From Prosthecobacter sp. (lineage in GTDB: Bacteria; Verrucomicrobiota; Verrucomicrobiia; Verrucomicrobiales; Verrucomicrobiaceae), in NCBI GenBank assembly GCA_017853885.1, contig JAFMIR010000008.1, positions 1 to 64,000 of the forward strand: a stretch of DNA of 64,000 bases, in the 5' to 3' direction. Below, in pieces: positions 1 through 64,000 of this stretch. Below the pieces are notes generated by a model, which had not been told where the DNA came from, did no database searches, and was given only the letters and a program-made list of their open reading frames with translations. The number at the start of each line of letters is the position of its first letter. Positions within the stretch are counted from its first letter, which is position 1. The translations under genes were made by a program, and so were the position numbers.

Positions 1-172
1 GAACGAGGACGAGCGCAAGGCCCTGCGCCTTGGCGCGGCCGAAAGTGTGAAGCGCGTGCACCTGCGGAAGGCCGAGGAACCCATCGACTGGTTCGCGGAC
101 AAGATGCAGGGCGCGGAGGAAATCCGTGCGCTGGTCGAGTTCAAGACGACGTGGCATCCGATCGGCGCATGA
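1..172 (+). CDS. C-terminal fragment, possibly an aldehyde dehydrogenase
   Basis: An open frame (second base of the window onward) runs in from the left edge and stops with TGA at 170-172, giving about 56 C-terminal residues. The tail, with AEEIRALVEFKTTWHP near the end, resembles the C-termini of some NAD(P)-dependent aldehyde dehydrogenases. No catalytic residue lies in the visible part, so this is a weak family guess. The stop overlaps the likely truA start as ATGA, so the two genes are probably translationally coupled. Confidence 0.45.
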   Translation, partial: NEDERKALRLGAAESVKRVHLRKAEEPIDWFADKMQGAEEIRALVEFKTTWHPIGA

Positions 173-987
173 AGGAGGAAAGCCTCAACCTTCGTCATGG
201 CCCGTCACCGGGTTGGAAGCGCCTGCGCTTCACGGTGGCGTATTGCGGCACGCCGTGGAAGGGCTGGCAGAGCCAGGAGGGCGGCGGGGGCATTCAGGAC
301 GAGATGAACGCGGCCATCCGCAAAGCCATGCGCATCGAGACGGGGGTGCAGGGCAGCGGGCGCACGGATGCGGGCGTGCATGCGCTGGCGCAGGTGGCAC
401 ATGGCGATGTGCCGGAGAACATTGGCCTAAGCGGCGAGTCATGGATGCATGCGCTGAACGCCTGCCTGCCGCTGACCATCCGCGTGACGAAGGCGGAGGA
501 GGTGCATCCGCAGTTTCACGCTCGGTTTGATGCTATCGGAAAGGTCTATCGTTACCGCATCTGGCGGCCGCGCATGCTTTCACCCTTTGAGGCAGACCGA
601 GCCTGGCATCTTTATGGCCCTCTAGATGTCGAGGCGTTACGTTGGTGTTGCGAAAAGCTCGTGGGCACGCACAATTTCATTCGCCTGAGCGCCAACCGCG
701 GCGACATGCCAGAGGTAGAGCGTCGAACGCTGCCGGAGAAGACAACTCGCACCATCTATCGCGCCGAGGTGCGTGAGTGTGGCGAGGTTTTGGAGCTCGA
801 ATTCGAGGGCGACGGCTTTCTTTACAAAATGGTGCGTCTCATCGTCGGCAGTATGATCCATGTCGCGCGAGGTCGCGAGCCACGCGAGTGGTTTGCAAGC
901 CTGCTCAATGATTCAATGGGCAAGCAAAGCAACCAAACCGCGCCTGCTTGCGGCCTGTATCTAGTAAGTGTGGTGTATCCTGAGTGA
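169..987 (+). CDS. truA: tRNA pseudouridine(38-40) synthase TruA
   Basis: Predicted to convert uridines 38-40 of the tRNA anticodon arm to pseudouridine in the cytoplasm. The motif GRTDAGVHA is the family signature and contains the catalytic aspartate (about residue 67). The C-terminal half has the expected NFIRLSANRG and GDGFLYKMVR segments. The ORF track starts at GTG 151, but ATG 169 gives the normal family length (272 residues) and a 4-base ATGA overlap with the upstream stop, so 169 is preferred. The gene is convergent with the DUF1080 gene, only 9 bases away. Confidence 0.95.
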   Translation: MKEESLNLRHGPSPGWKRLRFTVAYCGTPWKGWQSQEGGGGIQDEMNAAIRKAMRIETGVQGSGRTDAGVHALAQVAHGDVPENIGLSGESWMHALNACLPLTIRVTKAEEVHPQFHARFDAIGKVYRYRIWRPRMLSPFEADRAWHLYGPLDVEALRWCCEKLVGTHNFIRLSANRGDMPEVERRTLPEKTTRTIYRAEVRECGEVLELEFEGDGFLYKMVRLIVGSMIHVARGREPREWFASLLNDSMGKQSNQTAPACGLYLVSVVYPE

Positions 988-996
988 CGACAAGAC

Positions 997-1821
997 TCAC
1001 ATTGGACGAATCCACACATTGCGCAGGCGCACTGGGGGATCGTTTTTGTGGTCTTGGATTCGAATAGGGGCCTTTTCAGGGAATTCACCTGAGTAATCGG
1101 TGATCTGCTTGTGTTTCGTGGGGCCCATGATCTTTGTGTGGTTCTGCACGCAGATGCCATTCACAAAAGTGGTGATGTAGGCGGGCTCCACGACCTTGCC
1201 ATTTTCGAGCTTCGGTGCAGTGAAAATGATGTCATAGACTTGCCACTGACCAGCAGGGCGCACAGCATTGACAAGAGGAGGTGTTTGGCCGTACACGCCG
1301 CCTGTCATGCCATCCGCATAGGTCGGGTTGTTATCGCAGTCGAGCATCTGGGACTCGTAGCGGTCCATGAAGAACACGCCGGCATTGCCCTTCTTCTGCG
1401 AATTGCCTTTCGTATGTGGCTCGCTCATCCACTCAAGATGAAGCTGGCAACTGCCAAATTCCTGCTTCGTCCAGCAATCCCCACCCTTGATCAGCAACTC
1501 ACCATTTTTGAGCTCCCAAGGGCATGGAACCATCTTGCCGGTTTCCTTGCCTTTGGCATCTTTTTCTTTCGCGTGGAAGCTATCGGCGTTACTTCCATCA
1601 AAAATCAAGATCGCATCGGCTGGTGGTGCACCAGCGGTCTTAGCAGGAGCCACGGCCATGGGTCGCGGACGATCAATGTCATGCACTTTCCATTTCGTCC
1701 CGGGAATGACTGGCGTGTCACTATAGCCGATGGGCGAGGGTTTTTCGGCAACTGTCGCCTTGGAATCGGCTGCGTGGCCGGACACTGTTGCAATGAAGAT
1801 TAAGAGAAGAAGGACTTTCAT
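997..1821 (-). CDS. secreted DUF1080 (3-keto-disaccharide hydrolase-type) protein
   Basis: A 274-residue protein with an N-terminal signal peptide (MKVLLLLIFIATVSGHAA). The rest fits the DUF1080 concanavalin-like fold abundant in Verrucomicrobia and Planctomycetes: an ILIFDGSNADSFHAKE-type opening strand, then WELKNGELLIKGG and an FGSCQLHLEWMSEP strand, with VRLRNVWIRPM at the C-terminus. Family members are annotated as putative 3-keto-disaccharide hydrolases acting on sugars outside the cytoplasm; the substrate here is unknown. It is divergent from the porin gene at 1916 and stands alone on its strand. Confidence 0.85.
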   Translation of the reverse strand: MKVLLLLIFIATVSGHAADSKATVAEKPSPIGYSDTPVIPGTKWKVHDIDRPRPMAVAPAKTAGAPPADAILIFDGSNADSFHAKEKDAKGKETGKMVPCPWELKNGELLIKGGDCWTKQEFGSCQLHLEWMSEPHTKGNSQKKGNAGVFFMDRYESQMLDCDNNPTYADGMTGGVYGQTPPLVNAVRPAGQWQVYDIIFTAPKLENGKVVEPAYITTFVNGICVQNHTKIMGPTKHKQITDYSGEFPEKAPIRIQDHKNDPPVRLRNVWIRPM

Positions 1822-1915
1822 GTGTCAAAGCGAAGAAACGACACTCTTGCGACTCTTTTGCAACCTATGAGGGTGACAGTGCGCAATTTGTCGTTCAGAT
1901 GCACATCCTCGCTGT

Positions 1916-3277
1916 ATGCGCCCAGCTCCCTGGCTTCTCTGCTTTCTTTTCGTCTTTAATTCCTCGCTCTTCGCGCAGGGATACAGCACCACACGTGATC
2001 CCGATCCTCCCAAGTATTCCCGCCATGCATCGGAAATTGGCATCACATCTCTCAAGCATGCCACATGGCTAGATCTTGGTCTCGACTACCGATTTCGCTA
2101 TGAGTATCGTGATGACGACATCCGTCGCGCACCAGATGGGCTCGATGATCCCTTTCTGCATCGCACGAGGGCCTACATCGGCATCCATGACGCACTGGAC
2201 CCCTTTCGTTTCGCCGTGGAGATGCAGGACGCCCGCCGCTACCACAGCCGCTACCCGCGGGATAATCGAGATGTGAATGAATTTCAGTTCATCCGCCTCT
2301 ATGGAGAACTTCATTTTGACGATTTGCTACCACGTGATGCCACTGGCAATCACCGACCTATCGGCTTGCGTTACGGTATTCATAATTTCGAATTCATCGA
2401 TCGGCGACTCATTGGCAACAACCAGTGGCGCAACACAGCGAACACTTTCCAAGGGTTTCATGGAATCATCGGCCAACAGGCAAATGACTGGCAGCTTGAC
2501 CTCCTCGCCGTGCAACCGCTGAACCGTCTGATGCATGAGTGGGACCGCCCGGTAGAGCAGCAGTGGGTATATGCCGCCATCGGCCAGTGGCGTGGCTGGG
2601 AAAAAGCGATGACTTTGGAACCCTATTATCTCGCTTTAAGTCAAAGCGCTTACCCTGGGACGACCGAAAGGCTGGTGCATTCACCAGGCCTCCGAGTTTA
2701 TGGCAAAATTAGCGTCACCGGTTTCGACTACGACCTAACCTACACGAACCAGTTCGGACGGAACGGTGCAAGAGAAGTGCGTGCTTGGGCGGCAACTGCA
2801 GAGATCGGATACACACTCACCCATCCCTGGAAGCCTCGTGTGAGTTTGTTTTATGGTCACGCCACGGGTGACCGAGACCCGAATGACAACACCGATAACC
2901 GCTTCGAACGCTTTTTCGGATTCGGCAGACCTTGGTCTGCTAACGATTATATTGTGTATGAAAACATTCGTGCCCCAAAGCTGCGCATTGAGCTGACACC
3001 GAAGAAAAACCTACGTGTGGATTTTGGCTACAGCTGGTACTGGCTCGACAGCGCCACGGATCGCTTTGCAGGAACGAGCCAAGTCCGAGATCGCACAGGA
3101 TCCAGTGGAAGCAGCGTTGGCCATGAGTTTGATATTCGTGCTCGTTGGCAAATTAACCCAAAGCTCGAAACGATCCTCGGATATGCTCGCTTTCTTCCTG
3201 GCGGCTTTGTCGAAAGACAGATTCGAGGCGGCGACACGGACTTCGCGTATCTGGAAGTTACAGTGAACGCCTTTTAG
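1916..3277 (+). CDS. outer-membrane alginate-export family porin
   Basis: A 453-residue protein with a signal peptide (PWLLCFLFVFNSSLFA) and alternating aromatic/polar strands typical of an outer-membrane beta-barrel. The segment LDLGLDYRFRYEYRDDD, with later FRFAVEMQDAR and FYGHATGDRDPNDN, resembles the alginate-export domain, an 18-strand AlgE-like barrel. The protein ends in an aromatic residue (VTVNAF), the usual outer-membrane assembly signal. The substrate cannot be inferred, and no alginate biosynthesis genes are nearby. Its own promoter should lie in the 94-base divergent gap shared with the DUF1080 gene. Confidence 0.8.
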   Translation: MRPAPWLLCFLFVFNSSLFAQGYSTTRDPDPPKYSRHASEIGITSLKHATWLDLGLDYRFRYEYRDDDIRRAPDGLDDPFLHRTRAYIGIHDALDPFRFAVEMQDARRYHSRYPRDNRDVNEFQFIRLYGELHFDDLLPRDATGNHRPIGLRYGIHNFEFIDRRLIGNNQWRNTANTFQGFHGIIGQQANDWQLDLLAVQPLNRLMHEWDRPVEQQWVYAAIGQWRGWEKAMTLEPYYLALSQSAYPGTTERLVHSPGLRVYGKISVTGFDYDLTYTNQFGRNGAREVRAWAATAEIGYTLTHPWKPRVSLFYGHATGDRDPNDNTDNRFERFFGFGRPWSANDYIVYENIRAPKLRIELTPKKNLRVDFGYSWYWLDSATDRFAGTSQVRDRTGSSGSSVGHEFDIRARWQINPKLETILGYARFLPGGFVERQIRGGDTDFAYLEVTVNAF

Positions 3278-3300
3278 CTTATAAATGGTCTATTGAGCCC

Positions 3301-3333
3301 TAAAAAAACGCATCCGCAGCGGGAGCGGATGCG
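3301..3333 (-). terminator. Rho-independent terminator
   Basis: CGCATCCGC (3309-3317) pairs perfectly with GCGGATGCG (3325-3333). Read on the minus strand, the 9-bp stem is followed by a run of seven T (3302-3308 read in reverse). It lies just past the stop of the thioredoxin-like gene at 3360 and should terminate that transcript. Confidence 0.85.
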
Positions 3334-3359
3334 CGGCTGAAAATGCTATTCGATGTAGA

Positions 3360-3785
3360 TCACGATTTCTTCGACTTGGCCAACATGCTATCAAGCATAC
3401 TTGCGAAATTCTCCGGAGAGTTTCCGCCGACCTGCTTGCCTATCTCCTTGCCTTCTGAGTCGAGGAATTGAATGTGAGGAATGCCCTGCACTCCGGCTTT
3501 CTCAGCAGCTCGACGATTGCTGCTGTCATCCACATCAAGATAAGCCCAGATGAACTTGTCATGATAGGCTTGAATAGTCGAGCTAGGATAAACGTCCTTC
3601 TTCATAGCCTGGCAGGGGGGGCACCACGCAGCGGAAAAAACAAGAATCACAGGCTTGCCTTCCTTTTTACCAGCACTGAGTGCTGAGGCAGCTGAACTCT
3701 TGAATTTGGGGCTATTTTTCGGAAAGTCACTGGCCATCGTGGTGACGGTCAGAGCAGCGAGAAGAAGAGTGACAATTTTTTTCAT
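3360..3785 (-). CDS. exported thioredoxin-like protein
   Basis: A 141-residue protein with an N-terminal signal sequence (MKKIVTLLLAALTVTTMA) followed by a single thioredoxin fold. The redox motif is CPPC (C55, C58) inside FSAAWCPPCQAMKK, and the cis-proline segment is VQGIPHIQFLD. This pattern matches periplasmic DsbD-gamma/thioredoxin-like reductases that reduce or isomerise disulfides in exported proteins. The partner is unknown and no dsbD is adjacent. A strong terminator follows directly. Confidence 0.85.
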   Translation of the reverse strand: MKKIVTLLLAALTVTTMASDFPKNSPKFKSSAASALSAGKKEGKPVILVFSAAWCPPCQAMKKDVYPSSTIQAYHDKFIWAYLDVDDSSNRRAAEKAGVQGIPHIQFLDSEGKEIGKQVGGNSPENFASMLDSMLAKSKKS

Positions 3786-3848
3786 GCTTTGGTGGAGAGG
3801 GTGAGGACTATCTGATACCCCTTAAGACCGACTCGGCGCCATTTTATT

Positions 3849-4535
3849 TCAGTCTTTTTTCGTAAAATGTATGTGAATGCCATGCAGTCGGCGCCAGCAG
3901 GTGATCAAGCCACCGAGAAAAATCAGTGTGAGTGCCAGTTTGATGCCCCAGCGTTCCAAGTGGGACAGATGCTGCACCAGTTCGATGCAGCTGCCTACGC
4001 TGAGGGCAGCCATGCGTTGTGGCTTGGCCATAGGCCCCCTAAAATCATGAAACCCTGTCAATGAAGCTCCGAGCAGGCGCGAATATTCCGAACCCAGCGC
4101 CACGCTGGCAGCACACCAGCCGAGGGGGAGCATATCATAGAGCTTTACTACTCCCGGCTCCCCTGCGCCACTGTAGCCGGCGCCCACTAAAATCAGCACA
4201 TCCACCAAGCGGTCGGTGAATTCGTTGTAAATGACACCTGCAGGCGAACCTTTGCCAACCTCTACCACCACATTGGCGATTTTGTAGCAGATCAGGCTCA
4301 TCTGGATGCAAAAAAACGCAGCACCCCAGGCCAGAATGGCACCTAAGGCATCCGCCTGATCTCCAGCTACCATGAAACTTGCCATTGAAACCATGGCAAA
4401 GAGCATGCTGAAAACACAAATGACTACCCATGACAGACCAATTCTCAGGCAGAAGGAGGTAACAGCTCTTACCCAAGCTTCATAACACGCCCGCTTAGAG
4501 AGCCTTGGAAAAAAATTCTTTTCAAGCAGGTCCAT
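3849..4535 (-). CDS. hypothetical membrane protein
   Basis: A 228-residue protein that I do not recognise. Hydrophobic stretches at roughly residues 28-58, 64-90 and 198-218, with weaker ones between, suggest four or five membrane segments. There is a charged N-terminus and a short basic C-terminal tail (HFTKKD). No enzymatic motif is visible. It sits between two small exported-protein genes on the same strand; the 63-base gap to the next gene does not show whether they share a transcript. Confidence 0.6.
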   Translation of the reverse strand: MDLLEKNFFPRLSKRACYEAWVRAVTSFCLRIGLSWVVICVFSMLFAMVSMASFMVAGDQADALGAILAWGAAFFCIQMSLICYKIANVVVEVGKGSPAGVIYNEFTDRLVDVLILVGAGYSGAGEPGVVKLYDMLPLGWCAASVALGSEYSRLLGASLTGFHDFRGPMAKPQRMAALSVGSCIELVQHLSHLERWGIKLALTLIFLGGLITCWRRLHGIHIHFTKKD

Positions 4536-4568
4536 GAAGCCAAAGACGTATTTATCAAAGCCAAAAGC

Positions 4569-5039
4569 TCAGCGGCGCGAAGCCTGCCACTCGGTCACGT
4601 GCCCACTACGGAAGGTCACCACTCCCTCAGTATAAGGAACGAACACCACATCAGAGCCCCAGCCGGGGCCTCCCCAGCCCCATGGGCCATACCCTCCCCA
4701 CCCCCAAGGTCCACAGCCACCATAAGGATAGCCCCAACCCACCCTCATGCCCATGTTCATCGTGCGCACCGCCCGCTGGCCCAAGTAAGTCCATTCCTCG
4801 ATCTCACGCCCTGCTTTGCGACCCACACTGATTGAATCTGGAGCTCCCCAGGCTAGAAAAACTCCATCTTTGCTCAGTCCTTCACGGATGAGCCCTTGGC
4901 TCACCAATTCGCGGTCCTTGGCGGTGAGCGCCTGAAGCATTTGCGGGTTACTCTCGATGCGAGACCGTGGCGTGTTTGAAACACAGCCTGATAGCATAAC
5001 TGCCAAGCTAGCGCTGAACGTAACAATGAGGATTTTCAT
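4569..5039 (-). CDS. glycine/tryptophan-rich lipoprotein, BamE/SmpA-like N-terminus
   Basis: Starting at ATG 5039 rather than the upstream 5057 places a clean signal peptide with lipobox LSGC (C19), so this is a predicted lipoprotein of 156 residues. The N-terminal half (VSQGLIREGLSKDGVFLAWGAPDSISVG) resembles the small SmpA/BamE-type domain, in which two helices precede a WG.P turn. The C-terminal half is low complexity, with repeated PYGG/WGWGG units, then a hydrophobic strand ending in ASRR. It is probably an envelope protein; its role is unknown. Confidence 0.65.
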   Translation of the reverse strand: MKILIVTFSASLAVMLSGCVSNTPRSRIESNPQMLQALTAKDRELVSQGLIREGLSKDGVFLAWGAPDSISVGRKAGREIEEWTYLGQRAVRTMNMGMRVGWGYPYGGCGPWGWGGYGPWGWGGPGWGSDVVFVPYTEGVVTFRSGHVTEWQASRR

Positions 5040-5146
5040 GTTGTAAGAACAGACCATATACGTGTGGGTTTGTTCAAGAGAAATGAGGGATTGTCCTCTG
5101 GCGGCAACGTTTAAGAGTGGACCTCCCGGCTTGACCTCCAGCCCCC

Positions 5147-5175
5147 TTGACCTATCTCAAGTTGCTTCATAGTCC
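5147..5175 (+). promoter_or_regulatory. weak candidate promoter for trpS
   Basis: TTGACC (5147-5152) is followed after 17 bases by TAGTCC (5170-5175), 23 bases before the trpS ATG. The -35 element is good and the -10 element is poor. A second TTGACC lies at about 5131. The spacing supports the call; the sequence match alone does not. Confidence 0.25.
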
Positions 5176-5198
5176 TTATCTTTTTTGTCCTGACCAAC

Positions 5199-6164
5199 AT
5201 GCGCATTCTTTCCGGCCTACAGCCTAGCGGCAGACTCCATATCGGCAACTACTTCGGCATGATGCAGGCCGCGATTCATCTTCAGGAGGAGGGAGATGCT
5301 TATTATTTTATCGCCGACTACCACTCTCTCACTTCCATTCACGATGGTCGCCTGCTTCGTTCCCATGTTAGGGACCTCGCCATTGATTTTCTGGCGTGTG
5401 GCCTTGATCCGGCAAAGTGTGTTTTCTTCCGCCAGAGTGATGTGCCTGAGCACTGCGAACTCTCCTGGATCCTTTCCACTGTGACGCCCATGGGCCTGCT
5501 GGAGCGTTGCCATAGCTACAAGGACAAAATCGCCAACGGAGTCAAACCGTCCCACGGACTCTTCGCCTATCCCGTCCTGATGGCTGCTGACATTCTCATT
5601 TACGACGCGGATGTGGTTCCCGTCGGAAAGGATCAAAAACAACACGTCGAAGTCACCCGAGACATTGCCATCAAGATGAACGAAACTTTCGGCAACGGGC
5701 TACTGAAGCTCCCCACGCCACGCATCCGCGAAGACACCGCCGTCGTCCCCGGTCTCGACGGCCAGAAAATGAGCAAGAGTTACCACAATACCATCCAACT
5801 CTTCGAAGAACCCGCCGCATTGAAAAAGAAAATCATGGGCATCAAAACCGACTCGACTTCAGTCGAATTGCCAAAGGCTGTCGAAGGCTCATCTATCCTC
5901 GCGCTGTACAAACTCGTTGCTTCTCAAAAGGACTATGACCAAATGGTTCAAGAACACTTGAACGGAGGTGTCGGCTATGGCGAATTCAAAAAGCGCTTAC
6001 TTCAGGCCACCAGTGACCATTTTGCTCCTTTCCACGAAAGACGCGCGGCTATCACCGCTGATCCTGGCTACGTCGATCGCGTGCTAGCCGAAGGCGCTGA
6101 GAAAGCTCGCGCCGTTGCACGCAAGACCTTGAACCGAGTTCGTGAAGCCGTTGGCCTAGGTTAA
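5199..6164 (+). CDS. trpS: tryptophanyl-tRNA synthetase
   Basis: Class I aminoacyl-tRNA synthetase that charges tRNA-Trp with tryptophan. Near the N-terminus the HIGH-type motif appears as PSGRLHIGNYFG (about residues 9-20). The KMSKS loop is exact at residues 190-194. Length (321 residues) and the GLLERCHSYKDK and MAADILIYDADVVPVGKDQKQH segments match bacterial TrpS. It is a single gene on its strand; no T-box or trp leader could be recognised upstream. Confidence 0.97.
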   Translation: MRILSGLQPSGRLHIGNYFGMMQAAIHLQEEGDAYYFIADYHSLTSIHDGRLLRSHVRDLAIDFLACGLDPAKCVFFRQSDVPEHCELSWILSTVTPMGLLERCHSYKDKIANGVKPSHGLFAYPVLMAADILIYDADVVPVGKDQKQHVEVTRDIAIKMNETFGNGLLKLPTPRIREDTAVVPGLDGQKMSKSYHNTIQLFEEPAALKKKIMGIKTDSTSVELPKAVEGSSILALYKLVASQKDYDQMVQEHLNGGVGYGEFKKRLLQATSDHFAPFHERRAAITADPGYVDRVLAEGAEKARAVARKTLNRVREAVGLG

Positions 6165-6322
6165 TTGAAAGTTAATCCGTTTGGATAGCAGCCACAAAGT
6201 CTGCCAGCTGAATTTGCCAATCAGCACCACGAAGCAAACTTTTATCGATGCCTAAACCATACAAAAACAAAGAAGCTTTGAGTGCTGAGTTGGGTTTCTT
6301 CAAAACAACCCATGAATTGTTT

Positions 6323-8908
6323 TCACTTTTTCTCAAACACCACCTTTCCGTTCCTCAGCATCGCGGTGATATGATCACCTTCTTTGAAACCACCTTCCAG
6401 AACAGCAAGGCTTAGCGGATCAAGAAGATGTTTCTGGATGGCACGTTTGAGGGGACGCGCGCCGAACACGGGATCAAAACCGGCATCGGCAAGGTAGCGG
6501 GTAGTATCGTCGGTGACAAGGAGTTGAATGTTTTGCTTCGCGAGGCGTTCAATAACTCGGTGAAGTTGGATTTTAACAATCTGATCGAGTTGCGCAGCAT
6601 CGAGGCGGTCGAAGATGACAATCTCGTCGATTCTGTTGAGGAACTCGGGACGGAAGAACTGCTTCAAGCTATCGCGCACCAAGGCGTCGCGCTGCTCAGC
6701 ATTCGTGACATCTTGGATAGCGGAGCTGCCAATGTTGCTTGTCATGATAAGGACCGTATTCTTGAAATCGACCGTGCGACCTTGGCCGTCGGTGATGCGG
6801 CCATCATCGAGCACTTGGAGCAACGTGTTAAAGACATTCGGGTGCGCTTTTTCGACTTCATCGAACAAAACGACGCTGTAAGGCCTGCGGCGAACGGCCT
6901 CGGTGAGCTGGCCACCTTCCTCATAACCTACGTAACCGGGAGGTGCGCCAATCATACGGCTGACGCTATGCTTCTCCATGTATTCGCTCATGTCGATACG
7001 CGTCATGGCGTTGTCGTCATCGAAAAGGAACTCAGCGAGAGCTTTGCACAGCTCTGTTTTTCCGACACCCGTTGGGCCTAGGAAGAGGAAGCTGCCAATC
7101 GGACGGTTTTCATCCTGAATGCCGGCACGTGCACGACGCACTGCATTGCTGACAGCGATAATGGCATCCTTCTGGCCGATGACGCGTACGCTAAGTCGAT
7201 CCTCCATTTTGATGAGCTTAGATCGTTCGCCCTCCTGCAGGCGTGAAACAGGAATGCCAGTCCAATTTGCAACAACTTTAGCGATGTCTTCTTCGGTAAC
7301 TTCTTCACGCAGAAGTGTGTTCGCAGTTCTAGGCTCCCGTTTCTCAGTTGGAGCCGCTTGGAGCTTTTTCTCCAAATCAGGAATCAAGCCATACTGAATT
7401 TCACCGGCGCGGGCAAAGTCGCCACGGCGCTGGGCTTGCTCGAGTTCGGTGCGGAGGCGGTCGATCTCTTCTTTAACTTTGCGCCCGGCCTGAACAGATT
7501 CTTTTTCTTTCATCCACTGCGCTTTGAGCGCCGAAGATTTTTCTTTGAGGTCAGCTATCTCTTTTTCGAGCTTCTCAAGCCGGGCCTTGGAAGCAGCATC
7601 TTTTTCTTTTTTAAGCACCTGACGCTCCATTTCGTGCTGCATGATCTCACGCTCGATGACATCAATCTCCGTAGGCATGGAGTCGAGCTCAATCTTGATG
7701 CGACTGGCGGCTTCATCAACGAGGTCGATGGCTTTGTCCGGCAGGAAGCGATCGGTGATGTAGCGATTGCTTAACGTGGCAGCGGCAATGATAGCACCAT
7801 CTTGAATTCGCACACCGTGGTGTACCTCGTAGCGTTCCTTCAGGCCACGCAGGATGGCAATAGTGTCTTCAACGCTCGGCTCGCCAACCATCACGGGCTG
7901 AAAGCGGCGCTCAAGCGCAGGGTCCTTCTCGATGTATTTGCGATACTCATCAAGCGTGGTCGCACCAATGCAGCGCAGCTCCCCGCGAGCGAGCTGTGGC
8001 TTCAAAAGATTGCCAGCATCCATCGCGCCCTCAGCCTTGCCCGCACCGACGATGGTGTGTAACTCATCGATGAAGAGGATAATCTCACCCTGGCTCGACG
8101 TGACTTCTTTCAGGAATGCCTTCAGGCGTTCTTCGAACTCACCACGGAACTTCGCACCTGCCATCATGCCGCCAAGGTCCATGCTAATGAGTTTTTTGCC
8201 CTTCAGCGAATCAGGCACATCACCGGCAACGATGCGTCGTGCGAGACCTTCGGCGATGGCGGTTTTGCCGACGCCGGGCTCGCCGATGAGCACGGGGTTG
8301 TTTTTGCTGCGACGGCTGAGGACCTGCATGACGCGGCGAATTTCCTCATCACGTCCAATGACAGGGTCGATTTTGCCGGCTTTGGCACGAGCCGTGAGAT
8401 CTGTGCCGTATTTCTCCAGTGTCTGGTATTTGCCCTCGGGGTCCTGATCGATCACACGCTGGCTGCCACGCACGGCGCTGAGCGACTTCGTAACAGTTTC
8501 GTAGGTAAGCCCGGCCTGCTTCAGCAAGTCAGAGAGTTCCGACTTCGTCTTGAAGAGAGCCAACAGGATATGCTCGACGCTCAAATACTCGTCTTTGAGC
8601 TTCTTTTGCTCGTCCTCGGCTTTGGTCATGAATTCGCGAAACTCGTTCGAGAGATAGAGGCCACCGGTGGAACCAGATATCTTGGGTTGCTTGGCAAGGA
8701 CTTGTGAGACGTTCGAACTAAGTAGTGAGACTGCTTCCGGATCGGCGGCGGCTTTTTGGAAAAGAGGTTTGGCGATCCCGCCCTCCTGCTCCAGCAGGGC
8801 GAGGAGTAGATGGGCCACCTTCAGTTCCTGATGACCATGCCGAGTAGCGATAGACTGGCAGGCGTTGAAGGCTTCTTGGAGCTTCACAGTGAATTTTTCA
8901 GGGGACAT
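6323..8908 (-). CDS. clpB: ATP-dependent disaggregase chaperone ClpB
   Basis: Hsp100 chaperone that rescues aggregated proteins together with the DnaK system. The start is taken at MSPEKFT (8908), because the extra 18 residues of the longer ORF do not fit the family; this gives 861 residues, the usual ClpB length. Visible parts are the N-terminal Clp repeat domain, NBD1 with Walker [10 protein letters not shown] (about 203-211), the arginine- and glutamate-rich middle coiled coil (about 400-520), and NBD2 with Walker [10 protein letters not shown] (about 604-612) and a [12 protein letters not shown] Walker B. No heat-shock promoter or CIRCE element was recognised in the 190 bases upstream. 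Confidence 0.97.
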
Positions 8909-9099
8909 GGTTGATGCAGTTGTGGCTTGTTTGCTAAGTGGTCCGCTTAAACCATGCCACAAGGACCTGATGACCCGCTATCCTTCATTTGACTTGCTTT
9001 GCACGCTTTTTGGCCGCTTTGGGCCACAAGGTATGAAAGCGGCCAATTGGCACTCGAAAGGCCGTTCTGGCTCAAGTGTGGTGTGACACGAAGTCGCCA

Positions 9100-9705
9100 T
9101 CAGTGAGCTTTTTTGATGACCCGGATCGCTAGGATGCGATCGGTGAGGTGACTTAGCTTTACAGGCTTCTTCGGCTCGTCGGTGAGTGGGTCCCGCACAA
9201 GGTAGTCGAGGCCTTCCTTACCAACCACGAGCACCCAGTGGCGGGCTCCATTTGACAGCGGGAAGGCGATTAGCGGAAAAGCTCCTGCCTTCAAAGCATT
9301 ATCGATCCATTCGTAGCGAGGGCGTTGGTGATACTCAGCAGTCAGTTTGCCCTCGGTAACGCGGCTGACTGCGCTCCAAATCAGCCAACCCTGTGGTTGG
9401 AAACCATCTTGGTGCTTTAAGCGCTCATTGAGCTCCGATGGCGAAAGACGAAAGCCGAGGAGGGTAGTAGCCATCGCGGTGCTGCATATAAGGCAGCCAT
9501 GCGTGCCCAGCTTACAACCGGACGTGCCGAGTTCGATTTCCGCCCAGCGAGCATCGTTTTGGCAGAAAGTGCGCATTGGATCGGGCAGCCGCACATAAAG
9601 GTATTCACCACCGAGCGCATCGATGGAGGGCGTGAACCAGTTCCGCAAGCCTTGGCAGGCACACAACAAGATTGTTAGCATCAAAAGTGCGGAACGCCGT
9701 CTCAT
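9100..9705 (-). CDS. C39/papain-like cysteine peptidase domain lipoprotein
   Basis: The start is set at MRRRSAL (9705), giving 201 residues. A basic, hydrophobic N-terminus ends in LLCAC, a plausible lipobox (C17), so the protein is probably exported and lipid-anchored. The body resembles the peptidase C39-like fold: GCLICSTAMATTLLGF carries a candidate nucleophile cysteine, and ARHWVLVVGKEG followed by VRDPL supplies the expected His and Asp. There is no ABC transporter domain and no bacteriocin gene nearby. It forms a two-gene unit with the small His-rich lipoprotein, whose stop lies 9 bases before this start. Confidence 0.7.
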   Translation of the reverse strand: MRRRSALLMLTILLCACQGLRNWFTPSIDALGGEYLYVRLPDPMRTFCQNDARWAEIELGTSGCKLGTHGCLICSTAMATTLLGFRLSPSELNERLKHQDGFQPQGWLIWSAVSRVTEGKLTAEYHQRPRYEWIDNALKAGAFPLIAFPLSNGARHWVLVVGKEGLDYLVRDPLTDEPKKPVKLSHLTDRILAIRVIKKAH

Positions 9706-9714
9706 GTGCACCAA

Positions 9715-9885
9715 TCAGTGCTTGGCCTCTTCCTTCTTGCCGTGGGAGCCGTCGTGATCAGAACCGTGGGCCTTGTGCATACCTTCGTGGAGGCCTTGGG
9801 TCTCTTTCCAAGAGTGCTTGTCACAGGAAACGGAAGCAAAAACAAAGGCGGCAGCGCCAAGCAAGATCGTAAGGGACTTCTTCAT
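9715..9885 (-). CDS. 56-residue His-rich lipoprotein (below ORF-track cutoff)
   Basis: This short gene is absent from the ORF track but reads cleanly from ATG (9883-9885) to TGA (9715-9717). It begins with a Lys-Lys-Ser signal peptide and ends it at VSC (C21), a plausible lipobox. The mature part is about 35 residues, very polar, with seven histidines in a pattern such as LHEGMHKAHGSDHDGSHG, and ends in KEEAKH. Histidine spacing suggests metal binding, which is inference only. It is immediately upstream of, and likely co-transcribed with, the C39-like peptidase lipoprotein. Confidence 0.75.
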   Translation of the reverse strand: MKKSLTILLGAAAFVFASVSCDKHSWKETQGLHEGMHKAHGSDHDGSHGKKEEAKH

Positions 9886-10052
9886 GGGTTATTTCAAGGT
9901 CGTTATTCTATCGCCAGAGTTTGATGGCGCAAATGGCATTTCAGCCCCCCCACCACCCGCGCATCGAGGGGCAACACACCAGAGAGCATGCTTAAGACTG
10001 AAAAAATATGCGAGACAAATCGCCGGATGCTAATCAGCGAGAGAAGGCGTTC

Positions 10053-11696
10053 ATGCGAATCTTCTGCTTCGACAAGCGCCCCTCCTGCTTCAAAATCTGC
10101 CGCATATTGAAGACCGAACGCTCCAGGCCCGATCTCGCCGCTCGACTGCACGACGTACCGCACGCCCCGGGTGTTTATGTGATGCGTGATCGCCTAGATC
10201 GAGTGATCTATGTGGGCAAGGCCCGCGACCTGAGAAAGCGTTTATCAAACTACTTCCTGCCCTCCGCCACCCGCAAAGCCGACCTCAAGACGCGGGCACT
10301 CATCGTCAGCATTTGGAGTTTTGACCTACATTTGCTGCGTAGCGAAACCGAGGCACTCCTGCTCGAAGGCAAGCTCATCAAAGAATTCCGTCCGCGCTAC
10401 AACATCAGCTTCCGCGATGACAAACGCTTCCTGCTCGTGCGGGTGCATTTCGGTGATGAGTTCCCTCGGTTGGGTCTCACACGGCTAAAGAAAGACGATG
10501 GTGCGAGCTACTATGGCCCCTTCGCACACTCTGGAGCCCTGCGCACGACTTTGAACTGGTTGAGCAAAAGCTTCGGTCTCCGTGCGTGCCGCCCTCTGCG
10601 CCCCGACGAGGCAGACTACAAGCATTGCAGCAACGACATCATTAAAAACTGCTGTGCTCCCTGTATCGGCCGGGTCAGTGCTGAGGAGTATCGACAGCGT
10701 GTGCGAAATGCATGCGAGTTTCTGCAAGGCAAATCAAAGGACTTGCTCGCCGCCTTAGAGGAGGAAATGCAAAAGGCAGCCGCAAGGCTCGACTTTGAAA
10801 AAGCCGCGGAGTTACGCGACATGCTCAAGGACATGCGGCAGACGACCGCGCCAGTTCGCCGATTCGAGCGGGGGGCGCGCGCCCGTGCTATGTCCACCAT
10901 CGACCCCATGGCTGATGTGCGTGAACTTCAGAACATCCTGCGTCTGGATTGCCCTCCTCTCGTCATGGAGTGCTTTGACATCGCGAACATCGGCACCGCG
11001 CACTGCGTTGCCAGCATGGTGCGATTCAAGGATGGCGTTCCCGACAACGCGAACTACCGCCGCTACCGTATCCGTGCTGTCAGTGGTCAAAATGACTTCA
11101 TCAGCATGGCAGAGGTCATTCGCCGTCGTTTCTCACGCATCCTGCTCGAAGGTGCGAAAGCTGATCCTGATGCCGAATTCAATCAGGAGGCTCCGCGCGA
11201 AGCGATGATGCGGCTGGCGGAGCGTGAGAAGCCGGAGTTGAAGGGGCAGAAGTTCGTGTCGCTGCCCGATTTGGTGATCGTGGATGGTGGCAAGGGCCAG
11301 CTCGGCATGGCGGTGAAGGAATTGCAGCAGCTCGGACTGCATGACTTGCCGATCATCGGTCTCGCGAAGGAAAACGAAGAGGTCTATCGCCCCGGCGAAA
11401 GTGAGCCAGTGATCATTCCGCATGATCGCGGCGCTTTGAAGCTGCTCCAGCGCATCCGCGACGAGGCACATCGCTGGGCAAACGGCTATCATCAACTGCT
11501 GCTGAACCGCCGCGTGGCCGAGAGCATCCTCGATGAATGCCCCGGCATTTCAAAAGCACGGAAAACGACGTTGTTGAAGCACTTTGGCTCCGTCGCCCGC
11601 CTACGGAAAGCCACGCCTGAACAGATCACCAAAGTGCCTGGCATCAGCCCGGCCTTGGCGCAGGAGATTCACGCCTTCTTGATCTCGCGGTCGTGA
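10053..11696 (+). CDS. uvrC: excinuclease ABC subunit C
   Basis: Dual-incision endonuclease of nucleotide excision repair. The start is set at ATG 10053 because AGAAGG sits 5 bases upstream; the track start at 10008 has no comparable site. The resulting 547 residues are somewhat short for UvrC. Domains in order are a GIY-YIG nuclease (PGVYVMRDRLDRVIYVGKA), a UVR motif (EEMQKAAARLDFEKAAELRD) that binds UvrB, an RNase H-like C-terminal nuclease (FDIANIGTAHCVASMV, then DLVIVDGGKGQLG) and a helix-hairpin-helix pair at the end (CPGISKARKTTLLKHFGS, VPGISPALAQEI). Confidence 0.95.
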   Translation: MRIFCFDKRPSCFKICRILKTERSRPDLAARLHDVPHAPGVYVMRDRLDRVIYVGKARDLRKRLSNYFLPSATRKADLKTRALIVSIWSFDLHLLRSETEALLLEGKLIKEFRPRYNISFRDDKRFLLVRVHFGDEFPRLGLTRLKKDDGASYYGPFAHSGALRTTLNWLSKSFGLRACRPLRPDEADYKHCSNDIIKNCCAPCIGRVSAEEYRQRVRNACEFLQGKSKDLLAALEEEMQKAAARLDFEKAAELRDMLKDMRQTTAPVRRFERGARARAMSTIDPMADVRELQNILRLDCPPLVMECFDIANIGTAHCVASMVRFKDGVPDNANYRRYRIRAVSGQNDFISMAEVIRRRFSRILLEGAKADPDAEFNQEAPREAMMRLAEREKPELKGQKFVSLPDLVIVDGGKGQLGMAVKELQQLGLHDLPIIGLAKENEEVYRPGESEPVIIPHDRGALKLLQRIRDEAHRWANGYHQLLLNRRVAESILDECPGISKARKTTLLKHFGSVARLRKATPEQITKVPGISPALAQEIHAFLISRS

Positions 11697-11733
11697 AGCG
11701 AGAGATGCTCATCGAACACACGTTTTTTCAATC

Positions 11734-12177
11734 ATGTCCCAACCGAAGCCCAAACCCATCGACCCCGCTGAAGTGCCATCCCTTGCCCGCGAGACCATGC
11801 AGCGGGCGAAGTTCCCCATCCTCGCCACTTGCGATGGTGACCAAGCTCGCGCGAGGCCTGTCTCACCAGTGCTCACAGATGGCTTTATCGTCTATGTGGC
11901 CAATCTGCGACGCTACAATAAGACCAAGGAGCTTGAGGCCAATCCGAAGGCCGAGCTTTGCTACACCGACGACGTTCACAACCAAGTGCGCATCACCGCA
12001 ACCGCCGAAATCGTAACCGACCGGCCACTGCTGGAGGAAATCTGGCAGTCTAATCCCCTGCTCCGCACCTACCTCGGCAGCCTCGAAAATCCCGAACTGA
12101 TCATCTATCGCTTCAAACCCAACTGCGTGCGTTACATGCGAGAATGGGCGCTGGAATATTTTGAACTGCCGCTTTGA
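11734..12177 (+). CDS. pyridoxamine 5'-phosphate oxidase-family FMN-binding protein
   Basis: A 147-residue protein of the split-barrel flavin-binding family. The N-terminal strand FPILATCDGDQARARPVSP and the later RRYNKTKELEANPKAELCYTDD are characteristic: such proteins bind FMN or a related cofactor, but only some are true PdxH enzymes. The substrate cannot be read from the sequence. It follows uvrC by 37 bases in the same direction and precedes the 1808-residue gene by 48 bases. Confidence 0.75.
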   Translation: MSQPKPKPIDPAEVPSLARETMQRAKFPILATCDGDQARARPVSPVLTDGFIVYVANLRRYNKTKELEANPKAELCYTDDVHNQVRITATAEIVTDRPLLEEIWQSNPLLRTYLGSLENPELIIYRFKPNCVRYMREWALEYFELPL

Positions 12178-12225
12178 TCGCGAGGCGGAAGGATACTGCG
12201 GCGCGGGGCGTTTTTCTCCTCACTC

Positions 12226-15200
12226 ATGAAACACGCCCTGCTCGCTCTTTTCTTCTTCAGCGGCCTCACCGCCTCCGCGGCCACCTTCCGCGCCGGAGTG
12301 GCCACGGTGGACGTTTCGCCCACAGAGTTCCCGCGGATCATCGCGGGCGGGTTTCTCGAAGGTCGGGGCGAAAAGCTCGCGGACAAACTCTTCGTGCGCA
12401 GTTTCGTGCTTGATGACGGCAAAATGAAGATTGCCTTCGCCATCGTGGACACGTGCATGATGGAGCAGTCGCTCATTGATGAGGCCAAAGGCATCGCGGC
12501 GAAGCAGTGCGGCATCCCGGTGGATCGCATGATGGTCAGCGCCACGCACACGCACTCCGCCCCGGCGGCGATGGGCTGCCTCGGCACGCGGAAGGACACC
12601 GTGTATGCGAAATTCCTCACGCCGAAGATCGCCGAGGCCATCGTGACGGCGAATGCGGCACTGCAACCGGCGCGCATCGGCTGGGGCTCGTTCGACGACT
12701 GGGAGCACACGCACAACCGCCGCTGGATTCGCCTGCCGGGCAAGGAAGTCGTCGATCCCTTCGGCCAGCCCACAGGCCGCGCGAACATGCATCCAGGCTA
12801 CCTCAGCAAGGACGTCGTCGGCCCCAGCGGCCCGGTGGACCCGCAGCTCAGCGTCATCGCGCTGCAAACGCTCGATGGCAAACCGCTCGGCGTGCTCGCG
12901 AACTACTCGCAACACTACTTTGGCACCGGCCCGATCTCAGCCGACTACTTCGGCCTCTTCTGCAAACACCTCGCCGCGAAACTGGGCCAGCAGGGCGATG
13001 GCAACGGCCCCTTCGTCTGCGCCATGAGCCAGGGCACCAGCGGTGACCAGATGTGGATGGACTACGGCGCGGAGAAAAAGACGATCACCATCGACACCTA
13101 CGCCTCCGAGGTCGCCGACAGCGCCATGAAGGCCCTGCAAACCGTGAAGTATGTCGATCACGCCCCGCTCGGCATGATCGAGAAGACGCTGGAGCTCAAG
13201 TATCGCGTCCCCGACGAAAAACGCCTCGCTTGGGCCCGCCCCATCGCCGCGAAGATCGACAACGACGTACCGAAGAGCAAAGAGGAAGTGTATGCGAGAG
13301 AAGCGCTGATTTTGCATGAGCGGCAAAAGACCAGCGTGAAGCTCCAAGCCATCCGCATCGGCGATCTGAGCATCGCCACGCTGCCGAACGAGGTATATGC
13401 GATCACGGGATTGAAGCTGCGGGAGTGGGCGCCCTTCAAAATGCATTTCAACATTGAACTGGCGAATGGAGCCGAAGGTTACATTCCGCCATACAACCAG
13501 CACGAATTGGGAGGCTACACGACTTGGCCCGCAAGAACAGCCGGTTTAGAGGAAGGGGCGGAAGGATTGATTTTTAGCGCATTGTTTGCCTCGTGTTTTG
13601 AACTGGCTGGCAAACCCAAACAGCTTCCTAGTCACGAGAACGGGCAATACGCCGAGGAAGTGCTGCGTTCTGAACCCGCCAAATATGCTCGCCTGGAAAA
13701 TGAGGGAGGATGTCAGCTGGCGGAAAGAACTCCGCGCCCCAGTGGTGCCGTCATGGCTGATGGCGGCTTCGCCACCTACCTGCCTGGGCCGGGCAGCGGT
13801 CTTGGGTATGGAGACGAGTCGGCCCTCAAATCCTCTGCTTTTTCGGGGCCACACCAGATCAATCGCTGCATCCACATTGCTGGCGGGCATCTGGGCACAT
13901 TCTTGAAGAATACAGAGAGAAAGTTGATCAACGGCAATTGGCAGACGGTGGAGATCACACCTCCCACATCCATCGCCCTCTGGTTCTGGCTCGGGCATGA
14001 GAGCGGCGCAAGTGACCGCACAGGCGAGCTGATCAACGCGCTGGGCGTCAGTCTGAAGGCGCATCAGGACGCTCAGCATCGTGTGAGACTCATGTTGGGC
14101 AGCGAGGTGACGAAAGAAGAGCTGTTCGCGGATGACTGGCACTTCGCCGTGCTCATCCGCGACGGTGAAAACGTGCGGGTGCATCTTGATGGCAGTGAAA
14201 AGCCTGTTTTGATTGGGAAAGCTGGGAAAACTGAGGATGAGGTACTTTTCGGGAAAGGACTCGAAGGACGGCTCGATGAGATCACGATCTGGAAGCGGGC
14301 GATTGAGCCATCTTTGATCACGAAGCTCTGGAACATCTCGAAAGTGGGCGAGGAGAATGCACAGCGGGCAGTCAGGCGGACGGAGCGGAAGAAGCGAATG
14401 CAGGCGCATAGCTCGATCTTGCTGAAGGCGCATGAAAACTGGTCCGCGTCGATGCGCTTCAAGAACACGAAGGCCAACAACGTCAGCGCCGTGACCGCCT
14501 ACCTCATCTCACGCGGACCGAAGGGCGATCATCAAGCGCCGGGCGATCACCTCGGCATTGGCGGGAGCTACAAGGATTCGTCGCCGGGCCGGTTGTTCGT
14601 CTTCAATGGCAATGCCGCCTCGCAAATCGTGCGCGGCACGACGGTCATCGAGCCGGGCACGTGGAATGACGTGAAGCTGGAGCGCCTCGGCCCTCGCGTG
14701 AAGGTCACGCTCAATGGCAAGGTGGAGATCGACGCCGAACTGCCCGTGACCGCGCCCGGCGCGAAGGAATTGTTCTTCGGCAAGCGCTGCGATGACTTCG
14801 CGCCGCTGGAAGGTGCGTTTGAAAAGGTCGAGGTGGCCGGTTTGGAAAAACCCGCCTCACCTGCGCCCGCACCGAAGATCGAACTGGCTTCCCAACCCCT
14901 CTCTCCCGAAGAATCCGCGAAGAAGTGGCATGTGCGCGACGGTTACCGCATCGAGCTCGTCGCGGCGGAGCCGGTGGTGCTCGATCCGGTCGCGTTTGAT
15001 TGGGATGAGCAGGGCCGACTGTGGGTCATCGAGATGGCGGACTACCCGCTCGGCATGGATGGCAACGGCAAGGTCGGCGGACGTGTCGTGCGGCTGGAGG
15101 ACACGGATCGCGACGGTCGCTACGACAAGCGCCACGTCATCGTCAGCGATTTGAGCTATCCCACCGGCATCTTGACCTGGCGTGAAGGCGTCATCGTCAC

Positions 15201-17652
15201 CGCCGCACCGGACATCTTTTTCATTTCGCCGGATGGCACGAAAAAAATGCTCTACACCGGCTTCAGCACCGGCAACCAGCAGCTCCGCGTGAACGGCCTG
15301 CGCTGGGGCATGGACGGCTGGGTGTATTGCGCCGCGGGTGCGCATCACGGCGGCTACAACAAAGGCACGCAAATCGAGTGCAAGATCACCGGCGATAAGA
15401 TCGACCTTGGCAGCCGGGATTTCCGCTTCAAGCCGGACACCGGCGAGTTCGATCCGCAGACCGGCCCTTCGCAGTTCGGCCGCGCCCGCGATGACTGGGG
15501 CCAATGGTTCGGCGTGCAGAACAGTTTCCCGCTCTGGCACTACGTCCTGCAGGATCACTACCTACGCCGCAATCCGCACGTCATCCCTCCGGACCCGATC
15601 CATCAGCTCTTCCCGCGGAATCCGCCCGTGTATCCCGCCAGCAGCATGGAGAAGCGCTTCCACAGCTTCGACCAGGCCGGGCGCTTCACCAGCGCCTGCG
15701 GCATCGAGGTGTATCGCGATGTGAAGCTCTTCAACGACAGCAAAACGCACGCCTTCACCTGCGAGCCCTTCCACAACGTCGTGCAGCATCACCTCCTCGA
15801 AGACGAAGGCGTCACCTTCAAAGCCGTGCGCGATCCCGCCGAGTCCAAGATGGACTTCCTCGCCAGCGAAGACCGCTGGTGCCGCCCCGTCATGGTCCGC
15901 ACCGGCCCGGATGGCGCTTTGTGGATCGCCGACATGTATCGCTACATGATCGAGCACCCGCAGTGGCTGCCGCAGAACGGCAAAGAGGAGCTTCTGCCGC
16001 ATTACCGCGAAGGAGACGACAAGGGGCGGATTTGGCGAGTGGTGTCTGACTTCATGATAAAGGCCGAGAAGCACAAGGATGACGGCGGAGAGATCAAATT
16101 CACCAAATGGACCGAAAGGCGCAAAGGTTGGTCGAATGAGCTCAATGGCTGGCTCAGGGACAAAGCTCAGATGCTGACCTCACAAGGCGAAGAGATTGCG
16201 AATCAGGCGCATGGTGATGCCGCCATCGCTCAACTCACATGGACAGCGTTGCAGAAAGGCAAGTTAACGAATGAGATGTGCCTCAAGCTTCTGGAGCTCA
16301 AATCTCCACGTGTTCGCGAACAAGCCCTGAAAATGACCGAAAAGCTCGAATGGAAGGTCAACGAAGCGTCCGCACTCCAAAAAGCATTCACGAACCTCGT
16401 GAACGACAAGGACGCCAAAGTGCGCCTTCAGCTAGCCTGCACGCTGGGTGAATTGAAGTTCGACTGGGCAGGAGATTTGCTCGCGGAGTTGCTGGATGCC
16501 GCTCCTGCGGATTCTCCGCTGCAAGGCGCGGCTTTGAGTTCGGTGTTACCGCATCTGGAGAGAGTTTGTACCGCTTTTCCGGAAGGGGGAGAGCCGGAGA
16601 ACAACAAAGCCATCGGAATGCTCTTCCGCTGTGCTTTGGCGACAAAAAACGAAAAGGCTATTTCGGCTCTGCTCTCACAGGTTGAGGCCAAAATGCACTT
16701 TGAGGAGCTTCTGGCCGTTTTGGATGAGAAAAACCTCTCGCTGGCCGCTTTCGCGAAACAGGTCACGGATGCCAAGGCGCGTGAAGCGGTCGAAAAAATG
16801 GCCGCGAGGCTGCAACAGGCAGCCGACTCCATTCAAACGGCTCCGACGATGGAATCGCTGGCCTTGCTGGCCTCGGATCGCGAGCATCGGGAACGGGTGA
16901 AGGCGCTCCTGCCGGAGCTTTGGGCGAAAAAGGGCAACGCAGAGGTGCTGCGGCTTGTCTCGAAGCTGCAACCGCAGGGCGGCGAGCAGTTTTTGCTCGA
17001 AGGCTGGGACCAGCGCACACCGGTGCTGCGCGTGCAGATCCTCGAAACACTGCTCTCGAACGACGCATGGACGCTGGCGCTGCTGAAACGGCCCGAAGCC
17101 AAATCCGCCGACGCGGCGACGCGGGCGCGGCTGATGAAGCATCCGAAGAAAAACATCGCCAGCCTCGCGGAGAAAGTCTTCGCGGACTCCACGAGCGCCA
17201 ATCGGGCGGCGGTGGTGGAGAAGTTCAAACCAGCGCTGAAGCTGCAAGGCGATGCAGCACGCGGGAAGACCGTTTTCGCGAGTGTGTGCATCAGTTGCCA
17301 CAAACTCGACGGCGTGGGCCTCGAACTCGGCCCGGACCTGCGCAGCGTGGCGCAGCACGACGCCGAAAAGCTCCTCAACTCCATCCTCGACCCCAGCGCC
17401 ATCATCGAGCCCGGCTTCATGGCCTACCACTGCACCCTGAAGAGCGGCGAGCAGCTCTACGGCGTCATCGCCACCGAAACGAGTGCGAGCTTGACGCTGA
17501 AAATGGCCGGGAACATCACAAAATCATTCCTGCGCAGCGATGTTACGTCGTTAAAGAGCGCTGGCATTTCTTTGATGCCAGAAGGGCTCGAAGCCACCAT
17601 GAATGCGCAGTCAATGTCTGATCTAATTGCTTACTTGAAGCAGTCTAGGTAA
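12226..17652 (+). CDS. giant exported ceramidase-like / LamG / PVC dehydrogenase / cytochrome c fusion
   Basis: A secreted 1808-residue protein (signal peptide MKHALLALFFFSGLTASAA) with at least five parts. Residues 25-440 resemble the neutral ceramidase N-terminal domain, with SATHTHSAP at about 105-113 supplying candidate metal ligands. Two LamG/concanavalin-like regions follow (about 540-700 and 720-870). Residues about 905-1290 are the PVC-type membrane-bound dehydrogenase propeller (LVAAEPVVLDPVAFDWDEQGRLW). Helical HEAT-like repeats occupy about 1350-1640. A C-terminal haem-binding domain carries CISCH at 1688-1692. Each module is known in Planctomycetes/Verrucomicrobia; the combined substrate (probably a glycan or lipid-linked sugar oxidised outside the cytoplasm) is inference. 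Confidence 0.85.
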   Translation: MKHALLALFFFSGLTASAATFRAGVATVDVSPTEFPRIIAGGFLEGRGEKLADKLFVRSFVLDDGKMKIAFAIVDTCMMEQSLIDEAKGIAAKQCGIPVDRMMVSATHTHSAPAAMGCLGTRKDTVYAKFLTPKIAEAIVTANAALQPARIGWGSFDDWEHTHNRRWIRLPGKEVVDPFGQPTGRANMHPGYLSKDVVGPSGPVDPQLSVIALQTLDGKPLGVLANYSQHYFGTGPISADYFGLFCKHLAAKLGQQGDGNGPFVCAMSQGTSGDQMWMDYGAEKKTITIDTYASEVADSAMKALQTVKYVDHAPLGMIEKTLELKYRVPDEKRLAWARPIAAKIDNDVPKSKEEVYAREALILHERQKTSVKLQAIRIGDLSIATLPNEVYAITGLKLREWAPFKMHFNIELANGAEGYIPPYNQHELGGYTTWPARTAGLEEGAEGLIFSALFASCFELAGKPKQLPSHENGQYAEEVLRSEPAKYARLENEGGCQLAERTPRPSGAVMADGGFATYLPGPGSGLGYGDESALKSSAFSGPHQINRCIHIAGGHLGTFLKNTERKLINGNWQTVEITPPTSIALWFWLGHESGASDRTGELINALGVSLKAHQDAQHRVRLMLGSEVTKEELFADDWHFAVLIRDGENVRVHLDGSEKPVLIGKAGKTEDEVLFGKGLEGRLDEITIWKRAIEPSLITKLWNISKVGEENAQRAVRRTERKKRMQAHSSILLKAHENWSASMRFKNTKANNVSAVTAYLISRGPKGDHQAPGDHLGIGGSYKDSSPGRLFVFNGNAASQIVRGTTVIEPGTWNDVKLERLGPRVKVTLNGKVEIDAELPVTAPGAKELFFGKRCDDFAPLEGAFEKVEVAGLEKPASPAPAPKIELASQPLSPEESAKKWHVRDGYRIELVAAEPVVLDPVAFDWDEQGRLWVIEMADYPLGMDGNGKVGGRVVRLEDTDRDGRYDKRHVIVSDLSYPTGILTWREGVIVTAAPDIFFISPDGTKKMLYTGFSTGNQQLRVNGLRWGMDGWVYCAAGAHHGGYNKGTQIECKITGDKIDLGSRDFRFKPDTGEFDPQTGPSQFGRARDDWGQWFGVQNSFPLWHYVLQDHYLRRNPHVIPPDPIHQLFPRNPPVYPASSMEKRFHSFDQAGRFTSACGIEVYRDVKLFNDSKTHAFTCEPFHNVVQHHLLEDEGVTFKAVRDPAESKMDFLASEDRWCRPVMVRTGPDGALWIADMYRYMIEHPQWLPQNGKEELLPHYREGDDKGRIWRVVSDFMIKAEKHKDDGGEIKFTKWTERRKGWSNELNGWLRDKAQMLTSQGEEIANQAHGDAAIAQLTWTALQKGKLTNEMCLKLLELKSPRVREQALKMTEKLEWKVNEASALQKAFTNLVNDKDAKVRLQLACTLGELKFDWAGDLLAELLDAAPADSPLQGAALSSVLPHLERVCTAFPEGGEPENNKAIGMLFRCALATKNEKAISALLSQVEAKMHFEELLAVLDEKNLSLAAFAKQVTDAKAREAVEKMAARLQQAADSIQTAPTMESLALLASDREHRERVKALLPELWAKKGNAEVLRLVSKLQPQGGEQFLLEGWDQRTPVLRVQILETLLSNDAWTLALLKRPEAKSADAATRARLMKHPKKNIASLAEKVFADSTSANRAAVVEKFKPALKLQGDAARGKTVFASVCISCHKLDGVGLELGPDLRSVAQHDAEKLLNSILDPSAIIEPGFMAYHCTLKSGEQLYGVIATETSASLTLKMAGNITKSFLRSDVTSLKSAGISLMPEGLEATMNAQSMSDLIAYLKQSR

Positions 17653-17795
17653 TTGTTTTGAGCTCATTTGATAAAATTTTCTGAATGCGAAAATCTTTAT
17701 CCAGCCTCATGCGTTCTCGAGAATAACCCTCAGTAGTATAGACGCACTAAACCATGCGATGAACATGGCTAATTTGTTACGCTGAGACGAAAAAA

Positions 17796-18827
17796 TTAGA
17801 TGGTGCCGAAAATTGTTCTACCCGTGCTAAGTAGATCGTTGCAGGCTTCCTTCATTCGGTCGCAAAGACCTTGTTCACCCTTTTTCAGGTAAGATCGGGG
17901 ATCATAGGCTTTTTTGTCACCGATCTCACCATCGATTTTGAGAACGCCGTCATAGTTTTTCATCACATGTCCCACAATCGGACGCGTGAAAGCATATTGC
18001 GTATCGGTATCAATATTCATCTTCACAACGCCGTAGCCTAGCGTTTCACGAATCTCTTCGAGAGGAGTGCCAGAACCGCCGTGGAAAACGAGGTCCATCT
18101 CAGCAGATACACCGTGCTTATCCATCACCGCTTTCTGGCCATCGCGAAGGATGGTAGGCTTGAGCTTGACAGCGCCAGGCTTGTAGGAGCCGTGAACGTT
18201 GCCAAAGGTGGCGGCGAACATGAAGCGTCCGATACCGTTGAGAGCTTCGTAAACAGCAACCATGTCCTCAGGGGTGGTGTAAAGCTTATCATTGGCCACG
18301 CCAGAAGTGTCGTGGCCATCCTCCTCACCACCTACCACGCCAGCCTCTACCTCAAGGATGATGTCGAGTAAGGCGCATTGCTTGAGGAGTTCTTTGGAGG
18401 CCTTGATGTTCTCATCAAGGCTGAGTTCGGATCCGTCAAACATGTGGGAGTTGAACAGATTGCCCTTGCCAGCATCGCGGCGAGCTTTCGTGGCAGCAAG
18501 AAGAGGCTTCAGGAACTTCTCGACGTTCTTGGGGTGGCAGTGATCGGTGTGAAGAGCAACAAATATGTCGTATTTAGCAGCGAGGATGTGGACGGCCTCG
18601 GCCAGCACTATGGCTCCGAGGGCCATGTCTTTGACGGCGGTGCCAGAAGCAAACTCTCCACCACCTGTCGAAACCTGAATAATGCCGTCAGATTTGCTCT
18701 CAGCGAAGGCTTTCAATGCCCCATTGATAGTGGGCAAAGAAGTAACGTTGATGGCTGGATAGGCATAACCACCCTTTTGGGCGGCGTCCAGCATGGCACG
18801 ATATTGAGCAGGATTGGCGACGGGCAT
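17796..18827 (-). CDS. fba: class II fructose-bisphosphate aldolase
   Basis: Zinc-dependent aldolase that splits fructose 1,6-bisphosphate into two triose phosphates in glycolysis and reverses this in gluconeogenesis. The metal-site region HTDHCHPKN and the EVEAGVVGGEEDGHD segment are class II signatures, and HGGSGTPLEEIRE with VVKMNIDTDTQYAF forms the phosphate site. The length (343 residues) fits the longer class IIA type, like E. coli FbaA. It is a single gene. Just upstream of its start are three tandem 7-base units GATTCT(G/A/T) at 18835-18855, significance unknown. Confidence 0.95.
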   Translation of the reverse strand: MPVANPAQYRAMLDAAQKGGYAYPAINVTSLPTINGALKAFAESKSDGIIQVSTGGGEFASGTAVKDMALGAIVLAEAVHILAAKYDIFVALHTDHCHPKNVEKFLKPLLAATKARRDAGKGNLFNSHMFDGSELSLDENIKASKELLKQCALLDIILEVEAGVVGGEEDGHDTSGVANDKLYTTPEDMVAVYEALNGIGRFMFAATFGNVHGSYKPGAVKLKPTILRDGQKAVMDKHGVSAEMDLVFHGGSGTPLEEIRETLGYGVVKMNIDTDTQYAFTRPIVGHVMKNYDGVLKIDGEIGDKKAYDPRSYLKKGEQGLCDRMKEACNDLLSTGRTIFGTI

Positions 18828-18954
18828 CTTCTTAGATTCTGGATTCTAGATTCTTGGTTCCTGTTTGGGTAGCGATTGATTTCATGAAACAGCAACCATC
18901 ATTCATGAATCTAACATTTTCAAAGCAATGAGCGGGCCAGCAATGAAGTGTCTT

Positions 18955-20793
18955 TTAGTTAAACCCACGGATTGACTGGACCCGAACACGCCGAGTGCTG
19001 TGAACAGCATCTCCTGGGAGGTCGACTTCATCGCCGGCAACGCGACCAATGAGAGCTTTGGCTTTTTCGGAAAGGTAAGAAATGATGTTTTTATCCAAGT
19101 CACTGTCCCAAGCGCCCAAAATGCTCAGGGTCTCAGTTGAGCCGTCGCCCAGATCGGCTAATTCGACAACTGTTCCGATACCAATTTTGTCCGTAGGCAT
19201 GCCAGCAAAGTCAGTCCCATGTGCGTGGCGAATTTCGCGCTCATATTTGCCCTGCATGCGAAGCAGCACAGCCTGCTGATCACGGGCCGCCTTGTAACCA
19301 CCGTTTTCGCGCAAGTCCCCTTCGGCACGAGCAATTTGAATCTCACGTTTATTCTCGGGGATCTGGACATTCACAAGGTCTTCAAGTTCTTTCTTTTTAC
19401 GCTCAAGAGATTCCCACGAAACGATTAGTCGATCATCCTGACGTGAAGCCATATTGTCGGCCATCATCGACTCCATTTCGGGTCGCGATTTAATAATGCG
19501 TGCCATAAGGGAGCGGCGAGTGAGGTCATCGAAAGCGGAATTCCCTAGGATGCGTTTTGCAAGAAGGCGAATGTCTTCCTCCTCAGCATCAGCCACCATT
19601 TCACCCAAAAGAAAAGCATCGTCAGAAAGAAGGCTTTGCAGACGGCCGGTACGTTTAGGACCACCTTCCATTTGATCATGATCAATCACATCTAAAATTG
19701 CGTGCCCCAGGTCAATGTCGAAGCAGGACTCGGCAAGCCCTTTGCGCTCTCGAGCCATCCAGATAAGCAGGTCGGCGCTGAGATTGCGATTGCGGAGGCA
19801 TTTCTTAAGTGCATCGGCAAGCACGTCAAGCTCGTCATTGTCATTCAGCACGATGGCAATTTCAGCCACAGCCTTACCGCCGCTGCGGGTGAGTTGCTGT
19901 AGGATCTCCGGCACCCAAGCGCGGTTGGGGAAAGCCTCAGGAAATGACCGGTAAACACGAGCTAAAGCCGAGGAAGCGAGCGTCTTGATGGCGTCAGCCA
20001 AGTTCGTGCGAGTCTCTGAAACGAGATCAGCCAGCTTCATGCTTCCGAGAGGTGCTGAACCGCCGATGTGCTCAATAAGTTCGTCTCGCGCGAGGAGAAG
20101 TTGCAGGCTCTCCTTCAGGTGAAGCTTAAAAGCCTTCCGAACGGTGTCGGAAAGATCTTGAAAAACAGGTATCAGCTCGATCTTGGCGTCGCCAAACAGG
20201 TCAATGTCCTTCGCAATACTGGCGAGTGCAGCAAGCTTTGCTTTCATATCACGAGATGCAAGGAAGCCCTTGACCATGACATCCGCAGGCTTCTCGGCTT
20301 GGTCGCGAAGGACGAGGTTTTCAGCTCGTTTAGCAGGCACCACGATGTGACGATGAGCTTTGAGGGCTTTTTTGGCCGCCTCCCACCAGCGTTTGTAATC
20401 TGCTTCGGGAACAATTTTGCCCTTAAGAAGAGATTCAAGACCATCAAGGGAGAGCGAATTCCCGCTGCTCTTCAGAGCGAGCTCGACCAAGGCCGGTGCG
20501 CTGTCTTTTGCCAAAGCCTTCAGGCCATCCAAATCTGTGAGACGGCGAGCCAGCAGACTTTCAGGCGGCAGGATTTCGAGGGAATTCGCGGCAAAGGCCA
20601 GCTTCATGCTATGGCCAAGCTTTCCTTCGAAATCGATACCAATACGATCTCCCAAAAGGTCCCATTCGGTGATTCGGCCTGTGCCCCAGCTTTTGTGCTG
20701 GACAGTAGTTCCGGGTTCGAGTTTCGAGACTTTTTCTGCATCTGCGCCGGAGAGCTTGCCGGCGGCCACAAGATTTTGCACCTCTGGATTCAT
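18955..20793 (-). CDS. GreA/GreB-family factor with long N-terminal extension
   Basis: The start is set at MNPEVQNLV (20793), giving 612 residues; the first 62 of the longer ORF do not look coding. The C-terminal 160 residues are a full GreA-type transcript cleavage factor: a coiled coil whose tip reads ARAEGDLRENGGYKAARDQQ, with the acidic residues that reach the RNA polymerase active site, then an FKBP-like domain (IGIGTVVELADLGDGS). The N-terminal 450 residues are mostly helical, beginning with a small barrel-like segment (VQHKSWGTGRITEWDLLGDRIGI), the GreA-associated extension seen in PVC bacteria. Its role beyond rescuing backtracked polymerase is unknown. Confidence 0.85.
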   Translation of the reverse strand: MNPEVQNLVAAGKLSGADAEKVSKLEPGTTVQHKSWGTGRITEWDLLGDRIGIDFEGKLGHSMKLAFAANSLEILPPESLLARRLTDLDGLKALAKDSAPALVELALKSSGNSLSLDGLESLLKGKIVPEADYKRWWEAAKKALKAHRHIVVPAKRAENLVLRDQAEKPADVMVKGFLASRDMKAKLAALASIAKDIDLFGDAKIELIPVFQDLSDTVRKAFKLHLKESLQLLLARDELIEHIGGSAPLGSMKLADLVSETRTNLADAIKTLASSALARVYRSFPEAFPNRAWVPEILQQLTRSGGKAVAEIAIVLNDNDELDVLADALKKCLRNRNLSADLLIWMARERKGLAESCFDIDLGHAILDVIDHDQMEGGPKRTGRLQSLLSDDAFLLGEMVADAEEEDIRLLAKRILGNSAFDDLTRRSLMARIIKSRPEMESMMADNMASRQDDRLIVSWESLERKKKELEDLVNVQIPENKREIQIARAEGDLRENGGYKAARDQQAVLLRMQGKYEREIRHAHGTDFAGMPTDKIGIGTVVELADLGDGSTETLSILGAWDSDLDKNIISYLSEKAKALIGRVAGDEVDLPGDAVHSTRRVRVQSIRGFN

Positions 20794-20911
20794 GGGGGTA
20801 GCAGAGTAGGCACTCAGGCAACTGTGGCAAGGGATGGTTTCCCCTTCGCAAACTTTCCTGATAATCGTTGTTGCCAAACTGGGCACGAATTTGCTAATTG
20901 AATCTCGTTGC

Positions 20912-21331
20912 ATGAAAAACCACTTTGCCCTCCTCATCCTCGCTGCTTTCTCCATCACTGGATCTGCTATTGCAGACATCCAGTCTCCTCCAGGTCATCA
21001 CTACACGTGGAGCGGCAAACTCACACGTGGCGTCGGCAACATCGCTTTTGCACCGGGTGAGTATATAACCCGTTGGCGCATGGCACTAAAGGATCGCGGT
21101 CCGGTTGCGGGTCTCACGGAAGGCTTGGTTGAAGGAACGCATCGCAGCATCGTTCGTCTCTTTTATGGTGTCTATGAGGTGGCTACCTGCCCTGTGCCTT
21201 CTTGGAAACAAACATATCGTCCGCCCTATCCGAGCCGCGAGACAGTGGATAACTGGTGGGGATACACCGACTTCGTAAATGAAAACGGCCAGCTCACACA
21301 TACGCGTTACTCACGCACACAGGGCTGGTAA
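20912..21331 (+). CDS. exosortase-associated TIGR04073-family protein
   Basis: The start is set at MKNHFALL (20912), giving a 139-residue exported protein with a signal peptide ending near AIADIQ. The body has the pattern of the TIGR04073 family, a putative exosortase-associated group in PVC bacteria: KLTRGVGNIAFAPGEYITRW, then GLTEGLVEGTHRSIVRLFYGVYEVATCPVP. These proteins co-occur with the exosortase sorting system, but no exosortase is in this window and no function is established. It diverges from the GreA-like gene over a 118-base gap. Confidence 0.75.
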   Translation: MKNHFALLILAAFSITGSAIADIQSPPGHHYTWSGKLTRGVGNIAFAPGEYITRWRMALKDRGPVAGLTEGLVEGTHRSIVRLFYGVYEVATCPVPSWKQTYRPPYPSRETVDNWWGYTDFVNENGQLTHTRYSRTQGW

Positions 21332-21835
21332 CCCGTTTTTGGCATCCGAAGATGTGATTTTTTCTTAATGCCGTTTCGCTTATCTCAGACTCGTCTGATG
21401 ACATGCATCTATATAGCTTCAGAGAATGTTTGATGAAGTTATAAGAACCATCTGCGAGTAGGGCATATCTGATTTATATCTTATCTTTTTTCACCGTTTA
21501 AAGAAGCGACTGTAGCATTTCAAAAAGGATGACCGAAAGGATCGCCGAATGTGGTGGTCTCAGTGACAAAAAAAGACGAGGAGGCTATTGGAACAATAGC
21601 TTATGAGTCAGTGACGCTGCCAATGAGGCTACTCCGTCGACGGGAATCAGCCAGACATTGTGAGAACTGGTCGAATTGCCTCTAAAAACTTATGAGTGTC
21701 ATTATAAGCTGTAAAAATCGAAAAAACATGCACAGGCAGATGCAAATTTCTCCATTTATCAGTCCGTAAACCTTGAGAGGTTACACTGGGATCCAATGAA
21801 ATCCCATTAATTGCGTGCATGAGTTGGGTTTCGAA
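21332..21835. other. intergenic region, no gene seen
   Basis: About 500 AT-richer bases between the TIGR04073-like gene and the end of the convergent pyruvate carboxylase gene. The only structure noted is a perfect hairpin GCTATTG-GAA-CAATAGC at 21584-21600 without a T-run. No ORF of convincing composition, no RNA gene and no repeat family was recognised. Confidence 0.6.
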
Positions 21836-24800
21836 TCATTTCACCAGCCTAACCAGCAAATCTTTGCTTTCGACGCTTTCGCCAATTTTGACGCAGATTT
21901 CGCTGACGGTCCCAGCATTGGGTGAGGAGACGGCCGCGAACATTTTCATCGCTTCGAGCGTGAGGAGAGTTTCACCTTCTTTGACCTTCTGACCAACGCT
22001 AACGGCAATGCTGGCGACCATGCCAGGCATGGGGGCACCGACCTGGTTAGAATCGGCGGGGTCGGCTTTGGTCTTGGTAACGGCGTTTTTGGCGAGGGCT
22101 TTATTGGTGACCGTCGTATGGCGAGGATAGCCGTTGAGCTCGAAGATGGCGGTCTGCTGGCCGGAGGCATCCGGCTCGGTCATGTTGAGAAGGCGAACGA
22201 AGAGCGTTTTGCCCTCTTCGAGACTAATGTGAATTTCCTCCTTATCTTGCAGGCCGTAGTAGTAGGCGGGAGTGGGCAGCACGGAGACATCGCCGTGGGC
22301 CTTGCGGAAGTCGGCAAACTTCAGGAAGACGTCGGGATACATGAGGTAGCTCCAGACATCGTCCTCGCTAGGATCTTTTTTCAATTTGCCCTTTAGCTCG
22401 GTGCGAACTTCGGCGAGGTTAATTTTTGCAGCATGGATGCCGGGGCGGCCTTTGATGCGCTTGCCATCCTTACCGACGATGGCGGTGGCAAGCTTGTTCC
22501 ACTTCTGGCGGCTATCGGCAGCTTTTTTGGCCTCCATGCCATAGAAAGGCTCACCGAGCCAGCCTTCGAACATGCTGGTAACATCCTTGCTCCACTTCGT
22601 GCCGGTGAGGTTGAAGATATCCGACGGCTTCACACCGCGCGCAACGCACTCGATAGCTAGGTCGCCGACGACTTTGCTGGATGGCGTGACTTTAACGATG
22701 TCGCCACAAAGCTGGTTCACCTCTGCATAAGCATGGGCGATCTCCGGCCAGCGTGGGCCGAGGCCCATCCCGATAGCCTGCTCCTTGAGGTTCGTGTACT
22801 GACCTCCAGGCATCTCGTGGAGATACACTTCTGCTGTGCCGTAGGGCTCGGCGGTGTCGAATGGCTTATAATACACCCGGACCGCGGCCCAGTAGTCGCT
22901 GAACTCCTGCAGCGCTTCAGGATCGAGACCCGTGTCGCGCGGCGTATGCCGCATAGCAGCCACAATAGAGTTCAGGTTCGGCTGCGATGTCCCACCGGAC
23001 ATTGAACCGATGGCCGCATCGACCGCGTCAACCCCAGCTAATGCTGCTTCTAGGATGCTGGCAGCGTTCACACCGCTGGTGTCGTGCGTGTGGAAGTGAA
23101 TCGGGATGCCGACTTCATCTTTGAGCGCCTTCACGAGCTTCTTGGCTGCAAAAGGGCGAACAAGGCCTGCCATGTCTTTGATGCAAAGCATGTGCGCCCC
23201 CATCTTTTCGAGTTCTTTGGCGAGGCGCACGTAATATTTGAGGTCGTACTTGTCGCGCTTCGGGTCAAGTATATCGCCAGTGTAGCAGAGCGTGCCTTCG
23301 CAGATGGAAGTGGTTTCCTCACGCACTGCCGTCATGGCAGCTTGCAGATTGGGCAGGTAGTTCAGCGAGTCAAAGATGCGGAAAATATCCATGCCATTCT
23401 GCGCGGCATGTTGAATAAACCCCTTCACGACATTGTCCGGATAATTCGTGTATCCGACGGCATTCGATCCACGGAACAGCATCTGGAGAAGGATGTTCGG
23501 CACCTTGGCGCGGATCTGGCGGAGTCGCTCCCACGGGTCCTCACGCAGGAAACGCATGCTCACGTCAAAAGTAGCACCGCCCCACATCTCAAGTGAGAAG
23601 AGATTCGGCGTGCGTCTTGCGACCGCATCAGCAACGGCAAGCATGTCAAAGGTGCGCATACGTGTTGCAAGCAGCGACTGATGCGCATCACGCATGGTGG
23701 TATCAGTGAGCAAGAGACGCTTTTGCTTGGCGACCCAGTCTTTGCAGAACTTCTCAGGTCCCATCTCGCTAAGAAGATTTTTTGTGCCCTTTGCAGGTGC
23801 GATACGATGATCGTATTTGGGAATGGGTGGCGCGATAAAAGAACAGTTCGGCTTGTGACCTTTAGCAAAAGGATTGCCGTTCACGATTGTATCTGCCAAG
23901 TAACTGAGCAGTTTCGTAGCGCGATCTTTTCGCGCGGCAAATTGTAGCAACTGCGGATTGTTATCAATGAAACGTGTAGTGGCCTGTCCTGCCCGGAAAT
24001 CGGGGTGATGAACTACGTTCATAAGGAACGGAATGTTCGTCTTCACTCCGCGGATTCGAAACTCACGCAGGCCACGATCCATACGATCAAGTGCCTGTTC
24101 ATAGGTTCGAGCAAAAACGGTCATCTTCACCAGCATCGAATCATAGTAAGGCGTGATGACTGCATTTGTGGCACCCAGCGCGCCATCGAGGCGAATGCCG
24201 AAACCACCGGCACTTCGGTAAGTCAAGATTTTGCCAAAGTCTGGCGTGAAGCCATTTTCAGGATCTTCCGTTGTGATGCGACACTGAACCGCAAAACCGC
24301 TCTTCTCGATCTTTTCCTGCACGGGCAGCGCGAGCGGCTCGTCGTGCATCTTGTGACCCTGTGCGATTAGGATCTGACTGCGCACGATGTCGATGCCGGT
24401 GATCTCTTCCGTCACGGTGTGCTCAACCTGAATGCGCGGATTCATTTCGATGAAAAACCACTCACCCGTCTCATGATCGACGAGGAACTCAACCGTTCCA
24501 GCGTGCGTGTACTTCACTTCCTTCGCCAATTTCACCGCCGCAGCGCAAAGACCGTCGATAATCGACTGCTTCACACCATAACTCGGCGCCTGTTCAATCA
24601 CCTTTTGATGACGACGCTGCACCGAGCAGTCACGCTCATGCAAATGCAGAACATTTCCATGTTTGTCGGCCAAAATCTGAACCTCAATGTGCTTCGCTTT
24701 ACCGACGAATTTTTCCAAAAACACTGCGCCATTGCCGAACGCTCTCGCCGCCTCCGTCTGCGCTTCATCTAGTAGCTTTTCGAGATCCTTCGCCTCACGC

Positions 24801-25375
24801 ACGATTCGCATGCCGCGCCCGCCGCCACCGAAAGCCGCCTTGATAATAAGTGGAAAGCCGATTTTCTTCGCGATCGCCAGCGCGTCTTTTCGATCACTCA
24901 CTGGCTCGTCTGTGCCCTCAAGGATTGGTACGCGAAGCTTGCGCGCCACATTGCGCGCGGCCGTCTTATCGCCCATCATCGTCAAAATCTTTGCATCAGG
25001 CCCGATGAAGATAATACCGGCTTTTTCGCAGGCCTTCGAAAACTCCGGATTTTCCGAGAGGAAACCATAGCCAGGATGAATGGCGTCCACTCCTTTTTCT
25101 TTTGCCAAGGTCACAATACCCTCAATGTCGAGATAAGCACCGAGAGGTCCTTTGTCTTTGTTCAATTCATAGGCCTCATCCGCCTTAAAGCGATGGGGGC
25201 AGAAGCGATCTTCCTGCGCATAAATGCCGACAGTGCGGATGCCCAATTCGGTCGCAGCCCGCATCACGCGAATGGCAATTTCAGAGCGGTTTGCAACCAT
25301 CAATTTTCGAATCGGGCGAACGACGGAAGATGGGAGTGTAATGCGAAAAGAAATATCGGCAGGAATCTTGGGCAT
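21836..25375 (-). CDS. pyc: pyruvate carboxylase
   Basis: Biotin-dependent anaplerotic enzyme that carboxylates pyruvate to oxaloacetate. This is the single-chain form (1179 residues). The N-terminal biotin carboxylase domain has KLMVANRSEIAIRV, AFGGGGRGMRIV and FIEMNPRIQVEHTVTEE. The central carboxyltransferase domain begins near residue 560 (LLLTDTTMRDAHQSLLATRMRT) and contains the conserved HFHTHDTSG metal-site segment. The C-terminal lipoyl/biotinyl domain carries the biotin-attachment motif EAMKM followed by a hydrophobic strand. It is a single gene, divergent from the BamD-like gene. Confidence 0.97.
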   Translation of the reverse strand: MPKIPADISFRITLPSSVVRPIRKLMVANRSEIAIRVMRAATELGIRTVGIYAQEDRFCPHRFKADEAYELNKDKGPLGAYLDIEGIVTLAKEKGVDAIHPGYGFLSENPEFSKACEKAGIIFIGPDAKILTMMGDKTAARNVARKLRVPILEGTDEPVSDRKDALAIAKKIGFPLIIKAAFGGGGRGMRIVREAKDLEKLLDEAQTEAARAFGNGAVFLEKFVGKAKHIEVQILADKHGNVLHLHERDCSVQRRHQKVIEQAPSYGVKQSIIDGLCAAAVKLAKEVKYTHAGTVEFLVDHETGEWFFIEMNPRIQVEHTVTEEITGIDIVRSQILIAQGHKMHDEPLALPVQEKIEKSGFAVQCRITTEDPENGFTPDFGKILTYRSAGGFGIRLDGALGATNAVITPYYDSMLVKMTVFARTYEQALDRMDRGLREFRIRGVKTNIPFLMNVVHHPDFRAGQATTRFIDNNPQLLQFAARKDRATKLLSYLADTIVNGNPFAKGHKPNCSFIAPPIPKYDHRIAPAKGTKNLLSEMGPEKFCKDWVAKQKRLLLTDTTMRDAHQSLLATRMRTFDMLAVADAVARRTPNLFSLEMWGGATFDVSMRFLREDPWERLRQIRAKVPNILLQMLFRGSNAVGYTNYPDNVVKGFIQHAAQNGMDIFRIFDSLNYLPNLQAAMTAVREETTSICEGTLCYTGDILDPKRDKYDLKYYVRLAKELEKMGAHMLCIKDMAGLVRPFAAKKLVKALKDEVGIPIHFHTHDTSGVNAASILEAALAGVDAVDAAIGSMSGGTSQPNLNSIVAAMRHTPRDTGLDPEALQEFSDYWAAVRVYYKPFDTAEPYGTAEVYLHEMPGGQYTNLKEQAIGMGLGPRWPEIAHAYAEVNQLCGDIVKVTPSSKVVGDLAIECVARGVKPSDIFNLTGTKWSKDVTSMFEGWLGEPFYGMEAKKAADSRQKWNKLATAIVGKDGKRIKGRPGIHAAKINLAEVRTELKGKLKKDPSEDDVWSYLMYPDVFLKFADFRKAHGDVSVLPTPAYYYGLQDKEEIHISLEEGKTLFVRLLNMTEPDASGQQTAIFELNGYPRHTTVTNKALAKNAVTKTKADPADSNQVGAPMPGMVASIAVSVGQKVKEGETLLTLEAMKMFAAVSSPNAGTVSEICVKIGESVESKDLLVRLVK

Positions 25376-25527
25376 GGTTGTGACGTGAAAAAGCTCCGCA
25401 TAGTCTCGTAGATTTTCATCATGGCAAGGTCGAGCATGCCATTTGGGGGGGGGCGAAGACCTCAGACGCCCCGCTGATTCCCAGGCAAACTGATCTAGGC
25501 GAAAAGCTATAGACTCTTCCCCGGTTC

Positions 25528-25556
25528 TTGACGCACGTTTATCCTGCCCTTAGTTT
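25528..25556 (+). promoter_or_regulatory. candidate promoter for the BamD-like/lptE/rsmI run
   Basis: TTGACG (25528-25533) and TAGTTT (25551-25556) are separated by 17 bases. They lie 9 bases before the ATG at 25565, so the transcript would be nearly leaderless. A nine-G run lies further upstream at about 25445. The -35 match is good and the -10 match is moderate. Confidence 0.35.
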
Positions 25557-25564
25557 CTACACCA

Positions 25565-26899
25565 ATGCGTTTCCCCTTCTTTTCCCGCCTACACGTCGCC
25601 GCCTTTGCCGTGGTGGCGGTTTTTTTCACAGCTCAAACACCCGCCTACGCGCTGCTCGACTTCATTTTTGGCAAGAAGGATAAGATCGCACCGACTGCCG
25701 ATGAGCGCGCAATCCAAGAGCAGGCGGCGCAGGGTATCTTGGCTGAAGGTCTCGCAGCCCAGCAAGGTGGCAAAACAGGACGTGCCAAAAGCTCCTATGA
25801 AAGAGTTGTAAAGCAATACCCATTCACGAAAGCTGCCGGGGAGGCCGCCTACCAACGTGCCATCATCATTCGCCATACAGAAAATGACCTCGAGGAAGCG
25901 TTCAATTCATTTCAGGAATTCATCGACAATCACCGCCAGAGTCCCCGCTTCGCCGAGGCCATTGAGCGCCAGTATGAGATTGCCGAAGAAGCCAAGGGAG
26001 GAAAGAAGCAGCGCAGCCTTCTGCTTCTGCCCATGAAAATGAATCCATCCGACATTCTTGCCTTTTACGAAAAAATCATCAGTAATGCTCCCTACGGAAA
26101 GTTTGCCGCGCTTAGCCAATTCAGTATAGCTGAAATACAGCAGGACCTACGTGAGAAGGATAAAGCTGTTCAGGCTTACCAAAAAGTTGTGGACAATTAC
26201 CCTGGCACCTCGCAGGCCTCTGAGTCGCAGTTTCGAATTGCCTCGATCAGTAATGTCGCGGCACAGCGGAGCGAAGATGCTTCAAATCTCACTGCCACGC
26301 GTGACGCTCTCAAGACCTACATGGCTGCCAACCCAGGTGGCGAACGCAAACAAGAAGCTGAGCAAATCCTCCGGCAGGTAAACACTGCTGAAGCCAACCA
26401 ATCTCTCACTATTGCCAAATTCTATCGCACGCAGGGCAAAACGGTGGCCGCAGCCATGTACCTCAATGAGGCAATCAAATTCGGCTCACCCGACGTATCC
26501 ACGGAAGCTCGTGAGATCCTAGCTGAGCTTGCCGCCAAAGATCCGGAAGGAGTCTCCCAGTCTCGCCGAGGTCAGCCAGATCAGGATTTCACCAAGCTTG
26601 CCTCCAAAGACCTGAAATCCAGGCCAGACTACGTAGGGCCAATGGCTCCGGAGCTAGCACGCCTGACAGAAAAGCCTCGCATGCGTTCCGGCAATGACTC
26701 GTTCATGCCCATCCCGTTGACTGAACCAGCCTTGCCTTTGCAGCCCGGGGGTGCTGCTCCAGCTCCAGGGTCTCTGCTTCCTTCCCTGCCGCAGATGGAA
26801 AAGCCGGCAGTGCTCCCTGTGCCTACAACGCCTGTCCCAGCGCCGGCGGCCCCAGCTGCTAAACCACCTGTTCCGCCAGCTCCCAAACCGGCGTCGTAA
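25565..26899 (+). CDS. exported TPR protein, BamD/YfiO-like
   Basis: A 444-residue exported protein (signal peptide ending near TPAYA) built mainly from tetratricopeptide-type helical repeats, such as AKSSYERVVKQYPFTKAAGEAAY and AVQAYQKVVDNYPGTSQASESQFR, in the style of BamD/YfiO outer-membrane assembly factors. Unlike E. coli BamD there is no lipobox cysteine after the signal. The C-terminal 90 residues are a proline/alanine-rich tail (PVPAPAAPAAKPPVPPAPK). It is followed by lptE and rsmI in the same direction, so a role in envelope biogenesis is likely but inferred. Confidence 0.75.
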   Translation: MRFPFFSRLHVAAFAVVAVFFTAQTPAYALLDFIFGKKDKIAPTADERAIQEQAAQGILAEGLAAQQGGKTGRAKSSYERVVKQYPFTKAAGEAAYQRAIIIRHTENDLEEAFNSFQEFIDNHRQSPRFAEAIERQYEIAEEAKGGKKQRSLLLLPMKMNPSDILAFYEKIISNAPYGKFAALSQFSIAEIQQDLREKDKAVQAYQKVVDNYPGTSQASESQFRIASISNVAAQRSEDASNLTATRDALKTYMAANPGGERKQEAEQILRQVNTAEANQSLTIAKFYRTQGKTVAAAMYLNEAIKFGSPDVSTEAREILAELAAKDPEGVSQSRRGQPDQDFTKLASKDLKSRPDYVGPMAPELARLTEKPRMRSGNDSFMPIPLTEPALPLQPGGAAPAPGSLLPSLPQMEKPAVLPVPTTPVPAPAAPAAKPPVPPAPKPAS

Positions 26900-26947
26900 C
26901 CGAACGCCATGTTCGCTTTTCTATCGCATTGTTCGCCTTCGCCCCAC

Positions 26948-27457
26948 ATGAAATATTTCTTCACTCTAGCATTCACAGTTCATGCACTTTTATTGAGCGG
27001 TTGCGCAGGTTATCAACTGGGTGGACAGAAGCCTCACCAGCTACGCGAGGTCCATACACTGGCGGTTCCATCTTTTGAAAATCTCACCTTGGAGCCTAGA
27101 CTCGCGGTCAATGTGACCAACGCTGTCATCACAAAATTGCAGAGTCACGGCTCTTACCAACTGGCTAACAGATCGAATGCAGATGCCGTTCTGGTGGGAA
27201 CCATCCGCTACATCCAGCGCAACCAGTTTCGTGCGGACCGCACCAACGTGCTCCGCACTTCCCAAATGCAGCTCATCGTGGCGATCGACTACCAGATCAA
27301 AGATCGCTCCGGCCGAGTAATGCACAGCAACTCCGTTACAGGAGAGTCGCAAACGCTGATCGATCCCAACCTCCAACTCTCTGAAACGCAAGCGCTGGAG
27401 GATGCAGCCCAGCGTGCCGCTATCAATCTTGCCAATGACATCTGCGAGGGCTGGTGA
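26948..27457 (+). CDS. lptE: LPS-assembly lipoprotein LptE-like
   Basis: The start is set at MKYFFTLAF (26948), which gives a signal peptide with lipobox LLSGC (C19) and a 169-residue lipoprotein. The mature protein begins AGYQLGGQKP and continues with VPSFENLTLEPRLAVNVTNAVITKL, which matches LptE: the plug that, with LptD, inserts lipopolysaccharide into the outer leaflet. It lies between the BamD-like gene and rsmI, and its last 23 bases overlap the start of rsmI, suggesting coupled translation. Confidence 0.8.
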   Translation: MKYFFTLAFTVHALLLSGCAGYQLGGQKPHQLREVHTLAVPSFENLTLEPRLAVNVTNAVITKLQSHGSYQLANRSNADAVLVGTIRYIQRNQFRADRTNVLRTSQMQLIVAIDYQIKDRSGRVMHSNSVTGESQTLIDPNLQLSETQALEDAAQRAAINLANDICEGW

Positions 27458-28241
27458 TGATACGGAAGAGGCCCGTTTTGCGGGTTCGCTCTCCTCAGAA
27501 GTTCTTGAAGACGAGCCGTTCGAGGCTCCGCAACTTTCGGGACGACTTCCTGTAGGTCTGCACTTGGTGGCAACACCGATCGGTAACCTTGGTGATATCA
27601 CACCGAGAGCCATCGAGGTCCTCCGGCATGCTGATTGGGTTGCTTGTGAGGACACTAGACACTCTGGCATGCTATTCAAGCATCTCGGTCTCAAATTGCG
27701 ACTCATCAGCCTCAACGAGCACAATGAGGCTCAGCGCATCCCACAGCTTCTCGACCACATGCGCGCAGGGGGCAGCGTGGCAATGGTCTCAGATGCTGGC
27801 ATACCGACCATCTCCGATCCTGGACAGCGGTTAGTAGCAGCAACCGTCCAAGCTGGATTTGCTATCGACAGCCTGCCCGGCCCCAGCGCCGTACTCACCG
27901 CACTGTCAGCCAGCGGCCTACCGACAACACCCTTCTATTTTGGTGGTTTTTTGCCTCATAAAAAAGGCGCTCGCACCACAGAGTTAGTAGTAGCGCTGGG
28001 CCGCGCAGCCACCAGCATTTACTTCGAGAGTCCTTACCGCATTCTCGATACGCTCGAGATTCTCGCCGCTGCAGCGCCGGAGCACCGCATCGTGGCCGCT
28101 CGTGAGCTGACAAAAAAATTTGCTGAGTTTCAACGTGGAACTGCGGCGAAAGTGCATTCTCACTTTCAAGCTAAGCCCCCGAAAGGCGAGTTTACACTGC
28201 TCATCGCCCCGGCCACACCGCCCAAGTGGCTCACTTGGTAA
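27435..28241 (+). CDS. rsmI: 16S rRNA (cytidine1402-2'-O)-methyltransferase
   Basis: Methylates the 2'-hydroxyl of C1402 in 16S rRNA using S-adenosylmethionine. The tetrapyrrole-methylase fold is clear: VGLHLVATPIGNLGDITPRA, CEDTRHSGMLFKHLG, MVSDAGIPTISDPGQRLV and LPGPSAVLTALSASGLPT. The start is set at MTSARAG (27435), in a different frame inside the end of lptE; the 30 or so residues before the core are unusual, so a later start cannot be excluded. The 3' end overlaps a convergent membrane-protein gene by 11 bases. Confidence 0.92.
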   Translation: MTSARAGDDTEEARFAGSLSSEVLEDEPFEAPQLSGRLPVGLHLVATPIGNLGDITPRAIEVLRHADWVACEDTRHSGMLFKHLGLKLRLISLNEHNEAQRIPQLLDHMRAGGSVAMVSDAGIPTISDPGQRLVAATVQAGFAIDSLPGPSAVLTALSASGLPTTPFYFGGFLPHKKGARTTELVVALGRAATSIYFESPYRILDTLEILAAAAPEHRIVAARELTKKFAEFQRGTAAKVHSHFQAKPPKGEFTLLIAPATPPKWLTW

Positions 28242-28806
28242 GGCGCTGCCACCAGCCAAAGGCAAAACCCATCCCAGAGCCAAAACCAAGGCCATGGAAT
28301 AATCCCCAGCCAAGCTTGGCTGCCACTACCACCTGCGATTGCTCCCAGCCTTCAATGCCGCGCTCCAACAATCCATGCATCCAAGCCGCTCCCATGAAGT
28401 AGCCGAAGGTATGCAGTGTGAAAAGCACAAAGGCGGCCAGCCAGAAACCAAGAGGTCGTCCTAGAAACGACCAAATTGTCCAAGCGAAAAAAACCGTGCT
28501 CAACGCAGCTCCGGTCCATTCACCCGCACCCTTCTTGAGGACAAACCACGCTAGGCTCCACAGGACTGCATAGCCAGCGAAGGCTGGCAAAAACATTGCA
28601 TAAAACCTCTGCAGTCGATTCACACCTTTCAACAAGCCGCTCAAAACTAAGCCAGAGCCTGCAAGATAGACGAGGGCGATGAGCACATACATTTTGGCTT
28701 CAGTGCCGGCTGCATGTGGTGCGAAAGCCCAAATCGAGTAGGCTAATGAGCTCATTAGCCCAAGGCCGATAGCACCATGCAAGGACGATCGAAGAAGTAA
28801 GTTCAT
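28231..28806 (-). CDS. hypothetical multi-pass membrane protein
   Basis: A 191-residue, very hydrophobic protein with five or six predicted membrane helices (for example MYVLIALVYLAGSGLVLSGLL and LGFWLAAFVLFTLHTFGYFMGA) and short polar loops. I do not recognise the family and see no catalytic motif. It overlaps rsmI tail to tail by 11 bases and is transcribed alone. Confidence 0.6.
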   Translation of the reverse strand: MNLLLRSSLHGAIGLGLMSSLAYSIWAFAPHAAGTEAKMYVLIALVYLAGSGLVLSGLLKGVNRLQRFYAMFLPAFAGYAVLWSLAWFVLKKGAGEWTGAALSTVFFAWTIWSFLGRPLGFWLAAFVLFTLHTFGYFMGAAWMHGLLERGIEGWEQSQVVVAAKLGWGLFHGLGFGSGMGFAFGWWQRLTK

Positions 28807-28989
28807 GTAAAAAGCAGAACGCCAGCTGCATCCCGCAATTACCAGAACCCACCCTCAAAAATCGCCGTTTTTTCTCAAAACATCCATGCATAACAGTTTC
28901 TCTCATCTGACATCACCACTCAAATCAAGGCTAGCTTGAAGCAAGTAAGCGTTTGCCGCACAGCAGTGCCGCTTTATCAGCAGCGGTGC

Positions 28990-30609
28990 ATGCTGCAACT
29001 CAGCCAAGTCCTCCTTCCAGTCGATCATACCGATGCCAGCCTTCATCTGGCTGCGCTGGAGTTACTGCGCACAAGTGAGAATGACCTGAGGTCCCTAACC
29101 ATTAAGCAGCGCGCCATCGACGCACGCCGAGGCCATGTTCATTTCAGCTACACTTTACTAGCCGATGTCACAGATGAGACCCGCATATTGCAAAAAATTG
29201 CCCCCGCGGCTCGCGTGCAAGTTGCCGTTCCAGAAGGCTACCATACGCCTCAAGGAAGGCACGAGGTCTCCGAAAGGCCCGTGATCGTTGGTAGTGGGCC
29301 ATGCGGCCTGTTTTGCGGCCTGCTGCTGGCTCGCGCAGGGATGAAGCCTCTGCTACTGGAACGTGGCAAAGCAGCGGGCGAGCGAGCGCGTGATGTAACT
29401 GGCTTCTGGAACCGAGGTTGGGGCTTCAACGCCGAATCCAATGTTCAATACGGCGAGGGTGGCGCAGGAACCTTCTCAGATGGAAAGCTCTACACCCAGA
29501 TCCGAGACCGTGAGCACCGTATCCCGTGGTTGCTGAAAGAAATGGTGAAGGCAGGTGCGCCGGAAGACATTCTCATCAAAGCGCGGCCCCATATTGGAAC
29601 CGACCGGCTGATTAAAGTGGTGCGTCATGTGCGCGAGGAAATCATTTCTCTGGGAGGTGAAGTGCGCTTCGGAGCGAGGGTGAACGATGTGGTCATTGAA
29701 GGCAGTGCCATGCGTGCCGTGGTGCTTGCCGATGGCACTGTGATTGAGGGTGGCTACTTCATCTTTGGCATCGGTCATAGCTCGCGCGACACTTTTGCAA
29801 TGCTCAAACGCCATGGCGTGCCCATGGAGCGTAAACCCTTCTCGATCGGTGCACGTATTGAACACCCACAAGAGCTCATTGATAGCTCTTTGTATGGTCG
29901 CTGGGCTGGACACGAGCGTCTAGGTTCCGCGCCGTACAAATTTGTGGCACACACTAGCACTGGTCGAACAGCTTACAGCTTTTGCATGTGCCCCGGCGGC
30001 CTCGTCGTGGCCGCGAATTCAGAACCTGGCACAGTCGTCACCAACGGCATGAGCAGCTACGCACGCGCTGAGTCCAACGCGAATGCTGGCTTTATGGTTG
30101 ACGTGAGCCCAGAGGACTATCCTGGTGACGATGTGCTAGCGGGTGTGGAACTCCAGCGAAGCATCGAGATGGCTGCTTTCGATCTCGCAGGTGGCACTTA
30201 CAAGGCACCAGCCCAGCTATTGGGTGATTTCATGGCTCGCCGCGCCTCCAACGGTCCAGGCAAGGTGAAACCCAGCTACAAGCCGGGCGTAGTTTGGACT
30301 GATCTCACCACTGTGCTGCCGGAGTATATTGTCGAAACCTTGATCCAAGCCGTGCCACGCATCGATAAAAGTTTGCGAGGCTTTGCACTCGAAGAAGCGG
30401 TTCTAACCGGTTTCGAAACACGTAGTTCATGTCCAATACGCATCCCTCGCGATCCTGAAACACTCGAATGCAAGGGCGTGCGCCATTTTTATCCTGCAGG
30501 CGAGGGGGCTGGCTATGCAGGGGGCATCATCTCTGCTGCTGCTGATGGCATGCGTGTCGCCGAAGCTCTGCTTGGCCAAGCTCAAAAGAAAAGTGCCATG
30601 AGTCGTTAG
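28990..30609 (+). CDS. FAD-dependent oxidoreductase (NAD/FAD-utilising dehydrogenase type)
   Basis: The start is set at ATG 28990 (MLQLSQ), giving 539 residues. A 95-residue N-terminal alpha/beta domain precedes the FAD-binding Rossmann motif VIVGSGPCGLFCGLLLARAG. Further family marks are NVQYGEGGAGTFSDGKLYT, a GIGHSSRDTF strand and the C-terminal EGAGYAGGIISAAADGMRVAE that closes the FAD site. This is the widespread FAD-dependent family annotated as a dehydrogenase, whose physiological substrate is not known. It is a single gene on its strand. Confidence 0.85.
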   Translation: MLQLSQVLLPVDHTDASLHLAALELLRTSENDLRSLTIKQRAIDARRGHVHFSYTLLADVTDETRILQKIAPAARVQVAVPEGYHTPQGRHEVSERPVIVGSGPCGLFCGLLLARAGMKPLLLERGKAAGERARDVTGFWNRGWGFNAESNVQYGEGGAGTFSDGKLYTQIRDREHRIPWLLKEMVKAGAPEDILIKARPHIGTDRLIKVVRHVREEIISLGGEVRFGARVNDVVIEGSAMRAVVLADGTVIEGGYFIFGIGHSSRDTFAMLKRHGVPMERKPFSIGARIEHPQELIDSSLYGRWAGHERLGSAPYKFVAHTSTGRTAYSFCMCPGGLVVAANSEPGTVVTNGMSSYARAESNANAGFMVDVSPEDYPGDDVLAGVELQRSIEMAAFDLAGGTYKAPAQLLGDFMARRASNGPGKVKPSYKPGVVWTDLTTVLPEYIVETLIQAVPRIDKSLRGFALEEAVLTGFETRSSCPIRIPRDPETLECKGVRHFYPAGEGAGYAGGIISAAADGMRVAEALLGQAQKKSAMSR

Positions 30610-30670
30610 AGCTCAAGCACAGGCTTTATCATCCTTCCAAGGGAGAGGCACGAAAAAACAAGCTCTTTTT

Positions 30671-31717
30671 TCAACGGCCAAACACTTCCTTCTCGGTCAG
30701 AAGACCATCTTGGATCACCGTATCGCGGAGATTATCCTTCGTAACTGAGAGAATGGGCAGAAAAACGGAAGGCACATCGCTGTGACCATTTGATGACATA
30801 TCACGGGCCACAATCGGACGTCTTTTAGCAAGAGCTACCGCCAGCACTGCCGCCTGCTGAGAAAGGCGGTGCAGCGGTTTGTAAACGGTCATCGTCTGAG
30901 TGCCCTGAACGATGCGCTGGCATGCTGCCAGATCAGCATCCTGACCAGTTACCAACACATTTCCTGCAATTCCCTCCTCAGTGAGCGCCTGAATGGCTCC
31001 ACCGGCGGTGCCGTCATTGCTGGCGAGAATCGCATCAAAATTCGGGCCGTGTTTTGTTATGGCAGCATTGATGATTTTCTTCGCGTTCTCAGGCTTCCAA
31101 TCATCCGCCCAATCTTCATGGAGAACTTCCACTTTTCCGGCAGCGATCAGTGGCTGCAGAATCGCATCCTGCCCCTGCTTGAAGAGCTTCGCATTATTGT
31201 CTGTCTTCGCACCGTAGATGCGAAGCAACCGCATTTTTCTATCCAAAGGCATTCGTTCGGCGAGGAACTGAGCTTGCAGCTGTCCGACCTTCACATTGTC
31301 AAAAGTGATGTACAAATCGAGGTCACAGCCAGTGATCAGGCGGTCGTAGGCAAGCACCGGGATGCCCGCCTGATGAGCAAGAGTGACTGCCTTCGCCATG
31401 GCAGCAGCGTCCTTGGGTATGATGACAAGCGCATCCACCTTACGCGTGATCAGCGCCTCGACATCGGCGAGCTGCCTTGTGTCACTGCTGTTGGCAGAGA
31501 GCACCTCAACATCAGCTCCCAGCCTGTTCGCCTCTGCGACGAACAGATCACGATCTTTCTGCCAACGCTCTTCCTTGAGCGTATCCATTGAAAGACCGAT
31601 CAGGGGTCGTGGGCGGGTTGCAGCTTGTTCTGCCCCACTGCGTGAAAGCACAAGTCCGGTCAGCACGCTGATCACACAAGAGATGATGACGAGAAGGATA
31701 CGTGGATTCATGATCAA
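30671..31717 (-). CDS. sugar ABC-transporter substrate-binding protein, XylF-like
   Basis: A periplasmic binding protein of the type I sugar class (348 residues) with an N-terminal membrane or signal segment (MNPRILLVIISCVISVLTGLVL). Segments IGLSMDTLKEERWQKDRDLF, ALVIIPKDAAAMAKAV and VLVTGQDADLAACQRIVQGTQTMTVYKP closely follow D-xylose-binding XylF. No permease or ATPase gene is adjacent, so it may serve a distant transporter or act as a sensor. It is the last gene of a probable three-gene unit with the esterase and the ATP-grasp-like gene (15 bases from the esterase stop). Confidence 0.8.
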   Translation of the reverse strand: MIMNPRILLVIISCVISVLTGLVLSRSGAEQAATRPRPLIGLSMDTLKEERWQKDRDLFVAEANRLGADVEVLSANSSDTRQLADVEALITRKVDALVIIPKDAAAMAKAVTLAHQAGIPVLAYDRLITGCDLDLYITFDNVKVGQLQAQFLAERMPLDRKMRLLRIYGAKTDNNAKLFKQGQDAILQPLIAAGKVEVLHEDWADDWKPENAKKIINAAITKHGPNFDAILASNDGTAGGAIQALTEEGIAGNVLVTGQDADLAACQRIVQGTQTMTVYKPLHRLSQQAAVLAVALAKRRPIVARDMSSNGHSDVPSVFLPILSVTKDNLRDTVIQDGLLTEKEVFGR

Positions 31718-31732
31718 CCTAAAAGGGCGTTG

Positions 31733-32599
31733 CTAGTCCAAATAGCCCATCGACTTCATCCACTCAACCACTCGCAAAGGCCATTCATTGATCGGTTGAC
31801 CGTTTTTCTTCATGCCAAAGCCATGCCCTCCTTTCGCGTAAATGTGAAGCTCAGCAGGCAGATTCTTCTTTTTGTATTCGAGGTAAAGCAAAGCGCTGCC
31901 GGAGGCTGGCCAAGGATCATCCTGAGCATGCACCAAGCACATCGGCGGAGCCTTCGCACTCACTTCAAAACCCGGCAGCAGCCGTGTGCTCTGGTCCTTA
32001 CTGACGAGATAGGCGGGATATACTGGAATTGCGAAATTCGGTGTAGCATCTTCAACATCCAACTTTGGATCGATGGAGTAAGTGCGTTCATTCGCATGCA
32101 GAGCGGTCATCACCGTCAGATGGCCCCCCGCGGAGAAACCCAAAATGCCCACGCGATCCGGCTTGATACTCCATTCGGCAGCATGGTGACGAATCAGACC
32201 CATGGCACGCTGCGCATCCTGCAAAGGTTCGCGGCTCGGGTCATTCGGGTCACGCTTCGGCACTCGATACTTCAGCAGAATGCCGGTAATGCCATGGAGG
32301 TTTAGGAACTCGCAGACCTGAGATCCCTCGTGCTCGTAGGCGAGAATACCGTAACCGCCACCGGGACAAACGAGAACCGCGGCCCCGTTCGGCTTCTCAG
32401 GCTGAAAGACAGTGATCATGGGCTCTGTGACATTCGTGAGACGGAGCACATCTTTAGCGTTCTTTTTGGGAACCTCTTTCTCGGCTTCCATCTGGAAGCC
32501 GGGCCTCTCAGGCGCACCCTGCGGCCAGAGTTTCATCTGAAGAGGTTCTGCAGCTAAAAGGCTGCCATAGGCGATAAACAGGGCAGGTGTAAACTTCAT
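31733..32599 (-). CDS. exported alpha/beta hydrolase (acetyl-xylan/feruloyl esterase type)
   Basis: The start is set at MKFTPALF (32599), giving a 288-residue protein with a signal peptide. The oxyanion-hole segment VCPGGGYGILAYEHEG, nucleophile elbow GFSAGGH (serine near residue 158), and a late GGHGFGMKKNGQP supplying the His, define a BD-FAE/acetyl-esterase-like hydrolase, commonly acting on acylated plant polysaccharides. Adjacent XylF-like binding protein supports a xylan-related role by inference. It starts 25 bases after the ATP-grasp-like gene ends. Confidence 0.8.
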   Translation of the reverse strand: MKFTPALFIAYGSLLAAEPLQMKLWPQGAPERPGFQMEAEKEVPKKNAKDVLRLTNVTEPMITVFQPEKPNGAAVLVCPGGGYGILAYEHEGSQVCEFLNLHGITGILLKYRVPKRDPNDPSREPLQDAQRAMGLIRHHAAEWSIKPDRVGILGFSAGGHLTVMTALHANERTYSIDPKLDVEDATPNFAIPVYPAYLVSKDQSTRLLPGFEVSAKAPPMCLVHAQDDPWPASGSALLYLEYKKKNLPAELHIYAKGGHGFGMKKNGQPINEWPLRVVEWMKSMGYLD

Positions 32600-32624
32600 G
32601 GGAGCTGCATTGGAGCGGAAATCA

Positions 32625-33917
32625 TCACGCAACGCAAGGCAGCATCATGGCATCCCTCATGCCATGGAGGATTTTTTTGTTTGCAGGGCACACGGTGGCC
32701 AACACCCCACCGAGCAAAGGATCATCCACCTCCGCTGCACCAAAGTAGTAGGGACACAAACGCACCCGACTCGGCACGAGCCGCGCGGTCTCTGCCTCAT
32801 CGAACCAAGCCGGATGTTGAACTACCTTGGCTCGATGAAACTCCTGCAAAATATACGGATGCCTTGAGAAGCTCGACAATGCTTCCTCTATCACCTCACC
32901 CCACTGCTCCTGCGAGAGGTCATGGCCAATGAAAACCCCACGTGACCCCCAACTACGATCCGAGAAGCCACTGATCTTCAAAACCAACTCCCGTTTTTTA
33001 CCACCAAAGGACTTCATTTCAGACCAACTCTGGATGTCGAGCTTAGGAAATACGGCAAAGGAAGGAAGAGGCGCGGGATCAACCACCCAGCCAAAAGGGA
33101 TGCATTTTTGAAGCAGGGTTAGGTGCGAGGAAAGAAGCGTATCTTGCCAGTAATCCTCAAGAGCAGGCGACCAAAAAAGTGCCAGCCAGAGCTTTTCCTC
33201 GAGAAAAGCTTTCAAGGGTGGCGTGAAGGCCACCTCACCGCTTTCCGCCATGCGGAGCATCACATCCGCGTTTTCAATGTTCGCCAGGTCGAAAAGCTCA
33301 AAAAAGCGATATAAAGCCCTGCCATTTAGTTCGTAAGGCTGCAATTCCCAAGGCCGCATGACACGGCGTTCGAGCTTTTCAGCCAGCCACAGCATCTCCG
33401 GCACATAGTCCCCACTCTCTTTAGAGATGATAAAATCCTCAACTGGAAATGCCTGAGCGAAGCTATTGATCATGCCCGAGTCTCCTCCGATGACATTTTG
33501 TCCCAGCAAAGCGTAGGTTTCATTCAGCCAAGCTGTTAGCCCAATACCACCTGGCAACGAATCGAGTTCCGAAATACAGACTCCATCCGACGTCAGCAGC
33601 AGGTCAGGTCGCAGCACCCGCGGAAGATCATTCCGCCAACGTTCCAATCTCCCCAAACGCACCACACGTTCGGGCTTGCCTTGGTCGATGAGACGACTCA
33701 CCCAAGCATGACGCTCATCAAAGTAGAGTGTGTTGCACGCACGCTGAAAAGAACGCAGCGCCGCACCGAGTTCACGAATGAGCGTCACTGTATTTTCATC
33801 CAATACGAAAGCCTCCGGTGAGAGAACCCACTCCTTGTCCGCAAAAAAACCCTGCGCCGGGAAAGCAGCACGGAGGTGGGCGATGGTTTCAGCAAGTTTC
33901 ATGCGGTGCGCATTCAT
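32625..33917 (-). CDS. hypothetical protein with ATP-grasp-like C-terminal half
   Basis: A 430-residue soluble protein. I recognise no named family, but the C-terminal half reads like a circularly permuted ATP-grasp (glutathionylspermidine-synthase-like) fold: ELVLKISGFSDRSWGSRGV looks like the ATP-binding strand and glycine loop, followed by YILQEFHRAKVV. An LRPDLLLTSDGVCISELDSLPGGIG segment earlier is also typical of such ligases. If so it would join an acid to an amine using ATP; the substrates are unknown. It is the first gene of the unit with the esterase and XylF-like genes. Confidence 0.55.
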   Translation of the reverse strand: MNAHRMKLAETIAHLRAAFPAQGFFADKEWVLSPEAFVLDENTVTLIRELGAALRSFQRACNTLYFDERHAWVSRLIDQGKPERVVRLGRLERWRNDLPRVLRPDLLLTSDGVCISELDSLPGGIGLTAWLNETYALLGQNVIGGDSGMINSFAQAFPVEDFIISKESGDYVPEMLWLAEKLERRVMRPWELQPYELNGRALYRFFELFDLANIENADVMLRMAESGEVAFTPPLKAFLEEKLWLALFWSPALEDYWQDTLLSSHLTLLQKCIPFGWVVDPAPLPSFAVFPKLDIQSWSEMKSFGGKKRELVLKISGFSDRSWGSRGVFIGHDLSQEQWGEVIEEALSSFSRHPYILQEFHRAKVVQHPAWFDEAETARLVPSRVRLCPYYFGAAEVDDPLLGGVLATVCPANKKILHGMRDAMMLPCVA

Positions 33918-34226
33918 TCCCTAGGTTTGGCGTCTCTCAACCTCAAGAGGAGGCGAAATCCTCAGCAAGATATCTGCGTTTTTTTGCTTCACTATTTGGC
34001 CCGATTAGAATGTCGTTTTGCCACAGCCTTCGTTGCGTTTCTGACTTAACTAAAGTACGAAGGCTTACCCGACTCAAAGCCTTGCTGCATGGATTGAATC
34101 TCTGTAAGGCTAGCGTCTGCGGGACTGTCTATTTAGCTATTGTCATTGCTGAACAGGCTACCAATACGATTTCAGTCAACAGACTTGTCTGTTGCAATCG
34201 TCTTTTTGGCGAATCAAGGCACTGCC
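33918..34226. other. intergenic region, no gene seen
   Basis: About 310 bases between the divergent ATP-grasp-like gene and the L,D-transpeptidase. Long frames across it belong to shadow ORFs. It presumably holds promoters for both flanking genes, but I could not choose a convincing -35/-10 pair. Confidence 0.5.
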
Positions 34227-34889
34227 ATGCATCGTGGAAGCATCTTTTTCGTATTCTGGTTCCCCCTGATACTAGCCCTAGCGAATTGCAACACCCTGCA
34301 AAGAGCCGGCACGAATACGCAAAGGGCTGGAACCGAGGGATTTCGTTTTGCCCACCGCGTAGTCACCGGGGATATTCCGCGAGTCACGCGTTTTGTCAGC
34401 CAGCACTTTATGAACCTGTTTTTTCAGGATCCTGATGGTTCATTTTGGCTTGCAGATCAGATCCGGGGAAAACCCTCTATTTTGATTTCACTGGGTGAAC
34501 AAAAAGTCTATCTTTTTAAAGATGGTCAATTGGCGGGAGGATCACCTATCTCCTCCGGTGCCGAAGGATACAACACACGTCCCGGCCGCTACCGCATCAT
34601 CGAGAAAGACATCGACCATCTCTCCTCGATCTATGGGGACTACATCGATTCTCAAGGCAATATCCTCGAGACCAACATCGACAACCGAAAAGACCTACAA
34701 CCACGGGGAGCAAGATTTGATGGAGCCAAAATGCACTACTTCATGCGCATTTACGAAGGGGTCGGCATGCACCAAGGTTATCTACCAGGTTATCCCGCAT
34801 CACACGGCTGCATCAGACTACCTGGTCACATGGCGGAAAAATTTTTCCACGAGGTTAGTTTAGGCACACCCGTGGAGATCGTGCCATGA
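34227..34889 (+). CDS. L,D-transpeptidase (YkuD) lipoprotein
   Basis: The start is set at MHRGSIFFVFWFPL (34227), giving 220 residues with a hydrophobic signal and a possible lipobox LALANC. The catalytic motif SHGCIRLPG places the nucleophile cysteine at residue 195, preceded by the family histidine region MHQGYLPGYPASHG. YkuD enzymes form 3-3 cross-links in peptidoglycan or attach lipoproteins to it. The upstream residues of the longer ORF read as non-coding. Confidence 0.88.
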   Translation: MHRGSIFFVFWFPLILALANCNTLQRAGTNTQRAGTEGFRFAHRVVTGDIPRVTRFVSQHFMNLFFQDPDGSFWLADQIRGKPSILISLGEQKVYLFKDGQLAGGSPISSGAEGYNTRPGRYRIIEKDIDHLSSIYGDYIDSQGNILETNIDNRKDLQPRGARFDGAKMHYFMRIYEGVGMHQGYLPGYPASHGCIRLPGHMAEKFFHEVSLGTPVEIVP

Positions 34890-34912
34890 GTTTTCAAAGA
34901 GAAAAACATAGC

Positions 34913-35908
34913 TCACCAAACCCGCTCAAGCACACGTCCGACAAAACCACTAGCCGCACCTGTCCGAAAGCGACGCTTGTCTCCCTCTCCGCTTAGAGTG
35001 CTCATGGGACCTTTTTGGTCGACCACACGAATCGAATCGACCTCAATACGGGCCACTGGGCAGTCATTGCTGTCGACCGGCATTTTGGCGATGTGTTGCA
35101 GAACGTCGAGTCCTGAAAGCACTTGCCCAAAAACGGAGTACTTGCCATCGAGGGAATCGAAATGCCCGAGAGAGATGTAAAACTGCGAGCCGTTTGACTT
35201 TCGCGTAGGGTTCACACTGTCTCCTCGACGTGCCATAGCAACGGCACCTATGCGATGCGGCCGCTTGATCTCGGCCGGCACACTTCGTTCTTCCCCTCCG
35301 GTTCCCCATTGTTCGCGCTTGTCTTCGTCGGATGTCAGAGGATCGCCAGTCTGAACAAGAAAATTCTGTATAGCTCTGTGGAAGGCGAGTCCATCGTAGA
35401 ATTTGCTTTCACACAGATCGATGAAATTTGCCACCGTCTGCGGGGCATCGCTCGGGAATAATTCGATCACGACAGACTCAGCCCTGGAGCCAAAAGAGAT
35501 TTCCATGATCGCTAGTTGGTGGACTGAATCACGGGGCCATTGAGAGGGATCATCCAAGCGGGGCAAAGTCGCAGCTGGCGTGGTAAAGGTGCCACCTCCG
35601 TTGCGCGTCGTGATGCGTGCGCCAGGTGCACCGGCGGCAGGCATTTGCGTGACACCTTGCGGAGGAAGCATGGCACCGCTCGTGCTGGATGATGCGGCGT
35701 TTTTCTCGGCCGCATCAAAGACTGCTTTCTGAGCCTGTGCGGCCAGTTTATCCAAGTCCTCCTGAGTGGGAACCGTGGAAGGCGCCGTCGATTGCACTGG
35801 GGATGGCGCTGTTGGCTTCACACTCGATGGAACCGGCAATGTCTGCCCCACAGATGGACCAGCGAGCATCAGCAGGAGCAGGAAGGTGTAGAAAAATGAT
35901 GTATTCAC
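34913..35908 (-). CDS. exported cyclophilin-type peptidyl-prolyl isomerase
   Basis: A 331-residue exported protein: signal peptide, a proline/serine/threonine-rich linker (about 25-120), and a cyclophilin domain (about 130-300). The domain has VVIELFPSDAPQTVANFIDLCES, YDGLAFHRAIQNFLVQTGDP and GSQFYISLGHFDSLDGKYSVFGQV, all standard for the beta-barrel isomerase that speeds proline isomerisation during folding in the periplasm. It is probably co-transcribed with the following small lipoprotein gene (15 bases away), which would be upstream in the same unit. Confidence 0.88.
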   Translation of the reverse strand: MNTSFFYTFLLLLMLAGPSVGQTLPVPSSVKPTAPSPVQSTAPSTVPTQEDLDKLAAQAQKAVFDAAEKNAASSSTSGAMLPPQGVTQMPAAGAPGARITTRNGGGTFTTPAATLPRLDDPSQWPRDSVHQLAIMEISFGSRAESVVIELFPSDAPQTVANFIDLCESKFYDGLAFHRAIQNFLVQTGDPLTSDEDKREQWGTGGEERSVPAEIKRPHRIGAVAMARRGDSVNPTRKSNGSQFYISLGHFDSLDGKYSVFGQVLSGLDVLQHIAKMPVDSNDCPVARIEVDSIRVVDQKGPMSTLSGEGDKRRFRTGAASGFVGRVLERVW

Positions 35909-35923
35909 GAGCGTTCAGAAAAG

Positions 35924-36256
35924 TCAGCGCAGGCTGGCAGGCACATTGACAGAAGGCTGTGTGGCGGGTGCCACCTGTGCCGGGACAGGAGCTGGTGGTA
36001 TCGGAGCGGTGGGCGCGGGCCCTGCCGCCGGAGGAACCGCTGGCACTCCCTCATTGAAACCTGAAGCGGCTGTGGCCGTCGAACGGGACTGAAAGAATTG
36101 CTTTGGCCCTCCACGGGTTTTGCGACGCTCCAACCCCCAGTTGACGTCCATATCGTCGGCCTGCTGAACAGTCGGGTATTTCAGATCGACATTGTGTCCG
36201 CAGGACACGACAAGCAATGAGGCAAGTAAACAAACAAAATGGCGAACAAGGGACAT
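35924..36256 (-). CDS. small proline/alanine-rich lipoprotein
   Basis: The ATG at 36256 (MSLVRHF) is preferred to the TTG at 36265. The 110-residue product has a signal peptide with lipobox VVSC and a short polar segment (HNVDLKYPTVQQADDMDVNWG), then a tail of proline and alanine (APTAPIPPAPVPAQVAPA). No enzymatic domain is visible. It is probably an envelope linker protein, immediately upstream of the cyclophilin gene on the same strand. Confidence 0.6.
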   Translation of the reverse strand: MSLVRHFVCLLASLLVVSCGHNVDLKYPTVQQADDMDVNWGLERRKTRGGPKQFFQSRSTATAASGFNEGVPAVPPAAGPAPTAPIPPAPVPAQVAPATQPSVNVPASLR

Positions 36257-36355
36257 AGGAAACAAGAATTCAGATCTGAAGGTTTAGTGCGCAAGATACT
36301 AGGCTGCTGACTCCTCGCTGGCAACAGCGAATCCCGCGACGACGGGCCAGAATAT

Positions 36356-37105
36356 TTATAGGGATTGTTGGATGCGCTCTTTCCATCTCTCCGCCCGCTC
36401 AGCAAAGCTCTTGTGCTCCTCCTGATAAAGAATGCCACGGGAGACATTCACCAGCAGTGGCGCCTTGCGGCCACAACCCTTCAGGGCTGCCAAGTCGCCC
36501 CCTTGCGCACCCAGTCCGGGGATCAGCAAGGGGACATCAGGAATGCGAGAGAGCACATCAGGTGCCGCATTCGTCAGTCCGACGACCAATCCAGCCTCTG
36601 CCTGCCCATGCGTCATGTCAGCCACCAATTCATAAATATGCCGCTCTCCAGTTTTTTGAAGCTCAATATCCTTCGCACCGGGATTCGAGGTCACTCCAAG
36701 CAAGTAGATCCCCTTCCCTGCGTATTTCAAAAACGGCTCCAATGTATCTCGCCCCATGTAGGGGTTCAATGTGACCGCATCCGCTTTGAGCACATCAAAG
36801 CAGGCCCTCGCGTAGTAGCCCTGTGTCTCTCCAATGTCACCACGTTTGACATCAAGCACCGTGGGAATGTCTGCCGGAATGAATGCCATGATCTCCTCGA
36901 GCATTTTCATTCCCTGCCATCCCAGCGCCTCGAAGTAGGCGGCATTGGGCTTGAAAGCGGCCGCATGTTGCGCCGTCTGCTCGATCACCTCGAAAATCCA
37001 GCGCTTCGTGACCTCACTGGCATCCGCAGCACGAACATCAAGCCCCACGCAGAGATTGGAACCAGTGGCGGCGATGCGGGAGCGGAGTTTGGAGGTGAAG
37101 GACAT
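36356..37105 (-). CDS. pyrF: orotidine 5'-phosphate decarboxylase, type 2
   Basis: Catalyses the last step of de novo UMP synthesis, decarboxylating OMP. The active-site motif is VLDVKRGDIGETQGYYA, and ITVGLD-type opening (SNLCVGLDVRAAD) plus VTLNPYMGRDTLEPF are typical of the type 2 (subfamily 2) enzymes of about 250 residues. It is alone on its strand, divergent from purE, so a pyrimidine gene faces a purine gene. Confidence 0.95.
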   Translation of the reverse strand: MSFTSKLRSRIAATGSNLCVGLDVRAADASEVTKRWIFEVIEQTAQHAAAFKPNAAYFEALGWQGMKMLEEIMAFIPADIPTVLDVKRGDIGETQGYYARACFDVLKADAVTLNPYMGRDTLEPFLKYAGKGIYLLGVTSNPGAKDIELQKTGERHIYELVADMTHGQAEAGLVVGLTNAAPDVLSRIPDVPLLIPGLGAQGGDLAALKGCGRKAPLLVNVSRGILYQEEHKSFAERAERWKERIQQSL

Positions 37106-37196
37106 GCTGTTTGCATGACACAGGAATGCGTCGGAGCAAATCGAAGATGTGTCAGCACACCCGCCGGTTGACGCCCCTGCTTAGCCCTGCATCCTC

Positions 37197-37727
37197 ATGG
37201 CTCACATGAGCCATTCCGCCGCCTCTCCCCCGCCCGTTGTGGGCATCATCATGGGCTCCAGTTCCGACTGGCCCACCCTGCAAAATGCAGCCCAAGTGCT
37301 AGAAGAGTTTGGCATTCCTTTCGAAAAAAAGGTCGTTAGCGCCCATCGCACCCCGGCACTACTCTATGAATATGCCACCACCGCTGCGAATCGGGGGCTG
37401 AAAATCATCATTGCAGGGGCTGGCGGCGCTGCACACTTACCAGGCATGACCGCCAGCATGACTTGCCTGCCAGTCCTTGGTGTGCCAGTGCAAAGCCGCG
37501 CTCTGAGTGGGGTGGATAGCCTGTACTCCATTGTTCAAATGCCCGCTGGTGTCCCTGTGGCCACTTTTGCCATTGGCAATGCTGGAGCGCTGAATGCTGG
37601 GCTGTTTGCCGTTTCCATGCTGGCGAATAAAGATGAGACCCTCACTCGAAAACTCGAGGCTTTCCGCGAGCGCCAGACCCAAAAGGTGCTCGATAGCCAA
37701 GCCGAACTCGAAGCCCCTGCCAAATAG
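37197..37727 (+). CDS. purE: N5-carboxyaminoimidazole ribonucleotide mutase
   Basis: Purine biosynthesis enzyme converting N5-CAIR to CAIR. The nucleotide-binding segment [20 protein letters not shown], the VSAHRTP active-site loop and [25 protein letters not shown] are diagnostic. The length is 176 residues, slightly long at the N-terminus; ATG 37206 is an alternative start. No purK is next to it; the following gene is an unrelated oxidoreductase 63 bases away. Confidence 0.95.
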
Positions 37728-37790
37728 CCGCCACCAAGGTAATATCTTTTTCGCTGAAGCACGCCAAAGGCGTGCTAGCGATGAACGAAC

Positions 37791-38663
37791 ATGAGCAAAT
37801 CTCTCAGCGGACAATGCATCGGATTCGTCGGTCTCGGTAACATGGGCTGGGCCAATGCACGCCATCTCCACGCAAACGGCGCAAATGTCACGGTCTGGAA
37901 CCGCAGCCCTAAGCCAGCAGAAGAGGCCGTGAAGCTAGGCATGAACCGTTCGGCTTCGTTGCCTGAACTCGCGCGCACGATCGGCCCCGGCATCATCTGC
38001 ATCAATTTGACCATGACCGATGTGGTGGAACAAGTCGTTTTCGGAGTCGGCGGCCTTATCGACGGGCTGCATCCAGAGGCTCTCATCATCGACTTCGGCA
38101 CCACGGGCGTGCCTCAGACCAAGGAATTCGCTAAAAGAGTCCACTGGGTGGATGCCCCCGTCTCAGGAGGTCAAGTGGGTGCGGAGGAGGCTACTCTTAG
38201 CATTATGGCCGGCGGTTCAGAGGCGGATTTTCAGCGGGCTCTTCCCGTGTTTCAGGCTTGTGGGAAAAACATCACTCACATGGGACCTAGCGGTAGTGGC
38301 CAAGTCGCCAAGCTAGCGAACCAGCTGATTGTGGCACAGACCATTGATGCCGTCGCGCAGGCCCTCCGAATGGCCGAACTCTCCGGCGTCGATCCTGCGC
38401 TTGTGCGAAAGGCCCTGCTCGGGGGCTTTGCCGAAAGCCGTATCCTCGACCTGCATGGTGACCGAATGATCCGGCGTGACTTTGCTCCCGGCGGCCGCGC
38501 AACGCTCCAACTCAAAGACGTGCGTTTGATGTGTGAACTCGCGGACAGCGTAGGTCTCGATTCTCCCACCCTCCGCAATTCACTCGCCCAGTGGGAGAGA
38601 TTCGTGCATGAAAAAGGCCTCGGTAATCTTGACCACAGCGGGCTTTTTCGCTTGTACGAATGA
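37791..38663 (+). CDS. NAD(P)-dependent 3-hydroxyisobutyrate dehydrogenase-family oxidoreductase
   Basis: A beta-hydroxyacid dehydrogenase of 290 residues. The N-terminal Rossmann motif is GFVGLGNMGWANARHL. Substrate-binding DAPVSGGQVGAEEATLSIMAGG and the catalytic-lysine region GSGQVAKLANQ are as expected, followed by the all-helical C-terminal domain. It could act on 3-hydroxyisobutyrate, tartronate semialdehyde or a related acid; the sequence alone does not decide. It is the last gene of clear chromosomal character before the island. Confidence 0.85.
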   Translation: MSKSLSGQCIGFVGLGNMGWANARHLHANGANVTVWNRSPKPAEEAVKLGMNRSASLPELARTIGPGIICINLTMTDVVEQVVFGVGGLIDGLHPEALIIDFGTTGVPQTKEFAKRVHWVDAPVSGGQVGAEEATLSIMAGGSEADFQRALPVFQACGKNITHMGPSGSGQVAKLANQLIVAQTIDAVAQALRMAELSGVDPALVRKALLGGFAESRILDLHGDRMIRRDFAPGGRATLQLKDVRLMCELADSVGLDSPTLRNSLAQWERFVHEKGLGNLDHSGLFRLYE

Positions 38664-38843
38664 AGTTCCGTTTGGCAGCCTCATCCCAAATCCAGCTGCG
38701 ACACTTAAACCGCCATCAGCAGATCGATTTGAACGTTATATAGGGAGGAGCAAAGCCAATAATCCATCCGCTTATAGCAGGCTTGTTGCTGGCGAGCCAT
38801 TGAACCACCAATAATTCTCAAAGAAAAAACGTGTCATCCTATT

Positions 38844-39311
38844 TTGCCATTTTGCTACTTCACCCTCAAGGCCTCCAGAACGGCGGTCAGGCTGCGAAAA
38901 CTCGTTCAGAAAGGGTTCAAAATCAGGCCAGTAACGTTGGGGCAGCACCTGCGGTCTCGCAGGCTGGTCTTGAAATTGACCCAAGCTCAGGCTGCTGAAC
39001 AATTGAACACTTTGCGTGAACATTATGAGCGCTGGGAACGTGACGAGGTGGCTCCGACAGCCTCCTTTTGGCCTCGCCTCATCGGGTTCCTTGGCTCTTA
39101 TCCAATGGCCGTTCAGTCCCCGGCTGACCAGATCGTGATGGCTCGAAGGATCATGGGGTTGAGCCAGTTTGCCTTTGGTCGGAGGATTCAGGTCATCGCG
39201 AAAAATGTCCGCGAATGGGAGCACGGCGTGGCGAAACCCTCCCCGGCCATGCTCGCAAAAGTGCAGCAACTGGTGACTGACACTCCGGTTGTCGGACTGG
39301 CGCCCGTGTGA
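38844..39311 (+). CDS. two-domain helix-turn-helix (XRE-like) protein
   Basis: A 155-residue protein with two XRE-type helix-turn-helix regions: LGQHLRSRRLVLKLTQAQAAEQLN with a YERWERDEVAPT third helix, then ARRIMGLSQFAFGRRIQ with VREWEHGVAKPS. The start codon is uncertain; the ORF track uses TTG 38844 and no ATG lies upstream of the first domain. It lies at the left edge of the accessory island, overlapped by the long ORF that follows. A regulatory role is likely; its target is unknown. Confidence 0.6.
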   Translation: MPFCYFTLKASRTAVRLRKLVQKGFKIRPVTLGQHLRSRRLVLKLTQAQAAEQLNTLREHYERWERDEVAPTASFWPRLIGFLGSYPMAVQSPADQIVMARRIMGLSQFAFGRRIQVIAKNVREWEHGVAKPSPAMLAKVQQLVTDTPVVGLAPV

Positions 39312-39324
39312 TAGTCATCGGCCC

Positions 39325-42126
39325 GTGAAGGATTCAGGCACCTCTCTTATTACGGACAAAGCCTCTCTGTTGGCACTTGTAACAGGATTAGCCGTTGGGC
39401 TCTCGGCGGCACTCTTGAGAAGTTTCATCGTGACCATCCCCGGGATCATTGCTGGCACTCAGCTTCAACTCGTTTTGATTTTGACGCTGTCGGTGATCTC
39501 GGCGCTGGTGACAGTGATACTTGCCCGAAAGCAGTTCACGTCACGGTTTCATGCACCGGGCGAGGCGGGCCGCCTTGGAATTCAGGCGGGTGTCTTCTGC
39601 GCTCTTTGGGCTGGCGCAGTCCTTACCGCATTGGCAACATGGGACGCCAGCGGGGCGGACAGCGCCGCTCTGGATCGGGCACTGCGCTCGCGAATGTGGC
39701 TCGTCTGTGCAGTCAGCCTCGCCGCCCTGCTTCCGAGCGTGCTGTGTGGTTTTGTTGGAGGGTTGATCGGGGGGCAGCTGGCCCTCAGGAACTCGGCGAC
39801 GGCTCAGACTGGCGAGGTTCCAGCGACTTTTCCTTGGCTGCGATGGGTCAAAGTGGGCATCGCTGGGCTGGCCGCTCTTCTTATGGCGTCTCCCATCTCA
39901 TTCATCGGTCGAGCTCCGGTGATTGACCCACCTCGTGTGGTCGCGGCCCCTTCCATCGCTCCAACTCCACCGGCCCCTCCGCCGTTTCGGTATGATCCGC
40001 CCAAAGACATCAAGTCCGCCAAGATCGGCGAAATCCAACCCGACTTCACCAAAGTCATCCCTCAGGTGCAGAGGGACTGCCCCGTTGCCCTGTCGCCAGA
40101 CAACGTGATGCTCGCCTTTGGAGATGCGGCTGGATCGCAGCCCGCGATAGGCATTTTCGACCTTCATCGGTTCACCAAAACGGCATCCATTCAGGTTCCT
40201 TCCTTTCCTCACGGCAATCTGTCCTGGTCTCCAGATCAAAAATCCATCGCCTGCACGATTGGCGAAGGAAAATCGCGCCGTGTGTGGGTTGTGCGCATTG
40301 GCGAAAGCAAGGCCATCGAGTTACCGCGTCCACCTGGAAGAGACGTGCCGGGAGGTGATCTCCACTGGTGGCAGGATAGAGAACTTGCCTTCTTCCCATC
40401 TGATGAAGCGCCCCTGGCTTTCGATCTCGACAAGCTCGTTTTGCTGCCATTGGAAGAGTCGGCGGGATACAAGAAGCTCGACGACATCAGTAAAAGACTT
40501 TGGAAGGAAGGCCCAAGGGAGACTTGGCCGGGCCAGACGCATTGGAAGCTTGGAGTGCGCACTCTGATCACATCGGCTGTTCCGCCGTCGCGCCGCGAAC
40601 CAGACAGCCCCTGGCAGTTGTCCGGCCAGACTGTCTGTGCCTTCACTCACCCCAGCCTGCCCATCTCCTTTGGTCTCAAGTCTCTTGGCGTGGACGAAGG
40701 TGACAAGATTCTTTGCTCAGACGATGGCTCGAAGCTCATGCGCCTCATGAATGGAAAGATCGAAGTGACTTTCATGAAGCAGACGATCTGCCCCGACCTC
40801 GTCTTTGAGGTGGAGATGCCGCTGCCGGTCGATGAGATTGAAAACACGGGCTGGAGCACTCAGGTCAAAGAAAAGCAGCTTTGCCTGATGATCTACGCAC
40901 CCCTGAAAAATCCGCTCAATGATCGAGTCGTCGGACCTGACTACAATCAAGTGCGTGCGCTCACCCGCTTGCTGGAGTGGAAAGGACGCCAGGGTGTTTT
41001 TATCGTTCAGACCCATGATGGCAGTGTCCAGGCAGGCGATGTGGCCTCAAGCCTTCACTATTGGGAGCCGGGCAAGATGTCTGAGTGGAAGCCTGATAGC
41101 ACACGCAAGTGGTGGACCACTATCAAAACGGCTGGCTCGCCACTTCCTGCCAAGCTTCCAGAACTTCACACGCCGCAGCTCTTGGACTTAACCCAGGGCC
41201 CGTCCGTGATGATTGTGACGAAGGCCATCGAGAAGCCCCACGAGCCGCCTCCTCAGAAAGTGACAGAGGTCGCACCGCCACCTCAGCCTCCCGCGCCTCC
41301 TCCTCCGCCAGCCATCTCGGCAAGTGATGTGAAGGCGTTTGTCTCTGAGCATCATGCCAAAGCCTCAAAAGGCGACCTTCAAGGTATGATTGCAGACTAT
41401 GAAACAGTGGTGGACTTTCTCGACAAGGGACTGCTGACGAGAGACCTGATTGGTGCTGATGAGCGAGCGCATCGATCCAAGTGGCCGATCGGCAGCGAAA
41501 AGATCGTTGGTGAGATCCGCATAGTCCAAGAAGGAGGACTTTGGCAGGCGGAATACACAATCGAGTTCTACAACGAGAACGGAGCTGGTGAATGGCACAA
41601 GGGGCATGCGGACCTCACGCTCCGATTGAAGGAGACTGGCAAAACGCTCTCCATCACATCGCAACGGGCCAAGGTCTATGATGTGACGAATAGCAAGCAG
41701 GCACCGAAGGCTCCGGCAGCCGGGGCCGCTCAACAGCCCCAGGGCGTGCCGGTTAGCGTTCCCAAGCCTTGCTTTGTCGCAGTCACTCGTGCCAAGGACT
41801 TGGGACAAATCGAGTTCACCGATGAGATTAGTTTCGCGGGAACCCTCACCTGGCATCGAACGTATCGCGAACTCTCACCAGATGGGAAGGTCGTGAATGT
41901 TTGCCGCGCCATCTATGAAGGCAATGGAGGTGTGCTTCCCAACCGGCAGGGTGCCCGCATCTATGTCGGCTCCCAAGGCTGGCAAAGATCCATGGGAACA
42001 CCGGCATTTGTTCGTCTTTGCGAGCGAAGCGCTGCTGCTTTGGTTGGCAGGGCGTTCGTCTTCCAATTTACCCAGAATGGAATGATCGAGTCGAACACAG
42101 GAACCACTTTCAAACTGGTGAAGTAG
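39325..42126 (+). CDS. large membrane protein with propeller-like and NTF2-like domains
   Basis: The ORF track starts at TTG 39289; GTG 39325 avoids overlapping the upstream stop and is preferred, giving 933 residues. About five hydrophobic helices occupy residues 15-215, then a short proline-rich stretch. Residues 240-630 resemble a WD/TolB-like propeller (SPDNVMLAFGD, LSWSPDQKSIACTIG). A PPPP linker at about 638-662 leads to a roughly 120-residue NTF2/SnoaL-like region (HHAKASKGDLQGMIADYE) and a final uncharacterised domain. No catalytic motif is seen, and the family is not known to me. Confidence 0.55.
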   Translation: MKDSGTSLITDKASLLALVTGLAVGLSAALLRSFIVTIPGIIAGTQLQLVLILTLSVISALVTVILARKQFTSRFHAPGEAGRLGIQAGVFCALWAGAVLTALATWDASGADSAALDRALRSRMWLVCAVSLAALLPSVLCGFVGGLIGGQLALRNSATAQTGEVPATFPWLRWVKVGIAGLAALLMASPISFIGRAPVIDPPRVVAAPSIAPTPPAPPPFRYDPPKDIKSAKIGEIQPDFTKVIPQVQRDCPVALSPDNVMLAFGDAAGSQPAIGIFDLHRFTKTASIQVPSFPHGNLSWSPDQKSIACTIGEGKSRRVWVVRIGESKAIELPRPPGRDVPGGDLHWWQDRELAFFPSDEAPLAFDLDKLVLLPLEESAGYKKLDDISKRLWKEGPRETWPGQTHWKLGVRTLITSAVPPSRREPDSPWQLSGQTVCAFTHPSLPISFGLKSLGVDEGDKILCSDDGSKLMRLMNGKIEVTFMKQTICPDLVFEVEMPLPVDEIENTGWSTQVKEKQLCLMIYAPLKNPLNDRVVGPDYNQVRALTRLLEWKGRQGVFIVQTHDGSVQAGDVASSLHYWEPGKMSEWKPDSTRKWWTTIKTAGSPLPAKLPELHTPQLLDLTQGPSVMIVTKAIEKPHEPPPQKVTEVAPPPQPPAPPPPPAISASDVKAFVSEHHAKASKGDLQGMIADYETVVDFLDKGLLTRDLIGADERAHRSKWPIGSEKIVGEIRIVQEGGLWQAEYTIEFYNENGAGEWHKGHADLTLRLKETGKTLSITSQRAKVYDVTNSKQAPKAPAAGAAQQPQGVPVSVPKPCFVAVTRAKDLGQIEFTDEISFAGTLTWHRTYRELSPDGKVVNVCRAIYEGNGGVLPNRQGARIYVGSQGWQRSMGTPAFVRLCERSAAALVGRAFVFQFTQNGMIESNTGTTFKLVK

Positions 42127-42534
42127 ATGGGGAAAGCCTTCCCCTAGCGGCGACTGCGTGGGCCGCTACCCCTTCGAGCGGGGAGGTTTCCCCGCAACGC
42201 CCCTCGCTGTTCGACCTGCCTCAGCTCGCTCGATCTTCGATCCAGCTCACGCCACCGCTTTCCGAGGTGCATCAGTGATCGCTGCCAGCCTGCCGCAGGC
42301 TCCGCCTTTCATACCGCTCTGGCAGCGTTCCCCCATGCACATGTGGCCTCCCCGCCGCCAACGGCCCGTCTGGCATCGGCTCCTGCGTCGTCCGAATGGC
42401 AGACCAGCCGTTGCCCCGGCCTCCCTTGGCCGCGTCACCAGCGACGGAGGCTAGGCCAGTTCCTCCCCGCCTTTCCACGAGGACTAGCCCAGTATCCGTC
42501 ACCGGCCACGCGGGGGCACGGGTTCGGGAAAAAA

Positions 42535-42555
42535 CTTCGGCTGACCGAAGTCACG
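42535..42555 (+). repeat. palindromic repeat CTTCGG-CTGA-CCGAAG
   Basis: Reads ACTTCGGCTGACCGAAGTCAC. CTTCGG and CCGAAG are perfect inverted arms around CTGA. The core 12-mer CGGCTGACCGAA recurs in inverted form inside the rep gene (43937-43948) and directly at 47027. It may be a Rep, ParB or RHH-protein binding site. Confidence 0.55.
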
Positions 42556-42565
42556 GGTTTCACGT

Positions 42566-42574
42566 TATCCACAG
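42566..42574 (+). promoter_or_regulatory. DnaA box
   Basis: TTATCCACA matches the DnaA-box consensus exactly, 11 bases after the palindromic repeat and about 44 bases before the ribbon-helix-helix gene. The base GTTTCACG just before it resembles half of a canonical parS site. A single 9-mer could arise by chance, but the position beside rep/par genes makes a functional role plausible. Confidence 0.5.
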
Positions 42575-42617
42575 GGCGACATGACACACCGGGTCACCTT
42601 CATGGTATGATGAGGGT

Positions 42618-42815
42618 ATGGAAAAAATCGTGCGCAAATCAGCGGGTGTGAAGTTCGAGAGTGATGTGCTGGCGTTCATCGACCGGCTCGCTCGTGAGCA
42701 GCAGCGCAGCCGCAGTTTTATCATCAATGCAATCCTCAGGTGGTATTCCAAATGGCTCTCAGAACAGCAGGCCAAGGTCGAGGCGGAGCAAGATCAGCCG
42801 GTGATCCGGTTGTAG
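42618..42815 (+). CDS. ribbon-helix-helix DNA-binding protein
   Basis: A 65-residue protein. VKFESDVLAFIDRLAREQQRSRSFIINAILRWY fits the ribbon-helix-helix (CopG/MetJ/Arc) fold: a short strand contacting DNA, then two helices. Such proteins commonly repress plasmid replication or partition operons. It is 6 bases upstream of the rep gene and just downstream of the candidate origin, so control of copy number or rep expression is the natural hypothesis. Confidence 0.75.
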   Translation: MEKIVRKSAGVKFESDVLAFIDRLAREQQRSRSFIINAILRWYSKWLSEQQAKVEAEQDQPVIRL

Positions 42816-42821
42816 GCCACC

Positions 42822-44555
42822 ATGCAGAGCATTCTGGATCGAAAAGCACCGTTTCAAACATCCCAGGCTCCTGAGCCGGTGATTTCAGCGTTCGAGGGCT
42901 TCAAAGCACCGACATCCAACACCACCTACACGCCGAACCAGTTCTTCGATGTCGTCATCCCGCACTTCTCGCGGGGAGTCGTGCGCATTGTGGCCTACCT
43001 GCTGCGCAAAACGCTCGGCTGGTGTGATGCGAATGGGAATCCGCAGGAGGAGCAAATCGAGGTGACCTACTCGGAACTGGAGCGAAAGGCCGGCGTGAGC
43101 CGTGACATGATCCGTGGCGCGCTGGATGACGCGCTGACGGGTCACTTGTTCGAATGCGTGACCGAAGGCCGAGCGAAGCACGCGCACGATGCCGGGCAAT
43201 CCGCCTGCTACCAGCTCCGATGGTCATCCATGCCCTACACGACGCGATTGGAGCAATTTGAGGGCTTCTTTGAAGGCGAAGGCAATCGCACCGACATCCC
43301 GAACGAGTTCTTTGACGTGCTCATTCCCCATGAGCCGCTTTCCGTGATCAAAGTCGTCGGAGCGATCATCCGCCACAGCATCGGCTTTCAGGCGAAACAC
43401 GGCCGCCGTCGCCAGCAGGTGGCGCTGTCCTATCAGCAGATCGAGAACTACGCTCGCTTCGGTAGCCGCTCCGATCTCGCCAAGGCCATTCGCATCGCGA
43501 TGGAGAAGAACTACATCGTGCGGCTGGAGAGCGGTGTGTTCAGCCATGAGGCCACCGAGCGGCGGCGTGCCGTGTATGCGCTTCGCTGGTGCGATTTTCC
43601 GAACGGTCAGAAAAACGAACCAGCCGTCAATCAGTCAGAAATCCAGACCAGCATCAGTCCGATTTCCGCACCAGCGCATCAGTCAGAAATCCGCACCAAC
43701 ATTAAAACGAAACCAGGAAATGAAACTGGAAACAGCCCTGCGGCTGACACGCAGTTGAGAGACCGGCTTCTCGGCTTCGGCTTCAGCGAAAAGACCATCG
43801 CGAAGCTGATGCGGGAGCACAGCCGCGAGGAGATCGAGCAGCAGATCATCTGGATGCCAGACCGTGCACCAGCACGCAGTCCAGCGGGGCTGCTACGTCG
43901 ATCCATCGAGCAGCGGTGGCCCGCGCCGATGAAACTTCGGTCAGCCGAAGTCACTAGCGTGACGCAGGCCGGATGGGACTTCGCGCGATGCTTCTACGCG
44001 GCCTATGGCGGCAATCGAGGCGAGCCTGTGAATGATCCATCGCCACGCGAGGCGCAGACTGCGGAGAGCTTTGTGCAGCGATTGATCCGAGCCACGAGGG
44101 AGGAGGGCCACGCTGCCGAGTGGGGCCGTGAGCTGGGCAGCCTCGCACGCGAGCAGCGGCATCCGTTTCCATCGCTCACGCTTGCCATCCGCCAGCTTGG
44201 CGATGCCTTCCTCGTCCAGCGGGAAAAGCAGCGCCTCCAGGTGCAGCTCGCCAGCATCACGCAGAGCCGTGAGCAGCACGAGCAGCGCTTCCGCGATGAC
44301 TGGCTCCGCTGGCTTGCGGCCAAGGAGTCCGAGATGCGTGAGACGCGTCCCGAGGACTATCAGCGCTTCATCGCGCAGCGGGAAAGCGAGCGGTCAGAAC
44401 TCGCCGCCGATCCGAAGCCATGGTCGCGTCGCGTGCTGGAGCACTTCGACACGGACAACGCCCGCCTCGGTGCCTTCCGCCAGTGCTTCGGCCTCCCGCA
44501 CTTCTGGCAGTGGGACGCCGCCTTTAACAGCCAATCATTCAAACCAAACCCATGA
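42822..44555 (+). CDS. plasmid-type replication protein with duplicated winged-helix domains
   Basis: A 577-residue protein. Residues about 27-132 and 146-265 are two copies of one roughly 105-residue domain: TPNQFFDVVIP...VRIVAYLLRKTLGW and IPNEFFDVLIP...IKVVGAIIRHSIGF, each ending in Y.LRW. This is the phage-O/plasmid RepO-like winged-helix fold that binds an origin. The rest is basic and helical (EQHEQRFRDDWLRWLAAKE near the C-terminus) with no helicase motif. It is followed by parA with an ATGA overlap. The gene contains an inverted copy of the origin repeat at 43934-43954. Confidence 0.7.
   Translation: MQSILDRKAPFQTSQAPEPVISAFEGFKAPTSNTTYTPNQFFDVVIPHFSRGVVRIVAYLLRKTLGWCDANGNPQEEQIEVTYSELERKAGVSRDMIRGALDDALTGHLFECVTEGRAKHAHDAGQSACYQLRWSSMPYTTRLEQFEGFFEGEGNRTDIPNEFFDVLIPHEPLSVIKVVGAIIRHSIGFQAKHGRRRQQVALSYQQIENYARFGSRSDLAKAIRIAMEKNYIVRLESGVFSHEATERRRAVYALRWCDFPNGQKNEPAVNQSEIQTSISPISAPAHQSEIRTNIKTKPGNETGNSPAADTQLRDRLLGFGFSEKTIAKLMREHSREEIEQQIIWMPDRAPARSPAGLLRRSIEQRWPAPMKLRSAEVTSVTQAGWDFARCFYAAYGGNRGEPVNDPSPREAQTAESFVQRLIRATREEGHAAEWGRELGSLAREQRHPFPSLTLAIRQLGDAFLVQREKQRLQVQLASITQSREQHEQRFRDDWLRWLAAKESEMRETRPEDYQRFIAQRESERSELAADPKPWSRRVLEHFDTDNARLGAFRQCFGLPHFWQWDAAFNSQSFKPNP
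43934..43954 (+). repeat. inverted copy of the origin palindrome
   Basis: Reads ACTTCGGTCAGCCGAAGTCAC, sharing ACTTCGG and CCGAAGTCAC with the repeat at 42535-42555, but with the central CTGA inverted to TCAG. It lies inside the rep coding sequence. Confidence 0.5.
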
Positions 44556-45388
44556 ACATCATCACCGTCATCAATGCCAAGGGAGGTTGTGGTAAAAGCA
44601 CCATCGCCATGAACCTCGCCAGCGGCCTCGCACGTCACGGGCATCGGGTCCTGCTCATGGATCTCGATCCGCAGGCGCAGGTCACGCAATGGCTCGCCGC
44701 AGGGGATGGACTCACGCCGGAGGGCACGCTCGTGGCCGCTCTCACGCGCCAGCAATCGCTCTCCGAAGTCATCCAGCCCACCGGCTTTGAAAACATGTCC
44801 TTCGTCGCCAGTGCCGACGGCCTGGAGGACCTCGGGCGTGAGATCAGCCAGACGGAGGGCTATCCCTCCATGCTCACGCAATTGATCGCCGAGGAGCACA
44901 TCGCCGACCGCTTTGACTTCCTCGTCATCGACTCGCCGAACCAAATCTCGCCGATCATGGAGAACGCCATCTTTCCAGCGGACGCCTTCATCGTGCCGTT
45001 TGAAAGCACGAAGGCCGTGAAGAGCTACGCCAGCATCTACAAGCTGCTCGTGAAGCTCCGCCCGACCGCCGACTTCCGCATGCTGCATGTGCTGAGCAAT
45101 CTCACACGCCTGCCAGGCCTGCGAAAGCGCGTGCTCGCCCTGCTTGCGGATGACGGCATCCCATCGGCACGCAGCGAGATACGCTCCTGCGGATGGATGG
45201 CGCAGGTGGACGAGAATGGAGGCAGCATCTTCCACTATCGTCCGCTCTCCAAAGGAGCGCAGGACATGGCCGCCCTCGTCGAAGAGGTGCGGGACTTATT
45301 CACTAACGGGCCGCAGGCCCACGCGGAGACCGCCGCCGCATCGCCCGACCACGCGATGAGTGCGGAAGTCACCGCCCCAACAGCATGA
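44552..45388 (+). CDS. parA: ParA-family partition ATPase
   Basis: A Walker-type ParA ATPase of 278 residues. The deviant Walker A is NAKGGCGKSTIAMNLASGLA, the switch I region is LLMDLDPQAQVTQWLA, and Walker B is FLVIDSPNQ. These proteins move DNA on the nucleoid by ATP-driven gradients together with ParB bound to a centromere site. The start overlaps the rep stop and the end overlaps the parB start, each by four bases, indicating a tightly coupled operon. The C-terminus is a proline/alanine/threonine-rich tail. Confidence 0.9.
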   Translation: MNIITVINAKGGCGKSTIAMNLASGLARHGHRVLLMDLDPQAQVTQWLAAGDGLTPEGTLVAALTRQQSLSEVIQPTGFENMSFVASADGLEDLGREISQTEGYPSMLTQLIAEEHIADRFDFLVIDSPNQISPIMENAIFPADAFIVPFESTKAVKSYASIYKLLVKLRPTADFRMLHVLSNLTRLPGLRKRVLALLADDGIPSARSEIRSCGWMAQVDENGGSIFHYRPLSKGAQDMAALVEEVRDLFTNGPQAHAETAAASPDHAMSAEVTAPTA

Positions 45389-46233
45389 CCAAACTACCCG
45401 ATGGCAAAAGCCGTCTCGATCTCGTGAAGTCCGGCCTCACCGGCGGACTGCCAAAACGAGGCCGCTTCATTGTCAGCATCGACCGCCTTCTCGAAGACCC
45501 GGAGAACGAACGAAAAATCTTCCACAACATGGACGACATGATCGAGTCCGTGCGTCGTCACGGCATCATCGAGCCCATCACCGTCACCCAGGAGGGCGAC
45601 CGCTACCGCATCCTCACCGGCCACCGCCGCTTCCGCGCCGCCAAGGCCGTCGGCCTCACCGAGCTGGAGGTGCTCGTGCGCGAGCCGGATGATCAGATCA
45701 CCCGCCGCTTCAAAAGTCTCATCTCCAACATCCAGCGGGAGAACATCCCCGCCGTCGAGTTGGCGGAGACGCTTCACAGCCTGCTCAGCTCCGGTGCCGC
45801 CGCGTCTCAGCGTGAACTCGCCCGGCAGATAGGGAAGAGCGAGCAATGGATGTCCGGCATGCTCCGCGTGCTGGAACTGCCCGCACGCCTTCAGGAGGAA
45901 CTGCGTAGCACACCCGGCATCGGCTACGAGATGGCCCAGCGCATCGCGCAGGTGGGGGACTCGCAGTTTCAGGAGCAGCTCGTCACCGCCGCCGTGGCAG
46001 GGGAGAGCGTGGGCCGCATTCGCGAGCGCATCGCCAGCTTCCGCACCACCCAGGGCTCCACGTCGTCATCCCGACCCAAGACACGCACCAGCCAGCTCAT
46101 CCAGCTCACGCATCGAGAGGGGAGTTGCGTTGCCAGCCTCCGTGCCAAACGCGAACCCGGAGCCCAGGAAGCCATGCTGGAGGCCCTCCGACAACTCGCC
46201 GAGCAGGTGAGAGCGGACGACAGCCTGCGGTGA
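45385..46233 (+). CDS. parB: ParB-family partition protein
   Basis: A 282-residue ParB. The N-terminal ParB/Srx nuclease-like domain shows ESVRRHGIIEPITV, then YRILTGHRRFRAAKAVGL, with the conserved GERRxR-like segment in the form GHRRFRA. A helix-turn-helix region follows (ASQRELARQIGKSEQWMSGMLRVLELP). The C-terminal region is charged. ParB would bind centromere-like sites next to parA; the repeat at 42535 and 43934 is one candidate. Confidence 0.88.
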   Translation: MTKLPDGKSRLDLVKSGLTGGLPKRGRFIVSIDRLLEDPENERKIFHNMDDMIESVRRHGIIEPITVTQEGDRYRILTGHRRFRAAKAVGLTELEVLVREPDDQITRRFKSLISNIQRENIPAVELAETLHSLLSSGAAASQRELARQIGKSEQWMSGMLRVLELPARLQEELRSTPGIGYEMAQRIAQVGDSQFQEQLVTAAVAGESVGRIRERIASFRTTQGSTSSSRPKTRTSQLIQLTHREGSCVASLRAKREPGAQEAMLEALRQLAEQVRADDSLR

Positions 46234-46256
46234 GTCCAGGCCTCCATTCCTGCCCC

Positions 46257-46285
46257 TCGACAAATCCGCCGGGGCTTGATACAAT
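46257..46285 (+). promoter_or_regulatory. candidate promoter for the toxin-antitoxin pair
   Basis: TCGACA (46257-46262) and TACAAT (46280-46285) are separated by exactly 17 bases, giving a good sigma-70-like promoter. It lies 9 bases before the antitoxin ATG at 46295, so the transcript would have almost no leader. Confidence 0.45.
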
Positions 46286-46294
46286 GCACCCATC

Positions 46295-46591
46295 ATGAGT
46301 TCCACCGTCGAACACATCCGCCAAGAGATCGACCAGCTCGCCCCTGATGAGATTCGGGAGCTTTTCACCGATCTCCAGCAGGAGTATCCGTTGCGGTTGC
46401 TTCAGGTCGAAGAGACTGCGCCAGACCTTTCCGACCTCAGTGAGGCTGACAAGGTGAAGCTCGAAGCCCTCCGCCAGGACATCCAGGCTGCTGCCGACTC
46501 CTTGGATCGTGGTGAAGGCATCCAGATCGATTGGGATGCCAAGCTCGCACGCCGACATCAGGCATACGCGGCACGTCAGGCCGCTAGCTAA
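46295..46591 (+). CDS. putative antitoxin (addiction-module protein)
   Basis: A 98-residue, acidic, mostly helical protein with a polar N-terminus (HIRQEIDQLAPDEIRELFTDLQQEY) and an acidic middle, ending in RRHQAYAARQAAS. The shape and position, five bases upstream of a RelE/ParE-type toxin, indicate the antitoxin of a type II toxin-antitoxin module. The segment GEGIQIDWDAKLARRHQ fits the usual antitoxin C-terminus that wraps the toxin. Confidence 0.65.
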   Translation: MSSTVEHIRQEIDQLAPDEIRELFTDLQQEYPLRLLQVEETAPDLSDLSEADKVKLEALRQDIQAAADSLDRGEGIQIDWDAKLARRHQAYAARQAAS

Positions 46592-46596
46592 AGCCC

Positions 46597-46893
46597 ATGT
46601 CAAACGTCACCTACTCAGAGCTGGCTGACCGCGACCTCGACGACATCTGGGATTACATCGCCCAGGACAGTGTTTTTCAGGCTGACAGGCTTTGGCAGCG
46701 CATGCGCGACAAGCTCGAATACCTCGCCAAGTGGCAGACCGTCGGGTGGCCACGCCCGGAACTCTCCAAAGGCTGCCGCAGCTATCCCTTCGGCAAATAC
46801 TGCTTCTACTTCCGGTCTTCTGACTCCGGCATCGAGGTGCTCAGGATTCTGCATTCCGCCCGCGATCTCGATCAGATCACCTTCCCTAAGTAA
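46597..46893 (+). CDS. RelE/ParE-family toxin
   Basis: A 98-residue toxin. SELADRDLDDIWDYIAQDS, LEYLAKWQTVGWPRPELSKGCRSYPFGKYCFYFR and IEVLRILHSARDLDQI follow the ParE/RelE fold: an opening helix, then antiparallel strands, with the VLRILHSARD segment being characteristic of ParE. ParE toxins usually inhibit DNA gyrase, RelE toxins cleave mRNA; ParE is the closer match. It lies five bases after the antitoxin, with a strong terminator following at 46936. Confidence 0.8.
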   Translation: MSNVTYSELADRDLDDIWDYIAQDSVFQADRLWQRMRDKLEYLAKWQTVGWPRPELSKGCRSYPFGKYCFYFRSSDSGIEVLRILHSARDLDQITFPK

Positions 46894-46935
46894 CACCACA
46901 CCACGCCAAAGGCGTCAAGTCCACCGACCTTACCA

Positions 46936-46959
46936 GGGCTGCTGCGAAGCAGCTCTTTT
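46936..46959 (+). terminator. Rho-independent terminator of the toxin-antitoxin operon
   Basis: GGGCTGCT pairs with AGCAGCTC (one G-T pair) around a GCGA tetraloop, followed by TTTT (46956-46959) and a second TTTT (46962-46965). It lies 43 bases past the toxin stop. Confidence 0.7.
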
Positions 46960-47026
46960 GCTTTTCAGACACCGTAGCGGCGATTGCCAATCGTCGAGCC
47001 AACCCTCAAAGACACCGTCAAAACTA

Positions 47027-47038
47027 CGGCTGACCGAA
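47027..47038 (+). repeat. third copy of the CGGCTGACCGAA 12-mer
   Basis: An exact match to the core of the repeat at 42539-42550, here flanked by ACTA and CTCGG rather than ACTT and GTCAC. Confidence 0.4.
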
Positions 47039-47160
47039 CTCGGACCTCAAGGACATCGACTGTCCGAAAAGCCTTGTTTGAGGCTATGAAGATGTCCTTG
47101 AGTCGGAAAAACAATATTCTGCGACACGCTTTTCCCCGGCCATTTCCGCTCTCCCGTCAT

Positions 47161-47489
47161 CCACGAGGCCCTACATCCACCCCTATTTACATGGTATGTA
47201 GGGGTGCGCGAAAAAATCGCGGCGAGTGCTATCGCACCGACAACGGTTTCAAGGCTTCACTGAGCCGCGAATCGCCGCCAGGCCTTGTCACGGGTGCCCC
47301 CACGTGTTCGGGCTGAACGCCCGACTTCACGCGGTTTCCTACGGCGACAAGGACTTGATCGACCTGCGGATAAAGGTCATGGCCAGCACCGGGCTACCCG
47401 CCCTCGGCCAATGACCAACCGCGTGAAGTCGGCCGCTCCGGCCAGCCGGCTGAAAAGCCGGACTGCCCTCGCCCTTCACACGTGGGGGC
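47161..47489. other. highly structured non-coding element, possible ncRNA or recombination site
   Basis: Perfect long-range arms GCCCCCACGTGT/ACACGTGGGGGC (47296-47307 with 47478-47489) and GACTTCACGCGGTT/AACCGCGTGAAGTC (47323-47336 with 47417-47430) enclose GGTCATGGCC/GGCCAATGACC (47375-47384 with 47406-47416). Local hairpins include TCGGGC-TGAAC-GCCCGA, CGGG-CTA-CCCG and CCGGCT-GAAA-AGCCGG, the last closed by a GNRA-type tetraloop. Further left, CCCTACAT/ATGTAGGG and CACCCCTA/TAGGGGTG offer alternative pairings, and GCGGCGA/TCGCCGC closes another helix. Nothing here reads as protein. Function unknown; RNA, replication terminus or site-specific recombination site are all possible. Confidence 0.55.
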
Positions 47490-47586
47490 CACGACGGGGG
47501 GACTACTATGCCTAGCGGAAGACGAGTGACCCATGTTAACTAAGTCTACGACAATGCGTCACACACAGCGCTCCAATAGAGCCACA

Positions 47587-47625
47587 TTGACTCACCCAGT
47601 CACTCATTTAGTCACATGAGCAATA
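47587..47625 (+). promoter_or_regulatory. candidate control region of the three-gene cassette
   Basis: TTGACT (47587-47592) is followed by two direct repeats AGTCAC (47598 and 47610, 12 bases apart) with CTCAT...ATGAG inverted around the second. A TTGACT-like -35 exists but no clear -10 follows. This may be an operator or just a coincidence of short repeats. Confidence 0.2.
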
Positions 47626-47710
47626 GTGAAAAACTGCCGATTCCCTTCATAATCAAAGCCTACGGCAGGCTGTGAATAACTGGCACGGTCTATGCCTAGA
47701 ATTGAGCAGT

Positions 47711-48814
47711 GTGACAAAACTGACATTTTATCCCATCGGACGAGCTGACTCGTATCTCATAGAAGTTGGCCACAAGTTGATTCTCTGCGACTACGCCAAC
47801 ATGGGGGGCGAAAAGGCGTGCGACCTCGCTAAATCTATCAAGGAAGACATGGGCTGGCCAAAACGAAAGAACATCGACGTAGTGGCAATCACCCATCTCG
47901 ACAATGATCATGTGAAGGGAGCTTCGGATTTCTTTTGGTTTGAAGCCTTTTCTAGTTATCAAAGCGATGAGAGGGTTAAGATCGACGAACTCTGGGTTCC
48001 TGCTGCGGTCATCACAGAGACGGCGCTTGATGAAACCGACGCCAAGCTGATCCGAGCAGAAGCCCGACACCGACTCAGAGCTGGCAACGGTATCAAGGTG
48101 TTCTCGGCTCCCGATATGCTTGATGCTTGGTTCGCACTGGAAAAGATCGATCCTGCCGACCGACGACACTGCATTGTAAACGCAGGTGGTCCTATCGACA
48201 CGTTCGATCTCGAACGTGACGGGGTTTCATTCTTCCCCCACTCCCCATTCGCACAGCGAGAAAATGGAAACCTTGTTGACCGCAACGCCGATTCTCTTGT
48301 CCAACAGGCTACCTTCAGAGTTGGAGGCAAAGACTTCTACTTGTTGATGACCGCTGACGTGACGCACACTGAACTCGATAGGATAGTTGAGGTAACCGAA
48401 GACCACGAAAACGACTCGAAGCTTGATTGGCACATCCTGAAGGTTCCCCATCACTGTAGCTATAAGGCGCTGGCCGACGACAAAGGGAGCCCAAAGACCA
48501 CGCCGACACCGCAAGTTACACGCCTTTTGAATCATGGTAAGAGCGGTTCCATAATGGTCATCACAAGCGGCCCAGTCCCGAGCGGTTTATCGGAGGAAGG
48601 AGCAATGCCTCCACACCCTGAGGCACTGGCGTGCTACGAGGAATGGAAAACGAAATTGAATGGAAGGATTGTAGTCACGATGTCCAACCCCAATGATTCA
48701 GCTCCATTGAGGACAATCATTGATATTGATGCGTTCGGCCCGAAGCTCCGCACCAACTACTCTTCGTCTGGTGCAGCAGTGATCACAGCTACTGTCTCTC
48801 CGCGTCATGGCTGA
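47711..48814 (+). CDS. ComEC-like metallo-beta-lactamase-fold hydrolase
   Basis: The ORF track starts at GTG 47672; GTG 47711 (VTKLTFYPIGRADSYLI) begins at the natural first strand, giving 367 residues. The metal motif is THLDNDHVKGAS (H62, D64, D66, H67), and ADVTHTEL and WHILKVPHHCS match the second half of the ComEC/Rec2-type MBL fold. No membrane helices are present, so it is a soluble relative. It could hydrolyse a nucleic acid or phosphodiester; this is not shown. The C-terminus ends in glycine (VSPRHG), and its stop overlaps the next start by eight bases. The family occurs beside E1/E2/JAB genes. Confidence 0.75.
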   Translation: MTKLTFYPIGRADSYLIEVGHKLILCDYANMGGEKACDLAKSIKEDMGWPKRKNIDVVAITHLDNDHVKGASDFFWFEAFSSYQSDERVKIDELWVPAAVITETALDETDAKLIRAEARHRLRAGNGIKVFSAPDMLDAWFALEKIDPADRRHCIVNAGGPIDTFDLERDGVSFFPHSPFAQRENGNLVDRNADSLVQQATFRVGGKDFYLLMTADVTHTELDRIVEVTEDHENDSKLDWHILKVPHHCSYKALADDKGSPKTTPTPQVTRLLNHGKSGSIMVITSGPVPSGLSEEGAMPPHPEALACYEEWKTKLNGRIVVTMSNPNDSAPLRTIIDIDAFGPKLRTNYSSSGAAVITATVSPRHG

Positions 48815-51125
48815 TCTCAGCCCAGATCTGCGACATCGTTGTGATGAAACCTTCGGAGCTGTTGTTGCCGCGAATCTGTTGCGATTCCCGCGCGCAATTG
48901 AGGTAGTCTCATACCTCACGATGGCAGATCGTGGTCCATTTGTTCGTTTTGTTGAGGCAAGAAGATTGCCATCCCAGCCCGAGCGCGAAGCTATCATCGT
49001 CGAGTTAGCTCCCGAACTTGGAACCGAACGGGTGGTAGACATCCACTACACCGAATTCTTCGCCTTAGTCTTTGATGAACGTGACGAGCGCTATCCACGT
49101 GCGTTAGCCATCCGTGAAAACTTTCCTCGCCCTATTCACCTCAACTTCGAGGTAAGTGAGTTTTCGAGCTGCGCTTCGCTTTGCCTATACGATCAGCCTT
49201 GGGGAGACATCAAGCTCACTTGGACACCAAGACAATTTCTGAACCGCATTGGTGAGTGGTTGACGAAGGCGAGTCAAGGAGCACTGCATGCACCGAACCA
49301 AGCTTTGGAGTGCTTCATGGTTTTCTCAGGGATCACGCTAGTGATGCCTCACGCGTTAATGCAGGCGGTTTCGAACCGGCCTTTGGTTGCCTTGAACCTC
49401 CAGCCAATATCACGCCCTGGGGAGAGTTGGATGGTATTTCGATCCCTTTACAATCAAAATCAACCCGATCCAAAAGCAGATGGATACAGCGTCATCACTC
49501 AATTTAAATGCCCACCTGTAACTCACGGCTTGATCAAAGCGTGTCCAACGAACTTAGGCGAACTGGACGAACTTTTCAGGGCTGCAGGATGGAGCTTAAT
49601 CAATGAATTCTCTGAGAGAATCAAAGGGGATCCTGGATTGATCAACACGGCAAGTCGCGGAGATGCCAGAATGATCATCATGCTAGCGGTTCCCATGAGG
49701 AGAGAAGACGAAAGTGAACCTGAGCGAACGGATACTTGGGCCTTCCAGATGACACACACTCTTGGTGAGTTTGCCGAAGCGGTCGGCTTGGTAGCCCGAG
49801 CCCCAGGTGGTGCACAATACCTACCGCTTGTGGGACAGGCAAAGCCTGAAGTCGTCGCACCCGCGTTGGCACAGAGTAGGATCATACCAATGCGAGTGCT
49901 TGAATCAATAGATCGAGCAAAAGCCGCGAACTTCACCGGTGAAACCTCACACTACGACGGCAGAGTTATAGCAGTCGGCGCAGGAGCATTGGGGGCACAA
50001 ATAGTGCTAAATCTTGCAAGGGGTGGTTTTGGCTTTTGGACTATAGTGGACGAAGATATTGTTCTCCCTCACAATATAGTTCGTCATTTTGCCCCTTCAG
50101 ATTGGATTGGTTGCTCGAAATCGGCAGCCCTTCACGAAGTCGTGAGCGGGCTTTATGACCAGCCCGAGTTTCACAGATACATTCATGCAAATGTCCTGAG
50201 CGCGACTCCTGATCAAAGAGAAGCACTCAACGAAGCAGCATCCAAAGCTGACCACATCTTTGATTTTTCTGCGTCGGTGAGTGTTGCTCGCTATCTTTCG
50301 GCGATGGACTGCGTTGCGCGACGTTCTTGTGCGTTCATAACTGCGTCTGGGAATGACCTGATCGTAATGAGTGAGGATGTGCAGCGAACCGTCAAGCTGG
50401 ACTGGTTAGAAATGGAGTTCTATGCAGCGCTAATTGCAGACGAAGATCTCTCTGCATCCGTAAGTGGTTCCGCAACAAAGGTTAACTATGGCCTTGGTTG
50501 CCGAGATCGTAGCGTAGTCCTTTCTCAAGATACCGTGGGTATGTATGCCGGTATAGCAAGCCGAGGTTTCCGACAGATCATCAACTGCGACAGCGCCAGC
50601 CTGAAGCTATATCAAATCGAAACACAGACGGGCTCAGTAAGCTGTCGTAGCATTAATGTTGAAAAGCCATTTGTTCACGTTGCTGGTGGCTGGGAGATAC
50701 AATACTCACGCAAAGTTGCTGAATCGATTCAATTGCTAAGACAATCCAAGCTGCCAAATGAGACTGGCGGGGTTCTTCTCGGAACTTGGGACGTCTCGCG
50801 CAAGCGTTGCTATGTGTATCACGCATTGCCAGCCCCAAGGGACAGCAACGAAGCACCAGATTATTTTGAACGCGGGTGTGAGAGCCTTAGCGCAAATATT
50901 GAAGTTCATAGCCGTCGAACCAACGGCATGACCACATATGTTGGGGAGTGGCATAGTCATCCGCGTGGCGCGTCAACCCTACCTAGTTGCCTTGACGTTA
51001 ACGCTGCACTTTGGTTTCAATCGCAACTCCAAGATGACGGCCTGCCTTCGGTGATGTTCATCGTAGGTGACGATATGCGGCCTCGAATAGTATGTGCATT
51101 TTCGATTAACCACGCCACCTCCTGA
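48807..51125 (+). CDS. E2-E1-JAB triple-domain protein (ubiquitin-like conjugation/deconjugation)
   Basis: A 772-residue fusion. Residues about 1-170 resemble the bacterial E2 (UBC-like) domain, with SCASLCLYDQPW giving candidate catalytic cysteines C122 and C126. Residues about 385-620 are a ThiF/E1 domain: Rossmann GAGALGAQIVLNLARGGFG, then VDEDIV, NIVRH and a CSKSAAL lysine; GCRDRS may hold the E1 cysteine. Residues about 640-770 are an intact JAB/JAMM metalloprotease with ETGGVLLG, HSHP at 716-719 and SCLD at 727-730. The parts match the activation, transfer and removal steps of a ubiquitin-like pathway, but no ubiquitin-like protein was found. Confidence 0.8.
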   Translation: MADLSPDLRHRCDETFGAVVAANLLRFPRAIEVVSYLTMADRGPFVRFVEARRLPSQPEREAIIVELAPELGTERVVDIHYTEFFALVFDERDERYPRALAIRENFPRPIHLNFEVSEFSSCASLCLYDQPWGDIKLTWTPRQFLNRIGEWLTKASQGALHAPNQALECFMVFSGITLVMPHALMQAVSNRPLVALNLQPISRPGESWMVFRSLYNQNQPDPKADGYSVITQFKCPPVTHGLIKACPTNLGELDELFRAAGWSLINEFSERIKGDPGLINTASRGDARMIIMLAVPMRREDESEPERTDTWAFQMTHTLGEFAEAVGLVARAPGGAQYLPLVGQAKPEVVAPALAQSRIIPMRVLESIDRAKAANFTGETSHYDGRVIAVGAGALGAQIVLNLARGGFGFWTIVDEDIVLPHNIVRHFAPSDWIGCSKSAALHEVVSGLYDQPEFHRYIHANVLSATPDQREALNEAASKADHIFDFSASVSVARYLSAMDCVARRSCAFITASGNDLIVMSEDVQRTVKLDWLEMEFYAALIADEDLSASVSGSATKVNYGLGCRDRSVVLSQDTVGMYAGIASRGFRQIINCDSASLKLYQIETQTGSVSCRSINVEKPFVHVAGGWEIQYSRKVAESIQLLRQSKLPNETGGVLLGTWDVSRKRCYVYHALPAPRDSNEAPDYFERGCESLSANIEVHSRRTNGMTTYVGEWHSHPRGASTLPSCLDVNAALWFQSQLQDDGLPSVMFIVGDDMRPRIVCAFSINHATS

Positions 51126-51128
51126 CCT

Positions 51129-51878
51129 GTGCCATCCTTCACATTGCTCTCCGATTCCTATGAGCGAAAAGCTCGACTTACACCAATGCTAATCGCTTTG
51201 GCTCCGGGTTTGCTAGTTGCCCTGGCATTCACAGGAATCGAAGTTCACTGGCTTCAAAAATACTCTGGCGCTGCATTTATCTACGGCGTGCTCTCCCTTG
51301 TTTTGTGCTTCTACAGTCGACAAGCTGGACAGGCGGTAGAAGCTCGACTCAAAGCTAAGTGGAACGGCGTGATGCCATCAGTAGTCATTCTCAGACATCG
51401 AGATGATGTTCTTGATGCAATCACCAAAGCCAAGATCCACAAGGCAATGGCAAAGGTTGTAGCTGGAAGCAAGGCTCCAACAACAGAGCAAGAGATCCTG
51501 AATCCAACTGAGTGTGATCTCACTTATCGGGCGTGGTCTGAACATTTGCGTATCAGGGCCAGAGTGGATTCGTCCAAGTTCCCACATGTATTCAACGAGA
51601 ATACCCACTATGGCTTCATGCGGAATCTCCGTGGGTTGAAGCCCTTTGCTCTCATCGTGCTCATTGGATGTCTTGGTTTGTCTATTGGACTGTTTATGCT
51701 TGGTGGAAATGATTGGAATCGTATTACCCCGCCCGCTGGACTCTGTTGGGTAACTCTCGTTTCTCTTCTCCTGTTCTGGACATTTGCCGTGAACGATTCT
51801 CGGGTTGAGCGCGCTGCCTGGAATTATGCGAGACGACTGGTCGATGATTGCGTTCCTTTGCATCCAACGAAGACCTAA
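51129..51878 (+). CDS. four-helix membrane protein of the E2-E1-JAB cassette
   Basis: A 249-residue protein starting at GTG 51129, three bases after the upstream stop. Helices at about residues 18-36 and 44-62 form a pair, then a cytosolic domain of about 100 residues (KAHKAMAKVVAG, ECDLTYRAWSEHLRIRARVDSSKFPHVFNENTHYGFMRNLRGLKP) and a second pair at about 168-190 and 200-222. The conserved-looking domain suggests a known but unnamed family beside defence genes. Membrane effectors that leak cells on infection are common in phage defence, so an effector role is possible but unproven. Confidence 0.65.
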   Translation: MPSFTLLSDSYERKARLTPMLIALAPGLLVALAFTGIEVHWLQKYSGAAFIYGVLSLVLCFYSRQAGQAVEARLKAKWNGVMPSVVILRHRDDVLDAITKAKIHKAMAKVVAGSKAPTTEQEILNPTECDLTYRAWSEHLRIRARVDSSKFPHVFNENTHYGFMRNLRGLKPFALIVLIGCLGLSIGLFMLGGNDWNRITPPAGLCWVTLVSLLLFWTFAVNDSRVERAAWNYARRLVDDCVPLHPTKT

Positions 51879-52078
51879 CAGACGCCTTCATGCTATACTA
51901 ACTTCACCCTTCAGCCGTCGAGGCCAGTTGCCGTTACCCGCCTGGCTCGATCCAACAGACGTTTGCCGGGTGACTTTCCGGGCGGGCACCCATTTTGACG
52001 AGGGGGTGATCTCTGGCCCGGTTTTCATTCATGTTCCTTTCTGGAGCGGCGGCTGGCCTGGGCGGCGTGAACATAGCC

Positions 52079-53356
52079 ATGAACGAACACGATCTTCACA
52101 TCGGCATGAGGCATGTTTGGGGCGGCGAGCAGCCGTTTGGCTTCGACCTGGCTGATGCCCGCTACCACACCTACATCATCGGCAAGACGGGCTCCGGGAA
52201 GACCACGCTCCTGCGCAATCTCATCCTCCAGCTCATCCAGCAGGGCCACGGCGTCGGTCTCATCGACCCGCATGGCGATCTGGCGGAGGATTTGCTGCTA
52301 CACATCCCGCCGCAGCGGGCCGAGCAGACGGTCTATTTTCACCCCGGCGACCTCGGTCACCCCATCGGCCTCAATTTGCTCGCCCAGACCGCGCCGGAAG
52401 ACCGTCACCTCGTCGCCTCCGGCATCGTGAGCGCCTTCAAAAGCCTGTGGCAGGAAAGCTGGGGGCCGCGGCTGGAATACATCCTGCACAACGCCATCGC
52501 CGCGCTGACGCATTGCCCGAACACCACGCTCCTCGGCCTGAATCGCCTGCTCACCGACGCTGCCTATCGCCGCTGGGTGGTGAACCAGATCAACGATCCC
52601 TTCCTGCGCGACTTCTGGGAGAACGAATACGAGAGCTGGGAGCCGCGCTTCATGCGCGAGGCCATCGCACCCATCCAGAACAAGGCCGGCCAGCTCCTCC
52701 TCTCCCCCGTCATCCGCAACATCATCGGTCAGGTGCGCAGCAAGGTGAGCATCCCCTTTGTCATGAACGAGGGGCGCATCTTCCTCGCGAACCTCTCCAA
52801 AGGTGAAATCGGCCACGACAAGGCCAACCTGCTCGGCTCCCTGCTCATCACGCAGTTCCAGCTCGCCGCCATGGCCCGCAATCGCCAGCCCGAGTCTGAG
52901 CGTCGCGACTTCTACCTCTTCGTGGATGAGTTCCAAAACTTCGCCACCGAGAGCTTCACCTCCATCCTCGCCGAGGCGCGGAAATACCGGCTCAATCTCA
53001 CGCTGAGTCATCAATACATCGCCCAGCTCTCTCCCACCGTGCGGGAGGCCGTCTTTGGCAATGTCGGCACCCTCGTCGCCTTCCGCGTCGGCTTCGCCGA
53101 TGCCGAGCATCTGCACGGCGAGTTTGGCGAGGAGTTCCACCAGCGGCAATTCGTCGATCTCCCACGCTACGAGACCCTCATCCGCAACCAGTCCGCCAGC
53201 GGCTCCATCCACTTCCAGCGCACCCGTCTCTCCCCGCCCATCGAGACGCACCAAGGCCGCAAAGCCAAGCTCCTCCGCCGCTCCCGCGAGCGCTTCGCCA
53301 CGCCGAGAGCGGAGGTCGAAGAGAAGCTGAAGCGGTGGTTGCGGCAGGTGGATTAG
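52079..53356 (+). CDS. HerA/TraD-like DNA-pumping ATPase (type IV secretion-like)
   Basis: Starts at MNEHDLHIGMRHVWGG (52079); the 16 upstream residues look spurious. The 425-residue protein has a Walker A GKTGSGKTTLLRNL (about residue 35) and Walker B YLFVDEFQNF, with a LSHQYIAQL segment typical of HerA/VirB4/TraD ATPases that couple ATP hydrolysis to DNA or protein movement. It lacks N-terminal membrane helices. No relaxase or mating-channel gene is in the window, so its transfer role is uncertain; it may be a cargo of the island. Confidence 0.75.
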   Translation: MNEHDLHIGMRHVWGGEQPFGFDLADARYHTYIIGKTGSGKTTLLRNLILQLIQQGHGVGLIDPHGDLAEDLLLHIPPQRAEQTVYFHPGDLGHPIGLNLLAQTAPEDRHLVASGIVSAFKSLWQESWGPRLEYILHNAIAALTHCPNTTLLGLNRLLTDAAYRRWVVNQINDPFLRDFWENEYESWEPRFMREAIAPIQNKAGQLLLSPVIRNIIGQVRSKVSIPFVMNEGRIFLANLSKGEIGHDKANLLGSLLITQFQLAAMARNRQPESERRDFYLFVDEFQNFATESFTSILAEARKYRLNLTLSHQYIAQLSPTVREAVFGNVGTLVAFRVGFADAEHLHGEFGEEFHQRQFVDLPRYETLIRNQSASGSIHFQRTRLSPPIETHQGRKAKLLRRSRERFATPRAEVEEKLKRWLRQVD

Positions 53357-53459
53357 CCATTAACCCGGATTCCGAAGTTAAGCGGAGTTTTTTGAGGCTG
53401 TTTTCGGGTGGGGGGAGCTGTTGGCGGTTCCAACTTCGGCGACTTCGTTTTTGCCACTT

Positions 53460-53936
53460 CAAAACCTTGTCCATCAAGGATTTGTGCTTCTCTTCTCTGC
53501 ACCACCCCAGGCTCGACGCACTCTGATTGTAGTCGTGCCAAAGTCACCGCGTCCTCATCGCGATTGGTCACGAAGATGCGGTCGGTGTAGCCTCTGCCAG
53601 AACGGCGATCAGCGGATGATGTATGTGCCGCCCCGGACGCGATGGATTGTATCCGCGCTCCGCACACTCCTGATGACCGTTTCGCTGGACCACCGTGCTG
53701 TCGAGATCAAGGCTCCAGCTCAGCACAGGCATCACCCGGCCTTGCTGCAACAGCCAGAACCAGAGCGGACGCCAGAATGCATCGATCATCGGTTGCGTGA
53801 AGAGCTTGAGCAGGTTGTGCACCGTGTTGGTGCCGGGGAAGCGATCCATGCCCAGCTCGCCTCCACGACAAAGCTCTATGATCGCACGAACGACAAGATC
53901 GCGATGGAGGAGATTGAGCGGATTCGCTTGGGCTGA
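53460..53936 (-). pseudogene. decayed IS1380-family transposase
   Basis: On the minus strand, MDRFPGTNTVHNLLKLFTQ and LDLDSTVVQRNGHQE..AERGYNPSRPGRHIHHPL match the catalytic core of IS1380-family transposases. The frame stops after AVLAEATPTASS. A downstream piece in another frame (RGYTDRIFVTN, then in a third frame WHDYNQSA) resembles the later part of the protein, so at least two frameshifts and internal loss have occurred. No terminal inverted repeats were identified. It marks the right edge of the island, near the point where chromosomal genes resume. Confidence 0.75.
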
Positions 53937-53960
53937 ATGCGCATGCCTTTTTGCCCCGGA

Positions 53961-54830
53961 TCAGAACCGCCAACTGATGCCGATGAAGGGGGTGAGGGCT
54001 TCTTCGCCACGGAAGAACCAGAAGAGGCCCACGTCGAGGATGATGTGTTCGGTGAGGTCGTAGTCGAGCCCGAAGTTCCACGCGGTCTGCCAGTAGCGCT
54101 CGTCATCCTTGCTCCAGGAGGCGTAGATCTCTGTGAATGCGCCGAGCTTTTCGGTGATCTCGAAACCGAGCTGAGCGGTGGCTGTGGGGCGCAGGTAGGA
54201 TGATTCATCTTCGTCCACACTGATGTTTGCGCCCAAACTGCTGCCAAAGGTAAAGTTGCCGCCGATTTTCTTTTGGCTGATGAGCTTGAGTCCTCCCTCC
54301 CACATGTCATTGCCGATGCCGCCGGTGGCGACGGGCACTTTGACGAAAGGCAGCACGGCGAGTGCGAAGTCACCGCCTTCGTTGCCGATCAGGTTGTATT
54401 TGAAGCGCACGAACAGGTCGTTCACGCCGGATTTGTGAAAGCCTGGGTCAGCAGTATCGCCGTCTTTGCGCACTTCGGTGTAAGGGCGCCAGATGAGTTG
54501 AAAATCGAGGGCGTCGGTGAGGCCGTATCGCGCGTTGATCTCGCCCCAGTTGAAGGTTTCGTGGCTGTGCTCGGTGTGCAGGCGGCGCTCGTAGTCGAAG
54601 ATGCCAGTTTCCAGATGGAAGAATCCCTTCATCACGGTGAATGGCGTGCCCGTGAGGTCGCCACGGTCGGTCGTCATCTCCCGCAGGTTGTGGTGGTGGT
54701 TTTCAAAGGTGCTCAGCTTCCATGCATTCGAGTGATTCTCATCTGGGTTTCCGGCATCAACAGCGTGGGAAAGCGGCGGGATGAGCAGACTAAGGAGGCA
54801 GATCGTGAGGAAAATAGGGTGGTGGTGCAT
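53961..54830 (-). CDS. outer-membrane beta-barrel transporter-like protein
   Basis: A 289-residue exported protein (signal peptide ending near LSHAVDA) whose strands match the outer-membrane family annotated as the MetA pathway of phenol degradation: GEINARYGLTDALDFQLIW, LFVRFKYNLIGNEGGDFALAVLPFVKVPVA and NFGLDYDLTEHIILDVGLFW. It ends in GISWRF, an outer-membrane C-terminal signal. Histidine-rich pieces near the start (HHHP, ENHHHN) are unusual. A Crp/Fnr-type palindrome lies 58 bases upstream of its start, so it is a likely member of the stress regulon. Substrate unknown. Confidence 0.75.
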   Translation of the reverse strand: MHHHPIFLTICLLSLLIPPLSHAVDAGNPDENHSNAWKLSTFENHHHNLREMTTDRGDLTGTPFTVMKGFFHLETGIFDYERRLHTEHSHETFNWGEINARYGLTDALDFQLIWRPYTEVRKDGDTADPGFHKSGVNDLFVRFKYNLIGNEGGDFALAVLPFVKVPVATGGIGNDMWEGGLKLISQKKIGGNFTFGSSLGANISVDEDESSYLRPTATAQLGFEITEKLGAFTEIYASWSKDDERYWQTAWNFGLDYDLTEHIILDVGLFWFFRGEEALTPFIGISWRF

Positions 54831-54887
54831 GGTGGGCGGATAATAGCGAAATGGTTCTCTCTTCTAGCTGGATACCCCCTTCAGCAA

Positions 54888-54903
54888 TATGATTGCAATC
54901 ATG
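54888..54903. promoter_or_regulatory. Crp/Fnr-type operator, site 1
   Basis: TATGAT-TGCA-ATCATG. The inner 14 bases ATGATTGCAATCAT form a perfect palindrome. It lies 57 bases before the transporter start at 54830 (minus strand) and 123 bases before the lactonase-fold start at 55027 (plus strand), so it could serve either gene. Confidence 0.65.
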
Positions 54904-55026
54904 CGACCAGCGGATCTGAGGGGGATGAGAAATTGAGTCCCGCGTATGAGGTGAGTCATAGGGGCATGAATGGTGCTCTTTCATACTGCGCTGCTCACAG
55001 AGTCGGAGCGGAAACCATACAACATC

Positions 55027-56421
55027 ATGAAAATCGCCTCATTAACCCAAACAGCACTTGCTGCCATCACCCTCGCCATGACTACCTCATCATCCCACGC
55101 TGCCGGAGGCAGCTATTTCTACACACTGACCAATGATACTCGGGAGGGCAAAAATGCCGTGCTGGGCTACACTCGGGCGGACGATGGCACCCTCACTCCG
55201 CTGGCTGGCAATCCTTTCCTCACCGGGGGCACTGGCATTGACAATGATACGCACGGCAAGCTCGGCCCCAATGACAATGACACGCCGCTAGCCCTCAGTG
55301 AGGATGGGAAGCGTCTTTTCGCCGTGAACACGCACAGCAATACCATCGCGGTGCTTGACATTCAGGACGATGGCTCGCTCAAGCCGGTGAAGGGATCTCC
55401 GTTTGATTCTCATGGGGTAGCTCCGAACAGCCTCAGCGTGCGCGGCGGCACCCTGCTGGCCTCCAACCGCAATGAGGACTATCATCAAATGGAGTCGCTG
55501 CGCACGGCCAATGCGAGCTATGTCTCCTTCGCCATCGAGGCGGATGGTGCGCTGCGATTTGTGTCGAAGGTGGACATTGAGGGCTTCAACAAGCCGACCC
55601 AGATTCATATCTCGCAGACGAACGCTAAGCTGGCCTTCGGTTGCGACTTCCAGGTGGATGCGGACTTCGATGGTGAGGGCAAGCGTTCCTTCCTCGCGGG
55701 CACGGAGGCTCGTGTGCAGGGTCAGATTCACGTTCTGCGTGTTGGAGAGGACAGCTCTTTGACCGAAGTCGGTCGGCATCAGATGCCGGAGACCAACAAG
55801 GACTTCATTTACAAGGGCTCCAAAGGCGTGCCCTCACTGCCGCTGGGCATCTGGTCGCACCCCAGCAAGCCGTTGCTTTATGCAGGTCTCGTGACGCGCA
55901 ATGAGCTGGGCGTTTTCCACTTCGATGCGGAAGGCAATCTGCATTTCGTCACCTCTGTGCCCAACAGCGGGCAAGACATCTGCTGGGCGCTGCCGAACAA
56001 GGCGGGCACACGTCTTTACACGGTGAACAATCTTCCCCGCACCGATGACACCAAGCAACCGGACACGGCAGCGACGGTGACCACCTACGACATCGCTGGC
56101 GACAAGGCCGAGAAGCCTGTGGAAATCCACCGCCTGCAGTTGCCGCACTCCGGCGGCACGTTCGTCAACAACCGCAACTTCTCGCAGCCTGACAGCACAG
56201 CCTTCCAATGCACGCTGGACCCGAAGGGCAAGTTCCTCTACGTCATCTGCCAGCGCATCAACCAGACGGACGAGAACAAGGGCGAGGAGGGCAACTTCAT
56301 CCATGTGCTGAAGCTCGATGCCGAAGGTCAGCCATCCACCGTTGTGCAGTCCCGTCCGCTCGGGCCTGACGGTGTGCCGTTCCGTTCCCGTCCGGAAGGT
56401 GCAGTGGCCTTGGACCGCTGA
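55027..56421 (+). CDS. exported lactonase/beta-propeller protein
   Basis: The start is set at MKIASLTQT (55027) with a signal peptide ending near SSSHAAGG; 464 residues. Repeated blades such as VLGYTRADDGTLTPLAGNPF, IAVLDIQDDGSLKPVKGSPFD and ILVFHFDAEGNL-type strands match the seven-bladed lactonase family, related to cytosolic 6-phosphogluconolactonase but here exported. Substrate is unknown. It is followed by a strong terminator, and the palindrome at 54888 lies upstream. Confidence 0.8.
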   Translation: MKIASLTQTALAAITLAMTTSSSHAAGGSYFYTLTNDTREGKNAVLGYTRADDGTLTPLAGNPFLTGGTGIDNDTHGKLGPNDNDTPLALSEDGKRLFAVNTHSNTIAVLDIQDDGSLKPVKGSPFDSHGVAPNSLSVRGGTLLASNRNEDYHQMESLRTANASYVSFAIEADGALRFVSKVDIEGFNKPTQIHISQTNAKLAFGCDFQVDADFDGEGKRSFLAGTEARVQGQIHVLRVGEDSSLTEVGRHQMPETNKDFIYKGSKGVPSLPLGIWSHPSKPLLYAGLVTRNELGVFHFDAEGNLHFVTSVPNSGQDICWALPNKAGTRLYTVNNLPRTDDTKQPDTAATVTTYDIAGDKAEKPVEIHRLQLPHSGGTFVNNRNFSQPDSTAFQCTLDPKGKFLYVICQRINQTDENKGEEGNFIHVLKLDAEGQPSTVVQSRPLGPDGVPFRSRPEGAVALDR

Positions 56422-56455
56422 TCACACTGGAGCGTCAATGACACTACAATAACCG

Positions 56456-56490
56456 CGCTGCCACGGCATGTCTGTCGTGGCAGCGTTTTT
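56456..56490 (+). terminator. Rho-independent terminator
   Basis: CGCTGCCACG (56456-56465) pairs perfectly with CGTGGCAGCG (56476-56485), a 10-bp stem, then TTTTTGTTT. It terminates the lactonase-fold gene. Confidence 0.9.
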
Positions 56491-56528
56491 GTTTGCACGG
56501 AACTCGAAGATAGTCTGATTTCCGCAGT

Positions 56529-56542
56529 CTGATCGCAATCAT
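56529..56542. promoter_or_regulatory. Crp/Fnr-type operator, site 2
   Basis: CTGATCGCAATCAT contains TGAT-CGCA-ATCA, the core of the palindrome family, with the left outer base changed. It lies 36 bases before the thioredoxin-like ATG at 56579, a position more compatible with a repressor or a downstream-bound activator than with a distal activator. Confidence 0.55.
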
Positions 56543-56578
56543 ATCCAAGAACGGCGCACGGCGGTAAGTTCGAGCGCC

Positions 56579-57115
56579 ATGAAGCGACTCGCCCGCCGGA
56601 CCACCTCTTTGCTTTTCCTGTCTTTTATCTCTCTTCAGATGCCAGTGCCCACCACATCTCACGCAACGGACCCTGCCACTTCCAAACACGGTGAGGAGGC
56701 CGGAACGGTGGACTGGGGCCGTGATTTGGCGAAGGGACTGGAGGCGGGCAGGGCTTCCGGAAAACCGGTGTTTCTGCTGTTTCAGGAGATTCCCGGCTGC
56801 GCGGGCTGTAAGCAGTTTGGCCACGACGTGCTTTCGAATCCTGAGGTGGTGGCGGTGATTCAGTCTGAGTTCGTGCCGGTGCTTATTCCGAACAATCGGC
56901 CCGGAAAAGACGCGGAGGTGCTGGCAAAATACAACGAGCCTTCGTGGAACTACCAAGTGGTGCGTTTCCTCAATGCAGAAGGCAAGGACATCATCCCGCG
57001 CAAGGATCGGGTCTGGGATGCGGGGCCGCTGGCGGAGCGGATGATCGCCGCGCTGGAGGCTGCCAAGCGCCCAGTGCCTGATGCGCTGCGCAAACTGGCG
57101 GCTGGCAGAAAATAA
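56579..57115 (+). CDS. exported thioredoxin-like protein
   Basis: A 178-residue protein with signal peptide (LLFLSFISLQMPVPTTSHA) and a thioredoxin fold whose redox motif is CAGC (C74, C77) within FQEIPGCAGCKQFGHDVL. Later NYQVVRFLNAEGKDII supplies the expected beta-strand region. It is probably a periplasmic thiol reductase. It is single, downstream of a Crp/Fnr-type site and convergent with the operon ending in the trpG/pabA gene, 13 bases away. Confidence 0.8.
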   Translation: MKRLARRTTSLLFLSFISLQMPVPTTSHATDPATSKHGEEAGTVDWGRDLAKGLEAGRASGKPVFLLFQEIPGCAGCKQFGHDVLSNPEVVAVIQSEFVPVLIPNNRPGKDAEVLAKYNEPSWNYQVVRFLNAEGKDIIPRKDRVWDAGPLAERMIAALEAAKRPVPDALRKLAAGRK

Positions 57116-57128
57116 TGCTCTGCAATCC

Positions 57129-57698
57129 TCAAACGGTCAGGAAGTTGCGCAGCAGTTGCTTCCCTTCCGTGGTGAGGATGCTTTCGGGGTGAAACTGCAC
57201 GCCGTGCACGGGGTGCTCGCGGTGGCAGATGCCCATGATTTCGGTGGGGTCGTCCTCTGCTGTGGCGGTGATTTCCAGTTCGGGCGGGAGCGTGCCTTTG
57301 TGAACGATGAGGCTGTGGTAGCGCGTGGCGGTGAAGGGACTGGGGAGGCCTTTGAAGACGCTCTTGCCGCTGTGGGCGATTTGCGAGGTTTTCCCGTGCA
57401 TCTGCCGCTGGGCGCGCACCACTTCCCCTCCGTAAACCTGCCCGATGCTCTGATGCCCGAGACAGACGCCGAGGATGGGGATGCGCGGCCCCAGCCGGTG
57501 GATGAGCGAGCAGGAAATGCCCGCCTGATCCGGCGTGCCCGGTCCGGGTGAGATGCAGATGCGCTCGGGCGCGAGCTTTTCGACTTCGGCGAGGGTGATC
57601 TGGTCGTTGCGGAAAACTTTCATCTCCACGCCGAACTCACCGAAGTATTGGACGAGGTTGTAGGTGAAGGAGTCGTAGTTGTCGATGATGAGGAGCAT
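57129..57698 (-). CDS. anthranilate/aminodeoxychorismate synthase component II
   Basis: A class I glutamine amidotransferase of 189 residues supplying ammonia to TrpE or PabB. The nucleophile region is [17 protein letters not shown], with [14 protein letters not shown] before and VQFHPESI for the catalytic His-Glu after. TrpG and PabA cannot be told apart here, and the partner is not in the window. It is the last gene of the eight-gene run that starts with the second cytochrome P460 gene. Confidence 0.88.
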
Positions 57699-57708
57699 GG
57701 CGTCGAAA

Positions 57709-58212
57709 TCAGGGTAAGTGTGCTTTTGGACCGAACGGCGTTACGGCATTACCCACGCGGATGACGCCGCTTTGCACGATGCTGGCGCGGATGCCCCCAC
57801 GCTGGCGCAGCAAGTCGCAAACACCAGCTTGGATGCGGCGGTCGAGCAGGGCGCAGGGCTCGCATGTGCGGTCTCCGCGCAGGATGGCTTCTCCGAGCTT
57901 GAAGTTGCGCCCCAGCAGCTCGTGCAAATCCACGCCTCGTGTGACGAGGTTCCGCCGTGTGGAGCCTGCGGGCAATGGATACCCCAGCTCGCTGGCGATG
58001 GCTTCCAGTGCCTCGGCTGCGATGAGAGTGACGGCGCGGCCCGATCCGGGCCAGCGGGAAAAGCTGCCGGTGCCGCTGTGGTAGCGGTCGCCGAGGATGC
58101 CGACTCCGGCGTCGAGCATCGCTTCCTCCACGCTGTGCATGGCGGCTCCGGCCTCGGGGGAAATCCAGATACTTTCCAAGGTGGCTGGAATGGGAAGATT
58201 TTGAGAACTCAT
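57709..58212 (-). CDS. MOSC-domain protein
   Basis: A 167-residue MOSC-domain protein. [57 protein letters not shown] and [10 protein letters not shown], with the conserved cysteine of the sulfur-carrier site, are typical. MOSC domains are found in molybdenum-cofactor sulfurases and in enzymes that reduce N-hydroxylated compounds; the substrate here is unknown. It is close to its neighbours on both sides (10 and 24 bases), in the same operon. Confidence 0.85.
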
Positions 58213-58236
58213 CGGTCTCGGTGATTCCGGGAATCC

Positions 58237-58695
58237 CTACAGCAGTGCTTCGTAGCGGGCAATGAGTTCGAGGCGCTCTTCATGGCGTCCCCCTTCGTAA
58301 CGGGCGGCGAGGTAGACATCCACGATGCGCAGGGCCACATCTTCGGTGATGAATCGTGCTGGCAGGGAGATGGCGTTGGCATTGTTGTGCTGCCGGGCCA
58401 GTGCGCCCAGCTCTGGTGCCCAGCAGACGGCGCAGCGGATGCCGCGAACTTTGTTGGCGGCGATGGCTTCGCCGTTGCCGCTGCCGCCGAAGACGATGGC
58501 TGCCTGTGCCTGCCCATCGCGCACGGCCTCGGCGGCGGGAATAACGAACTGCGGGTAGTCGCTGCGCTCGTCATTGAACGCACCTAAATTAAGCACGGTG
58601 AACCCTTTGCCACGCAGGTGACTTGCCACGGCTTCTTTGAGGTGGAAACCGGCGTGGTCTGAGCCAAGCGCGATGTCCGTTATGGGAGCTGACAT
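58237..58695 (-). CDS. rpiB: ribose-5-phosphate isomerase B
   Basis: Interconverts ribose 5-phosphate and ribulose 5-phosphate in the pentose phosphate pathway. IALGSDHAGFHLKEAV, GSGNGEAIAANKVRGIRCAVCW and HNNANAISLPARFI are the family motifs (RpiB/LacA type, 152 residues). It lies in the middle of the operon that starts with cytochrome P460 genes, 14 bases after the M29-like peptidase gene. Confidence 0.92.
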   Translation of the reverse strand: MSAPITDIALGSDHAGFHLKEAVASHLRGKGFTVLNLGAFNDERSDYPQFVIPAAEAVRDGQAQAAIVFGGSGNGEAIAANKVRGIRCAVCWAPELGALARQHNNANAISLPARFITEDVALRIVDVYLAARYEGGRHEERLELIARYEALL

Positions 58696-58709
58696 TGTAT
58701 GGATTTTGA

Positions 58710-59918
58710 TCAGGCCTGGCGCACTGTAGCGAGTGCTGAGAGCAGGTAGGCGGAGGGAGTGAAGTTCTCGATCAGCACCTCGCGCTGCGTGCCGCGTTTC
58801 ATGCGCACCTGCTTAAGGTTGAAGTTGGGCGTCTTGTGCGGGGCGAAGAGGATGTCGTCATGCGTGGAGTTCTCGTGCTTCTTGAACATGCCGGGCTCGA
58901 TGTCGCCACCGAGATGGTCATCCCGGCCCGTGGCCATGTGGCAGGTGCCGAGGATTTTTTCGTCCTGAATGTCCGCGCCGCTGACAGGGAGGATCTGTGT
59001 TCCGAAGCCCAGCTCGCCCAGCGTGCCGGTCATAGGGTCATCGGCGAGCTTGGCGTTGTGCGCATCGATGGTGGCCTGATTGCCCGCGATGAGGGTGCTG
59101 CGATGAATGGCGCGATTTTCGACGTGCAGAATACCGAGGGTGCCGTCCTCATACTTCATGGGGAACTGGCCGCGGGCATCTGTGGGGACGAAATAGACTT
59201 CGCCAGCGGGGAGGTTGGCGACATCTGGGGTGCGGCCGTGGCAGAGGCCGTGGGACTTCTGCGCTTCCTGTCCAGCGAGCCCGAGCCATGCGGTCAGAAG
59301 GCGTCCGTCCTCGAGTTCAAAGTCGATTTCGATTTCATCCGCGCGCGTCAGCGCCAGTCGCAGAGCCTCGGCATCCCGGCTGACATCGTTGTAGTCCACA
59401 CTGAGGCCGCTTTGCAGAATGATGTCGTTCACACCATGAAGTGTGGCCCCCCGGAAGCCGTGCAGTTTAGCCATCGCAGTGAGCGGGGCGGTAGCGCTCC
59501 AGGTGCTGACGCAGAGGATGATGTCGTATTGAGTGTAGATATGGCGTTTGAGCGAAAGCTGGGCACCACAAGCGTTCCATGCCTCATCGGTCAGGTCCAG
59601 ATTGGAGCCTCCGGTGCTGCGGTAGGCATAGATTTCTCCACCTGTCATCTGGAGGTCTTTCAGCGTGCCTTCGACCAAGCCGCGATGAAAAATGTGATAG
59701 GCCCTTTTTTGGATGGGATAGCCGATCAGGTGCAGGAAGGCATAGTCGGCAAACAGCGCAGCGGGATCGTCGAAGTCTGTCAGCACACAGATGCGGCAGC
59801 CCTCGGTGGGTGGAAACACGGAACCCAAAAGGCGAGTGAGGCTGAATGGCTGAAAGGTGCGGTTCGCGGGGTCGAGATCGACGGAAACGAGGGCGGAGAA
59901 AGAGGTGCTAGTCGGCAT
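58710..59918 (-). CDS. M29-type aminopeptidase-like protein
   Basis: A 402-residue protein. The C-terminal part resembles M29 leucyl aminopeptidases, with GELGFGTQ, ADIQDEKILGTCHMATGRDDHLGG and a late HDDI, which carry candidate metal ligands. The N-terminal part, including RICVLTDFDDPAALFADYAFL, is also compatible with that family. Whether every ligand is present was not checked by alignment. It is inside the stress operon, six bases upstream of the dihaem cytochrome gene's end. Confidence 0.7.
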   Translation of the reverse strand: MPTSTSFSALVSVDLDPANRTFQPFSLTRLLGSVFPPTEGCRICVLTDFDDPAALFADYAFLHLIGYPIQKRAYHIFHRGLVEGTLKDLQMTGGEIYAYRSTGGSNLDLTDEAWNACGAQLSLKRHIYTQYDIILCVSTWSATAPLTAMAKLHGFRGATLHGVNDIILQSGLSVDYNDVSRDAEALRLALTRADEIEIDFELEDGRLLTAWLGLAGQEAQKSHGLCHGRTPDVANLPAGEVYFVPTDARGQFPMKYEDGTLGILHVENRAIHRSTLIAGNQATIDAHNAKLADDPMTGTLGELGFGTQILPVSGADIQDEKILGTCHMATGRDDHLGGDIEPGMFKKHENSTHDDILFAPHKTPNFNLKQVRMKRGTQREVLIENFTPSAYLLSALATVRQA

Positions 59919-59924
59919 GTGGGA

Positions 59925-60701
59925 TCATTTTTCAGTCAACCATGCGAGGATGTCGAGCAGGTCCTTCTCCGGCATACGCAGGTCATCGTGGCCGGGCATT
60001 TCATCGTTCTCTTTGAAGTCGGGATTGCGGATGCGCAGCGCCAAACCTTTGAGCTTGCTGACAGGAACGGTGCCGCCGCGCAGTTTTCTGCCGCCTTGGA
60101 AGTGGAGATACTTTTTGCCCTCCACGGTATGACAGGCGATGCAGTATTGCTCGGTGGCGATTTTTTGTCCGCGCTCGGCATCACCACCGGTGAGCTTTTC
60201 AGGCACGGTGCGCTTCATCTTCGGGTAGTCGAGATTCTTCGCAGTCGCGTGATCAGCACCACCGCCGGACTTCAAGAATGCGTTCAGATTGGCAAGCTCC
60301 TGCGCGGAGAGGCCGGGTTCTTTCCCACGCATGAAGTGCAGCACACAAATGTTGCCCCCGAGCGCCGCGAAGCTGCTGCCCTCGTTCTTGATGTTGGTGC
60401 GCTGCGCCGCTCCGAAGATCGGATTGCCGGAGCGGATGAGCTTGTCTCCATCGAGCTTGAAGGTGTCATCAGGGTTGAAACTGTGACAGGAGATGCAGGT
60501 GAAGTTGTTGTTGACGGTGTGGCTTTCGAAAAAGGCCTTCCCAGTGGCGGCATCACCTTTGAGTTTTTGCGCCTCCGCCCACTGGGGGAATTTTGTCGCG
60601 AGCTTGTCCGCTTTGGTGCTGGCTTCGTCAGCGTATAGCAGGCTGATGAAGCACGCTGTCGCGCCCAGCGCGGTGACGAGAAGAGGGATCTTTGCTTTCA
60701 T
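59925..60701 (-). CDS. exported dihaem cytochrome c
   Basis: A 258-residue exported protein with signal peptide (MKAKIPLLVTALGATACFISLLYA) and two c-type haem motifs: CISCH at 69-73 and CIACH at 187-191. The region between has further candidate axial ligands (LHFMRGKEPG and others). It fits small dihaem electron carriers or cytochrome c peroxidase-like proteins. Its place between Dps and an aminopeptidase-like gene, downstream of two cytochrome P460 genes, suggests electron transfer for the P460 enzymes. Confidence 0.85.
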   Translation of the reverse strand: MKAKIPLLVTALGATACFISLLYADEASTKADKLATKFPQWAEAQKLKGDAATGKAFFESHTVNNNFTCISCHSFNPDDTFKLDGDKLIRSGNPIFGAAQRTNIKNEGSSFAALGGNICVLHFMRGKEPGLSAQELANLNAFLKSGGGADHATAKNLDYPKMKRTVPEKLTGGDAERGQKIATEQYCIACHTVEGKKYLHFQGGRKLRGGTVPVSKLKGLALRIRNPDFKENDEMPGHDDLRMPEKDLLDILAWLTEK

Positions 60702-60728
60702 GGCACGGCTGTTGATGACATTCGGGGA

Positions 60729-61172
60729 TTATTGATGCGAGCGCAGCATCCATGCGGACTTCTCGAATTGGGCGAGCAGACCGGAGAGCAAGTCCGTCGT
60801 CGTATGATCGTCCGCTTTGTCACCGGCGTGGATTTCGGCGTGCAGGCTGGCGATCATCGCTTCGTAGTCCGCCAGCAGGACGCTGACAAACGCCTCTGCG
60901 GACTGGACGGAGGACGGCTGCTCCTTGAGGGAGGCCGCCGCGAGGAGATCCGGCAGGTAGCCGGGCGCTGGCGCACCGAGGGCACGGATGCGCTCGGCCA
61001 CATCGTCAATCGCAGGCTCCAGCGCCTCATAGAGCGATTCGAAGAATGCGTGAGCGGAATGGAAATGCGGACCGGAGACATTCCAGTGGGCGTTGCGCGT
61101 TTTCATTGAGAGCACGACCAGGTTTGCCAGAACCCTGGTGAGATGCGGAACAGAAGCGTGAGTGGAAGCCAT
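60729..61172 (-). CDS. dps: Dps-family ferritin-like protein
   Basis: A 147-residue protein of the Dps type, which forms dodecamers that bind DNA and oxidise iron with hydrogen peroxide. TRNAHWNVSGPHFHSAHAFF followed by YEALEPAIDDVAERIRALGAPAP contains the characteristic ferroxidase ligands (His, His, Asp, Glu). It starts 11 bases after the end of the first cytochrome P460 gene and is in the same operon, which is consistent with protection from oxidants. Confidence 0.9.
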   Translation of the reverse strand: MASTHASVPHLTRVLANLVVLSMKTRNAHWNVSGPHFHSAHAFFESLYEALEPAIDDVAERIRALGAPAPGYLPDLLAAASLKEQPSSVQSAEAFVSVLLADYEAMIASLHAEIHAGDKADDHTTTDLLSGLLAQFEKSAWMLRSHQ

Positions 61173-61183
61173 TTGCGGGTGAG

Positions 61184-61798
61184 TTAGTTAAGAGGTGAAG
61201 GCAGGCGGTCGAGGTAAAGCCAGTCGTTGTTTTTTGCGGGAACATGGCAAGTGCGGCAATCGGAGCGATAATCTTCCGAAACCTGCTTGTTGCGGTCTTT
61301 GCCCTCGAAGAGGCCCCAGCCCCAGCCGTTGCCCCAGATCGGATTGTCCGGGAAGCGGTTGGTGGTGTCCTTGACCATGACAAACCAGACTTTGATCTTC
61401 GACGCCCACGAGGAACGTCCGGTGGTGAGATTTTCGCCAGCGGCTTCATAGACATCCTTCACGATGATGGCACCGTCTGGCCACTTGCCGTCCTTTTTGT
61501 AGGTGGCCCAGTCTTCCTTGCGGGTGTAAACATTGTGCAGTTCCGCCGCCTCCATTTTCGTGGTGGAAGCAACGCTGAAGGTGCCAAGATGCACGAACGT
61601 AGTGCGATAATCCTGTGGCAGAGAAATGTTGCCCTTGGCGTCCACCCAGGGAGAAAAGGCTGTGCCCGTGGCAGGGGCGGCTGCTGGTTGAGCGGCGGCA
61701 GGCTTGGCTTCCTGTGCCGTCGCCCGCTGCCATGCGATGCCGCCTGCTGTGAGGGTCAGCGCCAACCCGGCGACGAGGAGTGTTTGGGATGATTTCAT
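61184..61798 (-). CDS. cytochrome P460-family protein (second in the operon)
   Basis: A 204-residue exported protein. After a signal peptide and an alanine/proline spacer it has the cytochrome P460 pattern: FVHLGTFSVASTTKMEAAELHNVYT, GKWPDGAIIVKD and a C-terminal haem motif CRTCH (181-185). P460 cytochromes oxidise hydroxylamine and nitric oxide or perform similar redox chemistry, using a haem cross-linked to lysine in some members. The reaction here is unknown. It follows the first P460 gene after a hairpin and precedes Dps. Confidence 0.85.
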   Translation of the reverse strand: MKSSQTLLVAGLALTLTAGGIAWQRATAQEAKPAAAQPAAAPATGTAFSPWVDAKGNISLPQDYRTTFVHLGTFSVASTTKMEAAELHNVYTRKEDWATYKKDGKWPDGAIIVKDVYEAAGENLTTGRSSWASKIKVWFVMVKDTTNRFPDNPIWGNGWGWGLFEGKDRNKQVSEDYRSDCRTCHVPAKNNDWLYLDRLPSPLN

Positions 61799-61816
61799 GT
61801 GTATTAAAAAGTAATC

Positions 61817-61850
61817 AGCCCGGTGTGAAATGAGTCTTTCCCACCGGGCT
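61817..61850 (-). terminator. intergenic hairpin between the two P460 genes
   Basis: AGCCCGGTG (61817-61825) pairs perfectly with CACCGGGCT (61842-61850). On the minus strand it is followed by GATTACTTTTT, only a moderate T-run 6 bases later. It may be a partial terminator or attenuator that reduces expression of the later operon genes. Confidence 0.5.
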
Positions 61851-61876
61851 TCTTTCGTTGACGGTTGGTGGTGTGT

Positions 61877-62515
61877 TTACTTCTTCAGCGCCGCACGAGC
61901 GGCTGAGAGCACGGGGTAGTATTGTTCAAAGACCCAGTCTTGGCTGAGGTTCTGCGGATTTTTGGCTGCAGTCTTCTCGTGGCAGGCATTGCAACTCGCG
62001 GCCTTGTTCATCGACGCTTCGGCCTTCAGAGGATACTTGTGGCCGAAGCTGTAATAAGCCCACTGTCCTGGCTCGTCCTTGTAACGGACGGAATCCTTGA
62101 CGGTGATCTCCAGGCCGGTGAACTCACCCATGAAATAACCCTTGCCACTGGAGGCCTCTTTCGAGCCAACGGCGGAGAGTTCCTTGATGAGCACGGTCCC
62201 TTCTGGATACTTGCCGGTCTTTTCAAACGCCGCGTAGCTGATGGGGTCCATGTAAACCGCGTGAAACTCTGGGAAGGAGGCTTCGCCGTCGTTCATGTCA
62301 TTGGGAGTGAGAGGGGTGCCCACATACACCCACTTGCGGTAAACCGATGGCTCTGGACGGACGATTTTCCCGTCCGCTGTGTATGTGAGGAAGGAAAGGC
62401 CTGTGGCCGCACCATCAGCAGCCGTTGCCTGCTTGGCGGAGCCTTGGAACAGAACAAGGCCGCCGACAATAGCAGCCAGTCCGGCGGTGAGGGTCATAGC
62501 AAATTTCTTTTTCAT
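61877..62515 (-). CDS. cytochrome P460-family protein (first in the operon)
   Basis: The start is set at MKKKFAMTLT (62515), giving 212 residues with a signal peptide. Family segments are KWVYVGTPLTPNDMNDGEASFPEFHAVYMD, GKYPEGTVLIKEL and a haem motif CNACH at 175-179 followed by WVFEQYYPVL. It is the first gene of an eight-gene run on the minus strand, with a Crp/Fnr-type palindrome 95 bases upstream. Its relative is the next gene (61184-61798), so this is a tandem pair of diverged paralogues. Confidence 0.85.
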   Translation of the reverse strand: MKKKFAMTLTAGLAAIVGGLVLFQGSAKQATAADGAATGLSFLTYTADGKIVRPEPSVYRKWVYVGTPLTPNDMNDGEASFPEFHAVYMDPISYAAFEKTGKYPEGTVLIKELSAVGSKEASSGKGYFMGEFTGLEITVKDSVRYKDEPGQWAYYSFGHKYPLKAEASMNKAASCNACHEKTAAKNPQNLSQDWVFEQYYPVLSAARAALKK

Positions 62516-62610
62516 GGTGGTATGGATGGTGTGTTGTTGGATTGGGTTACAAGCCGCCGAACGAATATTCGCCGACTTGATGAGTCGTAGCACCATCCTG
62601 GCAGAGCGAG

Positions 62611-62626
62611 TATGATTGCGATCATA
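62611..62626. promoter_or_regulatory. Crp/Fnr-type operator, site 3
   Basis: TATGAT-TGCG-ATCATA, with perfect 6-base arms. It lies 95 bases before the first P460 gene (62515) and 15 bases past the stop of the regulator gene (62642). Confidence 0.7.
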
Positions 62627-62641
62627 CAGCTTGTCTGATCG

Positions 62642-63244
62642 CTACTTCAGCACGTGGACGCTGCCGCGCTCTCGCTTAATCACGCCCTGTTTTTCCAACC
62701 TCGCCAGTGAACGATAAATCGATTCCCGCGTCAGCCCAAGTTCGGCACCGATGGCACCCATCCTGCCTTCAAAATCCATCACATCATCGCCAAGGGATGC
62801 CTGCCACTGAAACCACATCATCAACCGCTCGTCCGCAGAGCGAACGGTGGAAAGCTCACGCATCATGAGCGCCTCAGTGTAGCGCAGGGCCATGCAGGAA
62901 AAGAACTGGTCTGCCAGCTGTGGCTGCGAGCGGAAGGCTTCCAACAGTCGCTCCTTTTGCATGGATACGAGCACGGAGTCAACCGTGGCAATCGCGGTGA
63001 AGGGGTGTTCCTCCAAAAACGCCCCTGCTTCTCCGAGCGCAGCACCAGTCCTGGCGCGAAAGAAGACCAGCTCCTGTCCGCTGCTCAAATACCGTAATGC
63101 TCGAATCTCTCCTTCGATCACGAAGTAGATTCTGGAGGTCGGCGACCCTTCTTGGAAAACGGTGGCGCCCGCTTTGACTTTTCGCGAGAGAACCTCGGCT
63201 TTGGGAAAAGAGGACAACAGAGTTCGGAGGTTGTAAGCAGACAT
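62642..63244 (-). CDS. Crp/Fnr-family transcriptional regulator
   Basis: ATG 63244 is preferred to GTG 63253, giving 200 residues. The N-terminal cyclic-nucleotide-binding-like domain has TSRIYFVIEGEIRAL and GAALGEAGAFLEEHPFTA; the C-terminal winged helix has IGAELGLTRESIYRSLARLEKQG. The recognition helix keeps the Glu and Arg of Fnr (E..R) but has Tyr where Fnr has Ser. There is no N-terminal cysteine cluster (one Cys in total), so it is not an Fe-S oxygen sensor of the Fnr type. Four palindromes in the region, including one upstream of its own gene, are its likely sites. Confidence 0.88.
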   Translation of the reverse strand: MSAYNLRTLLSSFPKAEVLSRKVKAGATVFQEGSPTSRIYFVIEGEIRALRYLSSGQELVFFRARTGAALGEAGAFLEEHPFTAIATVDSVLVSMQKERLLEAFRSQPQLADQFFSCMALRYTEALMMRELSTVRSADERLMMWFQWQASLGDDVMDFEGRMGAIGAELGLTRESIYRSLARLEKQGVIKRERGSVHVLK

Positions 63245-63298
63245 GGCGAACACGAGCTACAAAGTTTTGGGTGGTTCGCAAGACTGACAAGTGCGGCG

Positions 63299-63314
63299 TA
63301 TGATTTGGATCATA
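63299..63314. promoter_or_regulatory. Crp/Fnr-type operator, site 4
   Basis: TATGAT-TTGG-ATCATA, with perfect 6-base arms. It lies 54 bases before the regulator start (63244, minus) and 81 bases before the msrBA start (63396, plus), in the shared divergent gap. Confidence 0.65.
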
Positions 63315-63395
63315 TGCTCTCTATGGCATTAGTGCTGTAGCACCGGTTGACGGGCGCACTGCGCTTAGTCTGCCCTTCACTCACCCAAAATCACC

Positions 63396-64000
63396 ATGCT
63401 ACGCTGGATCGACATACTAAAATTTGCCGCCAATGGCAATCCTGAGCCTGACCGTGAGGTCGATAAAACGGATGAAGAATGGGAGTCCATCCTTACGCCG
63501 GAACAGTTCCGCGTCACGCGCCAGCACGGCACGGAGCGGGCTTTCAGCTCGGAGATGTGTGAGCTTTTCGAGCCGGGCAAGTATCAGTGCGTCTGCTGCG
63601 GCACGGTCCTGTTTGATTCGGGGGAAAAGTTCGACAGCGGCACGGGCTGGCCTTCTTTTACGCAGCCTGCAAAGGAGAATGCCATCGCCTATTACAAGGA
63701 CGACAGCCATGGCATGAGCCGGGTGGAGACGCTGTGCAACACCTGTGACGCACACCTGGGCCATGTGTTCCCCGATGGGCCGGAGCCGAGCAAGCTGCGC
63801 TACTGCATCAATGCCGTGGCACTCGAGAAGGTGGAGTCCAATGAAGCGAAAGCCACCTTCGGCGGTGGATGCTTCTGGTGCACAGAGGCGGTTTTCCAGC
63901 GCATCAAAGGCGTCATCGCCGTGCGCAGCGGCTACAGCGGTGGGGATGTGATCAATCCCACCTACCGCGAGGTGTGCAGCGGCCGCACCGGTCATGCGGA
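63396..64000 (+). CDS. msrBA: methionine sulfoxide reductase B-A fusion, 3' end outside the window
   Basis: A bifunctional repair enzyme; the frame is open from ATG 63396 to the window's end, so it is not in the ORF track. Residues about 20-150 are MsrB: a zinc site (CVCCG and [12 protein letters not shown]) and the RYCINA catalytic cysteine. MsrA begins near residue 160 with [12 protein letters not shown], whose cysteine is catalytic. MsrB and MsrA repair the R and S sulfoxides of methionine. The 3' end of MsrA is missing. It is divergent from the Crp/Fnr regulator and shares site 4, so co-regulation is likely. Confidence 0.9.

Follow-up and report, generated by a model that had tools for sequence, protein, structure and literature searches.

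The 490 bp immediately upstream of a rep gene in a Verrucomicrobiaceae chromosome are crowded with inverted repeats, and the question is whether they form one replication origin. The window is the whole stretch of DNA that was analysed (64,000 nucleotides). A first-pass annotation of its letters had grouped hairpins, a palindromic repeat, a half-parS-like motif and a DnaA box at 42127-42617, upstream of RHH, Rep, ParA and ParB genes, into the origin of an integrated plasmid or chromid. Comparison with related loci indicates that the control region is probably composite: a rep-par module and a separate hairpin unit linked to establishment genes, carried together on an integrated plasmid-like element.

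Synteny with the nearest relative (G028) runs through the gene at 37791-38663 and ends at its stop codon (~38659), which marks the left edge of the island. Its genes in the window, all on the plus strand, are:

38844-39311, plus strand: HTH protein, the first gene of the island
39289-42126, plus strand: c4, a 945-aa protein with possible membrane and TolB-like propeller parts, immediately preceding the three-hairpin core (EL)
42618-42815, plus strand: RHH (ribbon-helix-helix) protein, 65 aa, with conserved homologues, one of them annotated as RHH
42822-44555, plus strand: Rep, 577 aa, with conserved homologues and an annotation in a related replicon
44552-45388, plus strand: ParA ATPase (Pfam, NCBIfam, PHROGs)
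45385-46233, plus strand: ParB with ParB_N and HTH_ParB domains (Pfam, NCBIfam, PHROGs)
46295-46893, plus strand: toxin-antitoxin pair, the second gene encoding a ParE-type toxin
47672-51125, plus strand: defence cargo, a 6A-MBL fold protein and an E2-E1-JAB protein
52031-53356, plus strand: VirD4/TraD-like coupling ATPase

The anti-phage 6A-MBL protein scores 307 bits against NF058524 (cut-off 220). This system occupies a cargo slot that holds different cargo in other elements. Beyond the window, the contig encodes ArdC, Replic_Relax, a DnaG-like primase, a second coupling-like ATPase and a 517-aa serine recombinase of the large type between 75.2 and 85.1 kb. In close relatives ArdC immediately follows the coupling-like ATPase; here 21.7 kb of other genes (contig 53360-75110) lie between the two, the product of an insertion, a rearrangement or an assembly join, and the mobile element seems to have been split apart. 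The integrase and transfer genes, the patchy distribution and the synteny break identify an integrative mobile element. A search for the empty site resolved the left boundary alone; the right-flank gene was not found in six relatives. A search of the contig for att sites, near 38.6-39.0 kb and 84.9-86.0 kb, found no direct repeats of at least 11 bp, and a search for circular contigs by terminal overlaps found none.

The genuine replicon module spans 42526-46233 and consists of the RHH, Rep, ParA and ParB genes. All four gene calls of the first-pass annotation proved right: Pfam, NCBIfam and PHROGs identify ParA and ParB, and homologues identify the RHH protein and Rep. No Pfam or NCBIfam family covers Rep, and its structure prediction is poor (pLDDT 48). 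A PDB sequence search returned chance matches only. The two halves of its N-terminal part (~100 aa each) are homologous to one another (30% identity, E 6e-16), forming a tandem duplicated O-like domain, and the first half weakly matches a phage O-like PHROG (E 0.04). Its gene position, these halves and the annotation of a homologue suggest that Rep may be the initiator. The module is found in 19 of 143 related genomes with a patchy distribution, and the order RHH-Rep-ParA-ParB is kept wherever the locus is complete (15 loci). It is usually followed by a toxin/antitoxin pair and then by variable cargo. The putative initiator gene adjoining parA and parB is the arrangement of a replicon. Like repABC and other Rep/ParABS modules, the locus holds replication and partition genes in one block with partition-like sites inside; unlike them, its Rep lies outside the Pfam and NCBIfam initiator families and the order is rep-parA-parB.

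The same four genes in the same order occur on a circular record of 42,586 bp, ON073792.1 (L060, L182), which is labelled Aphanizomenon phage Yong-DA. Its Rep is 36% identical over 95% of the length, and a DnaA-like box lies upstream of the module, as here. It differs from the locus in its exopolysaccharide genes and its palindrome, and EL was not found on it. The annotation lists exopolysaccharide genes, a recombinase and hypothetical proteins and no phage structural genes; the record therefore resembles a plasmid and looks like one mislabelled as a phage. The existence of this circular relative supports autonomous replication indirectly. The same Rep occurs in two more phage-labelled records of equal length. 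The parB gene of ON073792 holds a 20-bp palindrome, GTGTTCAGACGTCTGAACAC (L060 23198), with closely related copies near L060 587, 4799 and 16937, and this palindrome is likely its parS. A free plasmid with the same module had been suggested as a check, and neither PLSDB nor IMG/VR yielded one that encodes this Rep or a close relative of it.

Between the hairpins and the module genes, and further downstream, lie the candidate control sites:

42534-42551, unstranded: palindromic site 1, ACTTCGGCTGACCGAAGT (ACTTCGG-N4-CCGAAGT, 18 bp), a candidate ParB, Rep or RHH site
42565-42573, plus strand: DnaA box TTATCCACA, 45 bp upstream of the RHH gene
42582-42597, unstranded: inverted repeat TGACA...GTCAC, overlapping the conserved stretch TTCATGGTATGAT
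43934-43951, unstranded: palindromic site 2, within rep, the exact reverse complement of site 1 in many loci
47023-47040, unstranded: palindromic site 3, degenerate, ACTACGGCTGACCGAACT, at the same place in related loci

By its letters alone the DnaA box is not significant, since six matches with at most one mismatch were found versus 7.0 expected. The box is nevertheless real and conserved: 13 of 15 loci carry it without mismatch, and the remaining two differ at a single position. Identity over the 15 loci is 98% for the DnaA box, 81% for the palindrome, 93% for the TTCATGGTATGAT stretch and 81% for the RHH gene, against 50-64% in the remaining intergenic DNA. Conserved origin motifs thus lie upstream of the replicon genes. 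The DnaA box and palindromes fit a replication and partition control region, in which Rep and DnaA would initiate replication at or near the box; an AT-rich unwinding stretch was not identified. The TGACA/GTCAC repeat (identity 0.70) is a candidate operator or promoter of the RHH gene, through which the RHH protein might repress the operon.

The palindrome is highly non-random. Two exact sites occur in the 4.27-Mb genome, both in the module, one 288 bp ahead of the start of rep and the other 1112 bp into the gene, and the spacing is the same in relatives. Related genomes carry 0-3 copies, nearly always within the module, and just one of seven genomes lacking the module has a copy. In several loci the degenerate third site lies behind the toxin gene. 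Palindrome variants change in step at each locus: in L050 the upstream site reads ACTTCAGTCGCCCGAAGT and the site within rep is its exact reverse complement, and L058, the second module in the same genome bin, has ACTACGGGCGACCCAAGT twice. This is the trace expected of a locus-specific binding protein. ParB is the preferred candidate for that protein, with Rep less likely. That the palindromes are instead Rep iterons or RHH operators is a possibility to which we give roughly one chance in three. One palindrome lies upstream of the RHH gene, the first gene of the module, and another lies inside rep, as that reading would have it; however, the sites within rep and behind the toxin gene better suit a spread-out parS, and the 20-bp palindrome of the circular relative has one copy in parB and others, related to it, at further places on the record. 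The genome bin with L050 and L058 (G002) holds two Rep modules with different palindrome variants, as compatible replicons would show.

The half-parS-like motif GTTTCACG at 42557 proved to be a chance match: three near-parS matches were found versus 2.1 expected, and the segment lacks conservation (49% identity). The match of the palindrome to the chromosomal parS (TGTTTCACGTGAAACA) is likewise at chance level. GC skew does not turn at 42 kb, and the chromid reading is not supported. What stands of the proposed plasmid-origin layout is an integrated replicon with a conserved DnaA box and palindromes, backed by the synteny break, the patchy module, the mobile-element genes and the circular relative; the hairpins as origin, the half-parS and the chromid lack support. 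The reading of these genes as the replication and partition functions of a plasmid-like mobile element, now part of a Verrucomicrobiaceae chromosome, is well supported. The analysis also documents, in Verrucomicrobia, an integrated replicon that carries defence cargo, together with three candidate sites for partition.

The hairpins occupy the ~400 bp between c4 and the first palindrome:

42127-42525, plus strand: whole hairpin region (~400 bp), found elsewhere with the HTH gene and c4 and without Rep
42129-42203, plus strand: EL core, 75 bp, with hairpins at 42129-42144, 42147-42166 and 42178-42195
within 42129-42203, plus strand: conserved unpaired parts of EL, the ACCCCTTC spacer and the CGCAACGCCCC tail (43 distinct copies aligned)
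42267-42340: further inverted repeat
42359-42413, plus strand: hairpin A, inverted repeat GTCTGGCAT/ATGGCAGAC
42430-42513, plus strand: large nested hairpin B, an inverted repeat with 31-nt arms and the conserved loop CCTCCCCGCCTTTCCACGAGG

The hairpins exist and exceed chance. The first 84 bases fold as DNA at -22.6 kcal/mol versus -15.9 in shuffles (z -2.75). In 25 verrucomicrobial copies of EL, 97.7% of the cells in 19 pairs are paired, compensatory changes affect seven pairs, and double-changed cells number 35 versus 9.2 in shuffles (0/500). The consensus fold around hairpin B has compensatory double changes in 12 of 21 pairs. EL is present in 21 of 143 related genomes. Its 43 distinct copies share a sharp 5' boundary and a conserved core, and their upstream flanks are unrelated. 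EL also occurs in intergenic DNA of alphaproteobacterial plasmids and of one Treponema plasmid. A covariance model built from verrucomicrobial copies only recovers these plasmid copies with E 1e-5 to 1e-9, and the copies therefore constitute one EL family. Rfam covariance models gave no match up to E 1, and no significant matches were found in viral contigs (exact-pattern scan) or in phages or E. coli genomes (blast). The literature searched contains no earlier description of EL, which seems to be a cross-phylum structured element not described before.

In other elements EL precedes plasmid establishment genes and lies on their strand. ArdC is the first co-oriented gene within ~600 bp in 9 of 43 cases, and the others include DUF932, DUF6876, DUF6908, DUF2958, a toprim protein and a helicase. 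On the upstream side, the divergent gene is never ArdC (0/45) and is often an AbiE-type, Fic or other defence or toxin gene. The difference between the two sides gives a Fisher p of 0.001 when ArdC alone is counted and of 7e-7 for a group of families that was chosen after the data were seen, and both p-values overstate independence because EL copies are related by descent. ArdC loci were also collected by Pfam, so that their selection was independent of EL; 13 of these 30 loci have a full EL, in all 13 upstream and co-oriented. The hosts include several Verrucomicrobia families and Alphaproteobacteria. ArdC genes linked to Rep modules mostly do not have their own EL.

Plasmids that enter a cell as single-stranded DNA require some genes immediately. 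Two arrangements are known upstream of such early-entry genes, folded single-stranded promoters (Frpo) and hairpin-rich EGeRS1 regions (PMC11541004, PMC8708921). EGeRS1 of the Bacillus plasmid pLS20 is rich in inverted repeats, is multi-copy and immediately precedes ardC and other establishment operons (PMC8708921), and EL is similar in these respects. EGeRS1 regions measure ~400-600 bp, and the hairpin region here measures 400 bp. EL differs in belonging to other phyla, in its short and tightly conserved core and in sequence: the EL model has no match in pLS20 at E values of 10 or less, and blastn gives chance matches only. The Frpo/ssi promoters of the F and ColIb-P9 leading regions are folded and lie upstream of leading-region establishment and anti-restriction genes (PMC11541004, PMC9849209). 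Like EL, they have several copies per element on the same strand as the genes, and the polarity is compatible; unlike them, EL has three separate GC-rich hairpins and no -10/-35 recognisable by eye, the comparison being by position only. The likeness of EL to EGeRS1 of pLS20 and Frpo of F is in position only.

EL has the position, polarity, copy number and folding suited to a role in single-strand entry. It may be an establishment switch, active when DNA enters as a folded single strand, that provides a promoter or a priming site to the operon behind it, and at the present locus it would serve rep-par in place of ardC. Against such a switch, EL lies ~415 bp upstream of the RHH gene in the window with another candidate promoter between them, and it has no -10/-35 recognisable by eye; the ArdC genes of Rep modules that mostly have no EL, and the stand-alone hairpin units described below, also count against it. 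We tentatively propose, at clearly less than even odds, that EL represents a new class of control element, folded as DNA or RNA, in Verrucomicrobia, Alphaproteobacteria and a Spirochaete plasmid that turns on or primes ardC, rep-par and similar operons at single-stranded entry. EL now has a defined consensus of 75 bases and a covariance model that works, for an element tied to establishment genes outside the well-studied enterobacterial and Bacillus plasmids, and this makes it directly testable how hairpin-rich regions upstream of ardC work. EL is also usable as a marker for the entry regions of mobile elements.

EL might instead act in RNA, as a leader or read-through blocker whose hairpins stop upstream transcription or regulate translation, the mode suggested for EGeRS1 of pLS20; we consider this somewhat unlikely. 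The element is upstream and co-oriented, its unpaired stretches are conserved, the spacing to the ardC start is 85-87 bp in alphaproteobacterial plasmids, and one EGeRS1 region of pLS20 was shown to block read-through (PMC8708921). Against this, the distance to the gene varies from 85 to >400 bp. G-U wobbles are also rare on the sense strand of EL (4/475 cells). Over both structures, G-T wobbles number nine on the plus strand versus 18 on the minus strand, a difference that is suggestive only, and the rarity of wobble pairs on both strands leans weakly towards DNA.

Whether the hairpins belong to the origin was judged from loci that have one part and not the other. Six genomes have a c4-EL unit that adjoins no Rep (the HTH gene was detected in two of the six), and in five of them homology was traced to window ~42525, just before the palindrome. 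EL further occurs in genomes that have no Rep (G008, G013, G018, G024, G062), and elsewhere it precedes ArdC. Conversely, six Rep modules have no EL (L042, L044, L045, L048, L051, L054). The hairpins are separable from the replicon: EL and hairpin B are found away from Rep, and EL is missing from some Rep modules. A single plasmid origin of the iteron or hairpin type, in which every hairpin takes part together with the palindrome and the DnaA box, is improbable on these grounds, although everything lies within the 490 bp, several c4-bearing loci preserve the whole hairpin-to-control block at 63-70% identity, and hairpin B is retained in most Rep loci. The c4 gene was rejected as part of a fixed origin unit, being found alone with hairpins. 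In the stand-alone HTH-c4-hairpin units (L109, L110, L111, L113, L114), the downstream genes are conserved and the upstream genes are variable; an establishment gene was not recognised downstream.

Least probable is that EL is a recombination or attachment site at cassette borders, its position reflecting module insertion rather than regulation: tandem co-oriented copies, a frequent location between defence cargo and establishment genes, the sharp 5' boundary with unrelated flanks and Rep-locus homology breakpoints inside the hairpin region would suit such a site, but no recombinase consistently adjoins EL, no integron-type core sites were seen, and the side and strand relation to ArdC is strict across divergent hosts. 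An integron or attC array was rejected, with no integrase among the neighbours scanned (Fic, AcrB, TIR, Sel1 and ArdC beside the tandem copies); inspection of the EL consensus by eye showed no RYYYAAC...GTTRRRY pair. The tandem copies, from two genomes, are 0.75-4.7 kb apart. On the Phenylobacterium plasmid pA (L151 28823-29641), a second, shorter trbB is followed 13 bp later by EL and then by Fic, E2 and ThiF genes.

Follow-up and report, generated by a model that had tools for sequence, protein, structure and literature searches.

A branched DNA hairpin upstream of coupling-protein and relaxase genes as a candidate transfer origin of mobilizable elements in Verrucomicrobia

The window analysed here is a 64,000-nucleotide stretch of a Prosthecobacter sp. 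contig, and it contains a large hairpin unit that forms part of a mobile element (Table 1). Strong matches to window positions 47165-47500 occur in 16 of 190 related genomes, all from the same family and with 81-99% identity, and the 17 such loci besides the window are termed the near group. The order of features in this group is that of the 577 aa protein, ParA, ParB, often a ParE-type toxin-antitoxin pair, the TGTCCTTGA repeats and the structured unit, followed by a variable slot and then by the gene for the 441 aa TraD/VirD4-like ATPase. The 577 aa protein, to judge from its sequence, is a possible replication initiator.

Table 1. Features of the hairpin locus and its neighbouring genes, in window coordinates
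Feature	Position	Strand	Remarks
577 aa protein	42822..44555	+	conserved in backbone; without family match
ParA-family ATPase	44552..45388	+	backbone
ParB-family protein	45385..46233	+	backbone
Toxin-antitoxin pair	46295..46893	+	ParE-family toxin at 46597-46893; kept in many, not all loci
TGTCYTTKA repeat, copy 1	47006..47014	-	putative protein-binding repeat
TGTCCTTGA repeat, copy 2	47047..47055	-	
TGTCCTTGA repeat, copy 3	47093..47101	+	
Hairpin A, near-palindrome CCCCTATTTACATGGTATGTAGGGG	47180..47204	.	kept in most homologues
Smaller hairpins (GCGCGAAAAAATCGCG; hpC ~47250-47287)	47206..47287	.	between hairpin A and core
Conserved structured core, candidate oriT	47293..47490	.	P1, P2, three-way junction and P5
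P1 outer stem, left arm GCCCCCACGTGT	47296..47307	.	12 bp, perfect
P2 stem, left arm CGACTTCACGCGGTT	47322..47336	.	perfect 15-bp part of inner arm
Junction interior, P3 and P4 hairpins	47337..47416	.	enlarged in near group
P2 stem, right arm AACCGCGTGAAGTCG	47417..47431	.	pairs with 47322..47336
P5 hairpin CAGCCGGCTGAAAAGCCGGACTGC	47443..47466	.	A-U to U-A and C-G changes among homologues
P1 outer stem, right arm ACACGTGGGGGC	47478..47489	.	pairs with 47296..47307
Variable cargo slot	47500..51887	+	6A-MBL anti-phage system and 249 aa protein in window
MBL protein of 6A-MBL, 380 aa	47672-48814	+	
cap2_3-like protein of 6A-MBL, 772 aa	48807-51125	+	
249 aa protein	51129-51878	+	without family match
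Short TraD/VirD4-like coupling ATPase, 441 aa	52031..53356	+	conserved partner of site

Beyond the window the same contig encodes ArdC, a PF13814 protein, a DnaG-like primase, a coupling-protein-like ATPase of 1044 aa and, at ~84-85 kb, a serine recombinase (PF07508). PF13814 is the MobC relaxase superfamily, and the combination of a serine integrase, a VirD4 coupling protein and PF13814 defines a published class of mobilizable elements (PMC5357655). The window's element has the make-up of an integrative mobilizable element, namely a PF07508 integrase and a PF13814 relaxase with no match to PF03135 (VirB4) in its own genome (a draft, 94% complete), and because of this missing match it is taken to be mobilizable rather than self-transmissible. 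A tRNA search between 36 and 64 kb found none. A near-identical sequence of 37-44 bp, ATCCTATTTTGCCATTTTGCTACTT, lies at 38824-38860 of the window and at the left homology edge of several loci; sequences of this type also occur in L036 and L037, in the latter to the right of the coupling-protein gene, and may represent an attachment site or the repeated end of a gene. Beyond the window (L042), two adjacent minus-strand ORFs of 150 aa without family match (14590-15042 and 15086-15538) lie near the primase and are kept with the transfer genes in distant elements. The 1044 aa ATPase, a second and long form of coupling protein, is encoded at 16385-19519, close to the serine recombinase. Both the short and the long form of the coupling protein are encoded by several of the element-bearing genomes.

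In Verrucomicrobiaceae the hairpin site and the coupling-protein gene are separated by a slot in which defence genes are common. The window holds a complete 6A-MBL pair at 47672-51125 (NF058524 and NF058523, both above the NCBI cut-offs), and elsewhere the slot contains TIR and TPR-CHAT proteins (L036), a long pAgo (L029), a short Ago (L023), an AriA/OLD-like ATPase (L031), a PD-Lambda-2-like system (L034) or an E1-E2-like system (L022). Three slots are almost empty (L030, L035 and L037), and three further cargo loci gave no PADLOC match. The original prediction placed the hairpin element beside a defence cassette; the site does not stand there in isolation but forms part of a mobile element, whose neighbouring slot takes many alternative cargoes, this cassette among them. 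On one reading the site is itself the point at which cargo enters, as a folded, attC-like recombination site for the slot on its right. Near-group homology does end on the site side at ~47500, with variable defence cargo beyond. However, the site is equally conserved at distant loci that have little room for cargo before the coupling protein, the opposite side of the slot in the window yielded no second structured core, and the element's recombinase is of the serine type and lies ~37 kb away, so that cargo recombination is the least probable of the readings considered here and a very improbable one.

The structured core lies within a larger unit (46990-47500) and scored 143 bits in the window with the covariance model R1 (cmsearch). 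It had been described from the letters alone as a set of nested arms dense in pairing and devoid of coding potential, and these features were borne out. Inside the 12-bp outer stem lies an imperfect inner arm pair of 27 nt (47310-47336/47417-47443, 85% complementary), and a single-strand fold places a third helix, around GGTCATGGCC..GGCCAATGACC, inside the nested arms; the small internal hairpins are likewise present in the fold. The pairings suspected to the left of the element are also real, in that 47046-47057/47091-47102 is a perfect 12-bp inverted repeat that holds two TGTCCTTGA repeats. Homologues are separated by single-base indels, in keeping with a non-coding region. Folded as RNA, positions 47161-47489 reach -168.9 kcal/mol on the plus strand (z -8.6) and -186.1 kcal/mol on the minus strand (z -8.2), and in neither case did any of 100 dinucleotide shuffles fold as well; with DNA parameters the core gives z -7.8 (plus) and -10.4 (minus). 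The minus strand forms the more stable DNA fold in all 38 homologues compared, by a mean of 7.8 kcal/mol, although this consistency is partly inherited and the preference is for that reason supporting evidence only. In distant homologues the junction interior often reads CCTNCGGCTAYCGGG ... CACCAAA. Several loci (L120, L122, L128, L131, L133 and others) contain many small hairpins with CTATCG or CTACCG loops in core and flanks. On the minus strand these loops are C(GRTA)G, which resembles a known class of stable DNA tetraloops.

Comparison of homologues indicates that it is the pairing, rather than the sequence, that is kept. In an alignment of 33 cores, 32 of them distinct, 96.9% of the cells in the two main stems are paired, whereas slid versions of the same stems pair in just 38-51%. 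Changes on both sides of a pair were counted in 102 cells against 27.3 +/- 3.7 in shuffles, a comparison to be read with the caveat that kinship alone can exceed such shuffles without structure. P1 carries compensatory changes in L121 (CCCCAAAGGTT/AACCTTTGGGG), and the P2 arm runs from CGACTTCACGCG to CGACTATAAATG or CGACTTTTCTTG with the partner arm following each time, a direct sign of a pairing constraint. Over the first 13 pairs of P2 in 32 sequences, 408 of 416 pairs (98%) are Watson-Crick and 4 are wobble pairs on either strand. Neither of the two outcomes named beforehand as refuting the original prediction, a lack of covariation and shuffled sequences that pair equally well, was thus obtained.

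The scarcity of wobble pairs bears on the level at which the structure acts. G-U pairs make up 1.1% (plus strand) or 3.0% (minus strand) of the covarying core pairs, compared with 10.2% in an RNase P control from 30 genomes of the same class run through the same pipeline (Fisher 2e-19 and 1e-10, respectively; the cells are not independent and the effect size is the point). Structured RNAs pass through G-U intermediates and the element almost never does, which suggests that selection for pairing acts on DNA; the constraint is indicative of DNA folded as a single strand or as a cruciform rather than of RNA. By this measure the site lacks the G-U frequency expected of covarying pairs in a structured RNA, and the suggestion in the original prediction that it could be one has lost ground. 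Such an RNA would be a transcript of one strand acting in transfer or regulation, in the manner of the sgm-sRNA found beside the SGI1 oriT (PMC9299015), and the strong RNA folding energy would suit it, as would the weaker hpC region, where the plus strand shows 17 G-U against 5 A-C (the structure was drawn from the plus strand, which biases the count). Against it, besides the G-U deficit, the search found no sigma-70-like promoter within the element and no recognisable promoter or terminator; the right flank is variable cargo, which would leave a minus-strand transcript without a conserved promoter; and the Rfam 15 covariance models gave no match at gathering threshold and a single chance match (E 2.1). 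A structured RNA is therefore unlikely. Nor does the site classify with Frpo/ssi sequences, as the element has no promoter-like match and the P2 stem sequence changes freely between homologues.

The site is present as a single copy in its own genome, and homologues occur well beyond its family. Distant copies, reached stepwise from nearer ones, were found in two genomes from another family of the order, in several families of the class and in one genome of the phylum outside the class, and a 23-nt pattern searched against 84,980 species genomes returned Verrucomicrobia, including the isolate Brevifollis gellanilyticus NBRC 108608 and several Prosthecobacter MAGs. Two finds outside the phylum were set aside: a Bacteroidales sequence (L068) is a terminator-like hairpin that shares only the 23-nt pattern and was rejected as a homologue, and an Acidobacteriia sequence (L070) is near-identical to the Verrucomicrobia type and so likely comes from a misbinned contig. 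Weak short DNA matches in G009:C96, G031, G103, G165, G187 and G210 are chance. The search for viral homologues gave zero matches, and plasmid and phage collections yielded short chance matches only. No described family matches the element.

Some individual copies deserve mention. The G015 chromosome has a decayed copy of the element (L023), which matches ParB only in its C-terminal part and the coupling protein only over the first 121 aa, in a genome where the search found no close relaxase; its hairpin unit is ~99% identical to that of the window. A partial second copy of the hairpin unit, corresponding to window 47347-47488 with 82% identity, lies at L038:9954-10096 (G045:C548), ~22 kb from the complete copy on the same contig. 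Public MAGs labelled Akkermansia muciniphila (L061, L069, L071 and L053) also carry such elements, and the labels look unreliable, as genome grouping puts at least one of these genomes outside the window's family.

The short repeats accompany the site. Within 600 bp of the core, taken across all loci, the 9-bp TGTCYTTKA has 58 copies in 34 kb of sequence, compared with 23 in 438 kb elsewhere. This is a 32-fold enrichment, although kinship among the near loci means that the 58 copies are not independent. The repeat varies among loci in copy number and position; in distant loci the repeat stands at several different positions around the core, some of them inside P4 or P5. A protein-binding role is putative. 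Counts of a second motif, CACKACK, to the right of the core are noisy.

Transfer genes accompany the site. Where distant loci offer enough flank, the genes that come after the core, in its own orientation, are those for the short ATPase, PF13814 and in most cases the primase and RadC, with PF13814 preceding the ATPase in L121 and L122; at most distant loci ParAB and the 577 aa protein had no match near the site. The relaxase of L035 scores 64.2 bits against PF13814 (cut-off 25.3), and the window's own genome has a 70% identical copy of it. The relaxase alignment has invariant P184-D185, E207-x-D209 and K228, and this PD...ExD...K pattern agrees with the PD-(D/E)XK fold to which MOBC relaxases are assigned (PMC5714925; PMC12857230). 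An AlphaFold model of the relaxase was poor (pLDDT 44) and a PDB profile search with it gave no meaningful match. Among 68 genomes of the family, 13 have both a BLAST-detectable site and a close relaxase (PF13814 at E < 1e-80), 4 the site only, 1 the relaxase only and 50 neither (Fisher 1e-9).

The same linkage holds where the sequence has diverged. R1 found the site at six of six BLAST-negative loci (E 2e-19 to 5e-7), which were absent from its training set and whose relaxases are 35-51% identical, in each case upstream and on the same strand, and a blind R1 search of 241 genomes of the phylum returned four matches, all at coupling-protein/relaxase loci. In the genome outside the class the site found by R1 likewise adjoins the same operon. 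Starting instead from the 21 loci with the short coupling protein, 14 have the site upstream (11 within 1.5 kb and 3 farther away, in the window, G494 and G521), 3 are cut by contig ends and 4 lack it, whereas none of nine loci with the long paralogous coupling protein has the site within 1.5 kb. The four loci without a site, in two of which the gene is broken or partial, count against a transfer-origin role; no perfect inverted repeats were found upstream of the coupling-protein loci without a site.

Collectively these results show that TGTCYTTKA repeats, a palindromic hairpin and a ~200-nt branched hairpin form a conserved unit with pairing at the DNA level, and that this unit lies upstream of coupling-protein, relaxase and primase genes. 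An oriT is the simplest reading, because a folded DNA site with short repeats stands upstream of coupling-protein and relaxase genes, and we consider it probable that the site is the oriT of a family of integrative mobilizable elements in Verrucomicrobia with a MOBC-type (PF13814) relaxase and a VirD4/TraD-like coupling protein. Also against this assignment, the relaxase gene in the window's own copy is ~29 kb from the site, and neither an oriT nor a plasmid of the collection searched matches the site in sequence. The original prediction had allowed for a recombination or transfer site; the transfer half is the best supported of its readings, through the synteny with relaxase and coupling protein, the MOBC context and the DNA-type covariation, and cargo recombination is disfavoured. 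Its other suggestion, a replication terminus, found no support.

The main rival is a role in replication, as a vegetative origin or as a site of single-strand initiation, a primase-loading hairpin, used by the DnaG-like primase and the 577 aa protein of the near group. The primase belongs to the same gene cluster at distant loci and would fit this role equally well, the repeats resemble iterons, and in the window the genes for ParAB and the 577 aa protein stand upstream of the site. Yet it is the coupling protein and relaxase that persist at distant loci, where ParAB and the 577 aa protein mostly gave no match near the site, and PF13814 is assigned to relaxases; on balance a replication site is rather unlikely, though less so than an RNA. 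As MOBC relaxases can be multifunctional (PMC5714925), this rival partly overlaps with the preferred explanation, and a replication or primase-loading role may coexist with that of an oriT.

Were the site an oriT, the relaxosome would recognise the repeats and/or the folded strand. The recognised strand would most likely be the minus strand, as it folds better in every homologue. The hairpin would extrude in supercoiled DNA or re-form in the transferred strand, the nick site would presumably lie in an unpaired part of the hairpin, and the strand would be passed to the coupling protein and to a type IV secretion system supplied by another element. The candidate site is larger and more structured than oriTs usually are, a further point against the assignment. 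A bolder proposal, advanced tentatively and held to be less likely than the oriT assignment itself, is that the large branched hairpin, as folded single-stranded DNA, is the relaxosome signal of a new class of transfer or replication origin, read largely by its shape while the stem sequence drifts, with a slot that collects anti-phage systems near the start of transfer.

If the assignment is correct, this would be an unusually large, branched and shape-conserved oriT, and the first predicted one, with a searchable model, for widespread mobile elements of Verrucomicrobia, a phylum in which gene exchange, judged from the literature, is poorly known. A search of open papers found no transfer origin described for the phylum and this element family. 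The site is also an unusually clear case of covariation on DNA that is told from RNA by its wobble pairs, and the same test could be applied to other RNA-like conserved elements from genome scans. In addition, a slot for defence genes beside a probable transfer origin bears on how anti-phage systems spread.

The closest parallels are the oriTs of MOBC systems (pAD1 TraX; CloDF13 MobC), which also have a gene for a PD-(D/E)XK-type relaxase and a TraG/VirD4-like coupling gene alongside. A possible further likeness lies in the several short repeats at some distance from the candidate nick region: TraX, the MOBC relaxase that has been studied, binds several direct repeats located 70-120 bp from its nic (PMC12857230). 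Here too the cis site is located with the relaxase and coupling-protein genes, and the element is predicted to encode a PF13814 relaxase with the PD...ExD...K residues, but a ~200-nt branched, covarying hairpin is conserved across the class and no similar plasmid sequence was found. The pMV158 oriT (MOBV; MobM) is likewise built from hairpins, which extrude in supercoiled DNA and are changed on relaxase binding (PMC5863519); its inverted repeats, however, are short and mutually exclusive, in contrast to the one large nested structure here, and its relaxase is unrelated. Streptococcal IME class 8 has the same three signature genes (PMC5357655), whereas the present elements belong to another phylum, are larger and additionally carry ParAB, primase, ArdC, RadC and defence cargo. 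The SGI1 mobilization region resembles the site in that conserved non-coding DNA with inverted repeats adjoins its oriT and mobilization genes (PMC9299015), but there the essential element is an RNA (sgm-sRNA) and the relaxase is of the tyrosine-recombinase type, in contrast to the DNA-type conservation described here. Integron attC sites likewise act as folded single strands of DNA, prefer the bottom strand and show little conservation of sequence (PMC6393395, PMC2727003). The present site is set apart from them by outer stem ends of GCCCCCACGTG/CACGTGGGGGC rather than RYYYAAC/GTTRRRY and by the finding of a serine-type recombinase rather than a tyrosine IntI, and it is larger, branched, single-copy in each element and adjoins transfer genes.
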